Positions 1-64,000 of a stretch of 64,000 bases of DNA are shown piece by piece. The notes below the pieces were generated by a model. That model searched no databases. It was not told where the DNA came from and was given only the letters and a program-made list of their open reading frames with translations. A program made the translations under genes and the position numbers. This DNA comes from Clostridium algifaecis. GTDB taxonomy: Bacteria; Bacillota; Clostridia; Clostridiales; Clostridiaceae. The stretch is taken from contig NZ_JAGGLM010000013.1 in NCBI RefSeq assembly GCF_017874415.1, positions 1-64,000 on the forward strand, given 5' to 3'. Positions within the stretch are counted from its first letter, which is position 1. Each line of letters opens with the position of its first letter.

Positions 1-34
1 AATCTTCATGTAAAAAGAACAAATGACAAACTGC

Positions 35-54
35 GACCATTTTAACAAATGGCC
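35..54 (+). terminator. possible terminator hairpin before the defence operon
   Basis: GACCATTT at 35-42 can pair with AAATGGCC at 47-54 (one A/C mismatch, 4-nt loop), and a T-rich stretch follows. It could end a gene lying before the window. It overlaps the first ATG of the next reading frame, so either this is not a terminator or that ATG is not a real start. Confidence 0.3.
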
Positions 55-645
55 GTTTATTTTTGTACATATACACTTGGTAGTTTATCGCTTACTATTG
101 AAGTAAGAAATCTGTATAAGAATAATGAACAAATTAGCATACTAGATTTGTACAATATTACAAGTCTTTACAAGTCTATTGATACATTTTTTTCACAATT
201 AATTAATGAAGTGCTAAGTAATAACAATAAGTATATGAAAGTCAATGAATTTGCAACAATATTAGATAAAAAGATTTGTAATTTTTATGAGTATATAGAT
301 ATTTTAAGGAACAGAACTAATGCAACTAGAAAAACTAATGATATTATTAAAGATGCTATTAGTAAGTATACTTACACATGGAGTGCATATGCAAAGGATA
401 GGGCACAAAATAAAATTAGTAAGACTTTTGTAAAATATTACGACAGCAACTATTATGGTTTAGCAGAATGGTCTGATGAAATCCATAAGCAATACTTTAT
501 GGATGCTATAGATGAATATACAGCAAATAGTCCTAATGAAAAGAAAGCCAAAGATATATTAAAATTGTTTAAAGAACTAGACATAGAAGATAAAGAAGAC
601 TATGTAGATATTATTGAAGACAAGATAAAAAAGGCTTTTAGTTAA
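49..645 (+). CDS. hypothetical protein, first gene of the defence operon (possibly 5'-truncated)
   Basis: I do not recognise this 198-residue protein. It is helical-looking, charged and lysine-rich, with no membrane segment and no obvious catalytic motif. The first ATG has no ribosome binding site, lies inside a small hairpin, and a stop codon sits directly upstream in frame (43-45). The true start may therefore be internal, or the gene may have lost its 5' end. It ends 11 bases before the BrxA-like gene on the same strand, so the two are probably co-transcribed. Position suggests an accessory subunit of the BREX-like system, but the sequence alone shows no function. Confidence 0.55.
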   Translation: MAVYFCTYTLGSLSLTIEVRNLYKNNEQISILDLYNITSLYKSIDTFFSQLINEVLSNNNKYMKVNEFATILDKKICNFYEYIDILRNRTNATRKTNDIIKDAISKYTYTWSAYAKDRAQNKISKTFVKYYDSNYYGLAEWSDEIHKQYFMDAIDEYTANSPNEKKAKDILKLFKELDIEDKEDYVDIIEDKIKKAFS

Positions 646-656
646 GAGGTGAAAAA

Positions 657-1430
657 TTGAATATAGAATCATTGTCAGAAAAAATACCAATAGAAGAGAC
701 TATAAAAGCAATTGAGTATGTAAAGCATGAGAGAAATATAGAAAAATTTAAATCCTATGTAGATGATATTATGCCTTTTGGAGAAAAGACAACAGTTAAA
801 TATAGGAACAAATTTATTCAAAGGTTTATAGAGGTATCAGGGGAAGAAATAATGTATTCCCCTTTACTTCGATTTATTAATGAAATAGATAACTTTCAAA
901 CTAAAAAGGACATTATTTATTTTATAGTATGCTCAACATCTAGTGCTGTTGGGGAGATAGTAAAGGCATTTTGTGATAAAAAGATACCTGAAAGTATTGA
1001 CTCTGAAGAGTTATTAGAGGTATTTACTAAAAGTATGAAAGATGCTAAAGAAAGTTCTATTAAGAAAACATATAGTGTTTCAACTACAATACTAAGTGAT
1101 TTTAATATTATAAGCAGCAGAAAAGAAGATACAAAGACAAAGAAATTTATACTAAATACTAACATTAGACCTAATAACGAGGCTATACTTTTTAATTTGT
1201 ATTATGAGTTTATAAAAGTAAAAGGAAATAAAATGCCTGAAGAAGAAGCAGTATTAGAGAGTGATACATTTAAGTATTTTTTAATGAGTAGTTTAATGAA
1301 AAAGAGATATCTTAAATGGATTATAGACAAAGGCTATATTGAGCACTATGTCATGGGTGGAAATTCAAAATATCAGTTTGCCTATGACACACTAGATCTT
1401 TTAGTGGAGAAGGTGATAAGTAATGATTAA
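657..1430 (+). CDS. BrxA-like protein (DUF1819 family), BREX-like operon
   Basis: A 257-residue protein with the layout of BrxA/DUF1819: a basic helical N-terminal half (KTTVKYRNKFIQRFI near residue 43), then a segment with an ESSIKKTYSVSTTILSDFNI stretch near residue 130 that recalls the winged-helix part of BrxA, and a basic C-terminus. BrxA is a small DNA-binding protein of BREX phage defence. The start is a TTG at 657 behind an AGAGGTGA ribosome binding site. It overlaps the next gene by 8 bases, which implies translational coupling. Family assignment rests on architecture and neighbours rather than on a catalytic motif; a profile search could move it to another DNA-binding family. Confidence 0.6.
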   Translation: MNIESLSEKIPIEETIKAIEYVKHERNIEKFKSYVDDIMPFGEKTTVKYRNKFIQRFIEVSGEEIMYSPLLRFINEIDNFQTKKDIIYFIVCSTSSAVGEIVKAFCDKKIPESIDSEELLEVFTKSMKDAKESSIKKTYSVSTTILSDFNIISSRKEDTKTKKFILNTNIRPNNEAILFNLYYEFIKVKGNKMPEEEAVLESDTFKYFLMSSLMKKRYLKWIIDKGYIEHYVMGGNSKYQFAYDTLDLLVEKVISND

Positions 1431-1872
1431 AGTAATAGAAAATGCATTAAAAAGTATGGGGCAGAGGAAAGTTTTATTTATTTTAGGAGATCATTTAGTT
1501 GGAAAGACAAAACTGATAAAGGAATTTTTAAAAAGTAACTATGGAGAAGAAAATATCCATAAACATTATATAGATGTTGGACTGTATATAAAGGATAGGG
1601 TGAATAAAGAATATTTAGATACCTATGAGATTTACCCGGAGGAATTTAAGTCTGATGCAGAAATTTTTTTCAAAGAACTTGTAGATGAAAAATATAAGGA
1701 TTCTAATATAATTGTATTTGACCACATGGAGTTTTTGCTATCAGAAAAATATACAGGCTGGATTAAGATATTAGATAAAAAGGCTATGGAAGAAAATACA
1801 GCAGTAGTAATTGTTCCAAGTGAGTATAAAGATAGTTTACCACTGAGAGCATATAAGTATATAGAAGTGTAA
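1423..1872 (+). CDS. BrxF-like small P-loop ATPase
   Basis: A 149-residue protein with a Walker A motif GDHLVGKT at residues 22-29 and a hydrophobic Walker B strand ending in Asp (NIIVFDHMEF) near residue 100. A single-domain P-loop protein of about 150 residues directly before brxC is the signature of BrxF, known from type 3 BREX. Its exact role is not established; the P-loop implies nucleotide binding. The ATG overlaps the end of the BrxA-like gene, and the BrxC gene follows 16 bases downstream behind a GGAGGGG site, so the three are one transcript. Confidence 0.7.
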   Translation: MIKVIENALKSMGQRKVLFILGDHLVGKTKLIKEFLKSNYGEENIHKHYIDVGLYIKDRVNKEYLDTYEIYPEEFKSDAEIFFKELVDEKYKDSNIIVFDHMEFLLSEKYTGWIKILDKKAMEENTAVVIVPSEYKDSLPLRAYKYIEV

Positions 1873-1888
1873 TGGAGGGGAAATATCA

Positions 1889-4800
1889 ATGAAGATAAGA
1901 GAGGTTGTTGAAGTACCTCGTATAGATAAGATAGTTAGACTTACAGATAATATGTCTGATAAGGCAGATGCTGAAAAATTAAGAGGATTATTAAAAGGTT
2001 ATGTAATCACAGAAAGTGTTGAAAAAAATCTTTCTAATTTCTTTTATAAGGTAACAAATTTTAAAGACAAAGGACATGGTTTTTTAATCTCTGGGCTTCC
2101 GGGTTGTGGTAAATCTCATTTTATGTCTGTACTGGGGCTCTTAACCAAAAACAGTGAAGCCTTTGACATTATGAATGGTAAAAGTGAATCAATTGATAAA
2201 TCAAAGAAGTTTTTTCAAGATAAAAAGGTATTTGTAGTACCTCTTATGGCAGAAGAAGGTGGTCCAGAAATATCTTTAGAAGAGATGTTTTTTGATGCAG
2301 CAGAGAATATAACTGGTTTTCCTTTTAGTGATGCTAGTTTTTATATAAAACAATTTGAAGAAGCAATAGTGGCTAATAGTAACTATGAGCAGAAGGTAAA
2401 TAATTTCGTTCAAGAAGATTCAAAAGGAAGATTTTTAACTTGGGCAGATTTTAGAACAAAGATAAAAAGTGAAGAAGGAATAACTAGATTAATAAAATCT
2501 TTTGTAGATAAATATGAAATAACTTTCTTTAAACCCAATAGAGGCAGAAAAGAGAGACTAGATAATTTGTATAAATGGCTTTCTGAAGAAAATTATGATG
2601 CAGTGCTTGTATTAGTAGATGAACTTTCTGAATATTTAAATGATAGAGGCGGACGAGCAAGAACTGATGCATTGTTTTTAAAAACATTTTTAGAAAATGC
2701 GCAGCAAGAACGAAACGGAAAAATTATACCTGCATGGATAGTAGGAGCATTTTTATCTTCGTTAAATGATATTAAAGTGCCAGATGTATATGATTTAATG
2801 AAGGATAGGTTTCCAAGTGAAAATCAATTTACTTTGAAAGTAGACGATGTAGAAGATATTATTGACCAAAGACTTGTAGTTAAAAAGCAGCCTGATAAAA
2901 TTGAGGAAGCATACATTACATTGAAAAAGAAATATAATGCTTTTGATAAAGTAGAGAAAGATACTTTTATGAAAATATATCCTCTTCACCCAGAAAGTTT
3001 GGACATCTTATCAAAGTCAGTTCGCTTTTTATCAAGACAAAGGTCTATTGTGGATTTTGTATTAAGTGAAGTAAAAGGAAACATAGATGAAGGAGGACAT
3101 ACAAAGGGAATTTTAGATGAGGATTTTCTAAAACTTGTAACTCCAGATAGAATATTAAGCCATTTCCAAGAAAGAATAAGAGAACTTAGTGATAAAAGGG
3201 AATACTTTGAAAGTATATATGCTTATTATATGGGACCAGAAGGATTAGGAAACGGTAAAATCAAAGAGTTGTTTAAAGATAATGAGTCGGATAAAGATAC
3301 AGCATGTAAACTTATAGATGTAATGACACTTTTGAAAATTTTAGATTTGGAAAAAGAGTATACTGTAAGAGATTTAACTTATATGATTCAATATCCTAAG
3401 ATGGAAGGGGATTTTGCAGAAGAGAAGGTAAATAAAATTCTTTTCAAAATGTATGATAAAGGAAGATTTATAGAATTTGAAGAAGATGAAAGCAGTGCTG
3501 GAGGGAATATATACTTCATAAATAAAGATGTAAGTCTTGCAACGAAGATTACACAAGATATGAAGAAGAAACTTGCTTTAGTTGAAGGAGAAAGTATAGT
3601 ATCTATTGTTGATGAAATAGTAACTACACTATCACAAGAACCGTTAAGTATAAATGGATATTATAATGAACCATCTAGTATCAGAGTAAATTGGAATAAT
3701 ATAAGTCGTGAGGGTGTTGTTCTATTTAATAACTTAACCAAGACGGGAACAAAGGAAGGCTTATCTAAATCACTTACTAACCTAAAAGACTCTGAAAATG
3801 ACTTTTATATGTATATAGGAACCTTTTTAAATACAGAAAAACAGAAAGAATATATAGAGAAGGCTTTAAAGGAAGTTAGCAGTGCAGGCAGTAACCAGAC
3901 ATTTTCGTTATGGGGAAATCATGAAGATGATTCCTCAAAAGAGATAGAAAAGAGACTGATTAAATCAATAATATATTGGTTACCTTCTAATGAATTAGAA
4001 AGAGAAGAAGGTAAGGAAAAACTTTATAGGCTAAAAGAATATTTTGCTTATACAGAACTGTACAAGGAATATGAAAAGAATTACCAAGAAACAAATTCAA
4101 ATGAAAATAGAGAGTTAGTGGGAAAAGTTGAAGAAAAAATATTGAATTTACAAGATGAAGTATTTGAAATACTTAAAGGACTTTATTTAAATGGTAGTTT
4201 TTACAATATTGATGGCGATATTGATATAGATATATCTGCTTATGAAAAAGATTCTTTTACTAAAATTATGAATACAGTAGTAGGTGCTGTTTTAAGTAAG
4301 GTTTATAAAGATAATAAATTCATTTCTCCAGACGAAAATATAGGTCTTACAGATAAAGTTACAAATAAATTTATTAACTACTATATTACAGGAACTCAAA
4401 CAGATCTATCAGGTATTGATTTAAGTATAATAAAAAATATAGTGAAGAAGTTTGGAGAAGCACAAATTAGGATTGATTCATTTAAATTTAATATAGACGC
4501 TAAAAATAATAATCTAGTTAAATTGATTATTGATGAAGTTAATGGAAAAGGTGAAGTTATATATAAGAATTTATACAACAAAACAAGAAAATCTACTTTT
4601 GGTCCAGATAAAAATATTGTGGATATTTTACTTGCTATGATGATTAAAAAGGGATTCTTATTACCTATAAAAAATGATATGCCTGTAAGCATTGCTAATG
4701 TAAAGGCGCCGCTTAATTCTTCGGTTACTAAATTTAAAATGGGAGAATTTGTGGAAGAAAAATATCATGAAGGCCTAATAAGAATAACAAAATTATTCTT

Positions 4801-6022
4801 TAATAAAAAATTTGAAAAGCAGGACCTTTCTTTCCAAGAAGAATTATGGGAAGAACTTATTCAATTTAAAAAGGTAAAATTGAATGAAATAAGTGATATT
4901 AAGAATAAACTAAATGAATTTAAGGAACCTCTCAAATTAGAAGATAACAGGTTATCTAAGACATATGAAACAATTAACTTTATGAAAACTTTAGTTGAAG
5001 ATATAGCAGAAGACAATGGTTCAAAGGATGGATTAGAGTACTTTATAGAAAAAAACAACACGGAAATATCTGAGGGACTATTAGAGAAGTATTATGAAAA
5101 TTTAAATAAAATATATACTTGGGCAGAATCATCATTACCTATAGATATTCGTAAAGTAAATATAACTATTAATGGATATAGAGAATTTATTCCAGATAAA
5201 GAAGATTATAAGGAACTTATAAATCAGTATAATTCTATGAAAGAATTGTTAAATAACGGAGATGAATTCATATTCAATAATTGTGCAAGTGAACTAAACA
5301 AGAAATTTAATATATTTAAAAATGACTATATATCTTTATATGTCGAAGAGCATAATAGGGAGAATGGAAAGCCTGAATTTGATGAATTAAGAACTGTTCT
5401 TGAAGAAGATAACTTTAAATTCCTAAACTTACTAAATGGAATTGAAAGAATAAATATGGATTATGACTATATGAACATAAAAAATGATATAGATAGTCAA
5501 TTAAGGCTTCAGTGTAATTTATCTTCTATTAAGTTTTTAAAGGATAATGAAAGTGCTTGTAAGTGCTCTTTTAAACTAGGACAGAAGAAATTTATAGACG
5601 ATAAGGAAGAATATCTAGAGGCAATAACAAATGCTGTTTTAGGATATATAGATCAATTAAATTTGCAGGCAAATAAAGAGAAAGTATTTAAGTATATTGG
5701 AGATTTAAAAGAAATTGGAGAAAAGAAAGATATTATCCAATTAGTTGAAAAAATGTATGAAATACCTTTAGATGAAAACAGATTAGATAATTATAGAAAG
5801 TATTTAACTGTTAATTCAGAAATTATTCCTTTCATAGATAAGGCTTTAAAGGTGAATATAAATATTATTCAAAGAGATATAAATAAATTAGTAGAGGTAT
5901 TTAACGATAAGACCTATTCTAAAGAAGAAATGATAGAGAAGTTTACTGCACTTATTGAAGGAAATGATACATTATATAGAAACAATTATATTAAGTTTAC
6001 TAACTTAAGAAATGATAACTAG
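1889..6022 (+). CDS. brxC: BrxC-like large ATPase (DUF6079 type)
   Basis: A 1377-residue P-loop ATPase. Walker A GLPGCGKSHF lies near residues 67-76 and a Walker B strand VLVLVDELSEYL near residue 240. A YPLHPESL segment around residue 365 is typical of the AAA module of BrxC/PglY proteins. The remaining 1000 residues are helical and charged without further recognisable motifs. BrxC/PglY is the large ATPase of BREX and works with PglZ to block phage DNA replication. The next gene starts 8 bases after the stop, and that gene encodes PglZ, the universal partner. Length is in the usual 1100-1400 residue range. Confidence 0.88.
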   Translation: MKIREVVEVPRIDKIVRLTDNMSDKADAEKLRGLLKGYVITESVEKNLSNFFYKVTNFKDKGHGFLISGLPGCGKSHFMSVLGLLTKNSEAFDIMNGKSESIDKSKKFFQDKKVFVVPLMAEEGGPEISLEEMFFDAAENITGFPFSDASFYIKQFEEAIVANSNYEQKVNNFVQEDSKGRFLTWADFRTKIKSEEGITRLIKSFVDKYEITFFKPNRGRKERLDNLYKWLSEENYDAVLVLVDELSEYLNDRGGRARTDALFLKTFLENAQQERNGKIIPAWIVGAFLSSLNDIKVPDVYDLMKDRFPSENQFTLKVDDVEDIIDQRLVVKKQPDKIEEAYITLKKKYNAFDKVEKDTFMKIYPLHPESLDILSKSVRFLSRQRSIVDFVLSEVKGNIDEGGHTKGILDEDFLKLVTPDRILSHFQERIRELSDKREYFESIYAYYMGPEGLGNGKIKELFKDNESDKDTACKLIDVMTLLKILDLEKEYTVRDLTYMIQYPKMEGDFAEEKVNKILFKMYDKGRFIEFEEDESSAGGNIYFINKDVSLATKITQDMKKKLALVEGESIVSIVDEIVTTLSQEPLSINGYYNEPSSIRVNWNNISREGVVLFNNLTKTGTKEGLSKSLTNLKDSENDFYMYIGTFLNTEKQKEYIEKALKEVSSAGSNQTFSLWGNHEDDSSKEIEKRLIKSIIYWLPSNELEREEGKEKLYRLKEYFAYTELYKEYEKNYQETNSNENRELVGKVEEKILNLQDEVFEILKGLYLNGSFYNIDGDIDIDISAYEKDSFTKIMNTVVGAVLSKVYKDNKFISPDENIGLTDKVTNKFINYYITGTQTDLSGIDLSIIKNIVKKFGEAQIRIDSFKFNIDAKNNNLVKLIIDEVNGKGEVIYKNLYNKTRKSTFGPDKNIVDILLAMMIKKGFLLPIKNDMPVSIANVKAPLNSSVTKFKMGEFVEEKYHEGLIRITKLFFNKKFEKQDLSFQEELWEELIQFKKVKLNEISDIKNKLNEFKEPLKLEDNRLSKTYETINFMKTLVEDIAEDNGSKDGLEYFIEKNNTEISEGLLEKYYENLNKIYTWAESSLPIDIRKVNITINGYREFIPDKEDYKELINQYNSMKELLNNGDEFIFNNCASELNKKFNIFKNDYISLYVEEHNRENGKPEFDELRTVLEEDNFKFLNLLNGIERINMDYDYMNIKNDIDSQLRLQCNLSSIKFLKDNESACKCSFKLGQKKFIDDKEEYLEAITNAVLGYIDQLNLQANKEKVFKYIGDLKEIGEKKDIIQLVEKMYEIPLDENRLDNYRKYLTVNSEIIPFIDKALKVNINIIQRDINKLVEVFNDKTYSKEEMIEKFTALIEGNDTLYRNNYIKFTNLRNDN

Positions 6023-6030
6023 GTGATAGT

Positions 6031-8499
6031 ATGAATGAAGTATTTATAGATTGTTTAAAGAGATATCTTGAGGATATTACTGACTTAGGAAGTAATATAT
6101 TATTTTTACAGGATGAAAGTGGGCTTATGGATGATGTCGAGGGTATAGATTTGTATCTATATCCTCATAAAGTAATATCAGTTAAGGAGAATGTGTTATT
6201 TAGGGCTAAATACGAAGATATAAAACATAAAAAAGACGAAAAATATATACTGGTTCTAAAAAATAAGGGCTTAAAAAGTAAATTATTAGACTTTATAAAG
6301 CGTTCAGAGAAAGCAAGAGTTATTGAAATAGATACTAAATCATTACTTGATTCAATAGAAGATGATGTAAATTGGAGTGAAGAGATAAATAACTTTCAGA
6401 GTGAAGACATTAAGAAGAAATTTAGGGAATTATTATACTATAGAAAGTTATTTAGAAAAAGTAATATAGAAAAAAATGAGGTCGATAAAGTAGTACTATC
6501 TGCATTTGTTGATTTAGATGCCACTAAACTAAAAGATGATGTAGATTGTTATTTATATTATAAAAATCTAAGTGAAATTTATTCCGATTTACACAGTTTC
6601 AAATATAAATCAGATATAAAGGAACTTATATATAAAGTTTTTGCTGAAAGTGGTTCATTAATTGCGAATATAATAAAAAAGGACATATTTGTTGAGTTTG
6701 AAAATCTATTGTGGATATGTACTGCACTTTATGAATTTAATAAATTGACCAGTGAAAATGTAGAAATAGTTTTAGGCCAAGATTTAGATAAGTTATCATA
6801 TTTTAAGGAACATTTAATGGATCTTGTAGAGTTTGCTAAAGTAGTAAGTAAAAAAGATAAGATACTATATATTCAAAAGAAAGACGCAGCGGAAAAACTT
6901 ATTTATAAATCAGGTATAAACATATATGAAAGTGAAAAAGATTATAGAACTATTATAAGAGAAGGCAATGGAACTTATATAAGTGTAATAGAAAGTATTA
7001 AAACTCTTCTTAAAGGCGTTAACTTAGAAGGATTTAAAAAGATATATAAACATGATTTCAATGATTTAATGGAACTTAAAGTACTGATAGACGAAAATAA
7101 TAATTATTCAACAGAAAACATTAATAATGCAAAGAATTTATTTGATATAATCATAAATCTTTTTAAAGATATTGATTATATTGAAAAACAAATAAAATAT
7201 GTCATTAATAGTTATTCAGATTGGGAGAATCTATATAAAAATTATCTTTATGATTTACAGTACAGATTCAGCAAGATAGTGCACTTAGATAGTCAAAACC
7301 TTATAGAATCTAATAGATATGAAAACATAGATAAAAGAATAAGTAGAATATTAAATGAATATAGAAAAAGATTTGCTGAATTTATTGAGAAGAACTATGA
7401 ATCGTGGGAGAATACGGAATATGGAGTATCTAGACCTATTTTAAATAGTGATATTGAAAGTTTATTAAATCTGGAAGATAACAAAACTTTTATAATCATA
7501 TTTGATGGTATGAGATATGATGCTTGGGAACATATAGTTAGACCTTATTTTGAAACAGTTTTAGGTGAAAGAAATACCAAGTATAAAAGTTCTTATGCAT
7601 TGCTGCCAACTATTACATCTATATCAAGAGAAGTAATATATAGTAATATTATTAAAAACTATAAGAATGATGTTAACTATATTACAAAGTCAGAAAGTAT
7701 GAAGAATGAGAAACTGTTAAAAGAAAGCATTCTTCAAGATAAAAAGATTAATGTTCTTGTATTTAATATGTTTGATAGAGATGGTCATAAGGCTACAGAA
7801 GATTTTTATATTTTCTATGAGAAACAAAGACAGGTTTTTGAAAAAAGCATAAGTGAACTTATAAAGGTGATACCTAATGATGCAAACCTAGTAATTGCTT
7901 CGGATCATGGCTTAATGAGAATAGATGAAAATATAAATATGAAAGATGAGCAATATATAAGTACAGTTAAATCAAGATACTTAACTGTAGATAATAACAT
8001 TAAAAAAGAAGGCTGTATAAATATAAAAGATTATCTATTACCTTATAATAATAAAGGATACTTTTTAGGTGGTGGAGAGAAAGATTTTTATAGTCACGGA
8101 GGAGCAAGTATAGAAGAAATATTACTTCCTTTAGTGATATCTGAAACTAAAATTTCTCAAAGAAATAATGAAAATACACAAAAGATATCTTCTGTAGGAT
8201 TAGAAGAAGAAACTTTAGTGCTAGATGCTAATGTTCAATTAAAGTTGAGTTTTAAGCCAAATGAAAAAGAAAAGATCATATTAGTTTCATTGTACAATTT
8301 AAAAAATCAAAATGTAAGTAATAGGGATATTGAAAAGATACTAAAAAATAAGACTGGAAAATCTGGACTTGTAGATGGCGTTATCAGAAGGCTTCTACAG
8401 AAGTTGAAAAAAGATGGACTAGATATTATAGAAACTTCATCTGCAGGAGACTTAATCATTTATAAATTGAATGACAAAGGGTTAAGAGGAGAGATATAA
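6031..8499 (+). CDS. pglZ: PglZ, alkaline-phosphatase-superfamily BREX protein
   Basis: An 822-residue protein. The first 480 residues are helical. The phosphatase-like core starts with FIIIFDGMRYDAW near residue 487, has IASDHGLMR near residue 625, and ends with a metal-site motif YSHGGASIEEILLPLV near residue 687. These three motifs are diagnostic of PglZ. The C-terminal 100 residues look like a winged helix. PglZ is present in all BREX types and is required for defence; related PglZ proteins have nuclease or phosphodiesterase activity. It is packed between brxC (8-base gap) and brxD (stop directly followed by the TTG start). All expected motif residues are intact, so the gene should be functional. 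Confidence 0.93.
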   Translation: MNEVFIDCLKRYLEDITDLGSNILFLQDESGLMDDVEGIDLYLYPHKVISVKENVLFRAKYEDIKHKKDEKYILVLKNKGLKSKLLDFIKRSEKARVIEIDTKSLLDSIEDDVNWSEEINNFQSEDIKKKFRELLYYRKLFRKSNIEKNEVDKVVLSAFVDLDATKLKDDVDCYLYYKNLSEIYSDLHSFKYKSDIKELIYKVFAESGSLIANIIKKDIFVEFENLLWICTALYEFNKLTSENVEIVLGQDLDKLSYFKEHLMDLVEFAKVVSKKDKILYIQKKDAAEKLIYKSGINIYESEKDYRTIIREGNGTYISVIESIKTLLKGVNLEGFKKIYKHDFNDLMELKVLIDENNNYSTENINNAKNLFDIIINLFKDIDYIEKQIKYVINSYSDWENLYKNYLYDLQYRFSKIVHLDSQNLIESNRYENIDKRISRILNEYRKRFAEFIEKNYESWENTEYGVSRPILNSDIESLLNLEDNKTFIIIFDGMRYDAWEHIVRPYFETVLGERNTKYKSSYALLPTITSISREVIYSNIIKNYKNDVNYITKSESMKNEKLLKESILQDKKINVLVFNMFDRDGHKATEDFYIFYEKQRQVFEKSISELIKVIPNDANLVIASDHGLMRIDENINMKDEQYISTVKSRYLTVDNNIKKEGCINIKDYLLPYNNKGYFLGGGEKDFYSHGGASIEEILLPLVISETKISQRNNENTQKISSVGLEEETLVLDANVQLKLSFKPNEKEKIILVSLYNLKNQNVSNRDIEKILKNKTGKSGLVDGVIRRLLQKLKKDGLDIIETSSAGDLIIYKLNDKGLRGEI

Positions 8500-9780
8500 T
8501 TGAGTGATATATTAAGAGAAATTATAGATTCATTAAGAAATGGAACAGTTCCAGCAGAAGGCACTGAAAACATTGCAGTTGGGATTGCTGATGAGTTAGT
8601 AGAAATTGAAAATAGATTGGAAGGCATAAAGAATAATAAATCTGCATTTAAATTTATTATAGGTGACTATGGTTCTGGAAAGACTTTCTTTAGTACCGCA
8701 GCCAGAGAAATGGCCTATAGTAAAAATTTTGTTGTATCGTCTGTTGTAATTTCACAGGAAGCACCTCTTCATAAATTTGAAGAATTGTATCGCAAAATAA
8801 TGGATGGTATGAGAACATCAGAAAATAAAAAAATACCTGCTTTTACTTTAATACTTGAGGAATGGCTTTTAAATATTGAAGATAAAATTATTGAAATTGA
8901 AGGGTTAGATCCTGAAGAAGATAGAGAGAAGTTTGAAGTAGAAATGAGTAAGCGAATTAACGAAGAGTTATTAATAGTTGGTTCCATTGCTGCTTCATTT
9001 GCAAATGCTATAAGAGGTTTTTATAATGCTAAATATGAAGGTGATACAGTACTTTCACAAGGGGCTATTGCATGGCTTAAAGGTGAAAATGTAAGACCAG
9101 AACTAAAAAAGAAATTAGGGGTTACGGGAACAGTGACAAGGGAAAACTCTTTTGAGTTCTTTAGAGCATTGCTACATATGATTAAGTCTGCTGGGTATGA
9201 AGGTTTAACTGTTATTTTAGATGAAGTTGAAACCGTTCAGAAATTAATGAGAAAAGATATGAGAAGTGATGCATATGAAAATCTAAGGTTTTTTATAGAT
9301 GAATCGGATAAGAATTCATTTCCTAACTGTTTTTTCTTATATACTGGAACTACTGATTTAATGGAAAGCGAAAAGGGATTTAAATCTCTTGAACCCTTAT
9401 ATCAGAGAGTTAAAGTAGATAGAGATAACAAATTTAAGAATCTTAGGCAGCCTGTTATGTTTTTAGACGGGTTTAATAAAGAAAAATTATTTGAAGTTGC
9501 TTGTAAGGTAAGAAGTATACATGGAGAAGTTTATTCCTGGATGCCTAATGATAAGGTAACAGATAGTTTTATAGAAAGACTGGTCAATGATATAACTTCG
9601 GGTTTTGGTGGAGAAATTAATATAGGACCAAGAGGATTTTTAAGAACCTTTGTAGATATTTTAGATAAATCTCAAATGTATGATAATTATAGACCACAAG
9701 AACAATTTGAATTCAATGAAGAAATAAGAACTATGGCTGAGACTATTGAAAATGAAACTGCACACATAGTGAATTTTTAG
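8500..9780 (+). CDS. brxD: BrxD-like ATP-binding protein (DUF2791 type)
   Basis: A 426-residue AAA-type ATPase. Walker A GDYGSGKTFF lies near residues 54-63, Walker B LTVILDEVETVQ near residue 236, and a sensor-like TGTTDLM follows near residue 286. The C-terminal RGFLRTFVDILD is characteristic of BrxD, which accompanies PglZ and the BrxHI helicase in type 2 and type 6 BREX. The start is a TTG with an AGAGGAGA site upstream, directly abutting the pglZ stop. The helicase gene follows with 9 bases between stop and ATG, so translation is probably coupled along the row. Confidence 0.88.
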   Translation: MSDILREIIDSLRNGTVPAEGTENIAVGIADELVEIENRLEGIKNNKSAFKFIIGDYGSGKTFFSTAAREMAYSKNFVVSSVVISQEAPLHKFEELYRKIMDGMRTSENKKIPAFTLILEEWLLNIEDKIIEIEGLDPEEDREKFEVEMSKRINEELLIVGSIAASFANAIRGFYNAKYEGDTVLSQGAIAWLKGENVRPELKKKLGVTGTVTRENSFEFFRALLHMIKSAGYEGLTVILDEVETVQKLMRKDMRSDAYENLRFFIDESDKNSFPNCFFLYTGTTDLMESEKGFKSLEPLYQRVKVDRDNKFKNLRQPVMFLDGFNKEKLFEVACKVRSIHGEVYSWMPNDKVTDSFIERLVNDITSGFGGEINIGPRGFLRTFVDILDKSQMYDNYRPQEQFEFNEEIRTMAETIENETAHIVNF

Positions 9781-9789
9781 GTGATAATT

Positions 9790-11928
9790 ATGTCAAATTT
9801 CCATATGTTATGCCAACCGCTTAAGAGTAAAATTATCAATAAACTAGGGTGGAAGGAACTTACTTCAGTACAAGAAATGACAATTCCGGAGATTTTAAGT
9901 GGAAAAAATGCTGTAATTCTTGCACCAACAGCAGGTGGTAAGACTGAGGCAGCATTTTTCCCAATTCTATCTTTGATACATGAAGAAGAACTTGGTCCTA
10001 CATCTGTTTTATATGTTTCTCCAATAAAAGCATTGCTTAATAATCAAGAAGAAAGATTAAAAGTGCTTTCTTCTTTTGTATATGGTGATGTATTTAAATG
10101 GCACGGAGATGTTGAGAGCAATGAAAAAAGTAAATTTTATAAAAATCCATCTCAAATATTAATTATTACGCCTGAATCACTTGAAGTTATGCTAATGAGC
10201 CAAAAAGTAAACAAAGAAGAAATATTTAAAAATATAAGGTTTATAGTAATTGATGAGATACACGCATTTGCTGATAGTGAAAGAGGTTCTCATTTAATGG
10301 CTATTTTAGAAAGAATACAGGCTTTTTCTAAATATGATATTCAAAGAGTTGGTCTTAGTGCCACAGTTGGAAACCCTAAAGATATATGTGATTGGATGCA
10401 GGGAAGCAGTAAAAGAGAAAGTATTGTAATTGATCCACCTAAACTAGCAGGTCAGAAACGCATTGAAATTAAAGTGGTTAAGAAAGATGAAGATTTAGGT
10501 ATTGAGGTATGCAAGAGGATACAAGGGAAAAAAGCATTATTTTTCTCAAATAGCAGAAGTGCTGCAGAAGGATTAAAGAAAGCAATAGAAGGAAAAGGGA
10601 TAGATACATATGTTCATCATTCATCTATAGATAAAAGATTTAGAGAAGTAGCAGAAGAAAAATTTAAGATTGGAACGAATAATTGCATTATAGCAACTAA
10701 CACATTAGAACTTGGCATAGATATTGGAGATCTTGATATTGTTCTTCAGTTAGATTCGCCAAATACCGTGTCTTCATTTTTACAGAGGATGGGAAGAACA
10801 GGTAGACGAAAAGGAACTATTGCTCATTATGTATTTTTCCCTACAAAGCCAGCAAAGTTAATTCTTTCTATAGCAATATTGAGTCTTGCTATGAGGAGAT
10901 GGGTTGAAAATGTATATGTAAGTAAACTTTCTTATGACATATTGTTTCACCAAATATTAACTATGTCTATGGGCGAATTTGGAGTAAATAAGGAGCATGT
11001 TTATGAAGTTTTAAAATGTGTTTATTCATTTTCAGATATAAGCAGGTCAGACTATGAATACTTACTTAATTATATGGTTGAAAAGAAATTTATACAGATA
11101 AATAGGAACATGATACACATAGATACAGAAACTGAAAAGGTTTTTGGAAGACAGAATTTTATGACGCTTTACTCGGTTTTTGAAACAAATAAGGAGTTTA
11201 CAGTAAAGTTTAGAAATAAATCTATTGGAACTCTTGAAAGATGGTTTGTAAATGCTCTTGGTGAAAATTTTCAATTTATTCTAGCCGGCAAGTATTGGCA
11301 AACAGATAAAATAGATTATGATAATTCTATAATACATGTAGAAGAAGCAAAATCAGCAATGCCACCAAGATGGATGAGTGGAGAAGGTTTTTATTCTTAT
11401 GAGTTATCTCAAGAAATACTAAAGGTGCTAAGTACAAATGAAGAATATCCATTCTTAAATAGTTATGAGAAATCAGTATTAAAGGATGTCAGATATGAGG
11501 AGAAAGCCTTTGGACTTGAGATAGGCAAAATCATTATAGAAGAAATAAAAGACGGATATCACTTTTACACATATGCCGGAAATGGTGTGAACTATACAAT
11601 GGCTACTGCTTTTTCTTTTATAAATAGAATGATAGATATTAAAAGTATTACTTGGAATGGCTTTAAGGTAGTAGCAGCGGATAAAGACTTCAAGCCTAAG
11701 AATGAAGAAATATTAAAAGTTATTGAAGATATAAAGAACAATGAAAATTATTTTGAAGAGAATTATGATAAGTTAGTAGAAAGAGTACCAGATATTTCCT
11801 TATCAAAATATCAAAAATATTTGCCTGATAGACTTAGAAAGAAAATGTTGGCTGACTATGTATATAACATTAAAAAGACAGTTGAGTTGATTAGAACTTC
11901 TTCAATAGAAATATTAAAGATATATTAA
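9790..11928 (+). CDS. brxHI: BrxHI-like Lhr-type DEAD/DEAH helicase
   Basis: A 712-residue superfamily 2 helicase. Motif I APTAGGKTEA lies near residue 46, motif II DEIH near 155, motif III SATVG near 191, a LELGIDIGDLD segment near 307, and motif VI QRMGRTGRRKG near 331. The arrangement matches Lhr-like helicases, and the position next to BrxD identifies it as BrxHI. It should act as an ATP-driven nucleic acid translocase or helicase in the defence complex. The ATG at 9790 is preferred over the GTG at 9781 because the TTAGGTGAT ribosome binding site is correctly spaced for it. This is the last intact gene of the core defence row. Confidence 0.9.
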   Translation: MSNFHMLCQPLKSKIINKLGWKELTSVQEMTIPEILSGKNAVILAPTAGGKTEAAFFPILSLIHEEELGPTSVLYVSPIKALLNNQEERLKVLSSFVYGDVFKWHGDVESNEKSKFYKNPSQILIITPESLEVMLMSQKVNKEEIFKNIRFIVIDEIHAFADSERGSHLMAILERIQAFSKYDIQRVGLSATVGNPKDICDWMQGSSKRESIVIDPPKLAGQKRIEIKVVKKDEDLGIEVCKRIQGKKALFFSNSRSAAEGLKKAIEGKGIDTYVHHSSIDKRFREVAEEKFKIGTNNCIIATNTLELGIDIGDLDIVLQLDSPNTVSSFLQRMGRTGRRKGTIAHYVFFPTKPAKLILSIAILSLAMRRWVENVYVSKLSYDILFHQILTMSMGEFGVNKEHVYEVLKCVYSFSDISRSDYEYLLNYMVEKKFIQINRNMIHIDTETEKVFGRQNFMTLYSVFETNKEFTVKFRNKSIGTLERWFVNALGENFQFILAGKYWQTDKIDYDNSIIHVEEAKSAMPPRWMSGEGFYSYELSQEILKVLSTNEEYPFLNSYEKSVLKDVRYEEKAFGLEIGKIIIEEIKDGYHFYTYAGNGVNYTMATAFSFINRMIDIKSITWNGFKVVAADKDFKPKNEEILKVIEDIKNNENYFEENYDKLVERVPDISLSKYQKYLPDRLRKKMLADYVYNIKKTVELIRTSSIEILKIY

Positions 11929-11970
11929 AAAGACTGGAAGTTATTACCAATACTTAAGGGGTGATTATTT

Positions 11971-12512
11971 TTGCATTTATGTAAAAATAATCTAATGACT
12001 AAGGAAGATAGGATGTTTCCAATAAAGATTGAAACAAATCAAGTAAATGGTAATGGTGGATATCAAATAACAGTAGACCTTCTACAGAGGCAAAAGATAC
12101 AATTAAAAATGTATTTAACTATATAAAAGCAAATACAAATAATATGGGTGTTAAATCAAAGTTAGAGGAATTTAATTATATTACCCAACTTATTGATGAA
12201 AATGCTTCAGGTGGCAATCAAGAAATAGGTGCTGCCTTTTATATGAACATGATATCTAATTTTATAACCAAAGTAATAAAAACAAAAACAGTAGTATTAG
12301 GAAGCTTAACTGTTAATGGAAATCTTATTAAAGTAAGTAATTTAAATGAAAAGATAAGTTATATTATTGAGCAAGGAGCAAAATTTGTTTATCTTCCGAT
12401 CTCAAATCAACCAGATGTAATGATTTTATCACCAGATATTTGGAGCAAAGTATCATTGATATTTTATGTAAGTCCATAGGATTTAATGAGAAAGATATTT
12501 GAACTGGAATAA
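11971..12512 (+). pseudogene. decayed brxL fragment (Lon-like C-terminal domain)
   Basis: The plus strand encodes the C-terminal Lon-like part of BrxL in two frames. One frame runs from a TTG at 11971 (behind AAGGGGTGAT) and contains KIETNQVNGNGGYQI; the second, from about 12078, reads STEAKDTIKNVFNYIKAN and continues through VVLGSLTVNGNLIKVSNLNE, GAKFVYLPIS and LIFYVSP. Both match the order of motifs at the BrxL C-terminus. A one-base deletion near 12078 separates the frames. A TAG at 12477 interrupts the last residues, since DLMRKIFELE follows in frame up to a TAA at 12512. The AAA and N-terminal domains are missing. BrxL is normally a DNA-binding AAA+ protein of type 1 and type 4 BREX. This copy cannot make a functional protein. 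Confidence 0.75.
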
Positions 12513-12523
12513 GGAGAATTAAT

Positions 12524-13789
12524 ATGTCCGACTACATCTTAACCTATACAAAAACTAAATTTTATCCTTTAGAACCATTAATGAAAGATATAAAAATTGA
12601 AGATATAGCCCATGCTCTTTCTTTGATGACAAGAGCAAATGGGCATTTTAAGCACTTTTATTCTGTAGCTCAGCATTCTGTTAATTGTTATAAGGAAGCA
12701 AAAATTAGAAGATATTCAAAGAGAGTTCAGCTTGGCTGTCTTTTACATGATGCCAGTGAAAGCTATATTTCAGATTTAACTAGACCTGTTAAAAAGAATT
12801 TATCACAGTATTTTGTTATAGAAGAAAAGCTTCAAAAGGTAATATACGAGAAATTTGGACTTGTTAATTTAACAGAAGATGAAATAGATAAGATAAGAGA
12901 AATTGATGATGCAATGCTATACTATGAATTTATAGAGCTTATGGATGAAAAAATATTTGATGAAGAGCCTTTTATAGCTATGAAACATAACTTTTCACAA
13001 AGAGATTTTAAAACTGTTGAAAGTGAATTTATATATGCATTTGAAAACTTAAATAAATCTGATACTAAGAATAGTTTTGTTGGTGTTGATGGCTGTAAAT
13101 ATGGTTATGTAGCAGTAAATATAACAGATAATGATTTTGATATTAATGTTTTTAAAAATATAGAAGAAATATGTGCAAAATATAGTGATAGTAATACAAT
13201 TTTAATAGATATGCCTATTGGACTTCCTGAAAATACATATGATATAAGACCGGAAACAGAAGGAAGAAAAATATTATCTTCAAGATCATCTTGTATATTT
13301 ACAGTGCCATGTAGACAAGCTGTGTATGAAGATGATTACTGCAAGGCTAATGAAATAAACAGAGATGTATTAGGAAAAGGTTTAAGCAAACAGTCTTTTT
13401 CTATTTGCAGCAAAATAAAAGAGATAGATGAATTTTTAAATAATGCACCAGAGTATAAAAATAGGCTTTTAGAAAGCCATCCAGAAATCTGTTTTGCAAT
13501 GCTTAATTTTGACGGAACAATGGCAATGCCTATTTTTGAAAACAAGAAAACAGAAGAAGGAATAGATAGAAGATTTGAGGTATTAAGCCGCTATTATGAG
13601 AAGACTGATGAAATTAGAGAAGTACTATATTCTGATGACAAGTTGAAAGGGATTAAGGATGATATCATAGATGCACTATGTCTTGCTATTACTGGAATGC
13701 TTGGATATAAAAATGGATTTAAAACTATACCAGGAAATCCAATGAAGGATAGCAGAGGACTATTTATGCAGATGGTTTATGCTGATTAA
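12524..13789 (+). CDS. HD phosphohydrolase fused to DUF429 domain
   Basis: A 421-residue two-domain protein. Residues about 1-170 are an HD-domain phosphohydrolase of the YfbR-like kind, with YSVAQHSVNCY near residue 46 and the metal-binding LLHDASESY near residue 73. Residues about 185-420 are a DUF429 domain (RNase H-like fold nuclease prediction): FVGVDGCKYGYVAV, LIDMPIGLPE, RSSCIFTVPCRQAVY, ESHPEICFAML and DDIIDALCLAIT follow in the family order. HD domains of this type act on nucleotides; DUF429 has no established reaction. The gene starts 12 bases after the brxL remnant on the same strand with an AAGGAG site. The combination next to a phage-defence row suggests nucleotide depletion or nucleic acid attack, which is inference. 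Confidence 0.82.
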   Translation: MSDYILTYTKTKFYPLEPLMKDIKIEDIAHALSLMTRANGHFKHFYSVAQHSVNCYKEAKIRRYSKRVQLGCLLHDASESYISDLTRPVKKNLSQYFVIEEKLQKVIYEKFGLVNLTEDEIDKIREIDDAMLYYEFIELMDEKIFDEEPFIAMKHNFSQRDFKTVESEFIYAFENLNKSDTKNSFVGVDGCKYGYVAVNITDNDFDINVFKNIEEICAKYSDSNTILIDMPIGLPENTYDIRPETEGRKILSSRSSCIFTVPCRQAVYEDDYCKANEINRDVLGKGLSKQSFSICSKIKEIDEFLNNAPEYKNRLLESHPEICFAMLNFDGTMAMPIFENKKTEEGIDRRFEVLSRYYEKTDEIREVLYSDDKLKGIKDDIIDALCLAITGMLGYKNGFKTIPGNPMKDSRGLFMQMVYAD

Positions 13790-13809
13790 ATTTAAGAGAG
13801 GTATTATAA

Positions 13810-14464
13810 ATGCTTTCAAAACAAAATATAATAACCACAATAAATTCCTTGAGTAATAAAAGAAAAATCTTTTTTTCGGAGGCAGACTTTCAGTTTGCAC
13901 TTTCTTGGGAGCTGCAAAGGCATATGCCCAAAAGTGATGTTAGATTAGAATACTCTCCTGCACATATTGATCCATCTATGCATATTGATATTCTTCTTAA
14001 AGAAGAGGATGAGTTTTATCCTATAGAGTTAAAATATGTAACTGCTGCTTGTGATACTATTGTAGATAGAGAAAGATATTTATTAAAAAATCATGGAGCA
14101 CAAGATATAAGAAGATATGATTTCTTAAAGGATGTTATGAGAATTGAAAAACTCATTTATAACCATAATGAATATAAGAAGGGGTATGCTATTTTTCTAA
14201 CTAATGACTGTAGTTATTGGACAAAGTCCTCCGCTAAGAAAACCTGTGATAGGGTTTTAGAATAAATCAAGATGAAATAAAATCAGGGGAACTTAAATGG
14301 GGAGAAGCAGCAGGAATAGGAACTAAAAAGGGCAGAGAAGGCAGGGAAACTATAAATTAAACTGGCAGGATTATAGTAGTATTAGTGATGAAAAATGGGG
14401 GAAATTTAAAATTCTTATTGTTGAAGTAGAAAATAGCAAAGATATAACAAGTTTTAATATATAA
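13810..14464 (+). pseudogene. PD-(D/E)XK nuclease-like gene with two frameshifts
   Basis: The intact part (13810-14265) encodes 151 residues with IDPSMHIDILL followed by the PD-(D/E)XK core YPIELKY. The reading then shifts: a second frame just after 14255 gives FRINQDEIKSGELKWGEAAG and stops after GREGRETIN. A third frame resumes as NWQDYSSISDEKWGKFKILI and ends at a TAA at 14462-14464. Joined, the three pieces form one continuous protein of about 215 residues, so the gene carries two single-base-type frameshifts. The intact N-terminal portion keeps the catalytic core, and residual activity cannot be excluded. It lies 20 bases after the HD-DUF429 gene and closes the defence row. What substrate it cut is not evident. 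Confidence 0.72.
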
Positions 14465-14465
14465 A

Positions 14466-14506
14466 AAGCAACATCTAAGAATTATTAAAAGCAAGAGATG
14501 TTGCTT
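14466..14506. terminator. terminator between convergent genes
   Basis: AAGCAACATCT (14466-14476) and AGATGTTGCTT (14496-14506) form a perfect 11-bp stem with a 19-nt loop, immediately after the nuclease pseudogene and just before the end of the convergent XRE gene. It could serve both directions. Confidence 0.6.
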
Positions 14507-14515
14507 AAAGGATTA

Positions 14516-14851
14516 TTATTTTATATGTGGAAGTATAACTTTAATAATATCGCTAATTATTTCTAATTCGTGGTTTGAACACTTATAAAGTAAAGAAGTA
14601 ATTTCAGTAGTTTCTTTAACTAGCTGAGAATTATTATCTCCAAAAACTAAATAATCAATAGAGCTATGAAGATTTTTAGATATGTTAACTAAACTATCCA
14701 TGCTCATTTTTCTTTCTCCTCTTTCAATTTGACCAACATAAACAGGAGAAAGACCGATAAGCTCTGCAAATTTTTCTCTTGATATTCCTAATAATTCACG
14801 TTCAAAACGAACTCTTTCACCAATACTTTTATAATCAGGTTCATATTTCAT
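14516..14851 (-). CDS. XRE-family transcriptional regulator
   Basis: A 111-residue repressor-like protein. The helix-turn-helix covers residues about 12-66, with ISREKFAELIGLSPVYVGQI and ERGERKMSMDSLVNISKNL. The remaining 45 residues (TEITSLLYKCSNHELEII) resemble the short dimerisation tail of clostridial XRE regulators. The start follows a clean AGGAGGA site. It lies between the defence row (convergent) and the tyrosine recombinase gene, which is on the same strand upstream but separated by a terminator. It could control either neighbour; the sequence does not decide. Confidence 0.85.
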   Translation of the reverse strand: MKYEPDYKSIGERVRFERELLGISREKFAELIGLSPVYVGQIERGERKMSMDSLVNISKNLHSSIDYLVFGDNNSQLVKETTEITSLLYKCSNHELEIISDIIKVILPHIK

Positions 14852-14900
14852 TTAAATCTCCTCCTGTAATTACTTTACAAGAGTAAAAAGAATATAAAAA

Positions 14901-14939
14901 TAAGCTATATGTATATAAAAAATATATGCATATAGCTTA
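14901..14939 (-). terminator. terminator downstream of the tyrosine recombinase gene
   Basis: TAAGCTATATG (14901-14911) pairs perfectly with CATATAGCTTA (14929-14939), and the stem extends inward by several A-T pairs with one wobble. It lies 15 bases beyond the stop of the minus-strand recombinase gene. Confidence 0.65.
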
Positions 14940-14953
14940 TTTGACATTAGGCA

Positions 14954-15550
14954 TTATACTAATTCGGATTTACCTTCAAGTTTGGCATACATTCTTTCTT
15001 GCTGCTTAGTTGTAAATTGAAAATATATTTCAGTATTTGAAACTGATTTATGACCTAACCACCACTGCAATTCTTTTATATCTATATCACATTCAGCTAG
15101 ATGAACAGCAGTGGTATGCTTAAGTGCATGAAAATGATGTTTTGATTTATCTTCTATATTTGCTATTGAGCAATATTTTTTCATTAAATAATTTAAAGTT
15201 TGCCTAGATATAGGCTTGTTTTTTTGACTTTTAAAAAGTATTTCAGATGTTGATGATATTCCATTTTTCTTGATGTATTTGTTTAAAATATGTTTTGTTT
15301 TTTCATCTAATCTTATAGTATTATTATTGCTTCCTTTTAAGCGTTTACAATAGATTTCACCTTTATCCATATTATAATCTTCAAGTTTTAAAAGTGAAAT
15401 TTCAGAAGCACGTAAACCACATCTATATGCAATTCTGAAAATTGATAAATCTCGGAGAGTATGAGACGCGCATGTACTTTCAATAGTGCTAAAAAGAGAT
15501 TTTGCTTCTTGCTGTGTTAAATATTTAATTTTAGTTTCTGTGTTTTTCAT
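14954..15550 (-). CDS. short tyrosine recombinase (Fim/Xer catalytic domain only)
   Basis: A 198-residue tyrosine recombinase lacking the N-terminal SAM-like/arm-binding domain, thus the size of FimB/FimE-type invertases. Seen: AYRCGLRASEISLLKLEDY (Arg I near residue 48), a HFHALKHTTAVHLAE segment near residue 140, WWLGHKS (His III) near 165 and TEIYFQF (nucleophile Tyr) near 175. The usual HxLR box reads HALKH, so Arg II is replaced by Lys, which might weaken catalysis or mark a subfamily. The start follows TAAGGAGAA. About 30 bases upstream begins an imperfect inverted repeat pair flanking 184 bp, a possible substrate. Alternatively the gene is the integrase of the neighbouring prophage remnant. 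Confidence 0.85.
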   Translation of the reverse strand: MKNTETKIKYLTQQEAKSLFSTIESTCASHTLRDLSIFRIAYRCGLRASEISLLKLEDYNMDKGEIYCKRLKGSNNNTIRLDEKTKHILNKYIKKNGISSTSEILFKSQKNKPISRQTLNYLMKKYCSIANIEDKSKHHFHALKHTTAVHLAECDIDIKELQWWLGHKSVSNTEIYFQFTTKQQERMYAKLEGKSELV

Positions 15551-15580
15551 TTTGTTATATTCTCCTTAGTAAAATAATAT

Positions 15581-15764
15581 ACAATATAAATATTTTGTAC
15601 CATTTTATTATAATACAAATTGCATATTATGCAAATAATTTACTGTATATTGTAATATTATATAGAAAATACATGGTAGAGTTTTATTTTATACAAATAC
15701 ATGTAAAATATAGGATAATTCTCTTCATTTATTCTATCATAACTATACAAAATATTTATTTTGT
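15581..15764. repeat. inverted repeat pair flanking a possible invertible segment
   Basis: An 18-19 base sequence at 15581-15599 (ACAATATAAATATTTTGTA) recurs in reverse complement at 15746-15764 with one mismatch. Each copy is itself quasi-palindromic, as recombinase core sites usually are. The enclosed segment is intergenic, very AT-rich, and includes a second dyad near 15617-15635. It sits between the recombinase gene and the Spo0E-like/EAL genes. The short plus-strand open frame inside (15595-15816) looks like chance. An extremely AT-rich background weakens the statistical case. Confidence 0.4.
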
Positions 15765-15915
15765 TTTAATAAATAATATAATGACTTTTTCTAAAAGTCA
15801 AAGGAGCAATTACTAAATCAATATAAAGCTAATAGCGTATTAAAAATATTGCTATAAAGCTCACAAAGTAGTAAAATTTATTTAATGATAAAAAAATAGA
15901 GGTTTTAAGGGAGAA

Positions 15916-16093
15916 ATGTATTAAAATAGAAATTAGAGATTTAGAGAAAAGAAGAGAAATATTAAATGAATTAGCAGAAAATATTGAAGGTTTAGATATA
16001 AACGAAAGAAATATGTTACAACAAATTAGTGAGGAAATGGACATACTTATAGCAGATTATATTAATAATTCTTGCTTAAGTATTAAAAGGTGA
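15916..16093 (+). pseudogene. Spo0E-like phosphatase gene with broken or non-standard start
   Basis: The frame from 15920 to the TGA at 16091-16093 encodes IKIEIRDLEKRREILNELAE and then MLQQISEEMDILIADYI, the two-helix pattern of Spo0E-like aspartyl-phosphate phosphatases, which dephosphorylate Spo0A~P (family knowledge). No ATG, GTG or TTG opens this frame. An AAGGGAG site at 15907-15913 precedes ATG at 15916, but one extra T at 15919 puts that ATG out of frame; removing it would restore M-I-K-I-E-I. Either the gene carries a one-base insertion or it starts at the rare codon ATT at 15920. It overlaps the start region of the EAL gene, so the two would be co-expressed. Confidence 0.65.
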
Positions 16094-16098
16094 ATATC

Positions 16099-17775
16099 AT
16101 GAATAAAAGTAAAATAGTTAAAATTAATGAAGTTTACAATAGAGGAATTTCAGGAGGAGAAATTGGAATTTGGGAATGGAATATAGAAGAAAATTATGTG
16201 TTTTTATCTGAGAATTGCTATAGATTTATTGAATATACAAATGAAAAATTCAATGATTTTTATGAATGTATTGATAAATTTGTATTAATGGAAGATAGAG
16301 ATAGGGCAATTGAAGAGTTAAAACTGTTTACTATAAGTAATTTAGATTTATATACAAGTGAAGTTAGAATTTTAACTAAAGAAGGTAAGGAAAAATGGGT
16401 TCTGATTAAGGGGAAATATAGTAAAAATAAAAAAATTATTTCAGGATCTATTACTGATTTAAGTATAAAAAAACAGCTTGAAAATGAAATTGAAACAGTA
16501 ATTTATTATGACTTAATTACAGGACTTCCAAATAGGAATGTATTTATTGAAAAACTAAAAAAAATTATAGAAAAATGTAAAAATGAAAAAAGTAAATCAG
16601 CAGTTATTTGTGTTGATATAGATAATTTTAATTTAATAAATGATACATTTGGATATGAATATGGGGATGTGTTATTAAGGATATTTTCACAAGTATTATC
16701 ATCACTAAAAAATAATATTAATGTATTCAGAATAAGTGGAAATAAATTTATTCTAATTTTAAATCAAATAAGTAATTATTGTGAAATTGAAGAAGTTTGT
16801 AACAAAATATTATCGTATTGTGATAAACCATTTGAATTAATAGATGCTCAAGTGTACATATCTGTAAGTATAGGAGTTGCATGCATACCAGAAGATAGTT
16901 TAAATGAAAGTGATATTTATAGATATGTGGATTTAGCAATGCAACAATCAAAAATTAAAGGAAATAAAATGATTACTTTTTTTGATAAGTCTATGTACAA
17001 TAAATATTTAAGAAAAATAACTATTGAACAGGAATTAAGAAATGCTATAAAAAATGAAGAATTATATATAGTATATCAACCACAAGTAGATATGACTAAG
17101 CACAAAATTATAGGATTTGAAGCATTACTAAGATGGAAAAATAGAAAGCTTGGAAATATTTCTCCAGCAGAATTTATTCCAATAGCAGAACAAAGTGGTG
17201 TAATAGTAGAAATTGGTAAATGGGTGATTAACTCTGCATGTGATAAAATTTTAGAATTATCAAAAGCAAATTATCAATTGGAATCTGTATCAGTAAATAT
17301 TTCACCTGTTCAACTTAGAAATATGGATTTTTTAAATACATTAGAAAATATAATTGATAAAAAAAATATTTCACCATCAATGCTGGAAATAGAGATAACG
17401 GAGGGAACTATAATAGATTTGAAAAAAAACAATATTGACATTTTCAATAAAATTATTGAAAAAGGATTTAAAATAGCAATTGATGACTTTGGAACAGGGT
17501 ATTCATCTTTAAATTATTTAACTATTGTACCATTTAATACACTGAAAATAGATAAATCATTTATAGATGGTATTGAAAAAGGAAAAAATATGGCGGTAAT
17601 AAGCTGTATATTAAATTTATCAAAAGCATTAAACTATAAGGTTATTGCAGAAGGTGTGGAAACTGAGTTGCAGATGAATAAGCTACTTGAGATAGGAAGC
17701 AGTATAATACAAGGATATTATTTTAGTAAACCTATAGATGAAAGAGAAATAGAAAATTTATTAGGTGAATTTTAA
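16099..17775 (+). CDS. PAS-GGDEF(degenerate)-EAL c-di-GMP phosphodiesterase
   Basis: A 558-residue cytoplasmic protein. A PAS-like domain (IGIWEWNIEENYVFLSENCY) covers about residues 20-135. A GGDEF domain follows (YYDLITGLPNRNVFIEKLKK near 145), but its signature is SGNKF instead of GGDEF, so cyclase activity is unlikely. The EAL domain (about 310-555) keeps GFEALLRW, the EITEG glutamate, IDDFGTGYSSLNYL, KIDKSFIDG and VIAEGVET, so it should hydrolyse c-di-GMP. The ATG at 16099 is chosen over the GTG at 16090 because AAAAGGTGA is correctly spaced. It follows the Spo0E-like frame directly. The EAL and Spo0E-like genes both relate to lifestyle switching. Confidence 0.92.
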   Translation: MNKSKIVKINEVYNRGISGGEIGIWEWNIEENYVFLSENCYRFIEYTNEKFNDFYECIDKFVLMEDRDRAIEELKLFTISNLDLYTSEVRILTKEGKEKWVLIKGKYSKNKKIISGSITDLSIKKQLENEIETVIYYDLITGLPNRNVFIEKLKKIIEKCKNEKSKSAVICVDIDNFNLINDTFGYEYGDVLLRIFSQVLSSLKNNINVFRISGNKFILILNQISNYCEIEEVCNKILSYCDKPFELIDAQVYISVSIGVACIPEDSLNESDIYRYVDLAMQQSKIKGNKMITFFDKSMYNKYLRKITIEQELRNAIKNEELYIVYQPQVDMTKHKIIGFEALLRWKNRKLGNISPAEFIPIAEQSGVIVEIGKWVINSACDKILELSKANYQLESVSVNISPVQLRNMDFLNTLENIIDKKNISPSMLEIEITEGTIIDLKKNNIDIFNKIIEKGFKIAIDDFGTGYSSLNYLTIVPFNTLKIDKSFIDGIEKGKNMAVISCILNLSKALNYKVIAEGVETELQMNKLLEIGSSIIQGYYFSKPIDEREIENLLGEF

Positions 17776-17791
17776 TATGTAAGTGAAGGAG

Positions 17792-17851
17792 ATGAAAGTG
17801 ATAATAGATAATATAAAAGAAGTTTTAGAAAATATACACAATAAAAAATAA
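17792..17851 (+). other. very short ORF between EAL and chemoreceptor genes
   Basis: ATG at 17792 (or GTG at 17798, better spaced from the GAAGGAG site) opens a 17-19 codon frame reading MKVIIDNIKEVLENIHNKK and ending at 17851. It looks like a leader peptide or a remnant of a longer helical protein. I cannot assign a function. Confidence 0.2.
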
Positions 17852-17869
17852 CGATAGGGAGATATGACA

Positions 17870-19585
17870 ATGAAATTTTTTGTTGATTTAGGGGTAAAGA
17901 AAAAGCTTGTCTTAGCATTTTCAGTGATTTGTATTTTTATGATTTTAATAGGAGTGGAGGGTATATTAAGTTCTGCAAAGATAAACGAAGGCTCTAAAGC
18001 TATATACAGTACTAATTTAATATCCATTAAAGATTTAGAAAAAATATCTTCTAATATAAACGATGTTAGAGCTAATATACTTAGAATTGTTTTTGAAAGA
18101 GATAAGTCAAAGTTAAATGAAGAGATACAAACTATAGATGATTTAACTAATGAAAATAAGAAATATCAAGATGAATATGAAAGTTTACCTGCAACAGATG
18201 AAGAGAAAAAAACTTATACAGATTTTAAGAATGATTTATTAAAATATAGAGAAGTAAGAAATAAGGTGATTGAACTTGTAAAAGCCGATAACTATGATGA
18301 AGCAGTTAAAGTATATAATTCAGAAGTAAGCCCAATCAGAGCTGCTATGGCTGAAAAATTGAAAAAATGTATTGATATAAATGAAATAGAAGCTAAAAAA
18401 ACTAATGAAAATAATATAGCTCAGTTCAACAAGGTTAAGTCTACAATAATAATCTATACAGCTATAGCATTTTTAATTATAATTTTAATGGCATATGTAT
18501 TAAGTAAAAATATAATGATACCACTGAATAAGATAAAGGAACTAGCAAATAGATTATCTAACTATGATTTTTCAACACCAATTAGCATTACAAGAAAAGA
18601 TGAATTTGGACAAACAGGTTTAGCTTTAAACACAGCACAGGAAAATGTAAATAGCTTAATTAAAGTAATTATGGAGAATTCACAAGATATAAGTGCATCT
18701 TCGGAAGAACTTTCAGCAACAGTGCAGGAATTATCATCAAAAGCAGAAACTATAGATGAGGCCGTAAACACTATTTCCTCAGGTATGCAAGAGTCAAGTG
18801 CTACTACAGAAGAAATAAGTGCGTCTATTGAGGAAGTGGATTCAAGTATAAATGTTCTTTCTACAAAAGCTATGGAAGGAAGTAATAGTGCAAATCAGTT
18901 TAAAGAAAGGGCTACGGATGTTAAAAATAATAGTCAGATGGCACTAGAGGAAACAAGAACAATTTATACTGAAAAACAAAAAAAGATGGAAAAAGCTATT
19001 GAAGATGGAAAAGTAGTAGAAGAAATAAAGGTTATGGCAGATACTATTGGAAGTATAGCACAGCAAACTAATTTACTTGCATTAAATGCAGCTATAGAGG
19101 CAGCAAGAGCAGGAGAGCAGGGTAGGGGTTTTGCAGTAGTTGCAGAAGAGGTAAGAAAGCTTGCAGAACAGTCAGCAGAGGCAGTAACAAATATTCAAGA
19201 AACAATTTCAAAAGTACAACAAGCCTTTATAAGCAGTATTGAAACTGGTAGTGACATATTGGAATTTATAAACACAAAGGTACACGAACAATTTGATGCC
19301 TATGGGGAAACAGGCAAACAGTATTATAATGATTCAGATTTTGTAAGTAAAATGTCCGAGGAGATTGCAGCTATGACTGAAGAAATAACAGCTACAGTTG
19401 GACAAGTAAGTGGAGCAGTTCAGAATATGGCTGAGGCTTCACAAAAATCAAGTGAAAAATCAGAAACAATAAAAGAAAGCATAGATGAAACTACAAAAGC
19501 TATAGAACAAGTGGCATTAACGGCACAAAGTCAAGCAGAGCTTGCTCAAAAACTAAATGAAATAGTTCAAAAATTTAAGATATAA
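17870..19585 (+). CDS. methyl-accepting chemotaxis protein (4HB sensor)
   Basis: A 571-residue transmembrane chemoreceptor. A membrane segment near residues 10-30 ([19 protein letters not shown]) is followed by a helical extracellular four-helix-bundle type domain, a second membrane segment near 190-210 ([20 protein letters not shown]), a HAMP domain ([18 protein letters not shown]) and a long coiled-coil signalling domain. The hairpin tip [20 protein letters not shown] near residue 400 and [20 protein letters not shown] are intact, so it can couple to CheA/CheW. The second ATG (17870) fits the AGGGAG site better than 17864. A strong terminator follows. The ligand is not evident. Confidence 0.93.
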
Positions 19586-19597
19586 AAGATTTAACTA

Positions 19598-19639
19598 CTG
19601 ATACAAAAAGTAATTTCATATAATCATTTTTTGTATCAG
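19598..19639. terminator. strong bidirectional terminator
   Basis: CTGATACAAAAA at 19598-19609 pairs with TTTTTGTATCAG at 19628-19639, followed by a T run. It ends the chemoreceptor gene and overlaps the last codon of the convergent ImmA-like gene. Confidence 0.85.
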
Positions 19640-20142
19640 TTTTTCAAAAAGTTTCCTTTAGAAATGCATAGTGTACTTATATTATACCCTTTAGCTTTTA
19701 ATATTTGACTTTTAAAATCAACTAGCTCAATAGGCACGTTTAGTTCAGCAGCTACTGATGAAAAGGTATAATCGCCATAAAATAATTCCATAATAGTAGA
19801 GTCTGGAATTAAAAGTTCTGATGCGAAAAGATTAGCTTCTCTTTCAGGTTTTGATGTCATATCAAATAAAGAGAATTCTCTTATAGCATCATTTTTGGCA
19901 TAACTTTGGTGAAATCTATCATGTCCAAGTTCATGAGCACATATAACTGGTAATAGTTCTTCCTGAATATTTTTATTGATTACAATATACCGAAACTTAG
20001 ATTGATAGAAATAATACCCCTTTAAGTCACCTAAATCATGATAGCATATATTAATATTCATACCTTTAGCCATTTCAAAAGGATCTCTTGTCTTATATTT
20101 TTTAATAAGCTTATCCACTTCTTTAGAAATAAAATTAGTCAT
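19636..20142 (-). CDS. ImmA/IrrE-type metallopeptidase
   Basis: A 168-residue zinc protease with the HExxH motif in ICAHELGHDRFHQ near residue 78, and a downstream EREANLFASELLIPD segment that supplies the third ligand region typical of ImmA/IrrE. In ICEBs1 and many phages ImmA cleaves the ImmR repressor to induce the element (family knowledge). It lies 15 bases after an XRE repressor gene on the same strand, matching the immR-immA pair. The ATG at 20142 is preferred to the upstream TTG because the GAGAGGT site is 8 bases before it. Confidence 0.88.
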   Translation of the reverse strand: MTNFISKEVDKLIKKYKTRDPFEMAKGMNINICYHDLGDLKGYYFYQSKFRYIVINKNIQEELLPVICAHELGHDRFHQSYAKNDAIREFSLFDMTSKPEREANLFASELLIPDSTIMELFYGDYTFSSVAAELNVPIELVDFKSQILKAKGYNISTLCISKGNFLKN

Positions 20143-20157
20143 AAGCAATTACCTCTC

Positions 20158-20607
20158 TTAAGGAGTTTTATTATCGTCATTGCCTATAGATGTTGATTTA
20201 TTACCATATTTTTTTCTTGCCTTTTGTTTTGCATCAAAATATATTTCCGTAATTGACTTAAAAAAAGCATCCTTATCTTCATCGGACAATTCCCCTCCTG
20301 CAAGTACTGCAGAAGTTCTCTTTAAAATCATTTCTGCCTCTTTTTTCCCTTTGTAACCAAACTCAGCTTTAGCAGAAGATATAAAATTCTCATCTCTTGA
20401 AACATCTTCATTATCAGATATTAAATAATCTACAGAAACATTGAATATTTCAGCAAGTCCAGTAATAATCTTTTGCCCTTTAGGGAATCTAGTATTATTT
20501 TCGTAATTACAGATAGATTTTTGAGTAATACCTAACTTTTTTGCCAATTCTTCCTGAGAAAGTCCAGCTTCTTTACGGAGTAATTTTATTTTATCACCAA
20601 AATTCAT
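20158..20607 (-). CDS. ImmR-type XRE repressor
   Basis: A 149-residue repressor. Residues 1-65 are a classical phage-type helix-turn-helix (AGLSQEELAKKLGITQKSIC, then NYENNTRFPKGQKIITGLAE). The charged C-terminal part (KAEFGYKGKKEAEMILKR) is probably for oligomerisation and ImmA recognition. The start at 20607 is chosen because GGAGGTCACAGAA precedes it; the upstream TTG would overlap that ribosome binding site. It is divergent from the ArpU-like gene across a region with three GAAC-centred dyads, the presumed operators. It should be the lysogeny switch of the mobile element remnant. Confidence 0.88.
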   Translation of the reverse strand: MNFGDKIKLLRKEAGLSQEELAKKLGITQKSICNYENNTRFPKGQKIITGLAEIFNVSVDYLISDNEDVSRDENFISSAKAEFGYKGKKEAEMILKRTSAVLAGGELSDEDKDAFFKSITEIYFDAKQKARKKYGNKSTSIGNDDNKTP

Positions 20608-20641
20608 TTCTGTGACCTCCAAATATATAAATTTAAAAACA

Positions 20642-20742
20642 GAACATTTGTTCTTAAAATTATTGACAAGATAAATTTGCCAATATATACTTATAATTAG
20701 AACGAAAGTTCATAATATTATTCTAATTCAGAACAATATTTC
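20642..20742. promoter_or_regulatory. prophage control region: three GAAC dyads and a sigma-A-like promoter
   Basis: GAACATTTGTTC at 20642-20653, GAACGAAAGTTC at 20700-20711 and GAACAATATTTC at 20731-20742 are evenly placed dyads. A promoter TTGACA (20663-20668), 17 bases, TATACT (20686-20691) points toward the ArpU-like gene; the middle dyad covers its start point. The dyads are likely ImmR operators. They also match the Gram-positive LexA box pattern GAAC-N4-GTTC, so direct SOS control is an alternative. Confidence 0.65.
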
Positions 20743-20775
20743 TGTCAATGATAAAGTGTAAGGGGGATGTGTCAT

Positions 20776-21330
20776 ATGGCTATTTATGAAGGAATTCAAA
20801 GTAATAATATTAATGCTGGAATTGATAACATAAAAGATAATAAGAAAGTAAGTCCTAATATTTATCATAATACTAAGCTACTTTTAAAACTATACAATAA
20901 AGTTTTATGGAGAATAAATAATTCCTTTGAGGAGATAGAGGAAGATTGTATTTCTTTCTCTGGAAAGAGACTGGATGAACTATTACATAGTCTTACTGAT
21001 ACAGAAGAATTCATAACAGAAGCAAGACTTGAAAGTAGGCTGCAATCTATAGAAGATAGTAAAAGTATTATAAATTTAATTGAAAAAGCTCTACTTATGT
21101 TAAAGTCCTATCCTGAAAATGGAGAGAGGTATTATTCAATAATTTATAAGATATATATTTCTGCCTACCCTTATAGTGAAAGTGAAATAATTGATTATTT
21201 ATGCTGTTCAAGAGCTACCTATTATAGAGAGAAGAAAAATGCAATTAATTTACTTGGAACAATACTATGGGGATTTTTATTTCCTAATTTCATGAAAGAA
21301 ATTAAAAGCATAAAACTGATACAAGATTGA
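20776..21330 (+). CDS. ArpU/sigma-like phage late-gene regulator
   Basis: A 184-residue protein whose C-terminal third (YSESEIIDYLCCSRATYYRE) is a sigma-region-4-like helix-turn-helix as in ArpU/DUF1492 phage regulators. The N-terminal two thirds are helical (TKLLLKLYNKVLWRINNSFE). Such proteins activate the late promoter of Gram-positive prophages. The ATG at 20776 fits the AAGGGGG site better than 20767. The gene is followed by TACTGACACC and TTTGATACTGCTATGATAT, a plausible late-promoter region, but no phage genes follow because a transposon begins at 21407. Confidence 0.7.
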   Translation: MAIYEGIQSNNINAGIDNIKDNKKVSPNIYHNTKLLLKLYNKVLWRINNSFEEIEEDCISFSGKRLDELLHSLTDTEEFITEARLESRLQSIEDSKSIINLIEKALLMLKSYPENGERYYSIIYKIYISAYPYSESEIIDYLCCSRATYYREKKNAINLLGTILWGFLFPNFMKEIKSIKLIQD

Positions 21331-21370
21331 TACTAAAAAAATACATAATTGGTACTGACACCATACTTTG

Positions 21371-21406
21371 ATACTGCTATGATATATACAATGGCAATAG
21401 TATTAG
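21371..21406 (+). repeat. 36-bp direct repeat, copy 1 (prophage late-promoter region)
   Basis: A 36-base sequence starting ATACTGCTATGATATATACA and ending ATAGTATTAG occurs here and again at 42975-43010 without a mismatch. Here it follows the ArpU-like gene, is preceded by TTTGATACT, and stops exactly at the first base of the transposon end. It contains TATGATATA, which could be an extended -10 element. Confidence 0.85.
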
Positions 21407-21565
21407 TGTTAGAGGACATTTTATTTTGCAGTAAATTAAGTTTTTTAGACAAGAAAATCAGCATGGAAATTATAGAGAAAAAAGCACAAGCTGTAATGGA
21501 TACATCTTGTGCTTTTTGTCTAGGATTTAAACACGCCTAAAAAACCCACTACCATAATAATCCAA

Positions 21566-22189
21566 TTGCATATAGATTTCAATAGTTTTTGCGAAAATTA
21601 TGAAAAAAAGTATCTTAATAATATTTGTAAAGACTCAATCCGCAAGGAATTAAATATACCAGATTCAGATAAGCTTAAGAAAAACGGAACTTTTGAACGT
21701 GGGATATTTTATATAGTTGATAATGATTTGAGATATAGCAGAATAAAAATACAAACTCTGCTTTGGGAAACAGCCTCCGGCGAAAAGAAATATATAAGCG
21801 TATTTCCATCATTCATTATTAAGTATAACAAGGTTTCTACAGATTTAATTGAGTTTATCAGTACCAATGTAGGGAAGGATGAGAATATTTTTGATTACAT
21901 AGATGATTCTGGTGATTTATTAGAGTGTGAAGATATTTTGGCGAGGTCGTGTAAAAGAGTAGAGCATGCTGTAATAAGTAAAAAACTAACAGCATTATTA
22001 AGTGCAAAGTACACCGAAACTTTTAACAATACCATTAGCTTCATTAATTTTGTTGATTATAAAAAGCTTAATCTAAGATTTAAAGAAACTTATGTATTGA
22101 TAATTGCAGCAAATATCTGCTTTAAGTCACTTATTTTAAATGGCGCTAGCCTTTCTTACCTCAATGAGTTTTTCAAATTTTTAAGATAG
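21566..22189 (+). CDS. transposon accessory protein (DUF6431-like, tentative)
   Basis: A 207-residue protein of unknown function at the left end of the transposon. The middle (YISVFPSFIIKYNKVSTDLI) and the following acidic stretch resemble my memory of the DUF6431 proteins that precede DDE transposase genes in clostridial TniA/TniB elements, but the cysteine-rich part expected in that family is not seen. The only start in frame is a TTG at 21566 without a ribosome binding site; the frame is open upstream to 21524. The start is therefore uncertain and the gene may be slightly truncated. No catalytic motif is visible. Confidence 0.5.
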   Translation: MHIDFNSFCENYEKKYLNNICKDSIRKELNIPDSDKLKKNGTFERGIFYIVDNDLRYSRIKIQTLLWETASGEKKYISVFPSFIIKYNKVSTDLIEFISTNVGKDENIFDYIDDSGDLLECEDILARSCKRVEHAVISKKLTALLSAKYTETFNNTISFINFVDYKKLNLRFKETYVLIIAANICFKSLILNGASLSYLNEFFKFLR

Positions 22190-22447
22190 TTTCATATTCC
22201 ATAAAATTATTCATTTCAAGGACAAGTTCTTATAAAAAGACTATTTTCATTTCTATTTTCTATCATTTTTATAAAAAAACTAAAAATTCAACATTTTTCT
22301 AATGAACCACCAACAATCTAAATTTCTACTATATTAAATTTTTATAATTATAGCAGCCGCTAGGCTAAAACAGCAAGAAAAATTTATTTTTATAGTCACT
22401 GTAGCTTTCGTAAAATGGAATTACAAAAATGAAATGAGGTGTTTTTA

Positions 22448-24124
22448 ATGTTTGAAGGATGCATAAAGACTGATGATGCTGTCGCATTTTTTAGGTACAC
22501 TGTTATTCTTCCTCTTTTAGAAGCAGATCCAGGAACAATAAGAAAAGTAGCTTATGAGTTGGCCCATACAACCTTCAATGATCCAGTAAATAAGCGCATA
22601 GTAACCTTTGGAGAAAGAACTATCTTCACCTACTATGCAAATTATAGAAAACATGGTTTTGAAGGATTAAAACCAAAAACAAAATCTAATAAAGGCAAAC
22701 ATCCATCTATACCTGAAGAAACTATAAAAGAAATATTAAGCTTAAAAGAAGAGCTACCGTGCCGTTCAGCGCAGAAAATTATAGCTATGCTGGAACTGGC
22801 AAATAAAGCTGAGAAGGATTTCTTAAAGGTTAGAACAGTAAATAGAATACTCAGTTTTTATGGATATACAAGAGAAAATCTATCTAAAGATACAAGAGTT
22901 TATATTAAGCATGAAAAGGAAGCTATAAACATGATGTGGGAATCAGATGTTATGGAGGCATTTTATATTTCAGATGGAGATGGAGCAAACAAACTTGTAT
23001 ATCTAATAGGATTTATAGATGATCATTCAAGGCGAGTTTTACATTGTCAATTCTATTTTGATTCCACGCTAACGCGTCTTGAAGATTGCTTAAAAAAAGC
23101 TATAACGAAGTTTGGTGTGCCTCAAAGTCTTTATGTGGATAATGGGAAAATTTTTATAGCTGAAAACTTTAAAATAATTTGTGCAAAGCTTGGAATAAAA
23201 CTAAAATATTCAACTCCTTATCACCCGCAGGGTAAAGCGAAGATAGAGAGGTTTTGGCAATATGTCCAGAGTTCTTTTGTATCAGAAATTAAGCAACATA
23301 AATTAAATAATATTATAGAGCTTAATGATCTTTTCCAAGGATGGCTTAAGACAGAATATCACGATAAACTGCATACTTCCATCGGCAAAACTCCAGTGGA
23401 AGCGTGGATTAGCTCGCTAAACAATGGGACTAAGATAAACTTTTTTTCACCAGTACAGCTTGATGAAATATTTTTACATTATGCTGAAAGGACTGTTGAT
23501 AAGTATGGAACAATTTCTTTTCAAGGTAACACATATGAAATTGATGGATCACTTGTAGGAAAGAGAATATCACTTAGATATAATCCTTTTCATTTGGATT
23601 ATATTCATATTTACTATAATGATAAATATTTTGGAATAGCAAAAATAATAGATCTTAAAAACCAAAAACATAAAGATGTAGGACATATTGAAGAAGATCC
23701 TTGTGTTGATTCCGAAGTCTCAAAACAATATTTCGAGAATATAAAAAGCAACTATCAAGATTATCTTCAAAAACAAATTGATTCCTACTTATCAAAGGAT
23801 TTAGTTGCTACTAATAAAGAGAAAGAAAACTCTGAAACGTCAGATGCTGAAGGTTTTAGAGCTCCTAAAGACAAAGACTACGTCATAGATAAAAATGAAT
23901 TTGTTTCAATAGTCTCCCAGGCTTTAGATATTTATACTGTAACCTTTGCTGAGAAAGGTAAGCTCTACGAGCTGTGGGAAACCTTCAAGGAGTTTAATAG
24001 AGAAATTCTAATATCTATACTTAATGATATTAAGGAAACCACACCAGATTTTAAGAGGAATTTTCTATATTATCTGTCACAGCTCAAAACAATGTACCTA
24101 TTAAAGTTAAGTGCTGAAAAGTAA
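22448..24124 (+). CDS. TniA/MuA-like DDE transposase
   Basis: A 558-residue transposase. An N-terminal helix-turn-helix region (residues about 20-150) precedes an rve-type integrase core with WESDVMEAFYI (first Asp near 163), LYVDNGKIFIAENF (second Asp near 230) and YHPQGKAKIERFWQ (catalytic Glu near 272). A Mu-type C-terminal beta domain (ISFQGNTYEIDGSLVGKRIS) follows near residue 360. It catalyses strand transfer together with the downstream ATPase. The ATG at 22448 fits the GAGGTG site. In the undisturbed transposon its stop lay only about 20 bases before the tniB start; an IS now separates them. Confidence 0.88.
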   Translation: MFEGCIKTDDAVAFFRYTVILPLLEADPGTIRKVAYELAHTTFNDPVNKRIVTFGERTIFTYYANYRKHGFEGLKPKTKSNKGKHPSIPEETIKEILSLKEELPCRSAQKIIAMLELANKAEKDFLKVRTVNRILSFYGYTRENLSKDTRVYIKHEKEAINMMWESDVMEAFYISDGDGANKLVYLIGFIDDHSRRVLHCQFYFDSTLTRLEDCLKKAITKFGVPQSLYVDNGKIFIAENFKIICAKLGIKLKYSTPYHPQGKAKIERFWQYVQSSFVSEIKQHKLNNIIELNDLFQGWLKTEYHDKLHTSIGKTPVEAWISSLNNGTKINFFSPVQLDEIFLHYAERTVDKYGTISFQGNTYEIDGSLVGKRISLRYNPFHLDYIHIYYNDKYFGIAKIIDLKNQKHKDVGHIEEDPCVDSEVSKQYFENIKSNYQDYLQKQIDSYLSKDLVATNKEKENSETSDAEGFRAPKDKDYVIDKNEFVSIVSQALDIYTVTFAEKGKLYELWETFKEFNREILISILNDIKETTPDFKRNFLYYLSQLKTMYLLKLSAEK

Positions 24125-24201
24125 TAATCGGAGGTGATGTATTTTATACATAATTTTTATGCCATATTATAATTAAAATCCTTTCCACCAAAAGATGGAA
24201 A

Positions 24202-24972
24202 TTAATTTTCTAGACTATTAAGCCAAGCCTTAGTTTCTTTCATTCTGTAAGAGTTTCCATTCATGTTAACAACATAAGATTTATGAGTTAACCTATCAGT
24301 CATTGCTGCAGTCATCACAGGATCACCAAATATTTCACCCCACCTATCAAAAGAAAGGTTAGTGGTAATTATTGTGGATTTTTGACCAGCTCTTAAAGAA
24401 ATGTGAGTAAATAGGAGCTCCGCCCCCTCTTTATCAGAAGAGATGTATCCGAATTCATCCAAAATAACTAAATCATATTTAGAAAGTTTGTTTTGATAAC
24501 ATCTTAAATTTTTTGCTGATTTTAATTCTTTTAATTGTGTAATAAAAAGAGGTACAGTTGTAAATAATACTTTATATCCTTCTAAACATGCCTTTATTCC
24601 TAAAGCAATGGCAATATGAGTTTTTCCAGTTCCACAATTTCCAGAAAAAATTACATTCTGTCCGTCTTTTATGAATTTTAGGCTACTAAGATGCTTCAGT
24701 TTTAATTGAGCATCTGCTGGCAAATCCTCAATGGATATATCTTCTAAATACTTCTTATATGGAAAATTAGCTGTTCTAATTCTGCTTTGAGTTAAGTTAT
24801 AGTTTCTTATATCGCATTCTTTTTGAAGGAGCCCATACAAGAACTCCTCATAACTAAGGTTACTAGTATTAGCATCCTCAATTGCTAGTTCAATATCACT
24901 TTTTATAACTCCTAGTTTCATTATTTCAGCGTATGTTTTGATATCACTAATAAATGAATTCTTAGAATCCAT
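24202..24972 (-). CDS. istB: IstB-like ATPase of IS21 element, copy 1
   Basis: A 256-residue AAA+ ATPase with Walker A SGNCGTGKTHIAIALG near residue 108 and Walker B YDLVILDEFGYIS near residue 168. This is the transposition helper that loads with IstA at target DNA. It follows istA with a 17-base gap. It differs from the copy at 46875 by at least one residue (VLFTTVPLF here, VLFTNVPLF there). Confidence 0.95.
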   Translation of the reverse strand: MDSKNSFISDIKTYAEIMKLGVIKSDIELAIEDANTSNLSYEEFLYGLLQKECDIRNYNLTQSRIRTANFPYKKYLEDISIEDLPADAQLKLKHLSSLKFIKDGQNVIFSGNCGTGKTHIAIALGIKACLEGYKVLFTTVPLFITQLKELKSAKNLRCYQNKLSKYDLVILDEFGYISSDKEGAELLFTHISLRAGQKSTIITTNLSFDRWGEIFGDPVMTAAMTDRLTHKSYVVNMNGNSYRMKETKAWLNSLEN

Positions 24973-24989
24973 GATTATTCACTCCCTCA

Positions 24990-26549
24990 TTAGTTTAAAA
25001 GACTATTGAAATCTTTTAGAATATTAAGTGAATTGTTCATAATTTCATCATTATGATCTTCTAAATATATAATTTTAGGATCATCTTTTCTTGAACAAAT
25101 AAATTCAATTTTATCAACACTAATATTAGTTGGACATACTTCTTGTATATCTTTTATTGCATTATCAACAGAGACAAGCCCGTAATTACCAACTAATTCA
25201 ATAAGCTTTACAAACTCTCGTTCATTGTTGTTAAAATATTTAGAGTAAATCTCTTTCAGGGTGGTATCCATTTGATTAAAGGCTGTGCTATTAACCAATG
25301 CCTTCGGCTTTCTAAAAAGTGTTTTAGCATAATGAGTAATATCTATATGCCATAGGTTAAGACCATAAACCTTATCATGTCTAGCTATCTCTTCTTGATT
25401 ATAAAACACTAGAATTTTAGTAGTATATACCTTACAACGTACCATTGTACCAACATAATCATCTGGTACTGAGTAGTAACAGGAATCTACCATAATAGTT
25501 GAGTATTTGTTTACTCTTAGATCCGAAATAGTAGCTGTTTCGTATAAAGGCATATCTGGTAATAAGTACTCTCGTTCTTCGTCTAATAATTGAAACGGTG
25601 ACTTATTAGAATTGGATAAGGTTCTTGAATTTAATTTATTTAGCACTTCATCAAGGTAGGCGTTAGCCTCATCTAATGAGGTAAATGTGCGTTCTCCTGA
25701 AAATGCTTTCCTTCTTATAAATTCAACACTTCTCTCAACATGCCCCTTTTCATTGCCACTATAAGCATTACAAAACCTAAATCTAAATTTATAATATAGC
25801 GATAGCTTTAGAAGTGCCTCTGTTGGCTCTTTTTCTGTATGCCCTACAAACTTTGCTACCGCAACTCTAGTGTTATCATATACAACTGTTCTATGATTAC
25901 CTTTGATATGCTTAAAAAATGAGGCATGAGCTTCTAAAAAACATCCTGTATTCTGCTTTGGAAATAACCTAGCCCACCTGTAATTGCTATAAGCTGCTGT
26001 AAATACTGCTAATTGAAATTCCTTTATACTACCATCATTCCTTTTAAATTTAACTACCCCAAAATCAAATTCTACAATATCTCCTGGAGCATATTCTTGA
26101 CGTATATACGCTTCGCGTTTTTTTCTTTCTATGCTATTTACAGCATTTACTACAGACGGATAACTAACGCGATATCCTTCTTCAAGCAAAGTTTCATACA
26201 TATCTATTTTTTTCTTCTGTTGTTTAGATAATCCACTTAGACGCTTTTGCTCATTTTCTTTTAAAAATTGCTCGAGTCTTTCTATAACCTCATCGGTTAA
26301 AGCCTTTTTGACTCTTGGGGATGAAATATATTTAGGTTTAGCTGTTATATCATCGATAATATTTATTTTGTCTATTTCAGCCAAGTCATGATTAATTTCA
26401 ATCAACTTATTTTCATAATCTTTAACATATTTTCTTATGGTTTCTCTGCATATTCCCGTTTCTTTGCTTATCTGTCTTTGAGATTTACCTTCTCTGATAT
26501 GTTTTAATATAATGTCCTGTTTTTCATTCAAGTTTATCACCCTTTGCAC
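24990..26549 (-). CDS. istA: IstA-like DDE transposase of IS21 element, copy 1
   Basis: A 519-residue transposase. The N-terminal helix-turn-helix reads KSQRQISKETGICRETIRKY near residue 19. The integrase core has DIVEFDFGVVKF (first Asp near 158), VVYDNTRVAV (second Asp near 218) and GNEKGHVERSVEFIRR (Glu near 265), then a beta C-terminal domain. The frame opens at 26549 with a GTG (GTGATAAACTTGAATG in context), but a downstream start is possible. It differs from copy 2 at a handful of residues, for example GYRVSYPS against GYSVSYPS. Confidence 0.95.
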   Translation of the reverse strand: MQRVINLNEKQDIILKHIREGKSQRQISKETGICRETIRKYVKDYENKLIEINHDLAEIDKINIIDDITAKPKYISSPRVKKALTDEVIERLEQFLKENEQKRLSGLSKQQKKKIDMYETLLEEGYRVSYPSVVNAVNSIERKKREAYIRQEYAPGDIVEFDFGVVKFKRNDGSIKEFQLAVFTAAYSNYRWARLFPKQNTGCFLEAHASFFKHIKGNHRTVVYDNTRVAVAKFVGHTEKEPTEALLKLSLYYKFRFRFCNAYSGNEKGHVERSVEFIRRKAFSGERTFTSLDEANAYLDEVLNKLNSRTLSNSNKSPFQLLDEEREYLLPDMPLYETATISDLRVNKYSTIMVDSCYYSVPDDYVGTMVRCKVYTTKILVFYNQEEIARHDKVYGLNLWHIDITHYAKTLFRKPKALVNSTAFNQMDTTLKEIYSKYFNNNEREFVKLIELVGNYGLVSVDNAIKDIQEVCPTNISVDKIEFICSRKDDPKIIYLEDHNDEIMNNSLNILKDFNSLLN

Positions 26550-26672
26550 TTCCTCTTATACCCAATATTATTACCTAAATATTGTTTGTATAAAAGGTTT
26601 GGAAAATACTAGTGGGCAGGTTTTTAATTATAATTTGGTACAGTTATAGTTTATACAATACAGGTGATAAAT

Positions 26673-27476
26673 GTGAATACAAAAGTTCAAACATCTATAT
26701 TGGAGCACTTTAAGCTTAGTTCAATACCATTTTTAGATAGAACTAAACAAAACTTTCAATATGAAGAGTTTAATCATAACATTAATCTTATATCTACAGT
26801 TTTTTATTCAAGACAGATTGCGGCTGTTACAGGAGCCGCAGGCTGTGGCAAAAGTTCTCTACTCTTTTATGCAGTTAATGATTTGGAGCCTTCTGAATTT
26901 AGAGTGGTATCTTCAGAACTTTCCGCTCCTAACAAAAAATCTTTGTACAAAACACTAGCTCTCAAGATGGGCATAAAACCTGTTTTTAATGCTGATGATA
27001 TAAAAAATCAGATTTTTAATTTCTTTAACGAGGAAAATTCAATGGGTAAATTTAATTCAATTATTATTGATGAGGCTCATACTCTAAGCATTCCTATGTT
27101 TGATGAAATAAGAAGCTTTTATGATGAAGGAAGTAACTTTTCCCTAGTTCTTATTGGGTTACCAGCACTAAATAATCAGTTGAATCTTTCATTAAACCTA
27201 CCACTAAAGCAAAGAATTTCTCTTTTCATAGAGTGCTCAGGTCTTAGTCTCGTAGAGACTAAAGAATATATCATGCATCAGCTTGATATTGCAAGGATTA
27301 AAGAAAATATTATTGACGAAAAGTGTTTTTCGCTAATTCATAGTTTAACTTCTGGAGCTCCAAGAAGAATAAATCAACTATGCTACGCATCCCTTTTGGA
27401 GGCCTATAAAGAAAAACAGTCCATAATCTCAGAAGAAATTATAAAGAAAGTGCAGGCGAAGTTGGCATATGTATAA
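26673..27476 (+). CDS. TniB/ExeA-like AAA ATPase of the transposon
   Basis: A 267-residue ATPase. Walker A TGAAGCGKSSLLFYAV lies near residue 50, Walker B NSIIIDEAHTLSI near residue 122, and an arginine-containing sensor (LPLKQRISLFIE) near 178. This is the TniB/TnsC/ExeA family, which selects targets and activates the transposase. Before the IS insertion the leader read GGAGGTGATAAAT followed by GTG (26673), so the GTG is the native start; the other GTG at 26664 lies in the ribosome binding site. The IS leaves only GGTGAT, so expression is probably reduced and uncoupled from tniA. Confidence 0.85.
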   Translation: MNTKVQTSILEHFKLSSIPFLDRTKQNFQYEEFNHNINLISTVFYSRQIAAVTGAAGCGKSSLLFYAVNDLEPSEFRVVSSELSAPNKKSLYKTLALKMGIKPVFNADDIKNQIFNFFNEENSMGKFNSIIIDEAHTLSIPMFDEIRSFYDEGSNFSLVLIGLPALNNQLNLSLNLPLKQRISLFIECSGLSLVETKEYIMHQLDIARIKENIIDEKCFSLIHSLTSGAPRRINQLCYASLLEAYKEKQSIISEEIIKKVQAKLAYV

Positions 27477-27672
27477 AAATAAAGTACAAAAAAAACATAA
27501 AAATAATACGAAAAATACAAATTTGGTACAAAGGTTAAAGGCTACTGAAAGGTATATAAACCGCTTTCGGCTAGAGTTTTATTCTTTGGAAGATAGGCTT
27601 CTCAATTGTAATTCCTTGATGGAAGGAAGGATAGAATTTATAGAAGAGAAAATTGGCATTGAGCCATTTTAA
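27469..27672 (+). CDS. small transposon protein, unknown
   Basis: A 67-residue basic, helical protein (LKATERYINRFRLEFYSLED) that overlaps the end of tniB by 8 bases, suggesting translational coupling. No conserved domain is recognised. Its place between the transposon ATPase and the right end suggests an accessory role, perhaps in target choice, but nothing in the sequence proves it. Confidence 0.5.
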   Translation: MYKNKVQKKHKNNTKNTNLVQRLKATERYINRFRLEFYSLEDRLLNCNSLMEGRIEFIEEKIGIEPF

Positions 27673-27683
27673 GGTGATAATTT

Positions 27684-27911
27684 ATGGAAGTAATAAAAAA
27701 TCCAACAACAATAAAACTGCTGTCAAAGCAAATAATCTTAGCTTGTGATGAGTATCTTTCACTAAAGCTATCAGAACAGAAGTTAAAAGAGCTGATGCTT
27801 TACTATGCTAGTAATCATGGAAATAAGCTATTTAAAGGCCACAATCTAAACCCTACTGTTCTAAATCGTATTGGCAAAAAAAGAGCGGAGCTCGTTGAAC
27901 ACACCCTATAG
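27684..27911 (+). CDS. small transposon protein, unknown
   Basis: A 75-residue protein with an AAGGTGATAA site before its ATG, 11 bases after the previous small gene. The sequence is helical at the N-terminus (SKQIILACDEYLSLKLSEQK) and ends with PTVLNRIGKKRAELVEHTL. I do not recognise it. It is the last gene before the transposon terminator and right end. Confidence 0.5.
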   Translation: MEVIKNPTTIKLLSKQIILACDEYLSLKLSEQKLKELMLYYASNHGNKLFKGHNLNPTVLNRIGKKRAELVEHTL

Positions 27912-27936
27912 GGTTTTCAAATTAGGCTATAAAAAA

Positions 27937-27975
27937 GAAGCACCCCTTTTTCTAAAAATAAATAAGGGGTGTTTC
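27937..27975 (+). terminator. terminator at the end of the transposon operon
   Basis: GAAGCACCCCTT (27937-27948) pairs with AAGGGGTGTTTC (27964-27975) with a 15-base A/T-rich loop. It lies 26 bases after the last small transposon gene. Confidence 0.75.
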
Positions 27976-28042
27976 TTATTATAGATTTGCTGCTGATTTT
28001 CATGGCTAAGTTGCTGTAAATTGAGATGACTAATAACAGTAG

Positions 28043-29305
28043 TTGTTTCAGAAGTTTAGATTTAGGTTGATAATTATAAATATGGTGCTAGTATCTGCTG
28101 TTATCGTAATTAGCTTTTTCACAGTATATAATGTTACAAAACAATCATTGGAGCAGCAATCTGAAATAATTATGCATGGAATAGCTAAAGATGACGGAAA
28201 GATTACTAGTGTAAACGGTGATTTAAAAAATACTAAAAATCCAGCAAATATTATTTTAGATAAAGTATTTTGTACAAGAGTATCAAAAAACGGAGATGTT
28301 TTAGAATACTTACAAGTAAGTGATTTTAATCAAATGCTTATGAAGAATATCTCTATACAAGCACTTAGTGATTCTAAATTGAAGGGATTTTTGAAACATG
28401 AATCATATACATTTAAATATATAAAGGTGGAAAAGGAATATGGTTCAATTTTAGTGTTTTACGAAATAAGTAGTGAAAATTATATATTTAATAGAATATT
28501 AACTATTTCTATGATTGTATTTTTAATAAGCCTTATTTTTATATTCCTTATAAGTTTATATCTTTCTAATAAAGCAATAAAACCTGTTAAAGCTTCTTGG
28601 GAAAAGCAAAACATCTTTGTTGCAGATGCCTCACATGAGCTTCGTACGCCATTAGCAATAATTAAGTCAAACCTTGAAATTGTTATGGAAAACAAGGAAG
28701 AATCTATACAAAGCCAAGGTAAATGGTTATCCAATGTTGATAGAGAAATTGATAGAATGTCAAAATTAGTAGAAGAACTCCTATTTTTAGTTAGAGTTGA
28801 TATGCAACATGAAAAAATGGTTTTTGATAAGGTTAATATCAGTTATGTTATAAATAATCTTATAGATAACTTTAAACCATTACTCAATAAAAAGTTCATA
28901 AATATTGTGAGTAATGTTGAAACTGATATTATAGCTATGGGAAATGAAGGAAGAATAAAACAATTAATAACTATTCTAATTGATAACGCTATGAAACATA
29001 CTCCACAAGGAGGTATGATTGATGTTAAATTGATTGGAAATGAGAATTATTATGAAGTAATCATACGTGATAACGGTGAGGGGATTCCTGAAGATGAAAT
29101 AGGTAAAATTTTTGAACGTTTTTATAGAGTAGATAAATCACGTTCAAGAAATTATGGTGGGGCAGGACTGGGGTTATCTATTGCAGATTGCATTGTAAAA
29201 GAGCATAATGGAAAGATTTCGGTAAAAAGTGAACTTGGGAAAGGAAGTGAGTTTAAGATACGAATACCCTACAAAAGGATGGAAAGGATTGATACAGATG
29301 GTTAG
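28043..29305 (+). CDS. sensor histidine kinase, orphaned by a transposon
   Basis: A 420-residue membrane kinase. Two membrane segments (about 8-28 and 152-174) bracket an extracellular sensor region. The HisKA phosphoacceptor ADASHELRTPLAIIKSNLE is near residue 197, the N box LITILIDNAMKHTP near 315, G1 IIRDNGEGIPEDE near 343 and GGAGLGLSIADCIVKEHNGK near 377. All catalytic residues are present. The frame starts at a TTG only 5 bases inside the right end of the transposon, with no ribosome binding site. Its promoter, and the response regulator gene that usually precedes such kinases, are missing. The downstream MerR gene overlaps its stop. It is probably poorly expressed. Confidence 0.85.
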   Translation: MFQKFRFRLIIINMVLVSAVIVISFFTVYNVTKQSLEQQSEIIMHGIAKDDGKITSVNGDLKNTKNPANIILDKVFCTRVSKNGDVLEYLQVSDFNQMLMKNISIQALSDSKLKGFLKHESYTFKYIKVEKEYGSILVFYEISSENYIFNRILTISMIVFLISLIFIFLISLYLSNKAIKPVKASWEKQNIFVADASHELRTPLAIIKSNLEIVMENKEESIQSQGKWLSNVDREIDRMSKLVEELLFLVRVDMQHEKMVFDKVNISYVINNLIDNFKPLLNKKFINIVSNVETDIIAMGNEGRIKQLITILIDNAMKHTPQGGMIDVKLIGNENYYEVIIRDNGEGIPEDEIGKIFERFYRVDKSRSRNYGGAGLGLSIADCIVKEHNGKISVKSELGKGSEFKIRIPYKRMERIDTDG

Positions 29306-30149
29306 AATAGGTGACTTTTCTAAAATTGCAAGAGTTTCCATAAGGATGCTTCGACACTATGATCAAATAGGAATTTTTAAACCTGCATGTATTGACAATT
29401 TAACTGGATATAGAGGTTATTCTATTGAGCAATTGCCAAAACTCAATAGAATCATATTTTTAAAAGATATTGGATTTTCACTAAATGAAGTCAAGGAGTT
29501 AATAGATGAGAATATTTCTATTGATGAAATGAAAGAAATGCTTTTAAAAAGACAAAAGGATCTGGAAAATGAAATAAGTATGGCACAAATCAATTTGAAG
29601 ACTGTAATGGATAGGCTTAAAACTATAGAAGATGAAAGAAATATACCTAGATACGATATTAGCATTAAAAGAACAGATAGTTATACACTAGCTTCACATA
29701 GAACTATAGTTCCTCATATGAATCAGATGGGTATTTTCTGCTATGATATGTATTCTAAATTGTATAAAGAACTTAATAAAATGAATATTACCCCAATTGG
29801 TCCAGAAATCACATTCTATTATAATGAAGAATACTGCGAAGCTGATCTTGATATGGAAACGGGTATTCTTGTTCCGCATACCTGGCTAGATATAAAAAAT
29901 AAAAATGAATCTATTCTAATGTTTAGGAATATTGAAGCCGAGGAAAATATGGCTTTTCTTTTATATAGTGGATCATTTGATGGTATTGAACAAGCAATTA
30001 TCGAATTACTTAAATGGGTTGCAGTGAATAATTGGCAAATTACGGGTGCGCTTAGGGAACTACATCTCTCAGGGCCTGCACACCCAGATGGTAAAGTGGT
30101 TGAAAATGCTATTGTTGAACTTCAAATCCCGGTTTCTAAAATTTTATAA
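29298..30149 (+). CDS. MerR-family regulator with GyrI-like effector domain (BmrR type)
   Basis: A 283-residue regulator. Residues 1-70 are a MerR winged helix (FSKIARVSIRMLRHYDQIG, then IFKPACIDNLTGYRGYSIEQ). A coiled coil lies at about 80-120. The rest is a GyrI-like small-molecule-binding domain (ending VVENAIVELQIPVSKIL). BmrR-type proteins bind lipophilic compounds and activate efflux or detoxification genes. The ATG overlaps the kinase stop codon, so translation is coupled. The MbtN-like partner is not evident, but the downstream membrane, dehydrogenase-like and CPBP genes are possible targets. A clear terminator follows. Confidence 0.88.
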   Translation: MVRIGDFSKIARVSIRMLRHYDQIGIFKPACIDNLTGYRGYSIEQLPKLNRIIFLKDIGFSLNEVKELIDENISIDEMKEMLLKRQKDLENEISMAQINLKTVMDRLKTIEDERNIPRYDISIKRTDSYTLASHRTIVPHMNQMGIFCYDMYSKLYKELNKMNITPIGPEITFYYNEEYCEADLDMETGILVPHTWLDIKNKNESILMFRNIEAEENMAFLLYSGSFDGIEQAIIELLKWVAVNNWQITGALRELHLSGPAHPDGKVVENAIVELQIPVSKIL

Positions 30150-30161
30150 TTTGCTACTTGA

Positions 30162-30180
30162 CCCTCACATTATGTGAGGG
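30162..30180 (+). terminator. terminator after the BmrR-like gene
   Basis: CCCTCACAT and ATGTGAGGG form a perfect 9-bp stem with a one-base centre, followed by TTTATTATTA. Confidence 0.8.
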
Positions 30181-30219
30181 TTTATTATTAGTTTGTAAAA
30201 TAGAAAGGTGGTTGATTTT

Positions 30220-30990
30220 ATGATTATAAAAAAAGATTACAAGTTTACTTCAGTAGTATTTATGGCATTTTTTATATTTTTAATGGCTGGTTGGCTTACA
30301 CTGATTAGTACATTTCAATTTCCAGATATTTTAAGAGAAAGTGTTATGGAACGTTTTACACTCTTTCAGGAGAACAAAGATATTATAGTACCTGCTTACT
30401 ATATTATGTCCCTAACATCAATACTTCAGGTCTTTATGGCTGTTTCTATGTATCACCTTACCAAGAAAGGAAAATTTATTGATATCGTTTCACTAACCGC
30501 AGGTGTTTTATCTGGTGTGTTTCAGATATTAGGTTTCTTTAGATGGGTAATTCTTATACCTATGTTGTCAGATGCTCTTAATGCAAATGAAATATCCTCA
30601 GATATTATCTTTTTCTTTGAAAAATTTGCCAACACTTATCTTGGAATGACTGTAGGGGAACATTTGAGGTCGTTTTTTACAGGACTATGGGTAATATCTC
30701 TTGGCATCATTCTCATCAATAACTCCAGTTTTGATAAAAAGCTATCTATATTAGGGTTGGTTTCAGGTGTTGCTGTATTAGCGCAAAGTTTTGAGACTGT
30801 AAGTAGCAGTTTTAGTTTTTTAGGAGAAATAACTGCACCACTATGGGGACTTTATCTTGTATGGGTTCTTATAATGTCCATTACTTTATTTGCTAAAAAA
30901 GATGATAGCAGCTTGACTAAAGTTCATTGGGCAACATGGATTATTGGGTTAATCATTTATCTTGCAAATGTGATTCCATCATTTATGTAA
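30220..30990 (+). CDS. multi-pass membrane protein (DUF4386-like)
   Basis: A 256-residue protein with about seven hydrophobic segments, including VVFMAFFIFLMAGWLTLIST near the N-terminus and ATWIIGLIIYLANVIPSFM at the end. It resembles DUF4386-type integral membrane proteins, whose function is unknown. The ATG at 30220 follows GAAAGGTGG at the right distance; the GTG at 30208 overlaps that site. It sits between a BmrR-like regulator and an NAD-binding protein gene on the same strand. Confidence 0.7.
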   Translation: MIIKKDYKFTSVVFMAFFIFLMAGWLTLISTFQFPDILRESVMERFTLFQENKDIIVPAYYIMSLTSILQVFMAVSMYHLTKKGKFIDIVSLTAGVLSGVFQILGFFRWVILIPMLSDALNANEISSDIIFFFEKFANTYLGMTVGEHLRSFFTGLWVISLGIILINNSSFDKKLSILGLVSGVAVLAQSFETVSSSFSFLGEITAPLWGLYLVWVLIMSITLFAKKDDSSLTKVHWATWIIGLIIYLANVIPSFM

Positions 30991-31038
30991 AAATAAATTA
31001 CAAGCTGCATATAAATTTGAATAGGAGGGAGTTAGATT

Positions 31039-31974
31039 ATGAATAGTGAACTACATGTAGTGCTTGGAGCAGCGGGTTCAGTTGGTAAAAGCGTCGTTGA
31101 AGAGCTACAAAGGAGAAATTTTAAAATTAGAGCAGTAGAGAGAAAAAAGAAAATAAACGGAGTTGAAACTGTAAATGCAGATTTACTGGATTTAGAGCAA
31201 ACAACAATTGCCTTAAAGGATGCAAGTTATGTTTACTTGTGTATTGGCCTACCATATAATACTAAAGTTTGGCAGGAAAAGTGGCCTATAGTTATGAAAA
31301 ATGTTATTAGCGGATGTGAGCAAGCGCAAGCGAAACTTATATTTTTAGATAATGTTTACATGTATGGGCCAGCACCGTTGAATATTCCTTTTACAGAAAT
31401 GCATTCAAAAAAAACTATTTCTAAAAAAGGTATGGTGAGAAAAATTATATCAGATATGATATTGGAAGCACATAGTGCTGGCAAAATAAAAGCAGTTATT
31501 GGCCGTTCGGCAGATTTTTATGGACCAAATGTTATTAATAGTCCATTGTATGTTTCATTTATTGAGAGAATGTTAAAAGGAAAAGCCCCTCAGTCCTTAG
31601 GTAAGACTAACATTAAACATACTTACTCCTATACAAAGGATAATGGTAGAGCCTTAGTTACTCTTGCAATGGACGACAGTACTTATGGGCAAGAATGGCA
31701 TCTTCCAGTTAGTAAACCCATTACAATAGATGAAATTATTGTAGAGATTAACAAAGTACTGAATACAGATTTTAAGGCAACTGTTATTCCTAGGGTTATG
31801 TTAAAACTCATGGCCAGATTTATGCCATCCATTAAGGAAATAGAGGAAATGTTATACCAAGCGGATTATACTTACATTATGAGCGATGATAAGTTTAGAA
31901 AATATTTTCCAGAATTTGTGGTTACTGATTTTGAAACAGGTATTAAACAAATGATAAATTCATTTAAGAGTTAG
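31039..31974 (+). CDS. NAD(P)-binding epimerase/reductase-like protein
   Basis: A 311-residue extended short-chain dehydrogenase. The Rossmann motif VVLGAAGSVGKSVVEEL (GxxGxxG) is at residues 6-22. The central part has YMYGPAPLNIPFTEM and IGRSADFYGP, which resemble the substrate-binding half of NAD-dependent epimerase-like reductases. The canonical YxxxK active site is not obvious (KKGMVRKIISDMILEAH), so it may be an atypical or non-enzymatic member. It has an AGGAGGGAG site and lies between the DUF4386-like and CPBP genes. Confidence 0.8.
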   Translation: MNSELHVVLGAAGSVGKSVVEELQRRNFKIRAVERKKKINGVETVNADLLDLEQTTIALKDASYVYLCIGLPYNTKVWQEKWPIVMKNVISGCEQAQAKLIFLDNVYMYGPAPLNIPFTEMHSKKTISKKGMVRKIISDMILEAHSAGKIKAVIGRSADFYGPNVINSPLYVSFIERMLKGKAPQSLGKTNIKHTYSYTKDNGRALVTLAMDDSTYGQEWHLPVSKPITIDEIIVEINKVLNTDFKATVIPRVMLKLMARFMPSIKEIEEMLYQADYTYIMSDDKFRKYFPEFVVTDFETGIKQMINSFKS

Positions 31975-31982
31975 GAGTAATT

Positions 31983-32876
31983 ATGAAGGAAGGGTTGAAT
32001 ATGAGTAAAAAATTAAGTGTAAAAATGAATAGAGACTTTATTAAAAATTCACAATTAGGTAATAACTATTGGCGAAGTTTTGTATTGACTATTGTGTCAA
32101 TTATAATTGCAGTTGCAGTTGTAAATTTTGCATGGTCATTAATTCTTCCTAGCAATATGTCAGATACTTTAATGGTGAATTTAATCAATATTATATTAAT
32201 GGTTAATATCCTTGTTGCTCTGTTAGCTTTCAGGTTTGCATTTACAAAATTTCATAAGGGTTCTTTTAAAAGCATGAATAGCATAAAAGAAAGATTTCGT
32301 ATCGGTGTCTATGCAATATTTTTTGTTTTAGGTCTAGTAATATTTTTCCTAAATAGTTTAATGACAAATTTCACAAATTTTCAAAATTTTATTAAAAATT
32401 TTCAATTGAATCAGTTTTTGATCTTGCTCATTCTATCTATCATTAGTTTGCCGATTCAGTCATATTTTGAAGAATTATTCTTTCGTGGATATCTGCTTCA
32501 GTTTTTTGGTGTGAAATTCAAGAGAATTGCAGTAACAATTATTATTAATAGCATACTGTTTGGATTGTTTCATATTGGTTATGGTTTAAGTAATTTCATT
32601 AGCTCTTTTCTATTTTCTACAGTTGTCTGCATAATTACGCTTCGTACATCAGGCATCGAAGCTGCAAGTGGAATTCATACAGCTAACAATCTTGTTATTG
32701 CATTATTTTTCCAAACGTTGAGCGACATAAAAGACATCCCATTTAGCTGGGAAATAAACTTTAACGAATTGTTTGTGGAGATTTGCACATTTGCCATTAT
32801 ACTTTGGTTTACATTTACTTGGGCTAAACAAAATGAAAAAAAACAAATACTTATGTCCAATAGTCAAGAAAGTTAG
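31983..32876 (+). CDS. CPBP-family intramembrane metalloprotease (Abi/CAAX type)
   Basis: A 297-residue membrane protein with at least six hydrophobic segments. The CPBP motifs are intact: EELFFRGYLLQFFG near residue 160, LFGLFHIGYG near 195 and GIHTANNLVIAL near 225. The two glutamates and the histidines are the expected metal ligands. Such proteases act on prenylated or membrane substrates and often serve in bacteriocin immunity. Two starts are possible: 31983 behind TTAGGAG, or 32001 behind GGAAGGG. The gene is 8 bases after the epimerase-like gene. Confidence 0.88.
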   Translation: MKEGLNMSKKLSVKMNRDFIKNSQLGNNYWRSFVLTIVSIIIAVAVVNFAWSLILPSNMSDTLMVNLINIILMVNILVALLAFRFAFTKFHKGSFKSMNSIKERFRIGVYAIFFVLGLVIFFLNSLMTNFTNFQNFIKNFQLNQFLILLILSIISLPIQSYFEELFFRGYLLQFFGVKFKRIAVTIIINSILFGLFHIGYGLSNFISSFLFSTVVCIITLRTSGIEAASGIHTANNLVIALFFQTLSDIKDIPFSWEINFNELFVEICTFAIILWFTFTWAKQNEKKQILMSNSQES

Positions 32877-32949
32877 GAAATGATCAGAGATTTCGTATCT
32901 AAATTCCAGTGAAAATCTTATTTTTACTGGAATTATCTTTGTGTAACAA

Positions 32950-33680
32950 AGTAAACCACTTGCTAAGCAAGTGGAAGAAAAAAGGCTTATGCCGTTGAGC
33001 AGAAAAAAACTCCTATGTTAGAATAAATGCAGGTCTAGCCAACCGCAAATATAAAAACATAGGAGGATTGTCTAATGAAAGACACAAATAGTTTATCGCA
33101 TACAACATGGAATTGCAAGTATCACATAGTTTTTGCACCGAAATATAGGAGACAAATAATATATGGGAAAATAAAAAGTGATATAGGGAGAATAATACGA
33201 AAGTTATGTGAGTGGAAAGGTGTAGAAATAATAGAAGCAGAAGCATGTCCGGATCACATACATATGCTAGTAGAGATACCACCAAAAATAAGCATATCAA
33301 GTTTCATGGGATATTTAAAAGGAAAAAGTAGTCTAATGATATTTGACCATCATGCAAACTTGAAATATAAATATGGAAATAGGGAATTTTGGTGTAGAGG
33401 ATATTATGTTGATACAGTTGGAAAAAACAAAAAGAAAATAGAAGAATATATAAGAAATCAATTGCAAGAAGACTTGGCATATGAACAGATGAGCATAAAA
33501 GAACTAGTTGATCCGTTTACCGGTGAACCAGTAAAGAAGAACAAAAAATAGTCGCTTTAGCGACTGCACGAGAAAGTATGCGGGTGGCGGATCATTCAGA
33601 GGGCTTTCAGCCCAGCCAGTAACATGCCCTTATAGGGCTGAGCAAACCACCGGCTTAGCCGGTGGTCATGATTTTTTACA
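32950..33680 (+). mobile_element. IS200/IS605-family insertion sequence (tnpA only)
   Basis: The tnpA gene is framed by sub-terminal hairpins: CCACTTGCT-A-AGCAAGTGG at 32956-32974 on the left and CCACCGGC-TTA-GCCGGTGG at 33647-33665 on the right. Further stems GGGCTTTCAGCCC and GCCCTTATAGGGC lie after the gene. This is the single-strand transposition layout of IS200. Exact cleavage sites were not determined, so the ends are approximate. Confidence 0.85.
33075..33551 (+). CDS. tnpA: IS200-type Y1 transposase
   Basis: A 158-residue HUH transposase. The HUH motif is DHIHMLVEIPP near residue 60, and the catalytic Tyr is in CRGYYVDTVGKN near residue 117. The protein reaches the usual family length and both motifs are intact, so the element may be active. 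A GGAGGATTGTCTA leader precedes the ATG. The minus-strand open frame over this gene is only its shadow. Confidence 0.95.
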   Translation: MKDTNSLSHTTWNCKYHIVFAPKYRRQIIYGKIKSDIGRIIRKLCEWKGVEIIEAEACPDHIHMLVEIPPKISISSFMGYLKGKSSLMIFDHHANLKYKYGNREFWCRGYYVDTVGKNKKKIEEYIRNQLQEDLAYEQMSIKELVDPFTGEPVKKNKK

Positions 33681-33786
33681 CTAATTAATAGTAATGGTAA
33701 GTCTGTAGATCTATAGCTTGCAAAAATAGTTATAATTACCCATACCCAAGAAATTTTAATAATTAATTTCCAATTTTATTTATATA

Positions 33787-34005
33787 TTAAGTCTTTTCAA
33801 ATGTTGGATTATTCAAGTTATCCTCTATAGTAAATCTCTCATCTCGTATGTCAACAACAATAGCTACTTGCAACATTCGTTTCTTTCTAAAATATCTGAT
33901 ACATCTAAAAAAATATAACTGCATCAGTTTGAATGCTATAATTATAAACATTAGTATTGTTTCTACGCCTGTAGGGCTATAAAGAAAGCAATGGTCTAAT
34001 GCCAT
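33787..34005 (-). pseudogene. C-terminal remnant of a transposase (tentative)
   Basis: A 72-residue frame with MALDHCFLYSPTGVETILMF, a run of hydrophobic residues and FFRCIRYFRKKRML. It resembles the tail of DDE transposases, where a conserved DH/EH segment precedes a hydrophobic helix and a basic stretch. No catalytic core is present, so it would be non-functional. It begins 4 bases after the Lrp-type gene ends on the same strand and has no ribosome binding site. It could also be chance. Confidence 0.4.
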
Positions 34006-34008
34006 TCG

Positions 34009-34419
34009 TTACTTAATCTTTTGACCACATATTGAAACCTGATAATTACCATACAAACTAATTCTGTCCATAAGATTGTTTAGTGCCTCAAGGCTAGTTG
34101 TTTCAATTTTTATATAATAACAAGCATCAGAAGTCACTTTATATGCTTCAACAATAGAAGTTTCATTTGCTAAAAGATGTAAAAAATCTTGATGTTTAAA
34201 GGATTTCATATATATTTTTGCTATTGCAACTAAAGAAATACCAAGCCTTTTGCTATTTACTTTAATCGTAAATTTCTCAATAATTCCCTGATCAATTAAA
34301 TTATTAATTCGAATACCGACTGCTTGCCCAGTCATGTGAGTTATCTTACCTATTTCCTTATAAGATATATTAGAATTATCAATTAAAATATTTATAATTT
34401 TCAAATCTGTTTCATCCAT
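34009..34419 (-). CDS. Lrp/AsnC-family regulator
   Basis: A 136-residue regulator. The N-terminal AsnC helix-turn-helix is DLKIINILIDNSNISYKEIG and TGQAVGIRINNLIDQGII; the C-terminal half is an Lrp ligand-binding (RAM) domain. The start has GGGAGGAAA upstream. It is divergent from the small membrane protein/MBL hydrolase pair at 34632-35545, which it probably controls. Confidence 0.9.
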   Translation of the reverse strand: MDETDLKIINILIDNSNISYKEIGKITHMTGQAVGIRINNLIDQGIIEKFTIKVNSKRLGISLVAIAKIYMKSFKHQDFLHLLANETSIVEAYKVTSDACYYIKIETTSLEALNNLMDRISLYGNYQVSICGQKIK

Positions 34420-34631
34420 ATTAATAATCCATTTCCTCCCAAAAACTAATTTTTAAAGACTATTGTAGTATAACTTTTTCAATGTGAAAATAATTTGTTC
34501 AAAAGCTTTTCTCTACAAAATTGTTTAATTGTATTAATTATACTAAAATTAGTTTAGAAAAACAAATTTGTGTACAATAATTAAATTTCTTTTGTTAGTG
34601 GATCTTACCAATAATAAGGGAGGCAGGAAAA

Positions 34632-34919
34632 ATGGGTAAAGGTAAAGGAAGTAAAAAGTTATGTAAACTAGCCACTATATTATTTATAATTGCTAATGTA
34701 TTATGGGGATTGGTTTTTTTAATGCCCTTTATGCCATTAAGTATTTCGATGAAAGCAATTTTAATACCAGTACTAGCAGTAGTTGGTGAAATTACACTAT
34801 GGATTTCAGTAGCACTAGGTGGCAAAGAATTGGTAGTTAAATATAAAAAGTATTTTAATCCAAAATATTGGTTTAAAAGCAGGAAAGAAAGTGTAGACGA
34901 ATTGGGGGTGAAAAAATGA
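34632..34919 (+). CDS. small two-helix membrane protein
   Basis: A 95-residue protein with a basic N-terminus (MGKGKGSKKLCKLA) and two hydrophobic helices (TILFIIANVLWGLVFLMPF and ILIPVLAVVGEITLWISVAL), then a basic tail. It resembles short proteins that clostridial annotations call transporter suffix domain proteins. It overlaps the next gene by 4 bases (ATGA), so the two are translationally coupled. No reaction can be assigned. Confidence 0.7.
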   Translation: MGKGKGSKKLCKLATILFIIANVLWGLVFLMPFMPLSISMKAILIPVLAVVGEITLWISVALGGKELVVKYKKYFNPKYWFKSRKESVDELGVKK

Positions 34920-35545
34920 AAAAAATATTGCTTTTAGGAGAAATAGATGTAAATTGTTATTTTATAGAACATAATAGGAAATGTTATATTGTTGACCCAG
35001 GATATGAAAAAGAAAAAGTTATAAAATATGTAGAAGAGAATGAATTAGAAGTACTAGGGATACTTTTAACACATGGTCATATAGATCATATTGGAGCTAT
35101 TGATAGTTTTAATGTGCCTATTTACTTACATGAAAAAGAATATGATATTTTGCAAGAAAATTATACTTATGGATTTGAATACTATGGTAAAGTAAAGCCT
35201 TACGTACTAGAAGATCTAGATATAAGAATTATTGATGAAAACTCACAACTTGCAATTGATGAAAGGCTTATAGAAGTAATTTATACCCCTGGTCATACAA
35301 TTGGAGGGTTAAGCTTCAAATTTGGCCATGATCTATATACTGGGGATACACTTTTCAAAGGTACGGTTGGTAAGTGGGAATATCGAACTGGTGATATTAA
35401 TACTCTAGGAAAAACCATTATTCGGCTAATCGATACTCTTGATGAGAAAACCAGAGTACACCCAGCTCATGGCCCAAGTTCAACCATTGGAGCTGAAAAA
35501 AATAGTAATTTTTTCTACTTAAAGTGGAAAAATGATCAAATATAA
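34916..35545 (+). CDS. MBL-fold metallohydrolase (glyoxalase II-like), paralogue 1
   Basis: A 209-residue metallo-beta-lactamase fold hydrolase. The zinc motif THGHIDHIGA is near residue 54, IYTPGHTIGGLSF near 123, LYTGDTLFKGTVGK near 141 and HPAHGPSSTIG near 183. All metal ligands are present. It is closely related to the protein at 41781-42410. The stub of an isochorismatase gene lies right after it, so the original cassette matched the one at 41.8-42.9 kb. Substrate unknown. Confidence 0.9.
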   Translation: MKKILLLGEIDVNCYFIEHNRKCYIVDPGYEKEKVIKYVEENELEVLGILLTHGHIDHIGAIDSFNVPIYLHEKEYDILQENYTYGFEYYGKVKPYVLEDLDIRIIDENSQLAIDERLIEVIYTPGHTIGGLSFKFGHDLYTGDTLFKGTVGKWEYRTGDINTLGKTIIRLIDTLDEKTRVHPAHGPSSTIGAEKNSNFFYLKWKNDQI

Positions 35546-35574
35546 AAGTAAACAACAAGAAGTATTAGAAAAAT

Positions 35575-35664
35575 GAAGGAACAGAAGGTGTAAAAATCCA
35601 TCCTTCGCTGCTAGAGATAGCACCGAATGCTAAAGTTGTTAAAAAGATATTCGCAGATAGTTAG
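35575..35664 (+). pseudogene. isochorismatase gene remnant
   Basis: A 29-codon frame reads EGTEGVKIHPSLLEIAPNAK and continues KVVKKIFADS before a TAG. This matches the middle of the intact isochorismatase at 42431-42949 (EGTHGAEIHQRILKAAPNAK, then IVIKAFADS). The N-terminal half and the catalytic cysteine region are gone. The gene order after an MBL hydrolase is the same as in the intact cassette. Confidence 0.8.
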
Positions 35665-35690
35665 TTTAAATAGTATTTTTTATTTATGTA

Positions 35691-35733
35691 AACCATTTGG
35701 GTGATGCACACATTCAGCATTACTCAAATGGTT
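35691..35733. terminator. terminator between MBL cassette and TetR gene
   Basis: AACCATTTG (35691-35699) pairs with CAAATGGTT (35725-35733), and the stem continues inward through GGT-ATG/CAT-ACT with mismatches. It lies between convergent units. Confidence 0.6.
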
Positions 35734-35771
35734 TGTGAAAAATTTGAAAAGCTCCCGTCTGAGATACTCCT

Positions 35772-36392
35772 CTATTTACCAAACTTCTCAATGTAAAGAG
35801 GGGTGATGACTGTGTTAAGATAGATTCGAAGCATCTTTTCTATATAGAACTCAACATCAAAGCTGTCTCCACATAGTCCCCATTCAAATATTACACCTTT
35901 TGCTACCATACAAATATTTGCACCTATCTCTTCGGCACTTTCATCAGTTTTTACATATCCAAGGTTTTGTGCATGAACCACCTGTTGAAGAATAAGCATT
36001 GAGTAGCTTTCTCCAGACATATTATCTCGATTAAGTAATAAAGAATTTTTAATATTATAATAGCTTCTAACATATTGCACACCTATTTGTTTTGTATATC
36101 TAATATTATGTAAATGAATTTCAACAATGATATCTATAAAATTATCTTTGTGCAAAGACATTTGATTATCAAAGCTATACTCATCATAGCATGCGTGCAT
36201 ATAAAAAGCAATTAAACTTTCCTTAGAATCAAAATAATGAAAAAATGTACCGTTAGAAATTCCAGCTAATTTACAAATATTTTTCACTGTTAGATGTGAT
36301 ATATCATTTGATTTTAGAAGCTCAATAGCCGCATCTAAAATTTTTTGTTTTGTTTTTTTTGATTTGATTTCTCGTGGGGTTGATAATTCCAT
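35772..36392 (-). CDS. TetR-family regulator
   Basis: A 206-residue repressor. The N-terminal helix-turn-helix spans KTKQKILDAAIELLKSNDIS and VKNICKLAGISNGTFFHYFD (residues about 12-55). The rest is an all-helical ligand domain. The ATG at 36392 follows AGGAGAGTTATAT; the upstream TTG lacks a site. It is divergent from the SDR-MFS-flavin reductase operon. A perfect TAGAGT-TT-ACTCTA dyad near the start point of that operon is the likely operator. Confidence 0.9.
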   Translation of the reverse strand: MELSTPREIKSKKTKQKILDAAIELLKSNDISHLTVKNICKLAGISNGTFFHYFDSKESLIAFYMHACYDEYSFDNQMSLHKDNFIDIIVEIHLHNIRYTKQIGVQYVRSYYNIKNSLLLNRDNMSGESYSMLILQQVVHAQNLGYVKTDESAEEIGANICMVAKGVIFEWGLCGDSFDVEFYIEKMLRIYLNTVITPLYIEKFGK

Positions 36393-36478
36393 ATATAACT
36401 CTCCTAAATAAATTTTGTTAGTAAGCAATAATGAAAACCTTACTATTCATATATTAACACAAAATAGATAAATTTGCA

Positions 36479-36532
36479 TTGACAAATTAATAACAAATTG
36501 ATAATCTATATTTAAATCTAGAGTTTACTCTA
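36479..36532 (+). promoter_or_regulatory. promoter and candidate TetR operator of the SDR-MFS-OYE operon
   Basis: TTGACA at 36479-36484, a 17-base spacer, and TAATCT at 36502-36507 form a sigma-A-like promoter facing the SDR gene. A perfect 14-base palindrome TAGAGTTTACTCTA at 36519-36532 covers the region just after the expected start point, a position suited to repression by the divergent TetR protein. Confidence 0.65.
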
Positions 36533-36582
36533 ATTCATTAAATTAAAATTATCGCAAATAAAATTTTATGGAGGATGTTTTG

Positions 36583-37443
36583 ATGAATAATTACTTAAAC
36601 TTTAAAGGAAAAAATTGTGTAGTAACTGGTGCAGCAACTGGGGTAGGAAGAGCAGTAGCCACTAAGTTTATGGAACTCGGGGCTAATGTTTATGCCATGG
36701 ATATTAATAAGGTATCGGATGTGACTAAGTACATAAAAGTTGATTTATGCCGAAAAGACCAAATTGATAATGCAATTACTCAGCTACCTGATAAAATAGA
36801 TGTATTAATTTCTAATGCTGCACTAGCTGGCACTACCTTTATGGATTATGTTTTTACTGTGCCTGAGGTGTTTTCAGTAAACTATATTGCTTGTAGATAT
36901 TTAGTTGAAAGTCTTATACCTAGGATGCCTAGAGGAAGTAGCATTGCAGTGGTTTCTTCAACTACAGGAGAAAACTGGAAAGATAAAATGGATTTATTAG
37001 GAGACTTATATGAAAATGGAGACACCTTTGAAAAGGCAGTAGTTTGGGCAGAAAACCATATTTATGATGAAAGAGTATTTAATGGCACTGAAAGACCTGA
37101 CTGTTTATATACTTTCAGCAAGGAGGCTCTTATATATTTTGTAAAAAGAGCTAGTTTTGATATTCTTAAGAAGGGAGTACGAATAAATGTTTTGTGTCCA
37201 GGTGGAATTGATACTCCTATGGTAGATGAAATAGCTCGCATTGTAGGAACACATGAATATGATAAAGCTGCAACAAATCCGATTATGGATCGAGCTGCTA
37301 CCCCTGAAGAAATTGCAGATTGTTTACTATTCTTAAGCAGTAGCCTATCATTTAGCTTAAATGGTTGTGATATTACAGCTGATTTTGGATTCACCCCTGG
37401 AGTAATGTTTCAAAGATGCACACCAAATGGAGAATTTATATAA
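36583..37443 (+). CDS. short-chain dehydrogenase (hydroxysteroid dehydrogenase-like)
   Basis: A 286-residue classical-type SDR. The cofactor motif TGAATGVGRAVA is near residue 15, NAALAG near 83, the catalytic Ser in VVSSTTGENW near 128, Tyr and Lys in YTFSKEALIYF near 180, and PGGIDTPM near 206. An insertion of about 35 residues between Ser and Tyr is like that in 3-alpha-hydroxysteroid dehydrogenases of the BaiA/HsdA kind. The start at 36583 follows GGAGG. It is the first gene of the TetR-controlled operon with an MFS transporter and an old-yellow-enzyme reductase. The substrate class is inference from context. Confidence 0.85.
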   Translation: MNNYLNFKGKNCVVTGAATGVGRAVATKFMELGANVYAMDINKVSDVTKYIKVDLCRKDQIDNAITQLPDKIDVLISNAALAGTTFMDYVFTVPEVFSVNYIACRYLVESLIPRMPRGSSIAVVSSTTGENWKDKMDLLGDLYENGDTFEKAVVWAENHIYDERVFNGTERPDCLYTFSKEALIYFVKRASFDILKKGVRINVLCPGGIDTPMVDEIARIVGTHEYDKAATNPIMDRAATPEEIADCLLFLSSSLSFSLNGCDITADFGFTPGVMFQRCTPNGEFI

Positions 37444-37483
37444 ATAACAACATAAATTAATATTTTAAAGGATTGGTGAAAAA

Positions 37484-38743
37484 ATGAAAAAAACTAAATT
37501 TTCAGGTTATAAAGTTGCTTTTGGAGCTTTAATAGTATTGTTTGTTCATAACGGAATAATGGGTACGCTTGGTCTCTTTTTACCAGAGATTTCAACAGGG
37601 TTAAAAGTACCTATTAGTCAGGTTTCACTTGGATTAACAATTTCATCTGCTGTTGCATTTATTATAAGTTTGTTTGTAGGTAAATTATTAATAAAATTTT
37701 CTCCCAAATATATTCTTTTGTTAGGATCGATAACAACCTGTTTACAATGCTTTGTTTATGGAAGTGCATCTTCCCTATGGATACTATATTTGGGATCTGT
37801 AATAGAAGGGTTTACAACTGGAATTGCTACAACTACATGTATCGCTGCATTAATTAAACAATGGTTCGTTGAAAAAAGATCTTCAATGATTGGTTATGTA
37901 TTTGGAGGAGCAATGCTCGGAAGTGCATTGTTCATGACTTTAACAGGAATATTGATTCAAGGAATTGGCTATAGACATACATATTATGTACTTGGAGCAA
38001 TAGCAATAATTATTGCTATACCTGCTAATATTATTTTTATCAAAAAGGGGCCTGAAAAACTTGGACAGAAGCCACTTGGATGGGAGAAGGAAGAAGAAAT
38101 TGAAGCTGCATTAAACGCTGAAACCCAAAATGCAAAAGGAGTAACTTTAACTCAAGCGACAAAAAGTCCTTCTTTCTGGTTAATTTTGCTTGTGGGCACA
38201 ATTTTTGCTGGATTAAGTATTGGGTTTGCAACATTTGTTCCTTCGTTCTGGCAGGAAGAGGGGATGGATCCAGTTAAATCTGCTTACTTGATTACTATTT
38301 ATAGCTTGGTAGCCACTATTGCAACAATTGCATCTGGAAAAATTGCTGATAAATTTGGGAATAAAGTATTTGTTACCTATTTACATTTAGCCTTTATTGC
38401 AGCTATGGGTTGTGCAGTATTATCTAGAGGAAACTTATCTCCAATATTTGTTGGTGGTTCAATACTGTTTGCTGCAATTGCATTTCCAATTTATACAACT
38501 ATAATTCCTACAATTACATCAGAAATTTTTGGGAGTTTAGACTATGAAAAAATAACTGGTATATTTATGGCAGGATTATATATTGGACTTTGCTTGGTAT
38601 CACCAATATGTGGTTATATTCATGATATAACAGGAAGTTTTTCATCATCATTTATTTTCCTAGGTGTTGCTGCACTTATTTCATTGATATGTATACTAAT
38701 AGCCTTGAAATTATCACCAATGAAAAAGGTGAGTAATAACTAG
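37484..38743 (+). CDS. MFS transporter (OFA/BaiG-like)
   Basis: A 419-residue protein with 12 hydrophobic segments and the loop motifs of the major facilitator superfamily (KLLIKFSPKYILLLG in loop 2-3, GKIADKFGNKVF in loop 8-9). It looks like the oxalate/formate antiporter group that includes uptake proteins of anaerobic substrate-conversion operons. A central hydrophilic loop lies near residues 190-220. The gene lies 40 bases after the SDR and 77 bases before the flavin reductase on the same strand. It probably moves the substrate or product of those enzymes. Confidence 0.88.
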   Translation: MKKTKFSGYKVAFGALIVLFVHNGIMGTLGLFLPEISTGLKVPISQVSLGLTISSAVAFIISLFVGKLLIKFSPKYILLLGSITTCLQCFVYGSASSLWILYLGSVIEGFTTGIATTTCIAALIKQWFVEKRSSMIGYVFGGAMLGSALFMTLTGILIQGIGYRHTYYVLGAIAIIIAIPANIIFIKKGPEKLGQKPLGWEKEEEIEAALNAETQNAKGVTLTQATKSPSFWLILLVGTIFAGLSIGFATFVPSFWQEEGMDPVKSAYLITIYSLVATIATIASGKIADKFGNKVFVTYLHLAFIAAMGCAVLSRGNLSPIFVGGSILFAAIAFPIYTTIIPTITSEIFGSLDYEKITGIFMAGLYIGLCLVSPICGYIHDITGSFSSSFIFLGVAALISLICILIALKLSPMKKVSNN

Positions 38744-38820
38744 TTAGATAAGATTGGAGATAAGTTTGAAAGAAATGCTTTCATGACGTTTTGCTCCTCA
38801 AGAAAGGAATGATCATAATT

Positions 38821-40782
38821 ATGAAATATAAAAATATGTTAGCAAAAGGAAGAATAGGATCTCTAGAAATAAAAAACAGATTAATAATGCCCGCTATGTC
38901 AGAGACATTAACTGATAAATATGGCCAGTACATGGAAGATGAAAGAGCGTATTATGAAGAAAGGGCAAAAGGTGGAACAGGACTAATAATCACCTCCTTT
39001 TGTGCAGTTGATCCCAAAGGCCTAGGAGCTCCAAATCAGTTGGGAGCATATGATATTTCTCAAGTAGTTGGATTGAAAAAAATCTCAGATGGCGTTCATA
39101 GATATGATGGAAGGATTTTTTTACAGCTTCACCATGCAGGCCGTGCTGCTAGTTCAGATGTTATTGGAGAGCAACCAGTTGGACCTAGTGCAATACCTTG
39201 TCCACTAGATTTTGGTGGCACACTTGAAATGCCAAGGGAAATGTCAAATGCTGAAGTGAAAGAAATGGTAAACAAATTTGTGTTTGCAGCAAAAATTGCT
39301 AAGAGAGCAAATTTCGATGGTGTGGAATTACATTGTGCTCATTCTTATTTATTAAACCAATTTATTAGTCCACTTTCTAACCAAAGGACAGATGAGTATG
39401 GTGGAAATACAGAAAATAGAGTAAGAATAATTAAAGAAATTATTAGTGGAATAAAAGAAACTTGCGGCCAAAATTTCCCGGTTTCAGTTAGGTTATCAGG
39501 AAATGATGGGATTGAGGGTGGAATAGATATTGAAGAAGCTGTTAAGATTGCAATTCTTATTGAAAAATATGGAGCAGATATTATAAATGTATCCGCTGGT
39601 GGATATGAAGCAACTCAGCTTTGCATACCAACTGCAGGTTATGAACAAGGATTAAACGTATATTTGGCCGCAACAATAAAAAAAGCTGTTAGAATTCCAG
39701 TTGCAATTGTTGGAATGATAAGAGATTACGATTTTGCAGACCAAATTATAGAAAAGGGAGATGCTGATTTTATATGTATGGGCAGACCACACATAGCTGA
39801 TCCGTATATTGTAAATAAATTGGAGACAGGGCGAGAAAAAGAAATCAGACAATGTATTACTTGTTTGCATTGTGTAGAATCAGCAGACGAAGGAAGAATG
39901 GCTTGCGCAATTAACCCAGTACTAGGATATGAAAAAGATTTTAGGAATTTTCATAAGAACGGTAATGGCAAAAATGTTGTAGTTATTGGAGGAGGTCCAA
40001 GTGGATGCGAAGCCGCAAGAGTTTTAGCAATAAGAGGATATAGGGTAGTATTGTTTGAAAAGAAAAGCAAACTTGGAGGACAGGTTAATCTTGCTGCAGT
40101 TCCTCCAAATAAAGAAAGGATGTATTTATTATCAGATTACTACACATACATTCTTGAAAAACTTGGAGTAAAAATAGTATACAATACTGAAGCAAATCTG
40201 GAAAATGTTAAGGCTAATAATCCTTATGCGGTATTTATTGCTACTGGAAGTGGCCCTGTAATTCCGCCAATTGAAGGGATAAAATCCGAAAATGTATTGA
40301 CCGCTGAAAGCATTCTTGAAGGAAATGTTAAGCTTGAAGGTAAAAGAGTAGCAATTGTTGGTTCGGGAAATACTGGAATTGAAACAGCAGAATACTTACT
40401 TCACCTTAATAATACAGTTACTTTGGTTGACATGCTGCCTGAAATTGGAATGTTGGCAAGTACTAGTGGCATGTATGCGTTAGCTGATGTTATGAAATCT
40501 GGTGTTGAAACCTTAGCAGGACACAAACTGTCATCAATAAATGGAACATCCGTTGAATTCATTAATGTGGAGAACAATGGGAAAGTAACTAAGGAATTTG
40601 ATTATGTTATATTATCTCTAGGGGTACGAAAAATAGATACTCTGTTAAAAGAGATGACAAGAGAGTTTAAAAGGGTTAAGGCAATCGGAGATGCATATCA
40701 AACTGGCAATATTGCATCTGCAGTAAAAAGCGGATTTTATGCAGGTTATTTCTTTGAAGATGAAATAGATGAAATGGTGTAG
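38821..40782 (+). CDS. old yellow enzyme-type NADH:flavin oxidoreductase (BaiCD/BaiH/FadH-like)
   Basis: A 653-residue enzyme. Residues 1-345 are an FMN barrel (QLHHAGRAAS near 101, ELHCAHSYLLNQFISPLSNQ near 172). A 4Fe-4S motif CITCLHCVESADEGRMAC lies near 345. The C-terminal half has an FAD-binding VVIGGGPSGCEAARVLA near 388 and an NAD(P)H-binding VAIVGSGNTGIETAEYL near 510. Length and layout match 2,4-dienoyl-CoA reductase and BaiCD/BaiH bile-acid enoate reductases. It should reduce an activated C=C bond with electrons passed from NADH through FAD and Fe-S to FMN. The ATG at 38821 is preferred over 38791, since the FMN domain begins there. Confidence 0.93.
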   Translation: MKYKNMLAKGRIGSLEIKNRLIMPAMSETLTDKYGQYMEDERAYYEERAKGGTGLIITSFCAVDPKGLGAPNQLGAYDISQVVGLKKISDGVHRYDGRIFLQLHHAGRAASSDVIGEQPVGPSAIPCPLDFGGTLEMPREMSNAEVKEMVNKFVFAAKIAKRANFDGVELHCAHSYLLNQFISPLSNQRTDEYGGNTENRVRIIKEIISGIKETCGQNFPVSVRLSGNDGIEGGIDIEEAVKIAILIEKYGADIINVSAGGYEATQLCIPTAGYEQGLNVYLAATIKKAVRIPVAIVGMIRDYDFADQIIEKGDADFICMGRPHIADPYIVNKLETGREKEIRQCITCLHCVESADEGRMACAINPVLGYEKDFRNFHKNGNGKNVVVIGGGPSGCEAARVLAIRGYRVVLFEKKSKLGGQVNLAAVPPNKERMYLLSDYYTYILEKLGVKIVYNTEANLENVKANNPYAVFIATGSGPVIPPIEGIKSENVLTAESILEGNVKLEGKRVAIVGSGNTGIETAEYLLHLNNTVTLVDMLPEIGMLASTSGMYALADVMKSGVETLAGHKLSSINGTSVEFINVENNGKVTKEFDYVILSLGVRKIDTLLKEMTREFKRVKAIGDAYQTGNIASAVKSGFYAGYFFEDEIDEMV

Positions 40783-40824
40783 ATATATACATAATTGAAT
40801 AGTTAATATTAAGGGGAATACATG

Positions 40825-40855
40825 ATCACTCAACGTTTAATAAGTGTTGGGTGAT
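40825..40855 (+). terminator. terminator of the SDR-MFS-OYE operon
   Basis: ATCACTCAAC (40825-40834) pairs with GTTGGGTGAT (40846-40855) with one G-T wobble, followed by TATTTTA. It lies 43 bases past the operon stop. Confidence 0.8.
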
Positions 40856-40860
40856 TATTT

Positions 40861-41273
40861 TACATTGAATCTCGAGCACTGGATTTTCTTTGTATAGTAA
40901 AGAAGATTTATCTGTAAGTAGCAAATTCGATAATATAAGGGCATTGCTTCATTAGGTGACAAATCCAGTTAAGCTGAAAGCCTAGTAAAAGTAATCATCA
41001 AGGAGCCTTCTAGCTATTTACTGTCCGTATAAGAAATTATATGTATAAAGTGTGGTGACAAAGTGTTTGAAAAAATGTGAGCAAAAATACAGGGGGTAAC
41101 ATAAAGTGAATCCTGCTGTATAGTAAGTGGGTCTAATAATTAATATTAGAAGGAAAATAATTCTTACTTTGAGCATAGTTGGCAATAAAAAATATAATGC
41201 TTGTCTACAATAAATATTAATGCTAAAATAAAAATGTACAATAAAATTAAAGATTATAGGTGGAGGATTTTAA
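40861..41273. other. 413-base stretch without a recognisable gene
   Basis: AT-rich DNA before the HxlR-type gene. Stops occur in all frames, no open frame over about 25 codons carries a start and ribosome binding site, and I see no riboswitch or repeat. The last 60 bases should hold the HxlR promoter. It may be decayed coding sequence, but nothing can be named. Confidence 0.5.
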
Positions 41274-41618
41274 GTGAAACTTAGAAAGGAATGTACTTGC
41301 CCATTAGAAATTACACATGATATTTTAAAAGGGAAATGGAAAACAGTTATTTTATGGCAATTAAAACATTATGGAAAAACTTCTCTTTCTCAATTAGAAA
41401 AAGATATTAAAGGGATCAGCCAGAAGATGCTACTTGAACAATTAAATGAATTACGAGATTTTGGCTTGGTAGATAAAATACAGCATGACGGTTATCCATT
41501 AAGAGTAGATTATTTCCTTACGGAAGGAAGAGGAGAAAAGATAATAAAGGCTTTGGAAATCATGCAAGAAATAGGTGAAGAATATTTAAATGAAAAAATA
41601 AAAAGCATTGATACTTAA
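41274..41618 (+). CDS. HxlR-family regulator
   Basis: A 114-residue winged-helix regulator with the family signature CPLEITHDILKGKWKTVILW near residue 10 and SQKMLLEQLNELRDFGLVDK near 45. The N-terminal CTC/CPL cysteine pair is the kind used by redox- or aldehyde-sensing HxlR proteins. It starts with GTG behind GGTGGAGG. It is followed in the same direction by the MBL hydrolase and isochorismatase genes, which it may regulate. Confidence 0.9.
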   Translation: MKLRKECTCPLEITHDILKGKWKTVILWQLKHYGKTSLSQLEKDIKGISQKMLLEQLNELRDFGLVDKIQHDGYPLRVDYFLTEGRGEKIIKALEIMQEIGEEYLNEKIKSIDT

Positions 41619-41780
41619 AGTATTCAAGTATTGACGTTTTTTACTATTAGATTAAATTATGATACACACAAAAAAGTGGGTAATTTTCAAAATAAATTAT
41701 TGATGATATTATAAACCTATCAAAGCTTTAGAGATAAAGATACAAGGCTAATAAGCTGAAGGAGTTTGAGGGTAAATATA

Positions 41781-42410
41781 ATGAAAAAATTATTACTACA
41801 CGGGGAAATACCGGTTAACTGTTATTTTATTGTTCATAACAATAAGTGTTATATAGTTGATCCAGGATATGAAAAAGAAAAACTTTTAAATTATGTTAAG
41901 ACAAATAATTTAGAAGTTTTGGGGATACTACTAACCCATGGTCATATAGATCATATAGGTGCAATAGACTGTTTTGATTTACCTGTTTACTTGCACAAAG
42001 ATGAATATGAAATATTATGTGATAATCATAAAAATGGATTTGAGTTCTATGGAAGAGAGAAAACATATTCATTAAATGATATAAATATAGTAAAAATTGA
42101 CGAAACAACTGTTTTACCGCTTGGTGATAAAAATATTAAAGTGATTCACACACCAGGACATACTATTGGAAGTGTATGTTATAAGATAGATGATGATTTG
42201 TATACAGGAGATACTCTTTTTAAAGAAGCTGTTGGTAAATGGACTTTTCCAACAGGAGATTTAGATACTCTTAAAAGGTCAATAATTCACTTGATTGATA
42301 GACATAAGAATTTTATTAGAATACATCCAGCACATGGAGAGAGCAGTACAATAGAATATGAAAAACAATTTAATTATTTTTATAAAATATGGAAAAATGA
42401 AAAATTATAA
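41781..42410 (+). CDS. MBL-fold metallohydrolase (glyoxalase II-like), paralogue 2
   Basis: A 209-residue hydrolase closely related to the one at 34916 (both begin MKK-LLL-GEI-VNCYF). Zinc motifs THGHIDHIGAID, HTPGHTIGSV, LYTGDTLFKEAVGK and HPAHGESSTIE are intact. The start at 41781 is chosen because the paralogue aligns there. The isochorismatase gene follows 20 bases later, forming the undamaged version of the cassette. Confidence 0.9.
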   Translation: MKKLLLHGEIPVNCYFIVHNNKCYIVDPGYEKEKLLNYVKTNNLEVLGILLTHGHIDHIGAIDCFDLPVYLHKDEYEILCDNHKNGFEFYGREKTYSLNDINIVKIDETTVLPLGDKNIKVIHTPGHTIGSVCYKIDDDLYTGDTLFKEAVGKWTFPTGDLDTLKRSIIHLIDRHKNFIRIHPAHGESSTIEYEKQFNYFYKIWKNEKL

Positions 42411-42430
42411 ATTTTAGGAGGTTTTTATTA

Positions 42431-42949
42431 ATGAAAAAAGCACTTTTAGTTATTGATTTACAAAATGATTATTTTGAAGGTGGTAAGTTTCCGCTATGGA
42501 ATACTGAAAAAACATTAGAAAACATAGAAAAAGCAATAGTAAAAGCAAATGATAAAAATATACCAATAATATTAATTCAGCATATTGCAGATAGCAGTCA
42601 AGGTATAGCTCCATTTTTTAATGAAGGTACTCATGGAGCTGAAATTCATCAGAGAATATTAAAAGCTGCTCCTAATGCAAAAATAGTAATTAAAGCATTT
42701 GCTGACAGTTTCCATAAAACAAATTTAGAAGAAGTATTATCAGAACTTGGAGTAGAAGAGCTTCTTGTATGCGGAATGATGACACAAAATTGCGTAACTC
42801 ATACAGCTATTTCTAAGGAAGCAGAAAAATACAGTGTAAAAATATTACCAGATTGCTGTACAACTATAAATGAGCCAATACATCTAATAGCACTTCATGC
42901 AGTATCAACACGAACTGAATTTATTAATTCTGATGAAGCATTAATGTAG
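42431..42949 (+). CDS. isochorismatase-family cysteine hydrolase
   Basis: A 172-residue hydrolase of the isochorismatase/nicotinamidase fold. The catalytic Asp is in LLVIDLQNDYFEGG near residue 8, the Lys in AKIVIKAFADSFHKT near 86, and the nucleophilic Cys in VCGMMTQNCVTHTA near 117. The triad is complete. GGAGG precedes the ATG. The coupling with an MBL hydrolase and HxlR regulator suggests stepwise hydrolysis of an unknown amide or ester; the actual substrate cannot be read from the sequence. Confidence 0.9.
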   Translation: MKKALLVIDLQNDYFEGGKFPLWNTEKTLENIEKAIVKANDKNIPIILIQHIADSSQGIAPFFNEGTHGAEIHQRILKAAPNAKIVIKAFADSFHKTNLEEVLSELGVEELLVCGMMTQNCVTHTAISKEAEKYSVKILPDCCTTINEPIHLIALHAVSTRTEFINSDEALM

Positions 42950-42974
42950 AATTTACTATAATAAATAAAGGAAC

Positions 42975-43010
42975 ATACTGCTATGATATATACAATGGCA
43001 ATAGTATTAG
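42975..43010 (+). repeat. 36-bp direct repeat, copy 2
   Basis: Identical over 36 bases to 21371-21406. Here it lies 25 bases after the isochorismatase stop and just before a terminator and an IS91-like element, with no phage gene around it. Identity starts and ends sharply on both sides. Confidence 0.85.
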
Positions 43011-43020
43011 CTGTTTTTTT

Positions 43021-43052
43021 AGCCTTGAAGCGTTTATATACGCCTCAGGGCT
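43021..43052 (+). terminator. terminator before the IS91-like element
   Basis: AGCCTTGAAGCG (43021-43032) pairs with CGCCTCAGGGCT (43041-43052) with a few mismatches and is followed by a run of seven T. Confidence 0.75.
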
Positions 43053-43224
43053 TTTTTTATTATATAGGAATTTTCTATTTTTTGGCCTCAAAAAAATGCC
43101 CGGTAGGGCTTGAAAAAACTTATGCGCAGCCTTTGTTGAAAATATTAACAGGTAAATAATTACATGACTTAAAAGCGATAATAATGTAAAATATACTAAA
43201 GTATTTTTCAGAGGATAAGAAGAT

Positions 43225-44448
43225 ATGGGAGTAATTAAAAAGATTTTTAAAGAAAATTGGAATGAGTTTACAATATTATATTCTGATAAGATAAGAAAAA
43301 CTATATTCAAGGAAGTAGAAAAAATGCTTGAGTGTGGTTCTTTAGAAAAAGGGTTTATAGAATTTAAGTGCGAAGCATGTGGAGAAATAAAAAGAGTAGG
43401 ATTTAGATGTAAAAGTAGGTTTTGTACATCATGTGGAAAAATAAGATGTGATGATTGGGCAGAAGAAATGACTGGAAGATTAATAAATGTAGTACACAGA
43501 CATATGGTTTTTACAATACCAAAAGAACTCAGAAAAATATTTGCAGAAAAAAGAGAGTTACTTTGCTTAATACCACAATGTGCAGCTAAAGCAGTAATAA
43601 GCTACTTTAAGGATAGAAATAAAAAAGAATCATTTACCCCAGGAATAGTATCAGTAATACACACATTTGGAAGAGATTTAAAATGGAATCCACATGTACA
43701 TATGCTTGTCACCGAAGGTGGAGAGGGTAATGTAACTATTTTTAAGAAAATGAACTATATAAGTTATGAAGCATTAAGAAAAAGGTGGCAAAAGCTTCTT
43801 TTAGACGAGTTAGAATTAAAAATGATAAATAAGAAGAAGTGGTTCAGAGAATTAAAAAATAAAATATATAAGAATACAAAAGAAGGATTTTATGTATATG
43901 CAAAAGGTATAGTTAAAACAGCAGAAGCTGCTTTAAAATATGTGGGAAGATATGCAGCAAGACCGGCTATTGCAGAATCGAGAATAATTAAGTATGATGG
44001 AAAAAAAGTTACGTTCTATTATGAAAGACATGAAGATGGTAAAAGAGTAGAAGAAACATTGGATGTTATAGATTTTATAGGAAAATTAATAAGACATATT
44101 CCTGAAAAAGGGTTCAAGATGATAAGATATTATGGAATATATGCAAAAAGTAAAAAACATAGAGAAAGGTTTTTTAAATTAATGAGGGAGGCAATATTAG
44201 AAACGAAAAGAAAATTAAGAAAATGGAAGTATAGAATACTTAAGTATTTTGGAGTAGATGCGCTTGAATGCGATAAGTGCGGAGCACAAATGCGTTTCTA
44301 TGATATAGTTTATGAAGGCGAAAGTATTAGAGAAAAATTGAGAAAGAAAATTTTAGATGATAATAAAAGGAAACTTGAAGAATTGATGCATACATATGGG
44401 GTGATAAAAGGACTAATTCATGATAAAATGGAACCACTATATATATAA
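43225..44448 (+). CDS. IS91-family transposase
   Basis: A 407-residue HUH transposase. The N-terminal zinc-binding region has CEACGEIKRVGFRCKSRFC and CTSCGKIRCDDW near residues 47-75. The HUH metal motif is LKWNPHVHMLVTEGG near residue 155, and the active tyrosines are in ALKYVGRYAARPAI near 235. A C-terminal zinc pair (CDKCGAQM) lies near 352. All motifs are intact and the length is normal, so it may be active. Confidence 0.9.
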   Translation: MGVIKKIFKENWNEFTILYSDKIRKTIFKEVEKMLECGSLEKGFIEFKCEACGEIKRVGFRCKSRFCTSCGKIRCDDWAEEMTGRLINVVHRHMVFTIPKELRKIFAEKRELLCLIPQCAAKAVISYFKDRNKKESFTPGIVSVIHTFGRDLKWNPHVHMLVTEGGEGNVTIFKKMNYISYEALRKRWQKLLLDELELKMINKKKWFRELKNKIYKNTKEGFYVYAKGIVKTAEAALKYVGRYAARPAIAESRIIKYDGKKVTFYYERHEDGKRVEETLDVIDFIGKLIRHIPEKGFKMIRYYGIYAKSKKHRERFFKLMREAILETKRKLRKWKYRILKYFGVDALECDKCGAQMRFYDIVYEGESIREKLRKKILDDNKRKLEELMHTYGVIKGLIHDKMEPLYI

Positions 44449-44466
44449 ATAAGGATGGAAAGTATA

Positions 44467-44736
44467 ATGGGAAAAAAGAACAAAAAGATAAGAGATAAGC
44501 AAAGAGCAAAATTTAAAGCTAAAAGTGATAAGAGTAAAGAGTTAGAAGAATCAATACAATATGTATGCACTGAATGTGGAGAAGAAGAACTGATTCCAGA
44601 AGGAGTAGTACAATATTTTGATATTATGGATGATGGGGATATATTAGAACCGCCCACTTTTACTTGTGAAAAATGTGGTGGACTAATGAAACCTAAGAAA
44701 TATGAAGGAGTTCATGGTATAACTTATGAACTTTAA
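44467..44736 (+). CDS. zinc-ribbon protein, IS91-like passenger
   Basis: An 89-residue protein. A basic N-terminus (GKKNKKIRDKQRAKFKAKSD) is followed by two CxxC knuckles (VCTECGEEEL and FTCEKCGGLM), a zinc ribbon. The ATG at 44467 lies 18 bases after the transposase stop with AAGGATGG upstream. It is probably part of the mobile unit. I know of no assigned function. Confidence 0.7.
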   Translation: MGKKNKKIRDKQRAKFKAKSDKSKELEESIQYVCTECGEEELIPEGVVQYFDIMDDGDILEPPTFTCEKCGGLMKPKKYEGVHGITYEL

Positions 44737-44858
44737 AATGCGATAGCATTCTGAATGCTTTCGCGTTTGGTTTAAGTGTAATAAATTAACTTAAAAGTGA
44801 TAATTATACTGAATGATTCAGAATGCAAGCTACCGCTTCAAAAGCGATAGCTATAAAA

Positions 44859-44878
44859 GCGTGGCTAAAAAGCCACGC
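44859..44878 (+). terminator. perfect hairpin after the IS91-like unit
   Basis: GCGTGGCT and AGCCACGC with an AAAA loop, followed by CTATTTTATTAT. It can end the zinc-ribbon transcript and may also be the terminal hairpin of the IS91-like element. Confidence 0.75.
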
Positions 44879-44911
44879 CTATTTTATTATAAAACTAGAA
44901 AGGGTGTTAAA

Positions 44912-45184
44912 ATGTACTATACATTAAATAATGGTGTATACATTGTAAATGGCAAAGTAAAAAGCTGTATTTATGACTTGAATGAATCGAAGTTATATAG
45001 CATTAACAAAGTATTGGCTGAAAAGGTTAATCAAATTAATAAAGGTCAAATAAGAGTGGACTCTGTAGATGAGGAGTTAAAAAAAGTTCTTGATAGTTTT
45101 GTTGCTCAAGGATTAATTAAGATGTCAGAATTACCGGAAACACATCAAATAGATGAAATAAAAGAGGACCGCTCAAGGTGTAAG
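44912..45184 (+). pseudogene. 5' part of a radical SAM maturase gene split by IS21
   Basis: ATG at 44912 behind AGAAAGGGTG opens a frame that runs 91 codons up to the IS21 end at 45185. The sequence (YYTLNNGVYIVNGKVKSC) and the size recall the PqqD/RRE-like peptide-binding domain at the front of RiPP radical SAM enzymes. Removing the IS and one GTAAG duplicate joins it in frame to the fragment at 47710, giving RSRCK-FAWIEITSKCNLRC. The frame as it stands ends 12 bases into the IS. The protein made now would lack the whole catalytic domain. Confidence 0.8.
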
Positions 45185-45297
45185 TGTATTGTGTAAACTA
45201 TAACTGTACCAAATTATAATTAAAAACCTGCCCACTAGTATTTTCCAAACCTTTTATACAAACAATATTTAGGTAATAATGTTGGGTATAAGAGGAA

Positions 45298-46857
45298 GTG
45301 CAAAGGGTGATAAACTTGAATGAAAAACAGGACATTATATTAAAACATATCAGAGAAGGTAAATCTCAAAGACAGATAAGCAAAGAAACGGGAATATGCA
45401 GAGAAACCATAAGAAAATATGTTAAAGATTATGAAAATAAGTTGATTGAAATTAATCATGACTTGGCTGAAATAGACAAAATAAATATTATCAATGATAT
45501 AACAGCTAAACCTAAATATATTTCATCCCCAAGAGTGAAAAAGGCTTTAACCGATGAGGTTATAGAAAGACTCGAGCAATTTTTAAAAGAAAATGAGCAA
45601 AAGCGTCTAAGTGGATTATCTAAACAACAGAAGAAAAAAATAGATATGTATGAAACTTTGCTTGAAGAAGGATATAGCGTTAGTTATCCGTCTGTAGTAA
45701 ATGCTGTAAACAGCATAGAAAGAAAAAAACGCGAAGCGTATATACGTCAAGAATATGCTCCAGGAGATATTGTAGAATTTGATTTTGGGGTAGTTAAATT
45801 TAAAAGGAATGATGGTAGTATAAAGGAATTTCAATTAGCAGTATTTACAGCAGCTTATAGCAATTACAGGTGGGCTAGGTTATTTCCAAAGCAGAATACA
45901 GGATGTTTTTTAGAAGCTCATGCCTCATTTTTTAAGCATATCAAAGGTAATCATAGAACAGTTGTATATGATAATACTAGAGTTGCGGTAGCAAAGTTTG
46001 TAGGGCATACAGAAAAAGAGCCAACAGAGGCACTTCTAAAGCTATCGCTATATTATAAATTTAGATTTAGGTTTTGTAATGCTTATAGTGGCAATGAAAA
46101 GGGGCATGTTGAGAGAAGTGTTGAATTTATAAGAAGGAAAGCATTTTCAGGAGAACGCACATTTACCTCATTAAATGAGGCTAACGCCTACCTTGATGAA
46201 GTGCTAAATAAATTAAATTCAAAAACCTTATCCAATTCTAATAAGTCACCGTTTCAATTATTAGACGAAGAACGAGAGTACTTATTACCAGATATGCCTT
46301 TATACGAAACAGCTACTATTTCGGACCTAAGAGTAAACAAATACTCAACTATTATGGTAGATTCCTGTTACTACTCAGTACCAGATGATTATGTTGGTAC
46401 AATGGTACGTTGTAAGGTATATACTACTAAAATTCTAGTGTTTTATAATCAAGAAGAGATAGCTAGACATGATAAGGTTTATGGTCTTAACCTATGGCAT
46501 ATAGATATTACTCATTATGCTAAAACACTTTTTAGAAAGCCGAAGGCATTGGTTAATAGCACAGCCTTTAATCAAATGGATACCACCCTGAAAGAGATTT
46601 ACTCTAAATATTTTAACAACAATGAACGAGAGTTTGTAAAGCTTATTGAATTAGTTGGTAATTACGGGCTTGTCTCTGTTGATAATGCAATAAAAAATCT
46701 ACAAGAAGTATGTCCAACTAATATTAGTGTTGATAAAATTGAATTTATTTGTTCAAGAAAAGATGATCCTAAAATTATATATTTAGAAGATCATAATGAT
46801 GAAATTATGAACAATTCACTTAATATTCTAAAAGATTTCAATAGTCTTTTAAACTAA
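45298..46857 (+). CDS. istA: IstA-like DDE transposase of IS21 element, copy 2
   Basis: A 519-residue transposase with the same helix-turn-helix and DDE motifs as the copy at 24990 (DIVEFDFGVVKF, VVYDNTRVAV, NEKGHVERSVEF). Small differences (INDITAK, GYSVSYPS, TSLNEAN, LNSKTLS, KNLQEV) show slight divergence. No frame damage is seen. Confidence 0.95.
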   Translation: MQRVINLNEKQDIILKHIREGKSQRQISKETGICRETIRKYVKDYENKLIEINHDLAEIDKINIINDITAKPKYISSPRVKKALTDEVIERLEQFLKENEQKRLSGLSKQQKKKIDMYETLLEEGYSVSYPSVVNAVNSIERKKREAYIRQEYAPGDIVEFDFGVVKFKRNDGSIKEFQLAVFTAAYSNYRWARLFPKQNTGCFLEAHASFFKHIKGNHRTVVYDNTRVAVAKFVGHTEKEPTEALLKLSLYYKFRFRFCNAYSGNEKGHVERSVEFIRRKAFSGERTFTSLNEANAYLDEVLNKLNSKTLSNSNKSPFQLLDEEREYLLPDMPLYETATISDLRVNKYSTIMVDSCYYSVPDDYVGTMVRCKVYTTKILVFYNQEEIARHDKVYGLNLWHIDITHYAKTLFRKPKALVNSTAFNQMDTTLKEIYSKYFNNNEREFVKLIELVGNYGLVSVDNAIKNLQEVCPTNISVDKIEFICSRKDDPKIIYLEDHNDEIMNNSLNILKDFNSLLN

Positions 46858-46874
46858 TGAGGGAGTGAATAATC

Positions 46875-47645
46875 ATGGATTCTAAGAATTCATTTATTAG
46901 TGATATCAAAACATACGCTGAAATAATGAAACTAGGGGTTATAAAAAGTGATATTGAACTAGCAATTGAGGATGCTAATACTAGTAACCTTAGTTATGAG
47001 GAGTTCTTGTATGGGCTCCTTCAAAAAGAATGCGATATAAGAAACTATAACTTAACTCAAAGCAGAATTAGAACAGCTAATTTTCCATATAAGAAGTATT
47101 TAGAAGATATATCCATTGAGGATTTGCCAGCAGATGCCCAATTAAAACTGAAGCATCTTAGTAGCCTAAAATTCATAAAAGACGGACAGAATGTAATTTT
47201 TTCTGGAAATTGTGGAACTGGAAAAACTCACATTGCCATTGCTTTAGGAATAAAGGCATGTTTAGAAGGATATAAAGTATTATTTACAAATGTACCTCTT
47301 TTTATTACACAATTAAAAGAATTAAAATCAGCAAAAAATTTAAGATGTTATCAAAACAAACTTTCTAAATATGATTTAGTTATTTTGGATGAATTCGGAT
47401 ACATCTCTTCTGATAAAGAGGGGGCGGAGCTCCTATTTACTCACATTTCTTTAAGAGCTGGTCAAAAATCCACAATAATTACCACTAACCTTTCTTTTGA
47501 TAGGTGGGGTGAAATATTTGGTGATCCTGTGATGACTGCAGCAATGACCGATAGGTTAACTCATAAATCTTATGTTGTTAACATGAATGGAAACTCTTAC
47601 AGAATGAAAGAAACTAAGGCTTGGCTTAATAGTCTAGAAAATTAA
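46875..47645 (+). CDS. istB: IstB-like ATPase of IS21 element, copy 2
   Basis: A 256-residue AAA+ ATPase with intact Walker A (SGNCGTGKTH) and Walker B (LVILDEFGYIS). It is essentially identical to the copy at 24202 and lies 17 bases after istA. It assists IstA in transposition. Confidence 0.95.
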   Translation: MDSKNSFISDIKTYAEIMKLGVIKSDIELAIEDANTSNLSYEEFLYGLLQKECDIRNYNLTQSRIRTANFPYKKYLEDISIEDLPADAQLKLKHLSSLKFIKDGQNVIFSGNCGTGKTHIAIALGIKACLEGYKVLFTNVPLFITQLKELKSAKNLRCYQNKLSKYDLVILDEFGYISSDKEGAELLFTHISLRAGQKSTIITTNLSFDRWGEIFGDPVMTAAMTDRLTHKSYVVNMNGNSYRMKETKAWLNSLEN

Positions 47646-47709
47646 TTTCCATCTTTTGGTGGAAAGGATTTTAATTATAATATGGCATAAAAATTATGTA
47701 TAAAATACA

Positions 47710-48698
47710 GTAAGTTTGCTTGGATTGAAATTACAAGTAAATGTAACTTGAGATGTATTCATTGCTACAATGAATCGGATATTCGTTGCGATAACATTAT
47801 GTCGTTATCACAATTTAAGCAAGTTATTGATATTTTGCTTGAGATGGAGGTACCTAAAATACAAATAATTGGTGGTGAACCATTTTGTGATAAAACAGTA
47901 CTTAGAAATATGCTTAGCTACACTGTCGGCAAATTTGAATACATAGAAATATTCACTAACGGAACATTAGTTCCTGAAATGTGGTTTAATTATTTGGCTG
48001 AAAATAATATTCATATTGCACTATCAGTGTATTCTTATAATCCAGAAATGCATGATTTGGTTACAGGAATTAAGGGTTCTTTGGAAAGAACTAATAAAAC
48101 AATAGAAGAATTAAAAAGGCATGGAATATCATACAGAGTTTGTAATGTTTTGATGAAGAATATTGAATTGGGTGAAAAAACAAATGATCTATATACTCTT
48201 AGTGAGGAAAAAGATGTTGTGAGAATGTCAGGTCGTGCAAATTTTAATTTATTATCAGATGAACTGATAAAGAAAAAACTTATTACAAAGAAGTCATTCC
48301 AAAAACCTATAAAAAGAACATTTTGCAAAAGATTAATTTCAGGACATAATTGTTTTCGTGATAAAATATACATTTCGGCTAATATGGAAGTGTTTCCTTG
48401 TGTAATGGAGAGACGGATGAAACATTGTGTAATAGATGAACATAAGCAGATTATTTTAGATGACAATATACGGTATTTTACTAAAGATAAAGTTAACGAA
48501 TGCTCTGAATGTGAGTATAGATATGCTTGTTTTGATTGTAGACCGAATTCACTAAGCGAAAATATATATGAAAAACCGTGGTATTGCACATATAATCCAA
48601 GACTTGCTGAATGGGAGGATGAAGATACATTTATTACTGAATTGAGAAATAATTGGGACGAAACAACAGAAAGTTGTTCTCAGATTAATCTGAGTTGA
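47710..48698 (+). pseudogene. 3' part of a radical SAM/SPASM maturase gene split by IS21
   Basis: Continuation of the gene begun at 44912. From 47715 it reads FAWIEITSKCNLRCIHCYNE, containing the CxxxCxxC cluster motif. Later come GGEPF near codon 55 of this part and a SPASM-like cysteine set: FPCVMERRMKHC, CSECEYRYACFDC and WYCTYNP. The rejoined protein would be about 418 residues. In the present state the only starts are inside the fragment (TTG at 47748), after the first cluster cysteine, so no active enzyme is expected. Family: peptide-modifying radical SAM enzymes of RiPP pathways. Confidence 0.85.
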
Positions 48699-48715
48699 TT
48701 TGGGAGGAAAGTAAT

Positions 48716-49759
48716 ATGGAAAACCGTAGAAGATATCTTAATATATTAAGAAAAATGAATTTGCAAGACGAAGATATAATTAATGAAGCACTGAAAAAAA
48801 AGGGTTTCTATTCTGACTCCGATATATATCCTCTTTCATCGTTACATTTTGAATTAACATCTAGGTGTAATGCGTTTTGCAAGCACTGCTATAATAATTC
48901 TGGAATAAATACCGGGTTGGATGTAATGACACCAGACAAGTGGACTGCATTTTCGAAGTATATTGTTGAACATGGTGGAGTCTTTGAATGTCTTCTTTCA
49001 GGAGGAGAACCCTTGCTTTTAGGGGATAGTTTGTTTGAAATTATGGATATTTTACATGATGATGGTACAATATTTCTTGTAATGACCAATGGATACTTGT
49101 TGACTGAAGATATGGTAAAAAAATTTAAAAAGTATCAATACCATTGGTTTCAAGTTTCCATAGATGGTGCTACATCGAAGTATCATGATTTGTTTCGTCA
49201 AACAGAAGGAAGTTGGGAAAGAGCAATTAAAGGTGCAACTGCTATTTCTAATAATGGAATACCTCTAAAGATAGCACATTGTGTAACTCCTTATAACCTA
49301 AAGGATATCGACGATATGTGTGCGTTGGCGTATTCACTAGGTGCATCTAGTATTATGGTTGGTGGAATTTCGCTCAGTGGTAGGTCAAGTGATAATCTAG
49401 ATATGCTCTTATCAGGTTCAGATAGAAAGATTTTGAGTGATAAACTTGAGGAAAATCGTATTCGTTACAAAGGACGTATGCGCGTTAAGTCAACAAATAG
49501 TGTAAAACATGGTTTGCAGAATCATGCTAGAAGGCCACGTTCTGGAGCAGTGATTAGACCAAATGGGGATATTCGTATTGATGGAATGGCACCATTTATT
49601 ATAGGCAATATAATCAATGAAGATTTTACAGAAGTATGGGAAAATAAAATTGATAATTGTTGGAGTGACCCAAGGGTTCAAGAGTTTATTACTGGATTCG
49701 ATGAGGATGATAGAAATAGAACACTAATCAATTATGTAGAAAGAGATATTCGATTATAA
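48716..49759 (+). CDS. radical SAM enzyme, partner maturase
   Basis: A 347-residue radical SAM protein. The 4Fe-4S motif CNAFCKHCYNNSG is near residue 54; LLSGGEPLLLGD near 98 is the SAM-binding GGE motif; QVSIDGATSKYHD near 150 follows. The C-terminal part (SGAVIRPNGDIRIDG) has the form of a SPASM/twitch segment but lacks the cysteines, so it should hold only one cluster. GGGAGG precedes the ATG 18 bases after the split gene. The two probably worked together on one peptide. No precursor peptide gene was found nearby. Confidence 0.85.
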   Translation: MENRRRYLNILRKMNLQDEDIINEALKKKGFYSDSDIYPLSSLHFELTSRCNAFCKHCYNNSGINTGLDVMTPDKWTAFSKYIVEHGGVFECLLSGGEPLLLGDSLFEIMDILHDDGTIFLVMTNGYLLTEDMVKKFKKYQYHWFQVSIDGATSKYHDLFRQTEGSWERAIKGATAISNNGIPLKIAHCVTPYNLKDIDDMCALAYSLGASSIMVGGISLSGRSSDNLDMLLSGSDRKILSDKLEENRIRYKGRMRVKSTNSVKHGLQNHARRPRSGAVIRPNGDIRIDGMAPFIIGNIINEDFTEVWENKIDNCWSDPRVQEFITGFDEDDRNRTLINYVERDIRL

Positions 49760-49840
49760 TAATTTATAATGGGAAAAGAGAATGGTCAATGACAGATAGG
49801 GTTATACTCTTTTTCATAAAACCGAGTAGCAATTGGTTAC

Positions 49841-50011
49841 TTGATTATACATCAAATTGCTGAGATGCAGGAGTTCCTTGCAGAGCAGATGGAGCAGATA
49901 GAAGAATATGATGAATCCTTTGTGAGGCGAATGGTTGAAAAGGTAACGGTTTATGAGGAGAAATTCATGGTGGAATTTAAGTCAGGCACAAGCGTGGATG
50001 TAGAAAGATAA
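49841..50011 (+). pseudogene. C-terminal stub of a large serine recombinase
   Basis: The frame reads QIAEMQEFLAEQMEQIEEYD, then FVRRMVEKVTVYEEKFMVEF and KSGTSVDVER before a TAA. This is the coiled-coil and beta-strand end (DUF4368-like) of serine recombinases carried by transposons and ICEs. The catalytic and DNA-binding parts are absent. It marks the neighbouring radical SAM and 50-52 kb genes as imported DNA. Confidence 0.75.
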
Positions 50012-50147
50012 AAGTATCGAAAATAAGGCACTGTGTAGGTTAAAGATAATTACATAGTGCTTTTAACGTTCTGTAAATTTTTACAATAGTACATTGTATT
50101 TATCAACCAAACGGTTTATAATTAGAGGTAGATAATGGAGGAATGTC

Positions 50148-50372
50148 ATGATAACATCAGATATGATAAGAGCATTGTGTGAGAAAAAGAATATTAGTAT
50201 TGCAGAACTTAGTAGACGTATTGGTCAGACACCTCAGAACTTTAATAAAAAATTGAAACGAGGTACTGTTTCACTCGAAGAGATGAAGCAAATAGCAGAT
50301 GTGATGGAAGTTACATTTGAGCTGTCTTTTAGATTCCCAGATGGAGATTGTATTAAGGCAGGAAATGAATAG
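50148..50372 (+). CDS. small helix-turn-helix regulator
   Basis: A 74-residue XRE-like protein (SIAELSRRIGQTPQNFNKKL and RGTVSLEEMKQIADVMEVTF) consisting almost only of the DNA-binding domain. GGAGGAATGTC precedes the ATG. It is followed 13 bases later by the 234-residue unknown gene on the same strand. It may regulate that group. Confidence 0.8.
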   Translation: MITSDMIRALCEKKNISIAELSRRIGQTPQNFNKKLKRGTVSLEEMKQIADVMEVTFELSFRFPDGDCIKAGNE

Positions 50373-50385
50373 GTGGTGATTTACT

Positions 50386-51090
50386 ATGGATACGGTGGAT
50401 TTGATTATCAATTCATCTACAAGCTTTTATAATTATTTAAAACAGGATAAAAATGGAAGGTACCGTTCTTGGGAATATTGCTATTCTCATTTTTATAATG
50501 CACGTGGTAAGGAAGATGCTGATATCGATTACTTAAGTCTTCATCTTGCTTTTTATCTTGCAAGTTGGGGAATGTATAGAGGATCGTCATTTTTATTGCA
50601 AAAGGATTATAAAGTACATATTCCTGTTGTCCAGGAATTGTTAAAACCGAAATATGATCCACTGATGGGAATTGAATGCACTGAATTCAAGAAGGAAGGT
50701 AATCAGAATCTGCTTGTGGAGATAAATGCCTTCATAATTGAATACTACGATAAAATTCGTAGAGAAGTAAAGGAGCAAGACTTGAAGAAGCAACTGTCCT
50801 ACACACTCATCACAAAAATTCTTATGGGAACGATGGGATGTGTTCCGGCTTATGATAGGTATTTTATATCTGGTATTAAAAATCAGAAGATAGCAACAGG
50901 CAATTATAATATCAAGTCAGTCTTACAGCTTGTCGATTTTTATGAGAAGAATGCAGATAGATTAGAGTCTGTAAGGAAGAGCATGACGGTTTGCGATTTG
51001 CCATACCCGCAGATGAAAATGCTTGATATGGGATTTTGGCAAATAGGGTTTGACTTGGATACAAATAAAGGTATAAAGATAGCACACTAA
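50386..51090 (+). CDS. uncharacterised protein
   Basis: A 234-residue soluble protein that I cannot assign. It contains RYRSWEYCYSHFYNARGKED, an aromatic-rich LAFYLASWGMYRGSSFLLQK segment, and GTMGCVPAYDRYFISGI. The invariant-looking W, Y and G residues suggest a folded domain, not a decayed frame. It has a GGTGGTG site and is flanked by the HTH gene and the coiled-coil membrane protein gene, all in one direction, suggesting a small operon. Confidence 0.75.
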   Translation: MDTVDLIINSSTSFYNYLKQDKNGRYRSWEYCYSHFYNARGKEDADIDYLSLHLAFYLASWGMYRGSSFLLQKDYKVHIPVVQELLKPKYDPLMGIECTEFKKEGNQNLLVEINAFIIEYYDKIRREVKEQDLKKQLSYTLITKILMGTMGCVPAYDRYFISGIKNQKIATGNYNIKSVLQLVDFYEKNADRLESVRKSMTVCDLPYPQMKMLDMGFWQIGFDLDTNKGIKIAH

Positions 51091-51102
51091 TGGGGGTTAT
51101 TT

Positions 51103-51708
51103 ATGGAATATACAGATGTAGAAAAACAATTCCTATCACTTATGGAGAGGTCTGATTTCAAAAATTTATCAAAAAATGATGTACTGAGTTATGCTTCAAA
51201 ACTGAATGAGTTGCGTCCAGAAGTGGCACAGCAGGTTCTTGCACAGTTTCCTGAACTTGCAAAGCTGATTCAGTCTTCAATGGTTGAGTACAAAGGAATT
51301 CTTGAAAAGATTATTGCAAGTGATGATGACAGTACAAATCAAGTGTATGGTATCTTAAATAAAGAACTTGAAGGTTTACATGAAAGCAGAAAAGAGTATA
51401 TTGTATTTGCTGATAAAGTACGTTCTGATTTAAGTAAGTGCCTTGATAATCCTAATTTGACACAGGAACAGCAAAAAGAAATCATTGATCGTGAGATGGA
51501 AATTTCCCATCTGGTGGATAAAAAAGATACAGAGATACGAGAACAGGAAATGGAAACTGCTCGTATGGCTGATAAAAAAGACTCAGAAAAGAAAGAATAT
51601 AATTGGAGGACACTTGGTGTAGCAAGTCTTGTTGTACTCACAGCTGTTGGAATAAGTGCAGCCGCATTAGGTGGTAAATTTGATATTAAGCTGCCGAAGA
51701 AATTGTAA
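51103..51708 (+). CDS. coiled-coil protein with C-terminal membrane anchor
   Basis: A 201-residue protein. Residues 1-160 are helical and heavily charged (for example EIREQEMETARMADKKDSEK), predicting a coiled coil. A single membrane segment near 173-193 (TLGVASLVVLTAVGISAAAL) is followed by a short basic tail. Function unknown. GGGGG and 7 bases separate the site from the ATG. It follows the 234-residue protein by 12 bases. Confidence 0.75.
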   Translation: MEYTDVEKQFLSLMERSDFKNLSKNDVLSYASKLNELRPEVAQQVLAQFPELAKLIQSSMVEYKGILEKIIASDDDSTNQVYGILNKELEGLHESRKEYIVFADKVRSDLSKCLDNPNLTQEQQKEIIDREMEISHLVDKKDTEIREQEMETARMADKKDSEKKEYNWRTLGVASLVVLTAVGISAAALGGKFDIKLPKKL

Positions 51709-51789
51709 TGGTGTATTGTTAGGTAGAAAAACATTTAGCCTTTAATACTAATTGAAATAGTTCGAAAGTGTGGATTTACGGGGGTAATA

Positions 51790-52416
51790 ATGATTGAAAA
51801 AATGCATCGTTTTTTTCAGAGCTTTCCTGATACACCACCTATTGGTGTGAAAGGAGATTATAGATGTTCAGTTCATTACAAAAATACATATAGATTAGAT
51901 AAAGCTAAAGAGCAATATTCTCTTCCAATAGTAGATATATATGATATCATCAACTACACTAATGATTTTCTCGAAAAAATTAGTATCGTGGTTAAAACGA
52001 AAGATTCTAATAAATACAATCCGTTGCAAATTGATTATAAAGAGATTAAACGAAACAACGAATTAGTTTCCGTAGCTGATATTGTTTGGATGAAGTTTAC
52101 TAATAGTGGGCATTTAGGTGTTGTAGCAACGAGCAATGATATAAATTTTGATATACCACTAAACGAAAATGAATATGACAAGAAAGAATGGAGATATAAT
52201 CCTTATAAAAGAAAAAATGAGTTGGTGTGGAAATATACTTCATCTGGAATTTTAATCCACCAATTAGGAGAGTACTGGGACACTTCATTTGTATTAGTGT
52301 TTCCGTTGTCCAATATACCGAAGGGATATAATCGAGGTGATATTGAAAAAGCAGTCGGAAATTACTTGATACATAAAGGCGTGCCAATAATTGATTTTTA
52401 TTCACATAACTATTAG
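51790..52416 (+). CDS. uncharacterised protein
   Basis: A 208-residue soluble protein starting behind GGGGGTAATA. It contains YRCSVHYKNTYRLDKAKEQY, SNDINFDIPLNENEYDKKEW, HQLGEYWDTSFVLVFPLSNI and a C-terminal YLIHKGVPIIDFYSHNY. No known motif is recognised. The HQLG-EYWD and IPKGYNRGDIEKAVGNYLI stretches suggest a defined fold. It lies 80 bases after the coiled-coil gene on the same strand. Confidence 0.75.
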   Translation: MIEKMHRFFQSFPDTPPIGVKGDYRCSVHYKNTYRLDKAKEQYSLPIVDIYDIINYTNDFLEKISIVVKTKDSNKYNPLQIDYKEIKRNNELVSVADIVWMKFTNSGHLGVVATSNDINFDIPLNENEYDKKEWRYNPYKRKNELVWKYTSSGILIHQLGEYWDTSFVLVFPLSNIPKGYNRGDIEKAVGNYLIHKGVPIIDFYSHNY

Positions 52417-52429
52417 AAAACTATAAGTC

Positions 52430-52610
52430 ACTGGAAAAATTCAGTTTGTCGGTGGATATATTCCCACAAACAAGAGTTGTCATTTGACGTACTTCCTATC
52501 CTCTCGTGCCATGTGGAGAGTGTGGTGCTGCTGAAGCGTTGTAGTTCGGGAAGCAAAATGTAGGATTCGACCACAAGATTTTATGGGTTGAGAACGATTT
52601 TGAGGTAAAA
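52430..52610 (+). pseudogene. possible remnant of an rRNA uracil-methyltransferase (RumA/RlmD-type) 3' end
   Basis: The DNA here is GC-richer than its surroundings. Two frames give FSLSVDIFPQTRVV and HVESVVLLKRCSSGSKM, recalling the VDMFP-T-HVE-VVLL tail of RumA-type methyltransferases. The 3' end of rumA is a known integration site of serine-recombinase elements in Gram-positive bacteria, and a serine-recombinase stub lies 2.5 kb upstream. The match is short and frame-broken. Confidence 0.3.
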
Positions 52611-52686
52611 AACAGGTTAAAAATCTGCTTTTTTCCTCCTTAAAAAAAATAGGTAAAAATATAGATGACATGAAGGAGATAAAATT

Positions 52687-53637
52687 ATGAATGATAAAAC
52701 TGTGGTATTAAATGCCAGCTTGGTAAATTATGATGGAAACATTGATTACTCACAAATTGCATCTGAAGTGGTAATCTATGATGAAACGTCTGAAGATAAA
52801 ATTTTGGAGCGAGTTGACGGTTTTACAATCGTTGTAACGAAAGAAATGAAAATCACAGGTGACATTATTAGAAAATTTCCTGATAGTGTAAAGATGATTT
52901 GTGAAGCCGGAACCGGATATAATAATATAGATTTGAATGCGGTACGCGAAAAAGGAATCATGTTATGCAACATCCCTGCGTATAGCAGTGAACGAGTGGC
53001 ACATACAGCGATCCTTTTGATTTTAAACCTGGCAAGCTCAATGCAAAAACAGATTCGTATGCTTTCGGAAGGTAATCACGATAATTTCCATAAGCACTTA
53101 ATGGTTGACCATGTTGAATTAAATGGCAAAACATTAGGAGTTATCGGTTATGGAAATATTGCAAAAGAAATAATTAAAGTAGCACAAGCACTGGGAATGA
53201 AAATTTTAGTATCGACTAGAACTCCAAGAGAAGATGTTGAGAATATTCACTTTACAACAAAAGAGGAAGTATTCATGCAAAGTGATTTTATTTCTCTTAA
53301 TTGTCCTTTAAACGAATCAACAAGACATATGATGAATAAAGAAACTTTAGCAATGATGAAACCGACAGCATATTTAGTCAATACTGCACGGGGAGCATTG
53401 GTTGATGAAAAAGCATTGATTGACGCATTGCAAAATAATGTAATTGCAGGTGCGGGATTAGATGTGCAAGAAGTAGAACCATTAGATGATGCTAGTCCAT
53501 TATATACAATGGATAATGTTATCATTACTCCGCACATGGGATGGCGGGGATTAGAAACAAGACAACGCTTAGTTTTATTGATCCAAGATAATATCAGAGC
53601 TTTTTCTAAAGGACAGCCGATTAATAGAGTAGATTAA
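52687..53637 (+). CDS. D-2-hydroxyacid dehydrogenase
   Basis: A 316-residue NAD-dependent dehydrogenase. The cofactor motif GVIGYGNIAKEIIKVAQALG lies near residue 150. Catalytic Arg is in VNTARGALVDEKAL near 235, Glu in VQEVEPLDDASPL near 262 and His in VIITPHMGW near 283. It should reduce a 2-oxo acid to the D-hydroxy acid or act on a related substrate (glycerate, phosphoglycerate). It stands alone, with GAAGGAG upstream; substrate not resolved. Confidence 0.92.
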   Translation: MNDKTVVLNASLVNYDGNIDYSQIASEVVIYDETSEDKILERVDGFTIVVTKEMKITGDIIRKFPDSVKMICEAGTGYNNIDLNAVREKGIMLCNIPAYSSERVAHTAILLILNLASSMQKQIRMLSEGNHDNFHKHLMVDHVELNGKTLGVIGYGNIAKEIIKVAQALGMKILVSTRTPREDVENIHFTTKEEVFMQSDFISLNCPLNESTRHMMNKETLAMMKPTAYLVNTARGALVDEKALIDALQNNVIAGAGLDVQEVEPLDDASPLYTMDNVIITPHMGWRGLETRQRLVLLIQDNIRAFSKGQPINRVD

Positions 53638-53640
53638 AAA

Positions 53641-54171
53641 CCCTCAGTGAGAGCTTTCATCTTAAGAGCTTTTATATTTACTAAAGTAGATATCGAAAAA
53701 TGAGGGAGTACTAGCCCGATGGCCATCAGAATTGCAGCAACAAGGCATGTAGAAGCTGTGGTTAAACTATTTAGGAAATAAGCCATTTAAGATAGATTTA
53801 ATAACTCAATAAATACCATTTGCCACCATAAATTATTTTTGGGTGGCAATTATATTCTCAAATATATTTGATTCATGAAATAGTTGAATTTGAATACATA
53901 AATATATTATGATAAAGTAATGAAGAAATTTCCATCTTGGATAAAGATGAATTAAACATATATTTAAATAAAAAGGAAGGCAGTAAAATAGAAGGATTTA
54001 TAGTTGAAGTGGAACACAGTCTTAAAACATTCTTAGAGGATTGGAGTAAAAGCAGATAGAAAAAATAATATTTTCTTGAGAATTTCATAAACTTAATTTA
54101 TAACATCTTAATCCTTAAATAATTAGATTTTAGAGATTAATTATATCAGATGGAAAGAGGAATTATGAAAT
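53641..54171. other. gene-poor stretch with small remnants and a terminator
   Basis: No intact gene. A short frame ending at about 53781 reads MAIRIAATRHVEAVVKLFRK, possibly another methyltransferase tail. A frame at about 53923-54059 reads EISILDKDELNIYLNKKEGS and ends TFLEDWSKSR, the C-terminus of an unidentified protein without a start. Both look like debris. Confidence 0.5.
53820..53849 (+). terminator. hairpin terminator
   Basis: TTGCCACC (53820-53827) and GGTGGCAA (53842-53849) form a perfect 8-bp stem, followed by TTATATTCT. It is 180 bases after the dehydrogenase gene. Confidence 0.65.
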
Positions 54172-54696
54172 ATGAGGTATGTAATTGTATGTGTAGTTAA
54201 AGGAAAAGCAGGAGATTTCAATAATAACATGAGAAAAGAATTATGGACAAAATTTGAGACAAAATCGTCTAAACTGCCAGCACATTTTACTATTAAAGCT
54301 CCTTTTGAATATGAAGGAGATATCACAGAACTTGAAAATGCTATAGCAGATTTTAAGAAAGACGAAAAACCTGAAGCTTTTAACATAGAAGGCTATGATC
54401 ATTTTGATAATAGGGTAGTTTATATGAAAGTAAAGATGTCTAGAGAAGGCAAGAATATGCACGATAGACTTATTGATAAAATGGGCTCAGTATCTTATAT
54501 AAAATTTAAGAAAAAAGAAGGCAAAGATAAGACATTTCATGTGACCCTGGCAACGAGAATGACACCTCTTTTATATCGAAAGGTATTTAATTACGTAAAT
54601 AAGTATCCTTGTAATTTTCAATGCTTATTTGATAATGTGAGTATATATAAATTTGAGGATTATAAGTGGAAATTATATAGAGAATTTAACTTATAG
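54172..54696 (+). CDS. 2H phosphoesterase (2'-5' RNA ligase-like)
   Basis: A 174-residue protein with the two HxT/S motifs of the 2H superfamily: PAHFTIKAPF near residue 42 and TFHVTLATRM near 126. Such proteins hydrolyse 2',3'-cyclic phosphates or related nucleotide esters. The ribosome binding site (AGAGGA) is somewhat far from this ATG. The gene is monocistronic. Confidence 0.85.
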   Translation: MRYVIVCVVKGKAGDFNNNMRKELWTKFETKSSKLPAHFTIKAPFEYEGDITELENAIADFKKDEKPEAFNIEGYDHFDNRVVYMKVKMSREGKNMHDRLIDKMGSVSYIKFKKKEGKDKTFHVTLATRMTPLLYRKVFNYVNKYPCNFQCLFDNVSIYKFEDYKWKLYREFNL

Positions 54697-54879
54697 GTAA
54701 ATTACAGAGTTAGTTAATATTAAAATATATTTGCTAGAAGATGTTTGTTCTATAACCGAGTTTCTTGATGAGTCAAACAATTTGTGGCATAGTCAACAAT
54801 TTTTTTGATATCATTGACACTATTCCTAATGGTTATCATTTAAAAAACGATTAATATTCAAATATGCATATCATGTACC

Positions 54880-55146
54880 TCATTCTTCTGCAGTTATTTC
54901 GGGTAATTTGCATTCTTGACCGCTATGGATCGCTTCAGTCCCGGCAGCTACTGACGTTTTGTAATACCAGATTTTATAGTCGATTTTTTTCATATGTTTT
55001 TCTAGTAATCTAATTTGGTCAGCAACTTTCTTTTTGTGTTCAATGAAAATTTCAAGACGATTTTTGAGAGTAGCATTACCCTCAAGACACCAATCTATAA
55101 ATTGCTTTATTTCTTTTATTGGCATTCCAGTTTCCTTTAAAACTGT
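54880..55146 (-). pseudogene. MerR-family regulator lacking its DNA-binding domain
   Basis: The minus-strand frame reads TVLKETGMPIKEIKQFIDWC, then a coiled coil (KKVADQIRLLEKHMKKIDYK) and a C-terminal tail. This is the end of the MerR wing plus the dimerisation helix and effector part. The N-terminal winged helix is absent. Immediately upstream is TTGACCTTGAATTAAT, which resembles the promoter/operator of MerR-regulated genes, as if an internal deletion had fused promoter and coding tail. Confidence 0.7.
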
Positions 55147-55186
55147 ATTAATTCAAGGTCAACGTATTTTAATAAAATAAAAAATC

Positions 55187-55220
55187 AAAATAACACCTAG
55201 TTTTAACTGGGCGCTATTTT
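55187..55220. terminator. terminator downstream of the DUF362 gene
   Basis: AAAATAACACCTAG (55187-55200) pairs with CTGGGCGCTATTTT (55207-55220) over 14 positions including three G-T wobbles. T-rich flanks on both sides suit termination of the minus-strand gene. Confidence 0.7.
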
Positions 55221-55282
55221 GTTTAATAATTTTTTTAGTTTTAATTTTTCAAGTATGTAATAATCTTTATATGTATTTAAGA

Positions 55283-56413
55283 TTATTTTATAACAATCAG
55301 TTCATATTTTCTGGTACCCAAACCTATTTTTTCTGAGTGTTCAAGGCAGGTGTGCCATTCCGATTCTGGCGTTGAATTGGCAAAGTGATCGTGATGATCT
55401 TGAAAGTTGGGTTTTGCCATGTTGTCAGATAACTGACTGTTTTGTAGAGGCGCAGCTGCCATACAAGCATCCACACATGCTTGATCAAGTGCTAGAGGAT
55501 CGAAGGAAGCGAACATACCAAGGTTTGGAAGAATTGGTGTGTCATTTTCAGGGTGACAGTCACAATTAGGTGAAACATCTACCACAAGAGAAATATGGAA
55601 GCAAGGACGACCATCTACTACTGCCTTAGCATATTCTGCCATGCGGCAGTTCAGCTCTCTACTGGCTGACCAGTTTGCAAATTCAATTGCATCAAAATTA
55701 CATGCACCTAAGCAGCGGCCGCAGCCAACACAATTTTCTGTATTGATAGTCATCTTCTTTTTTACATCATCAAACGATAAACCATTATTAGCACATTCAC
55801 GCTGGCATCTTCTACATCCCTGGCATTTTTCCTCTATTATATGAGGTTTTCCGTTAATATGCTGATCTTTTTTTCCAGCACGAGAGCCACAACCCATACC
55901 AATATTTTTGATAGTACCACCAAAGCCAGCCATTTCATGACCTTTGAAGTGAGTTAGGCTGATAAATACATCAGCATCCATGATTGCATGACCAATTTTG
56001 GCCTCTTTTATATATTCACCATTTATTACAGGTACTGTGATGTCATCGGTTCCTTTTAATCCATCACCTATAATAATTGGGCATCCAACTGTAAGAGGAG
56101 TAAAACCGTTTTCCCAGGCACATTCCAGATGTTCAAGTGCATTTTTGCGGCTACCAGGATAAAGTGTATTGCAGTCAGTTAGAAAGGGCTTTCCTCCTAA
56201 TTTTTTTACTACATCTACTACTGCTTTTGCATAATTTGGTCTAAGATAACCTAAGTTGCCAAGTTCACCGAAGTGCATTTTTATAGCAACAAATTTATTA
56301 TTCATGTCAATTTGGCTGATATCTGCCTTTTTAATAAGTCTTTTTAATTTAGCTGGTAAACCTTCTCCAAGTTTTGCTCGGAAATCAGTAAAATAAACTT
56401 TTGATTTTTCCAT
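55283..56413 (-). CDS. DUF362 protein with two 4Fe-4S clusters
   Basis: A 376-residue protein. The first half (YFTDFRAKLGEGLPAKLKRL and VAIKMHFGELGN) is a DUF362 domain. Two ferredoxin motifs follow: CQGCRRCQRECANNG near residue 198 and CVGCGRCLGACNFDA near 227. These should carry two low-potential 4Fe-4S clusters. The reaction is unknown; the family is common in anaerobes and probably transfers electrons. It stands alone with GGAGCG before the ATG. Confidence 0.9.
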   Translation of the reverse strand: MEKSKVYFTDFRAKLGEGLPAKLKRLIKKADISQIDMNNKFVAIKMHFGELGNLGYLRPNYAKAVVDVVKKLGGKPFLTDCNTLYPGSRKNALEHLECAWENGFTPLTVGCPIIIGDGLKGTDDITVPVINGEYIKEAKIGHAIMDADVFISLTHFKGHEMAGFGGTIKNIGMGCGSRAGKKDQHINGKPHIIEEKCQGCRRCQRECANNGLSFDDVKKKMTINTENCVGCGRCLGACNFDAIEFANWSASRELNCRMAEYAKAVVDGRPCFHISLVVDVSPNCDCHPENDTPILPNLGMFASFDPLALDQACVDACMAAAPLQNSQLSDNMAKPNFQDHHDHFANSTPESEWHTCLEHSEKIGLGTRKYELIVIK

Positions 56414-56568
56414 ACTTAATCGCTCCTTTTTGAAAAATACTGATTGATTTTAATATTTCATAATAATTATAAAACCTAGAGTTAACTTTAGGTCAATAGT
56501 TTTTTAAAATTATAAAAAGAAATATCCAAATTATAATATGAAGTAACTACGATAAAATATTTCCTTTT

Positions 56569-57261
56569 TTATTCGCAAAAGTTTGCTAATGCTTCAATAT
56601 CCTTTATTCTGAAAGTTGATAAGTGAAAATCAATTATACCCTCGTCTCTCATTTTGCACATTTCCCTTGACATAGATGGTCTGGATACATTTAAAAAATC
56701 AGCAAGTTCATTTCGCTTTAAGGATAAAATTATAGTGCTATTTTTGGTATTTTGATATTGATCCAACAAATATGAACAAATTTTACCACGTATACTTTTA
56801 ATTGAAAGGTATTCCACCTTCTTATTTAACATTAAACCCTTATCTGATATTATTTTCATAAAATTTTGGAGAAGTGAAACATGCCAGGAGCAGTTATTTT
56901 TACATCTAGCTATAAGATCTGCGTTTGTAAGAAACAAAACCTTACAAGATGATTGTGATATGACTGTCACTGGCCATTTTTTATGACTTGAGAATACAAA
57001 CATTTCACCAAATAATCCTCCTTTTTTTACTACGTTCATAATAACTCTATTTCCTTCGGCACTTTCTTTTACTATTATAGCTTCACCTTCTAAAACTAGG
57101 CCAAATTTGTGGACAGATTCACCTGAATTAACAATACATTCATTTTTGCCAAAACTGTGTATTTGAGCAGTTAAACAGTGTAACAGTAAAATAACCTCAT
57201 TTCTTTTTATTCCATTAAATAGAGGTGAATTTTCAATTATATCAATATATTTTTCTATCAT
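56569..57261 (-). CDS. Crp/Fnr-family regulator (HcpR-like position)
   Basis: A 230-residue regulator. Residues about 20-130 form a cyclic-nucleotide-binding-like domain (GGLFGEMFVFSSHKKWPVTV). The C-terminal helix-turn-helix is KRNELADFLNVSRPSMSREM near residue 185. It is divergent from the hybrid cluster protein gene. Regulators in this position are the HcpR type, which respond to nitric oxide stress and control hcp. A GTATC-CTCA-GATAC dyad lies between the two genes. Confidence 0.88.
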   Translation of the reverse strand: MIEKYIDIIENSPLFNGIKRNEVILLLHCLTAQIHSFGKNECIVNSGESVHKFGLVLEGEAIIVKESAEGNRVIMNVVKKGGLFGEMFVFSSHKKWPVTVISQSSCKVLFLTNADLIARCKNNCSWHVSLLQNFMKIISDKGLMLNKKVEYLSIKSIRGKICSYLLDQYQNTKNSTIILSLKRNELADFLNVSRPSMSREMCKMRDEGIIDFHLSTFRIKDIEALANFCE

Positions 57262-57279
57262 TTTAAAACCATCCTTTTC

Positions 57280-57293
57280 GTATCCTCAGATAC
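57280..57293. promoter_or_regulatory. Crp/Fnr-type dyad between regulator and hcp
   Basis: GTATCCTCAGATAC is a perfect 5-4-5 palindrome, the geometry of Fnr-like sites. It lies 19 bases from the regulator start and just upstream of TTGTAA (57298-57303), the likely -35 of hcp, a position fitting activation. Confidence 0.6.
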
Positions 57294-57369
57294 TGAATTG
57301 TAATAATAAATATAATATAATAATCACATAGAAAAAACAAATGTAAAATAAGTAATTGGGAGGTACATT

Positions 57370-59022
57370 ATGTCAAATATGTTTTGTTTTCAATGTCAAG
57401 AAACTGCAGGGGGAAAGGGATGTACTGTAAGAGGTGTGTGCGGTAAAACCAAAGATGTAGCTAAAGCTCAAGATCTATTGGTTTATGTAACTAAGGGATT
57501 AGCGATAGTGAGCAATGAAGGAAGAAAAGTTGGAGTAGTTGATGATAATGTGGATAAATTTATAACTGAAAACTTATTTTTTACAATTACTAATGCTAAC
57601 TTTGATAGAGAAGCAATTTTAGATAGAGTAAAAGAAACTTTAAAAATAAGAGAAGAAATAAAAACAAAAGTTATAAAAGATGGTGGACAAGCATCAAGTA
57701 AAATCAGCATTTCTGATGCTGCAGTATGGTCATCTGACAATGTAAGTGATTTTGATGCAAAGGCTGAACAAGTTGGGGTATTATCAACTGAAAATGAGGA
57801 TGTAAGAAGCTTAAGAGAACTTATAATATATGGGCTAAAAGGCTTATCAGCGTATATGAAGCATGCTATGAACTTAGGATATAATGACTTAGAGGTTCAT
57901 GGATTTATTGCTAAAGCTTTAGCTGCTACGTTGGATGATTCACTGTCAGTAGATGATTTAGTTGCACTTACATTAGAAACAGGAAAATATGGTGTGACTG
58001 GTATGGCTTTACTTGATAAAGCAAATACAGAAACTTATGGAAATCCTGAAATTACAAAAGTTAATATTGGAGTTAGAAACAATCCTGGAATATTAATTTC
58101 CGGTCATGATTTAAAAGATCTTGAAATGTTATTAGAGCAGACAAAAGGAACAGGAGTAGATGTTTATACTCATGGTGAAATGCTTGCGGGACAGTATTAC
58201 CCAGCCTTCAAGAAATATGATAACTTTGCAGGAAACTATGGAAATGCATGGTGGAAACAAGGAGAAGAATTTGAAAAGTTCAATGGAGCAATTCTAATGA
58301 CTACAAACTGTGTAATTCCTCCAAAAGATTCATATAAAAATAGATTATTTACAACAGGAGCAACAGGTATAACGGGTTGTAAGCACATTTCAGCAGATGA
58401 AAATGGAAACAAGGATTTCTCAGAAATAATTGCTGTTGCTAAAAAATGCAAAGCTCCAACTGAAATAGAAAAGGGAGAAATTGTTGGTGGATTTGCTCAT
58501 AATCAAGTATTAGCACTTGCAGATAAGGTCGTAGATGCAGTTAAAACTGGTGCTATAAAGAGATTCTTTGTAATGGCTGGTTGTGATGGTAGGGCAAAAT
58601 CAAGAAACTACTATACTGAATTTGCAGAGAAGCTTCCAAAGGATACGGTTATATTAACTGCAGGATGTGCAAAATACAAATATAATAAATTGAATCTTGG
58701 CGATATCGGTGGAATTCCAAGAGTACTTGATGCAGGACAATGTAATGATTCATATTCATTAGTAGTTATTGCATTAAAGCTTAAGGAAGTGTTTGGACTT
58801 GATGATGTAAATAAACTTCCAATATCCTATAATATAGCATGGTATGAGCAAAAAGCTGTAATAGTATTATTATCATTATTATATCTTGGAGTAAAAAACA
58901 TTCACTTAGGACCAACACTTCCAGCTTTCCTATCGCCAAATGTGGCTAAAGTATTAGTTAATAATTTTGGAATAGCAGGAATTGGAACTGTTGAGGATGA
59001 TTTAAAACTATTTTTAGGATAA
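57370..59022 (+). CDS. hcp: hybrid cluster protein (hydroxylamine reductase)
   Basis: A 550-residue Hcp. The N-terminal cysteine motif [15 protein letters not shown] and [20 protein letters not shown] binds the 4Fe-4S cluster. The hybrid cluster ligands are in [53 protein letters not shown] and DAGQCNDSY. All are present and the length is normal. It reduces nitric oxide or hydroxylamine under nitrosative stress. GGGAGG precedes the ATG. A strong terminator follows, so it is monocistronic, probably activated by the divergent Crp/Fnr protein. Confidence 0.97.
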
Positions 59023-59060
59023 TTATTTATTTCTCAAAATTGATAACAGATTATTCAAAA

Positions 59061-59088
59061 ACCCATCACTTGTTTAAAAGTGATGGGT
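59061..59088. terminator. terminator of hcp
   Basis: ACCCATCACTT (59061-59071) and AAGTGATGGGT (59078-59088) form a perfect 11-bp stem with a 6-base loop. Confidence 0.88.
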
Positions 59089-59133
59089 AAAATTATACTT
59101 GTGATGAAAACATTACTAATTTTTTTACTACAC

Positions 59134-60093
59134 TTATGATAAGTTGACTTGATTTCGGCAGCCATATTTGGCCTTATAGAGAGACTTGTCCACTCTCATA
59201 AACCATTGATCTAAAGATTCACCACAAATCCTTTCTGTAGCTCCAATACTGGTTGTTATTTTTAGATCAGGCAAGATTTGACTGCTTTCTACTTTTAAAC
59301 GTAAATTTTCTGCTTCGATTACTGCGTCTTTAATAGCTGTATTTGGCATTAGTACAATAAATTCATCTCCACCGAACCTGAAAGCTGTATCTGTAGTTTG
59401 CAAAGAAGAAGTTATAATCTTAGCAAAATTTTTCAACACTTCATCACCAGCTAGATGACCGAAGGTATCATTTATTTTTTTAAAATGATCTATATCCAAT
59501 AATAGTATTGTAATAGGCTTTTTGTTGAGGTCTGCTCTTTTTATTTCTTTAGCTGCTTTTATATTAAGATAAGTACGATTATATAAACCTGTTAGCTGAT
59601 CAGTGATACTTAAGTACAGCAGATTTAAATAAGATTCAATCAAGTTGCGCATTTTCTCCATAAAATCCTTTATATCTTGTGAAAAGTGGTTTTCCTTGTC
59701 ATCAAGCATACAAATTGTTCCAAAGAAATTACCGTTTGGTAGTTTGATGGGAAATCCTAAATAGCACTTCATATTGAGTTTCATATCAGGATTATTTCGC
59801 CATTTATTTGATTTTGATGCATTGGGTACTAAAAGCATTTTACCTTTATTGATTACCGTTTCGCAATAAAGTCCAGAATTTAAGAGATATTCTTTTTTAC
59901 CCGTTTGATAAGGATTATTTTTAGTTTTGCTGGCTACGAACACTTGTATTTCTTCGTTCTGTACTCTCATAATAAGGGTCGCACGGACTTTTGCAATACG
60001 AGCGATAAGATCTACTATACTTTGCCACTCTTCAAACATGGTATCAGGAATATCTACATTATAATTGTTATTTGTATTTATTGTTTCATTCAT
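59134..60093 (-). CDS. GAF-GGDEF diguanylate cyclase
   Basis: A 319-residue cytoplasmic protein. An N-terminal GAF-like sensor (YCETVINKGKMLLVPNASKS, then MKCYLGFPIKLPNGNFFGTI) covers about residues 15-155. A GGDEF domain follows, with SITDQLTGLYNRTYL near 165, DIDHFKKINDTFGHLAGDEV near 205 and the intact signature FRFGGDEFIVLM near 245. It should make c-di-GMP, opposing the EAL protein at 16099. It is monocistronic with AGAGGTGAT upstream. Confidence 0.93.
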   Translation of the reverse strand: MNETINTNNNYNVDIPDTMFEEWQSIVDLIARIAKVRATLIMRVQNEEIQVFVASKTKNNPYQTGKKEYLLNSGLYCETVINKGKMLLVPNASKSNKWRNNPDMKLNMKCYLGFPIKLPNGNFFGTICMLDDKENHFSQDIKDFMEKMRNLIESYLNLLYLSITDQLTGLYNRTYLNIKAAKEIKRADLNKKPITILLLDIDHFKKINDTFGHLAGDEVLKNFAKIITSSLQTTDTAFRFGGDEFIVLMPNTAIKDAVIEAENLRLKVESSQILPDLKITTSIGATERICGESLDQWFMRVDKSLYKAKYGCRNQVNLS

Positions 60094-60612
60094 AGCTTTT
60101 AATCACCTCTATAATTTATTTAAGCTAAAAATTACTGATAACTCTTATTTTGTGTTTTGCATAGTTGGAGTACTTTTATACACATAAGTATACTATATAT
60201 GAGCATGAAAATGTAATAAACCTATAAGTGTTCATAAGTCTAGTACTTAAAAAATTTTAGAATTATATACTTTTGTAGTATAAATACAAAAATTACAATT
60301 ATATCAAAAATAAAACATTTATTGACTTTATTTTTATTTGGTAGTAAAATATTTGTAATAATTTAAATAAAAATAGCAATAGATTTAATAATATTGCAAA
60401 ATTTAATTTTGGAAACTATGAAAAATTCTCTTTATATGGGCACTTTGAGAATTTAGAGTTAGTAGTGCACCCTGCCAATAGTTAGTTTAATAACTGATTA
60501 TTGGCTTTTAATTTATTTATAATTATAAGATTGGAGGCAGTAATATTAAATAGCTAATAAATATTAGTGGATATGTTTGAAAATATTTAAAATTATGAAT
60601 AGGGGGTAAAAA
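60094..60612. other. 519-base intergenic region with structured leader
   Basis: No gene. The first 300 bases are plain AT-rich DNA between divergent genes, with a likely promoter (TTGACT near 60322). From about 60410 the RNA toward the sugar-binding protein gene can fold: GGGCACT (60438-60444) with AGTGCACCC (60464-60472), then a terminator-like hairpin at 60474-60505. Confidence 0.55.
60474..60505 (+). terminator. attenuator-like hairpin upstream of the sugar-binding protein gene
   Basis: GCCAATAGTTAG (60474-60485) pairs with CTGATTATTGGC (60494-60505) with two imperfect positions, followed by TTTTAATTT. It lies about 105 bases before the start codon, directly after another stem, so it may work as an attenuator. 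I could not match it to a known riboswitch class. Confidence 0.5.
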
Positions 60613-61599
60613 ATGAATAAACACATAAAAGTAATTATTATAAATTTTTTAATAATTATTTGTTTCCTTATGGGATGTCAATATAAAACGAATAAAAGAA
60701 ATAAACCGATTGTGGGGGTAGTAGTAGCCAGATTTGACGATACTTTCCTGACATCAGTACGTAATCAATTTTATGATATGGCACAAAATAAAGTTGAGGT
60801 TGACATATGGAATGGAAATGGTTCACAAAAAACTGAGAATGAGAAAGTTGATATTCTTATTAAAAGTAAAGTTAATGTTTTAGCTGTGAATCTTGTTGAT
60901 ACTAATGGAGCATCTTCAATTATAGAAAAAGCAAAAAAAGCAAATATACCCGTAATTTTTTTCAATACGGAACCATCAGCAGAGGATCTTGAAAAATGGG
61001 ATAAAGTGTATTATGTAGGATCAAGAAGTGAACAATCTGGCATTTTTCAGGGTCAAATGCTTGTAAATTACTTTAAAAGCAATCCTGCTAAAAATGGAAC
61101 TATACGATATGTAATGCTGGAAGGCAAGACAGACCATCCAGATGCAATTGCACGTACTAAATATTCTGTTAAAACTATAGAAGATGCAGGCTTTAAAGTT
61201 CAAAATGTAGCACAGGATACTGCTATGTGGGATCGTGAGGAAGCTGAAGAGAAAATGGCAAATATTCTTGCAGTTCAAAATGATAATATTGATTGTGTAA
61301 TTGCCAATAATGATGATATGGCATTAGGTGCTATAGATGCACTTAAGAGTAAAGGCTATTTTAATAATGGAAAATATATACCTGTTGTTGGTGTCGATGA
61401 TACCGATGGTGCTGCTAATGCTGAAAAGGCTGGTACTCTCCTTGGTACAGTGCTTAATGATGCCAAAAATCAAGGAAAAGCAATTTTTAATCTTGCCAGC
61501 GTTCTTTCTAATGGTCAGGCTCCAGATAGCAGCAATTTTACTACTCCAATTAATGATGGAAAGTATATATGGATTGATAATAAAATTGTTACAAAATAA
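60613..61599 (+). CDS. MglB-like sugar-binding lipoprotein
   Basis: A 328-residue extracellular solute-binding protein. A signal peptide with lipobox FLMGC ends near residue 23. The mature part follows MglB: IVGVVVARFDDTFLTSVRNQ, then LAVNLVDTNGASSIIEKAKK, VIFFNTEPS, VYYVGSRSEQSGIFQGQML and VVGVDDTDGAANAEKAGT. The family binds galactose or glucose. No ABC transporter gene lies beside it; instead a chemoreceptor gene follows 64 bases later, so this protein may act mainly as a chemotaxis sensor. AGGGGGT precedes the ATG. Confidence 0.9.
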   Translation: MNKHIKVIIINFLIIICFLMGCQYKTNKRNKPIVGVVVARFDDTFLTSVRNQFYDMAQNKVEVDIWNGNGSQKTENEKVDILIKSKVNVLAVNLVDTNGASSIIEKAKKANIPVIFFNTEPSAEDLEKWDKVYYVGSRSEQSGIFQGQMLVNYFKSNPAKNGTIRYVMLEGKTDHPDAIARTKYSVKTIEDAGFKVQNVAQDTAMWDREEAEEKMANILAVQNDNIDCVIANNDDMALGAIDALKSKGYFNNGKYIPVVGVDDTDGAANAEKAGTLLGTVLNDAKNQGKAIFNLASVLSNGQAPDSSNFTTPINDGKYIWIDNKIVTK

Positions 61600-61663
61600 A
61601 ATATTGAGAATATAAAATAATTATTACAGAATAATTGTATTATAAAATCCGTTAGGGGGAATT

Positions 61664-63373
61664 GTGTTGTTCAAGAATGCTAAAATAAGAGTAAAGTTTT
61701 TAATTGGTTTCGGTATTATTTTAATAATGATGTTAATTACTACTGTTTGTGCTTATTACAATTTTAGCCATATGGAAACTATTCAGAATAAAATAATAAA
61801 TAATGTAGTTCCGATAGATAAAATAAATAAGGAGATTAATAACGAACTAATTGATGAGGAATCAGGAGTTCGTGGCTATATTGCCAGCAATGGAGATGCA
61901 AAATACTTAGAAACATATAGTTCAAGTCGTAAAAATTTGGAGAATGAAATAAATGAAATTCAAAAGTACTGTGCTCAATATGATAGCTTAACAGTTATAA
62001 TGAAAAATGAGGAAATTCCTAATATTGAAGTTATAAATAAACATTTTGATTCTCAAATTCAGCTTGTAAAAACAGGCAAGATCGAAATAGCTAGGGATAG
62101 ACTTGGCGATGGAAAAGGATATATGGATGTATGCAAAAATATTCAGGGCAAGTTAGATAATGAAATAAATAAAATAACTGCTGATTCATTAAATAGCAGC
62201 AAATTGGCAAGTATTCAATCAAAACTTATTATGGGTATTATTTTTCTAATCAGTTTTCTAATTGCAACATTTATTGCTGTATTTTTTTCATCTATGATGA
62301 GAACACAGTTAACTAGAGGCATTATAGCTTTAGAGGAAATTTCTAATGGAAATTTGTCTATAGAACCTTTAAAAGTAGATTCAAAAGATGAATTTGGACA
62401 ATTAGGTAATGCAATTAATTCAATGCAAAATTCTATGAAGGATATTGTTATTTCTATAATAAATGAAACTGAAAATGTAAATAAGGCACTGGCAATATCA
62501 AATAAAGATATTAAAGAACTTACAGTTGAACTTGAAGGCATATCAGCAACAGTAGAACAATTATCTGCAGGAATGGAAGAAACAGCAGCTTCTACAGAAG
62601 AAATAAATTCATCTTCTTGTGAAATTGAATCTGTAGTTGGAACTATTGCAGATAAAGCACAAGATGGTGCAGAATCTGCAGAGGAAATTAGTAAAAAAGC
62701 TCTTGCTTTAAAGGATGATTCCGTTAAACTTCAAGAAGATGCTAATAAAACACGTTTAAATATTAAAATAGTTATGGATGCCGCACTTGAAAAGACAAAG
62801 AAGGTTGAAAAAATCAGAGCTTTATCTGAAACCATTTTTGAAATATCTTCACAAACCAACCTTTTGGCTTTAAATGCATCGATTGAATCAGTTAGAGCAG
62901 GTGAAGCTGGAAAAGGATTTTCAATAGTTGCCGAAGAAATTGGAAAATTAGCAGAAAGTTCCAGTGAAGCTGTAAAACAAATACAGGATACTATTGATAT
63001 AGTATTTGAAGCTGTAAATAATCTTTCAGATGCTTCAAAATGTACATTGGATTATATTGAAACTAAGGTAGTTAAAAGTTATAAGGATTCTGTTATAGTA
63101 GGTGAAAGTTATAATAAAGATGCATTGTATATTAGTAATCTGGTAACAGATTTTAGTTCTACTTCCCAAGAACTTCTTGCATCTATGAAAACTGTGTCTG
63201 AATCAATTAATGAGATATCGAAAGCAAATAGTGAGGGATCAACAGGTACAAATGATATTGCTGAAAAAATATTAAAAATAAAGGACAGGGCAGATGAAGT
63301 AAAAGATGAAACTGTTTATGTAAAAGAGAGTGCAGAGCATTTAAAAACTATTGTTTCAAAATTTAGTATATAA
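61664..63373 (+). CDS. methyl-accepting chemotaxis protein (CHASE3-like sensor)
   Basis: A 569-residue chemoreceptor. A membrane segment near residues 12-32 precedes an extracellular helical domain with the CHASE3-like signature [20 protein letters not shown] near residue 63. A second membrane segment lies near 187-210, then HAMP, then the signalling coiled coil with tip [20 protein letters not shown] near 400. The start is GTG 61664 or TTG 61667 behind AGGGGGA. Paired with the MglB-like protein upstream, it may read sugar-loaded binding protein. Confidence 0.92.
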
Positions 63374-63400
63374 TTTAAGTATAGAAGAGTTTAACTAACA

Positions 63401-63430
63401 AAAATCACCGGATTTGAATCTGGTGATTTT
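63401..63430 (+). terminator. terminator of the binding-protein/chemoreceptor operon
   Basis: AAAATCACC-G-GATT and AATC-T-GGTGATTTT form a long stem with a 2-base loop, followed by TTTT. Confidence 0.88.
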
Positions 63431-63477
63431 TTTATGTTACAAAATTGTAAGCATCCAGTTAGTTGTTATATACGGAT

Positions 63478-63588
63478 TCGGTTGGAGTCAGTCTTGCTCT
63501 TTCAAAATTCATAATTGAAGTAAATGGTGGTATGATTGATGTAAAAAGTAATATAGGAGATGAAGTCCTTGAACGAAAATTATTTTAA
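63478..63588 (+). pseudogene. C-terminal stub of a histidine kinase
   Basis: The frame reads DSVGVSLALSKFIIEVNGGM and IDVKSNIGDEV before stopping at 63588. This is the last helix-strand part of a kinase ATPase domain (GxGLGL...K..IE.NGG). Nothing of the kinase remains upstream. Its last 20 bases overlap the start of the methyltransferase gene. Confidence 0.7.
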
Positions 63589-64000
63589 TAACGCGGTTAA
63601 TATAGCGAAAGGTATATGCATGAGGAAAATAGATAAAGGGGATATAGTGGTTGATGCCACTATGGGAAATGGAAATGATACGGTATTTTTAGCGGAACTT
63701 GCAGGAAATTCAGGGAAGGTTTATGCATTTGATGTACAGGAGAAAGCTGTTAAAAACACGGAAGAAAAAATAAATGAAAAAGGTTTTTCAAAACGTGTAG
63801 AACTTATAAATGATGGACATGAAAATATGGATAAATATATAAGCGGAAAAGTAAGCCTTGTAATGTTTAATTTAGGATATTTACCTAAAGCAGAACATAC
63901 AATTACTACAAAAGCAGATACTACACTTGCTGCACTTAAAAAATCATTGGATTTAATTAAAAAAGGTGGTGTAGTGATTTTGATAGTGTATTATGGACAC
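63569..64000 (+). CDS. YtqB-like SAM-dependent methyltransferase (cut by window end)
   Basis: The first 144 codons of a class I methyltransferase. GDIVVDATMGNGNDTVFLAE near residue 25 is motif I, VYAFDVQEKAVKNTEEKI is the acidic strand, and VSLVMFNLGYLPKAEHTITT matches the YtqB/MraW-like rRNA methylase family. The start is taken as TTG 63569, with AGGAG 9 bases upstream; the ATG at 63560 directly abuts that site. The frame is open to the window edge. The family has been linked to tRNA or rRNA modification; YtqB of Bacillus subtilis modifies tRNA. Confidence 0.85.
   Translation, partial: MNENYFNNAVNIAKGICMRKIDKGDIVVDATMGNGNDTVFLAELAGNSGKVYAFDVQEKAVKNTEEKINEKGFSKRVELINDGHENMDKYISGKVSLVMFNLGYLPKAEHTITTKADTTLAALKKSLDLIKKGGVVILIVYYGH

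Follow-up and report, generated by a model that had tools for sequence, protein, structure and literature searches.

We analysed a window of 64,000 nucleotides from Clostridium algifaecis (assembly G000), which corresponds to G000:C13:1-64000 and therefore starts at base 1 of contig C13. According to the ORF list, it holds an unbroken plus-strand row (657-11928) of six genes for BrxA-like, BrxF-like, BrxC, PglZ, BrxD and BrxHI proteins. A scrap of brxL follows the row, and the remains of a pglX-like gene and of an insertion sequence precede it (Table 1). All six genes and the scrap were found where the earlier note had placed them, the name BrxA being weak.

Table 1. Features of the BREX operon in the window and of the pglX 5′ part on contig C14
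Feature	Position	Strand	Basis
Right end of multicopy insertion sequence, coinciding with assembly contig end	1..95		Identical over 92-95 bp to ends of C41, C24, C32
8-bp target-site duplication, right copy	96..103		8/8 match to the 8 bp that precede the left element end of C14
3′ end of pglX-like adenine-methyltransferase gene, 182 codons	97..645	+	Similarity to PglX-like C-termini
pglX 5′ part, first ~932 codons	G000:C14 49-2892	-	Native sequence as far as about base 96
brxA-like gene (provisional name), 257 aa	657..1430	+	Equivalent position in 7/7 operons
brxF-like gene, 149 aa, P-loop GDHLVGKT	1423..1872	+	P-loop in 7/7; BrxF profile matches in relatives
brxC, 1377 aa, Walker A GLPGCGKS	1889..6022	+	PADLOC BrxC 2.6e-8
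pglZ, 822 aa	6031..8499	+	Pfam PglZ 48.3 bits, cut-off 25
brxD, 426 aa, Walker A GDYGSGKT	8500..9780	+	NCBIfam BREX_BrxD 373.4, cut-off 350
brxHI helicase, 715 aa	9781..11928	+	PADLOC BrxHI 5.5e-207
Remnant of the BrxL C-terminus, non-functional	12084..12494	+	27.7% to E. coli HS BrxL, internal stop

The helicase has BrxHI as its top PADLOC match, and BrxD alone among the operon proteins passes an NCBIfam cut-off. BrxC is divergent but recognisable by PADLOC; no Pfam family exceeds its cut-off, and a BrxC-family profile compared with PDB at E up to 0.1 matched only two BrxC-containing entries. The PglZ motifs FDGMRYD and SHGG are kept in all seven operons of this kind that we identified (see below), and SDHG in five, the other two having ADHG. 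BrxF is absent from the PADLOC matches of the window BrxF-like protein itself (E up to 1); its profile matches the proteins of genome G300 (0.00024), Tissierella (0.0008) and Virgibacillus (1.3e-6). The brxA-like product is 74% identical to its Tissierella counterpart, 59% to that of G300 and 37% to that of Virgibacillus. Neither PADLOC, Pfam nor NCBIfam gave a BrxA match for the window protein, and the BrxA profile touches only two relatives, weakly (Pfam 0.012 in G300, below cut-off; PADLOC 0.037 in Tissierella). BrxA is thus a weak name for the first complete gene of the window. A profile comparison of this protein with PDB returned only ubiquitin-chain matches of about 50 residues, which we judged to be chance. 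The BrxL scrap aligns to residues 553-689 of the 694-residue E. coli HS protein, with a stop within, and at the other six operon loci no BrxL match was found at E up to 1e-3 in the limited downstream DNA covered. It is not a working part of the system.

The earlier note had found no PglX methyltransferase in this operon, a claim that the contig ends contradict. A PglX-like search of the window genome identified a gene at the end of contig C14, reading off that end (E 2.3e-181), with Eco57I, N6_Mtase and TaqI_C domains each over the Pfam cut-off and with the DxSCGSGHF and NPPY motifs kept. The product encoded at the start of the window is similar to PglX-like C-termini (46% identity in Tissierella, 45% in G300 and 31% in Virgibacillus). 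Aligned to Tissierella PglX, the C14 part covers residues 1-790 and the window part residues 931-1096. The ORF listed at 49-645 has its start inside the insertion sequence, whose boundary falls exactly at window base 95.

The C14 end is shared, to the base, with three other contig ends, and the window start likewise with three others, over 92-95 bp each; judging from this identity, the shared ends are one element in four copies. The four left and four right element ends pair uniquely by their 8-bp duplications, with 8/8 matches within pairs and 3-5/8 in all other combinations, including those of the C14 duplication with the other three right ends. This pairing joins C14 with C13. Queries with the end sequences did not find the element body in the 53 contigs, and we infer the order C14, element, C13 from the element ends, no read or contig crossing the element. 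As the sequence stands, the pglX-like gene of the window strain is split by an insertion sequence and lies directly upstream of brxA in the same operon. The earlier note's caveat that a methyltransferase might precede position 1 was well placed: the window begins at the first base of its contig, and the 5′ part of pglX is on C14. In PADLOC the methyltransferase scores best against generic type II enzymes (278 bits, compared with 77 bits for PglX), so it is called PglX on the grounds of its place in the operon and a moderate similarity.

Six genomes besides that of the window carry the same eight-gene order, s200-pglX-brxA-brxF-brxC-pglZ-brxD-brxHI, with BrxC and PglZ adjacent in 7/7 operons. 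The pglX-like gene is unbroken and directly upstream of brxA in five of the seven, namely in Tissierella pigra (1097 aa), Virgibacillus sp. LDC-1 (1106 aa), G675, G650 and G731, and broken by an insertion in the window strain and G300. Since G650, G675 and G731 are near relatives (BrxC 86-96% among them), the number of independent lineages among the seven operons is about five. Of 206 genomes in the genus and family of the window, that of the window alone matches PglZ strongly; four others have matches only near 1e-3. Viral contigs scanned with PglZ, BrxC and a BrxC alignment contained no relatives, and a phage search with BrxD gave no match. Among plasmids, PglZ found one distant match, the BREX-3 system of E. 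faecium, while BrxD found 692 records, every one under 60% identity, of which one neighbourhood was inspected (Aulosira).

These operons bear directly on the idea, put forward in the earlier note, of a functional BREX without a methylase, distinguishing self from non-self by other means. It is true that the window strain has no unbroken pglX and that the six genes downstream of it keep their full length and motifs. However, the other genomes, in which a methylase-free gene order might have been found, carry pglX upstream of brxA, mostly unbroken, so nothing calls for such a mechanism. Nor do the intact downstream genes argue for methylase-free working, because all copies seen share an identical element end, which makes the break look too recent. 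We consider this possibility very unlikely.

The locus is in all probability an eight-gene, methylase-based BREX operon, to judge from its gene content and relatives, of a lineage without an assigned subtype, with the pglX-like gene split after ~932 of ~1,100 codons. Phage defence by this lineage is presumed from the genes it encodes. The system in the window strain is probably off. In type 1 systems, according to PMC6326788, removal of PglX/BrxX in E. coli abolished both methylation and phage protection, and according to PMC9122589, each of the seven gene deletions in the Acinetobacter system lowered restriction. Given these effects, the working machine proposed in the earlier note is doubtful in the window strain, even though the downstream genes that spoke for it are indeed full length with motifs kept.

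Two other outcomes of the split can be considered. PglX cut to ~932 residues, alone or with a separately encoded C-terminal piece, might still methylate and leave the system active: what remains of the protein includes the catalytic motifs and the TaqI_C domain, and the 3′ part keeps an ORF with its own start, located inside the element end. We regard this as unlikely, as the family conserves the C-terminal stretch of ~165-180 residues that is lost (31-46% identity). Somewhat less likely still is a switch, in which the system would be turned on by precise loss in some cells. Here one can point to pglX being interrupted in 2/7 operons by different elements, and to the introduction of PMC9122589, which mentions PglX disruptions and phase variation at high frequency. 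Yet two events prove no bias, pglX is among the longest genes of the operon, and the assembly shows no mixed population.

We compared the operon with known BREX types by profile alignment, using three references, one per type: E. coli HS (type 1), the Enterococcus faecium plasmid pP47-180 (type 3) and the Aulosira laxa NIES-50 plasmid, which we assign to type 6 from its gene order and the layout of that type. A BrxC-family ATPase and PglZ stand in one operon, as in BREX of any type, and so does a PglX/BrxX-type adenine methyltransferase, as in types other than 4, split in the window strain. The functional set of type 6 is shared (small first gene, A, B-like, C, PglX, PglZ, BrxD, BrxHI), with 35% identity in BrxD and 38% in BrxHI to the reference. 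In contrast to type 6, pglX precedes brxA rather than following brxC, PglZ and BrxC lie closer to the type 3 reference, and s200 showed no similarity to the first gene of the type 6 reference, taken as BrxE. Moreover, the PglX proteins stay far from the NCBIfam BREX-6 cut-off of 900 (truncated window protein 60.2, Tissierella 59.5, Virgibacillus 76.4 bits).

Likeness to type 3 lies in the BrxF-like P-loop protein, in PglZ and BrxC, both nearest pP47-180 among the three references (97.6% probability each), and in BREX_PglZ_3 as the best NCBIfam PglZ model. However, its 68.9 bits are far under the type 3 cut-off of 250, the methyltransferase is not PglXI-like (the type 3 enzyme gave no match above probability 20), BrxD is added and the helicase is BrxHI rather than BrxHII; the type 3 combination of PglXI and BrxHII is thus not found. 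PglX is nearest E. coli HS among the three references (99.1%, E 4.9e-19), and the methylate-and-restrict logic of type 1 is presumably shared. Differences from type 1 are the reduction of BrxL to a scrap, the presence of BrxD and BrxHI, and a PglX score of 104.7 bits against an NCBIfam cut-off of 500. PglW, the type 2 marker, is found neither in the window row nor in the gene order of the relatives; PAPS reductase, the type 4 marker, is not among the profile matches of the window row, where BrxL too is only a scrap. Shango (SngABC) was rejected: BrxD matches SngB (207.5 bits) and BrxHI matches SngC (488.5 bits), but both score higher as BrxD (376.7) and BrxHI (687.3), and BrxC, PglZ and PglX surround them. 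Overall, the operon looks like a BREX lineage without an assigned subtype. The mixed character and the want of a good match to a named subtype, both raised in the earlier note, thus hold up.

The first gene of the operon, s200, gives a match with a profile of the N-terminal domain of PglX. A profile comparison of s200 with PDB gave nothing below E 0.2. Identity with BrxE found no support in the one comparison made, as s200 has no similarity (probability 0.1) to the first gene of the Aulosira reference, the single presumed BrxE. Beyond the lineage, the BrxC sequences closest to that of the operon, in the set searched, belong to BrxC-PglZ fusions whose genes neighbour one for a TPR protein. We give equal weight to the proposition, and to its denial, that the operon is an unnamed BREX subtype, marked by s200 as a free-standing paralogue of the N-terminal helical domain of PglX in first position, with its nearest outside BrxC in fusion and TPR loci without a PglX-like gene nearby.

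As a separate observation, the BrxC-PglZ fusions are 1721-1849 aa long and adjoin the TPR gene, and a PglX-like gene was nearby in none of the six loci examined.

By analogy with type 1 BREX, adenine methylation by PglX, aided by BrxF, BrxC and PglZ, would mark host DNA in the intact design. The same complex would recognise unmarked DNA, which would then be restricted; the nuclease would probably be PglZ, and BrxHI, a helicase that BrxD may load, would take the place of BrxL. In the window strain, where the truncation removes the last ~165-180 residues of PglX, methylation and defence by the system would consequently be abolished or impaired.

With this analysis, an attractive case of methylase-free BREX turns out to be false, and it illustrates how a gene can seem to be missing when an insertion sequence sits where a contig ends. 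A coherent BREX lineage of eight genes is added as well, which combines type-3-like BrxC and PglZ with a type-1-like PglX and a BrxD-BrxHI pair. The putative free-standing paralogue s200 offers a new handle on how the BREX complex holds PglX. Should the TPR and fusion loci function on their own, they would constitute the methylase-free relative of BREX sought in the earlier note, outside the window, and they provide a simple two-gene object for studying the role of the BrxC-PglZ core when no methylase is present.

The window opens contig C13 of an assembly of 53 contigs (2.96 Mb), and its operon is a row of six genes followed by a BrxL C-terminal scrap (see table). To this extent the earlier note is confirmed, but the absence of a PglX methyltransferase, which it took as the novelty of the operon, is refuted. 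In profile searches, the ORF ahead of the row (49-645) matched no family. The nearest operon found with PglZ is that of a relative, G300 (46% identity), in which a methyltransferase gene lies upstream of brxA and its product has a C-terminus resembling this ORF. When the N-terminal part of the G300 enzyme was used as a query against the window's own genome, a methyltransferase gene was recovered at the end of another contig, C14 (E 2.3e-181, 57% identity). The C14 ORF has 947 aa, with N6_Mtase, Eco57I and TaqI_C domains all above cut-off, and is preceded, as in G300, by a 200-aa gene, s200. Away from the operon, the same genome has two more Eco57I-like methyltransferase genes, of 553 and 581 aa (stretches L045 5561-7222, -, and L046 5733-7478, +).

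Read towards the break, C14 closes with 95 bp that recur at the ends of three other contigs, C31, C5 and C25; likewise, the window's first 95 bp recur at the ends of C41, C24 and C32, with identity over 92-95 bp. The two end types are the left and right ends of one multicopy insertion sequence. Among the 8-bp flanking tags (four left, four right), each left tag pairs with one right tag at 8/8, all other pairings reaching 3-5/8, and the partner of C14 is the window's contig (8/8). Since the element ends at base 95 of both contigs, C14 carries about 932 native pglX codons and the window the other 182. The body of the element was not found in the contigs of this genome with the end sequences as queries; C7 holds a diverged right-end copy (79%), beside which there is no transposase ORF of at least 80 aa. 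Thus, pglX does lie upstream, split between C14 and the window's contig, which leaves a new BREX variant whose methylase gene was recently broken in this strain.

Features of the operon, its relatives and the fusion loci (window coordinates unless a contig or locus stretch, L, is named)
Feature	Position	Strand	Remarks
s200	G000:C14 2904-3506 (L044)	-	first operon gene
s200 in relatives' operons	L072 4847-5449; L073 3001-3582		first operon gene
brxA-like	657-1430	+	257 aa, ORF row; BrxA naming weak
brxF-like	1423-1872	+	149 aa; P-loop protein, relatives match BrxF
brxC	1889-6022	+	1377 aa; named by profile searches
pglZ	6031-8499	+	822 aa; named by profile searches
brxD	8500-9780	+	426 aa; named by profile searches
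brxHI	9781-11928	+	715 aa; named by profile searches
BrxL C-terminal scrap	12084-12494	+	after brxHI
BrxC-PglZ fusion genes, six genomes	L090 8646-14066; L091 5048-10594; L092 8175-13535; L093 2143-7305; L094 6828-12359; L095 6246-11453

A two-row BrxC alignment scanned against the genome contigs yielded two loci: one in Tissierella pigra, with 72% BrxC identity, and one in Virgibacillus sp. LDC-1, with 47%. Among 391 genomes of the class, a four-row alignment gave four matches at E <=1e-60: G650, G675 and G731 as new ones, besides the window's genome. It gave six among 398 genomes of the phylum, namely G300, the window's genome and four fusion loci, and G300 only among 13 genomes of its class. 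All seven operons share the order s200 - pglX - brxA - brxF - brxC - pglZ - brxD - brxHI. In five, pglX is a single open frame, of 1097 and 1106 aa and, measured from stop to stop, 1059, 1102 and 1073 aa; in the window's genome and in G300 it is broken, in the latter by a different element that carries HTH_Tnp_1 and rve transposase ORFs (L038 573-2134). As G650, G675 and G731 are closely related (BrxC 86-96%), the set represents about five independent lineages. In G300, a gene for an OLD-like ATPase-TOPRIM protein directly follows brxHI (L037 5499-7268, -).

In a comparison of alignments, s200 (seven rows) matches residues 8-244 of PglX (six rows) over 193 columns, with probability 89.7 and E 1.8e-6; s200 is therefore probably a free-standing copy (paralogue) of the PglX N-terminal helical domain. 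That domain is reported to be akin to the dimerization domain at the N-terminus of M.EcoKI, BrxX itself acting as a monomer (PMC12839542). We infer that s200 may pair with PglX.

How does this operon relate to the described types? In a profile-sequence comparison with one reference each for types 1, 3 and 6, the type 3 reference (E. faecium plasmid) was the nearest of three for BrxC (97.6%) and PglZ (97.6%). For PglX, type 1 (E. coli HS) came first (99.1%) and type 6 second (98.2%). BrxD and BrxHI go with the latter reference, an Aulosira plasmid locus that we take to be type 6, which is the sole one of the three to have them. The description "mixed type" is therefore fair. Among the window's operon proteins, BrxD alone passed its NCBIfam cut-off. 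PglX falls far under BREX cut-offs, unbroken relatives included; in PADLOC, generic type II methyltransferase models outscore PglX models on the operon enzyme, and the solved structure nearest to the unbroken Tissierella protein is the site-specific adenine methyltransferase 7lni (4.3e-31). The 257-aa family gave weak BrxA matches in two relatives (0.012 and 0.037), and the window's own member gave none in profile searches of window proteins. The eight-gene set was not met in the literature searched, including the 2026 BREX survey (PMC12839542), whose supplements may mention it.

In the set searched, the window's BrxC has its nearest relatives outside the lineage in G217, G392, G456, G566, G556 and G575: single proteins, 1721-1849 aa long, that match both the family BrxC and PglZ profiles. 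Their BrxC scores are 282-454 bits, against 18-36 bits for type 1, 3 or 6 BrxC references. BrxC matches residues 1 to about 1320 and PglZ the last ~250 (best E 4.1e-13, weakest 1.9e-4); the DG...DHG...HG pattern and a P-loop occur in all six. Pfam confirmed DUF6079 in all three fusions scanned and found PglZ once, at 19.5 against a cut-off of 25, so the PglZ assignment is based on the family profile and the motifs. The fusion fits the reported binding of BrxC to BrxB:PglZ (PMC13326643). A TPR gene stands directly ahead of the fusion gene at every locus. The six stretches, each 16.7-19.9 kb long, hold 87 ORFs of at least 120 aa, none of which matched the family PglX profile below E 0.03, a result that leaves room for other kinds of methyltransferase. 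Possibly, these loci represent a two-gene, methylase-free BREX relative; the words TPR, tetratricopeptide and BrxC-PglZ are absent from the main text of PMC12839542.

Past s200, C14 encodes a TraG/VirB4-like ATPase and an MT-A70 methyltransferase (L044 8993-12490, -), and a tyrosine recombinase follows the operon in the window (14954-15550, -). These genes suggest that the operon probably rides on, or adjoins, an integrative mobile element. Elsewhere in the window, two ORF pairs of equal length (256 + 519 aa) lie in opposite orientation (24202-26549, -; 45298-47645, +), their 256-aa ORFs sharing the same IstB-like stretch; they are probably two copies of one element, presumably of IS21 type.

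The operon's anatomy, the break and the intact relatives are seen in the sequences; for the mode of action, we extrapolate from type 1: PglZ would act as a nuclease and BrxD might load BrxHI, both proposals being reported in PMC12839542. In E. coli, deletion of BrxX is reported to abolish both protection and modification (PMC6326788). With PglX cut short, the system is most likely off in the window's strain. The earlier note held that the machine, if it works, must tell self from non-self another way; since loss of PglX was tolerated in the type 1 deletion experiments, the strain would need no substitute self-mark.
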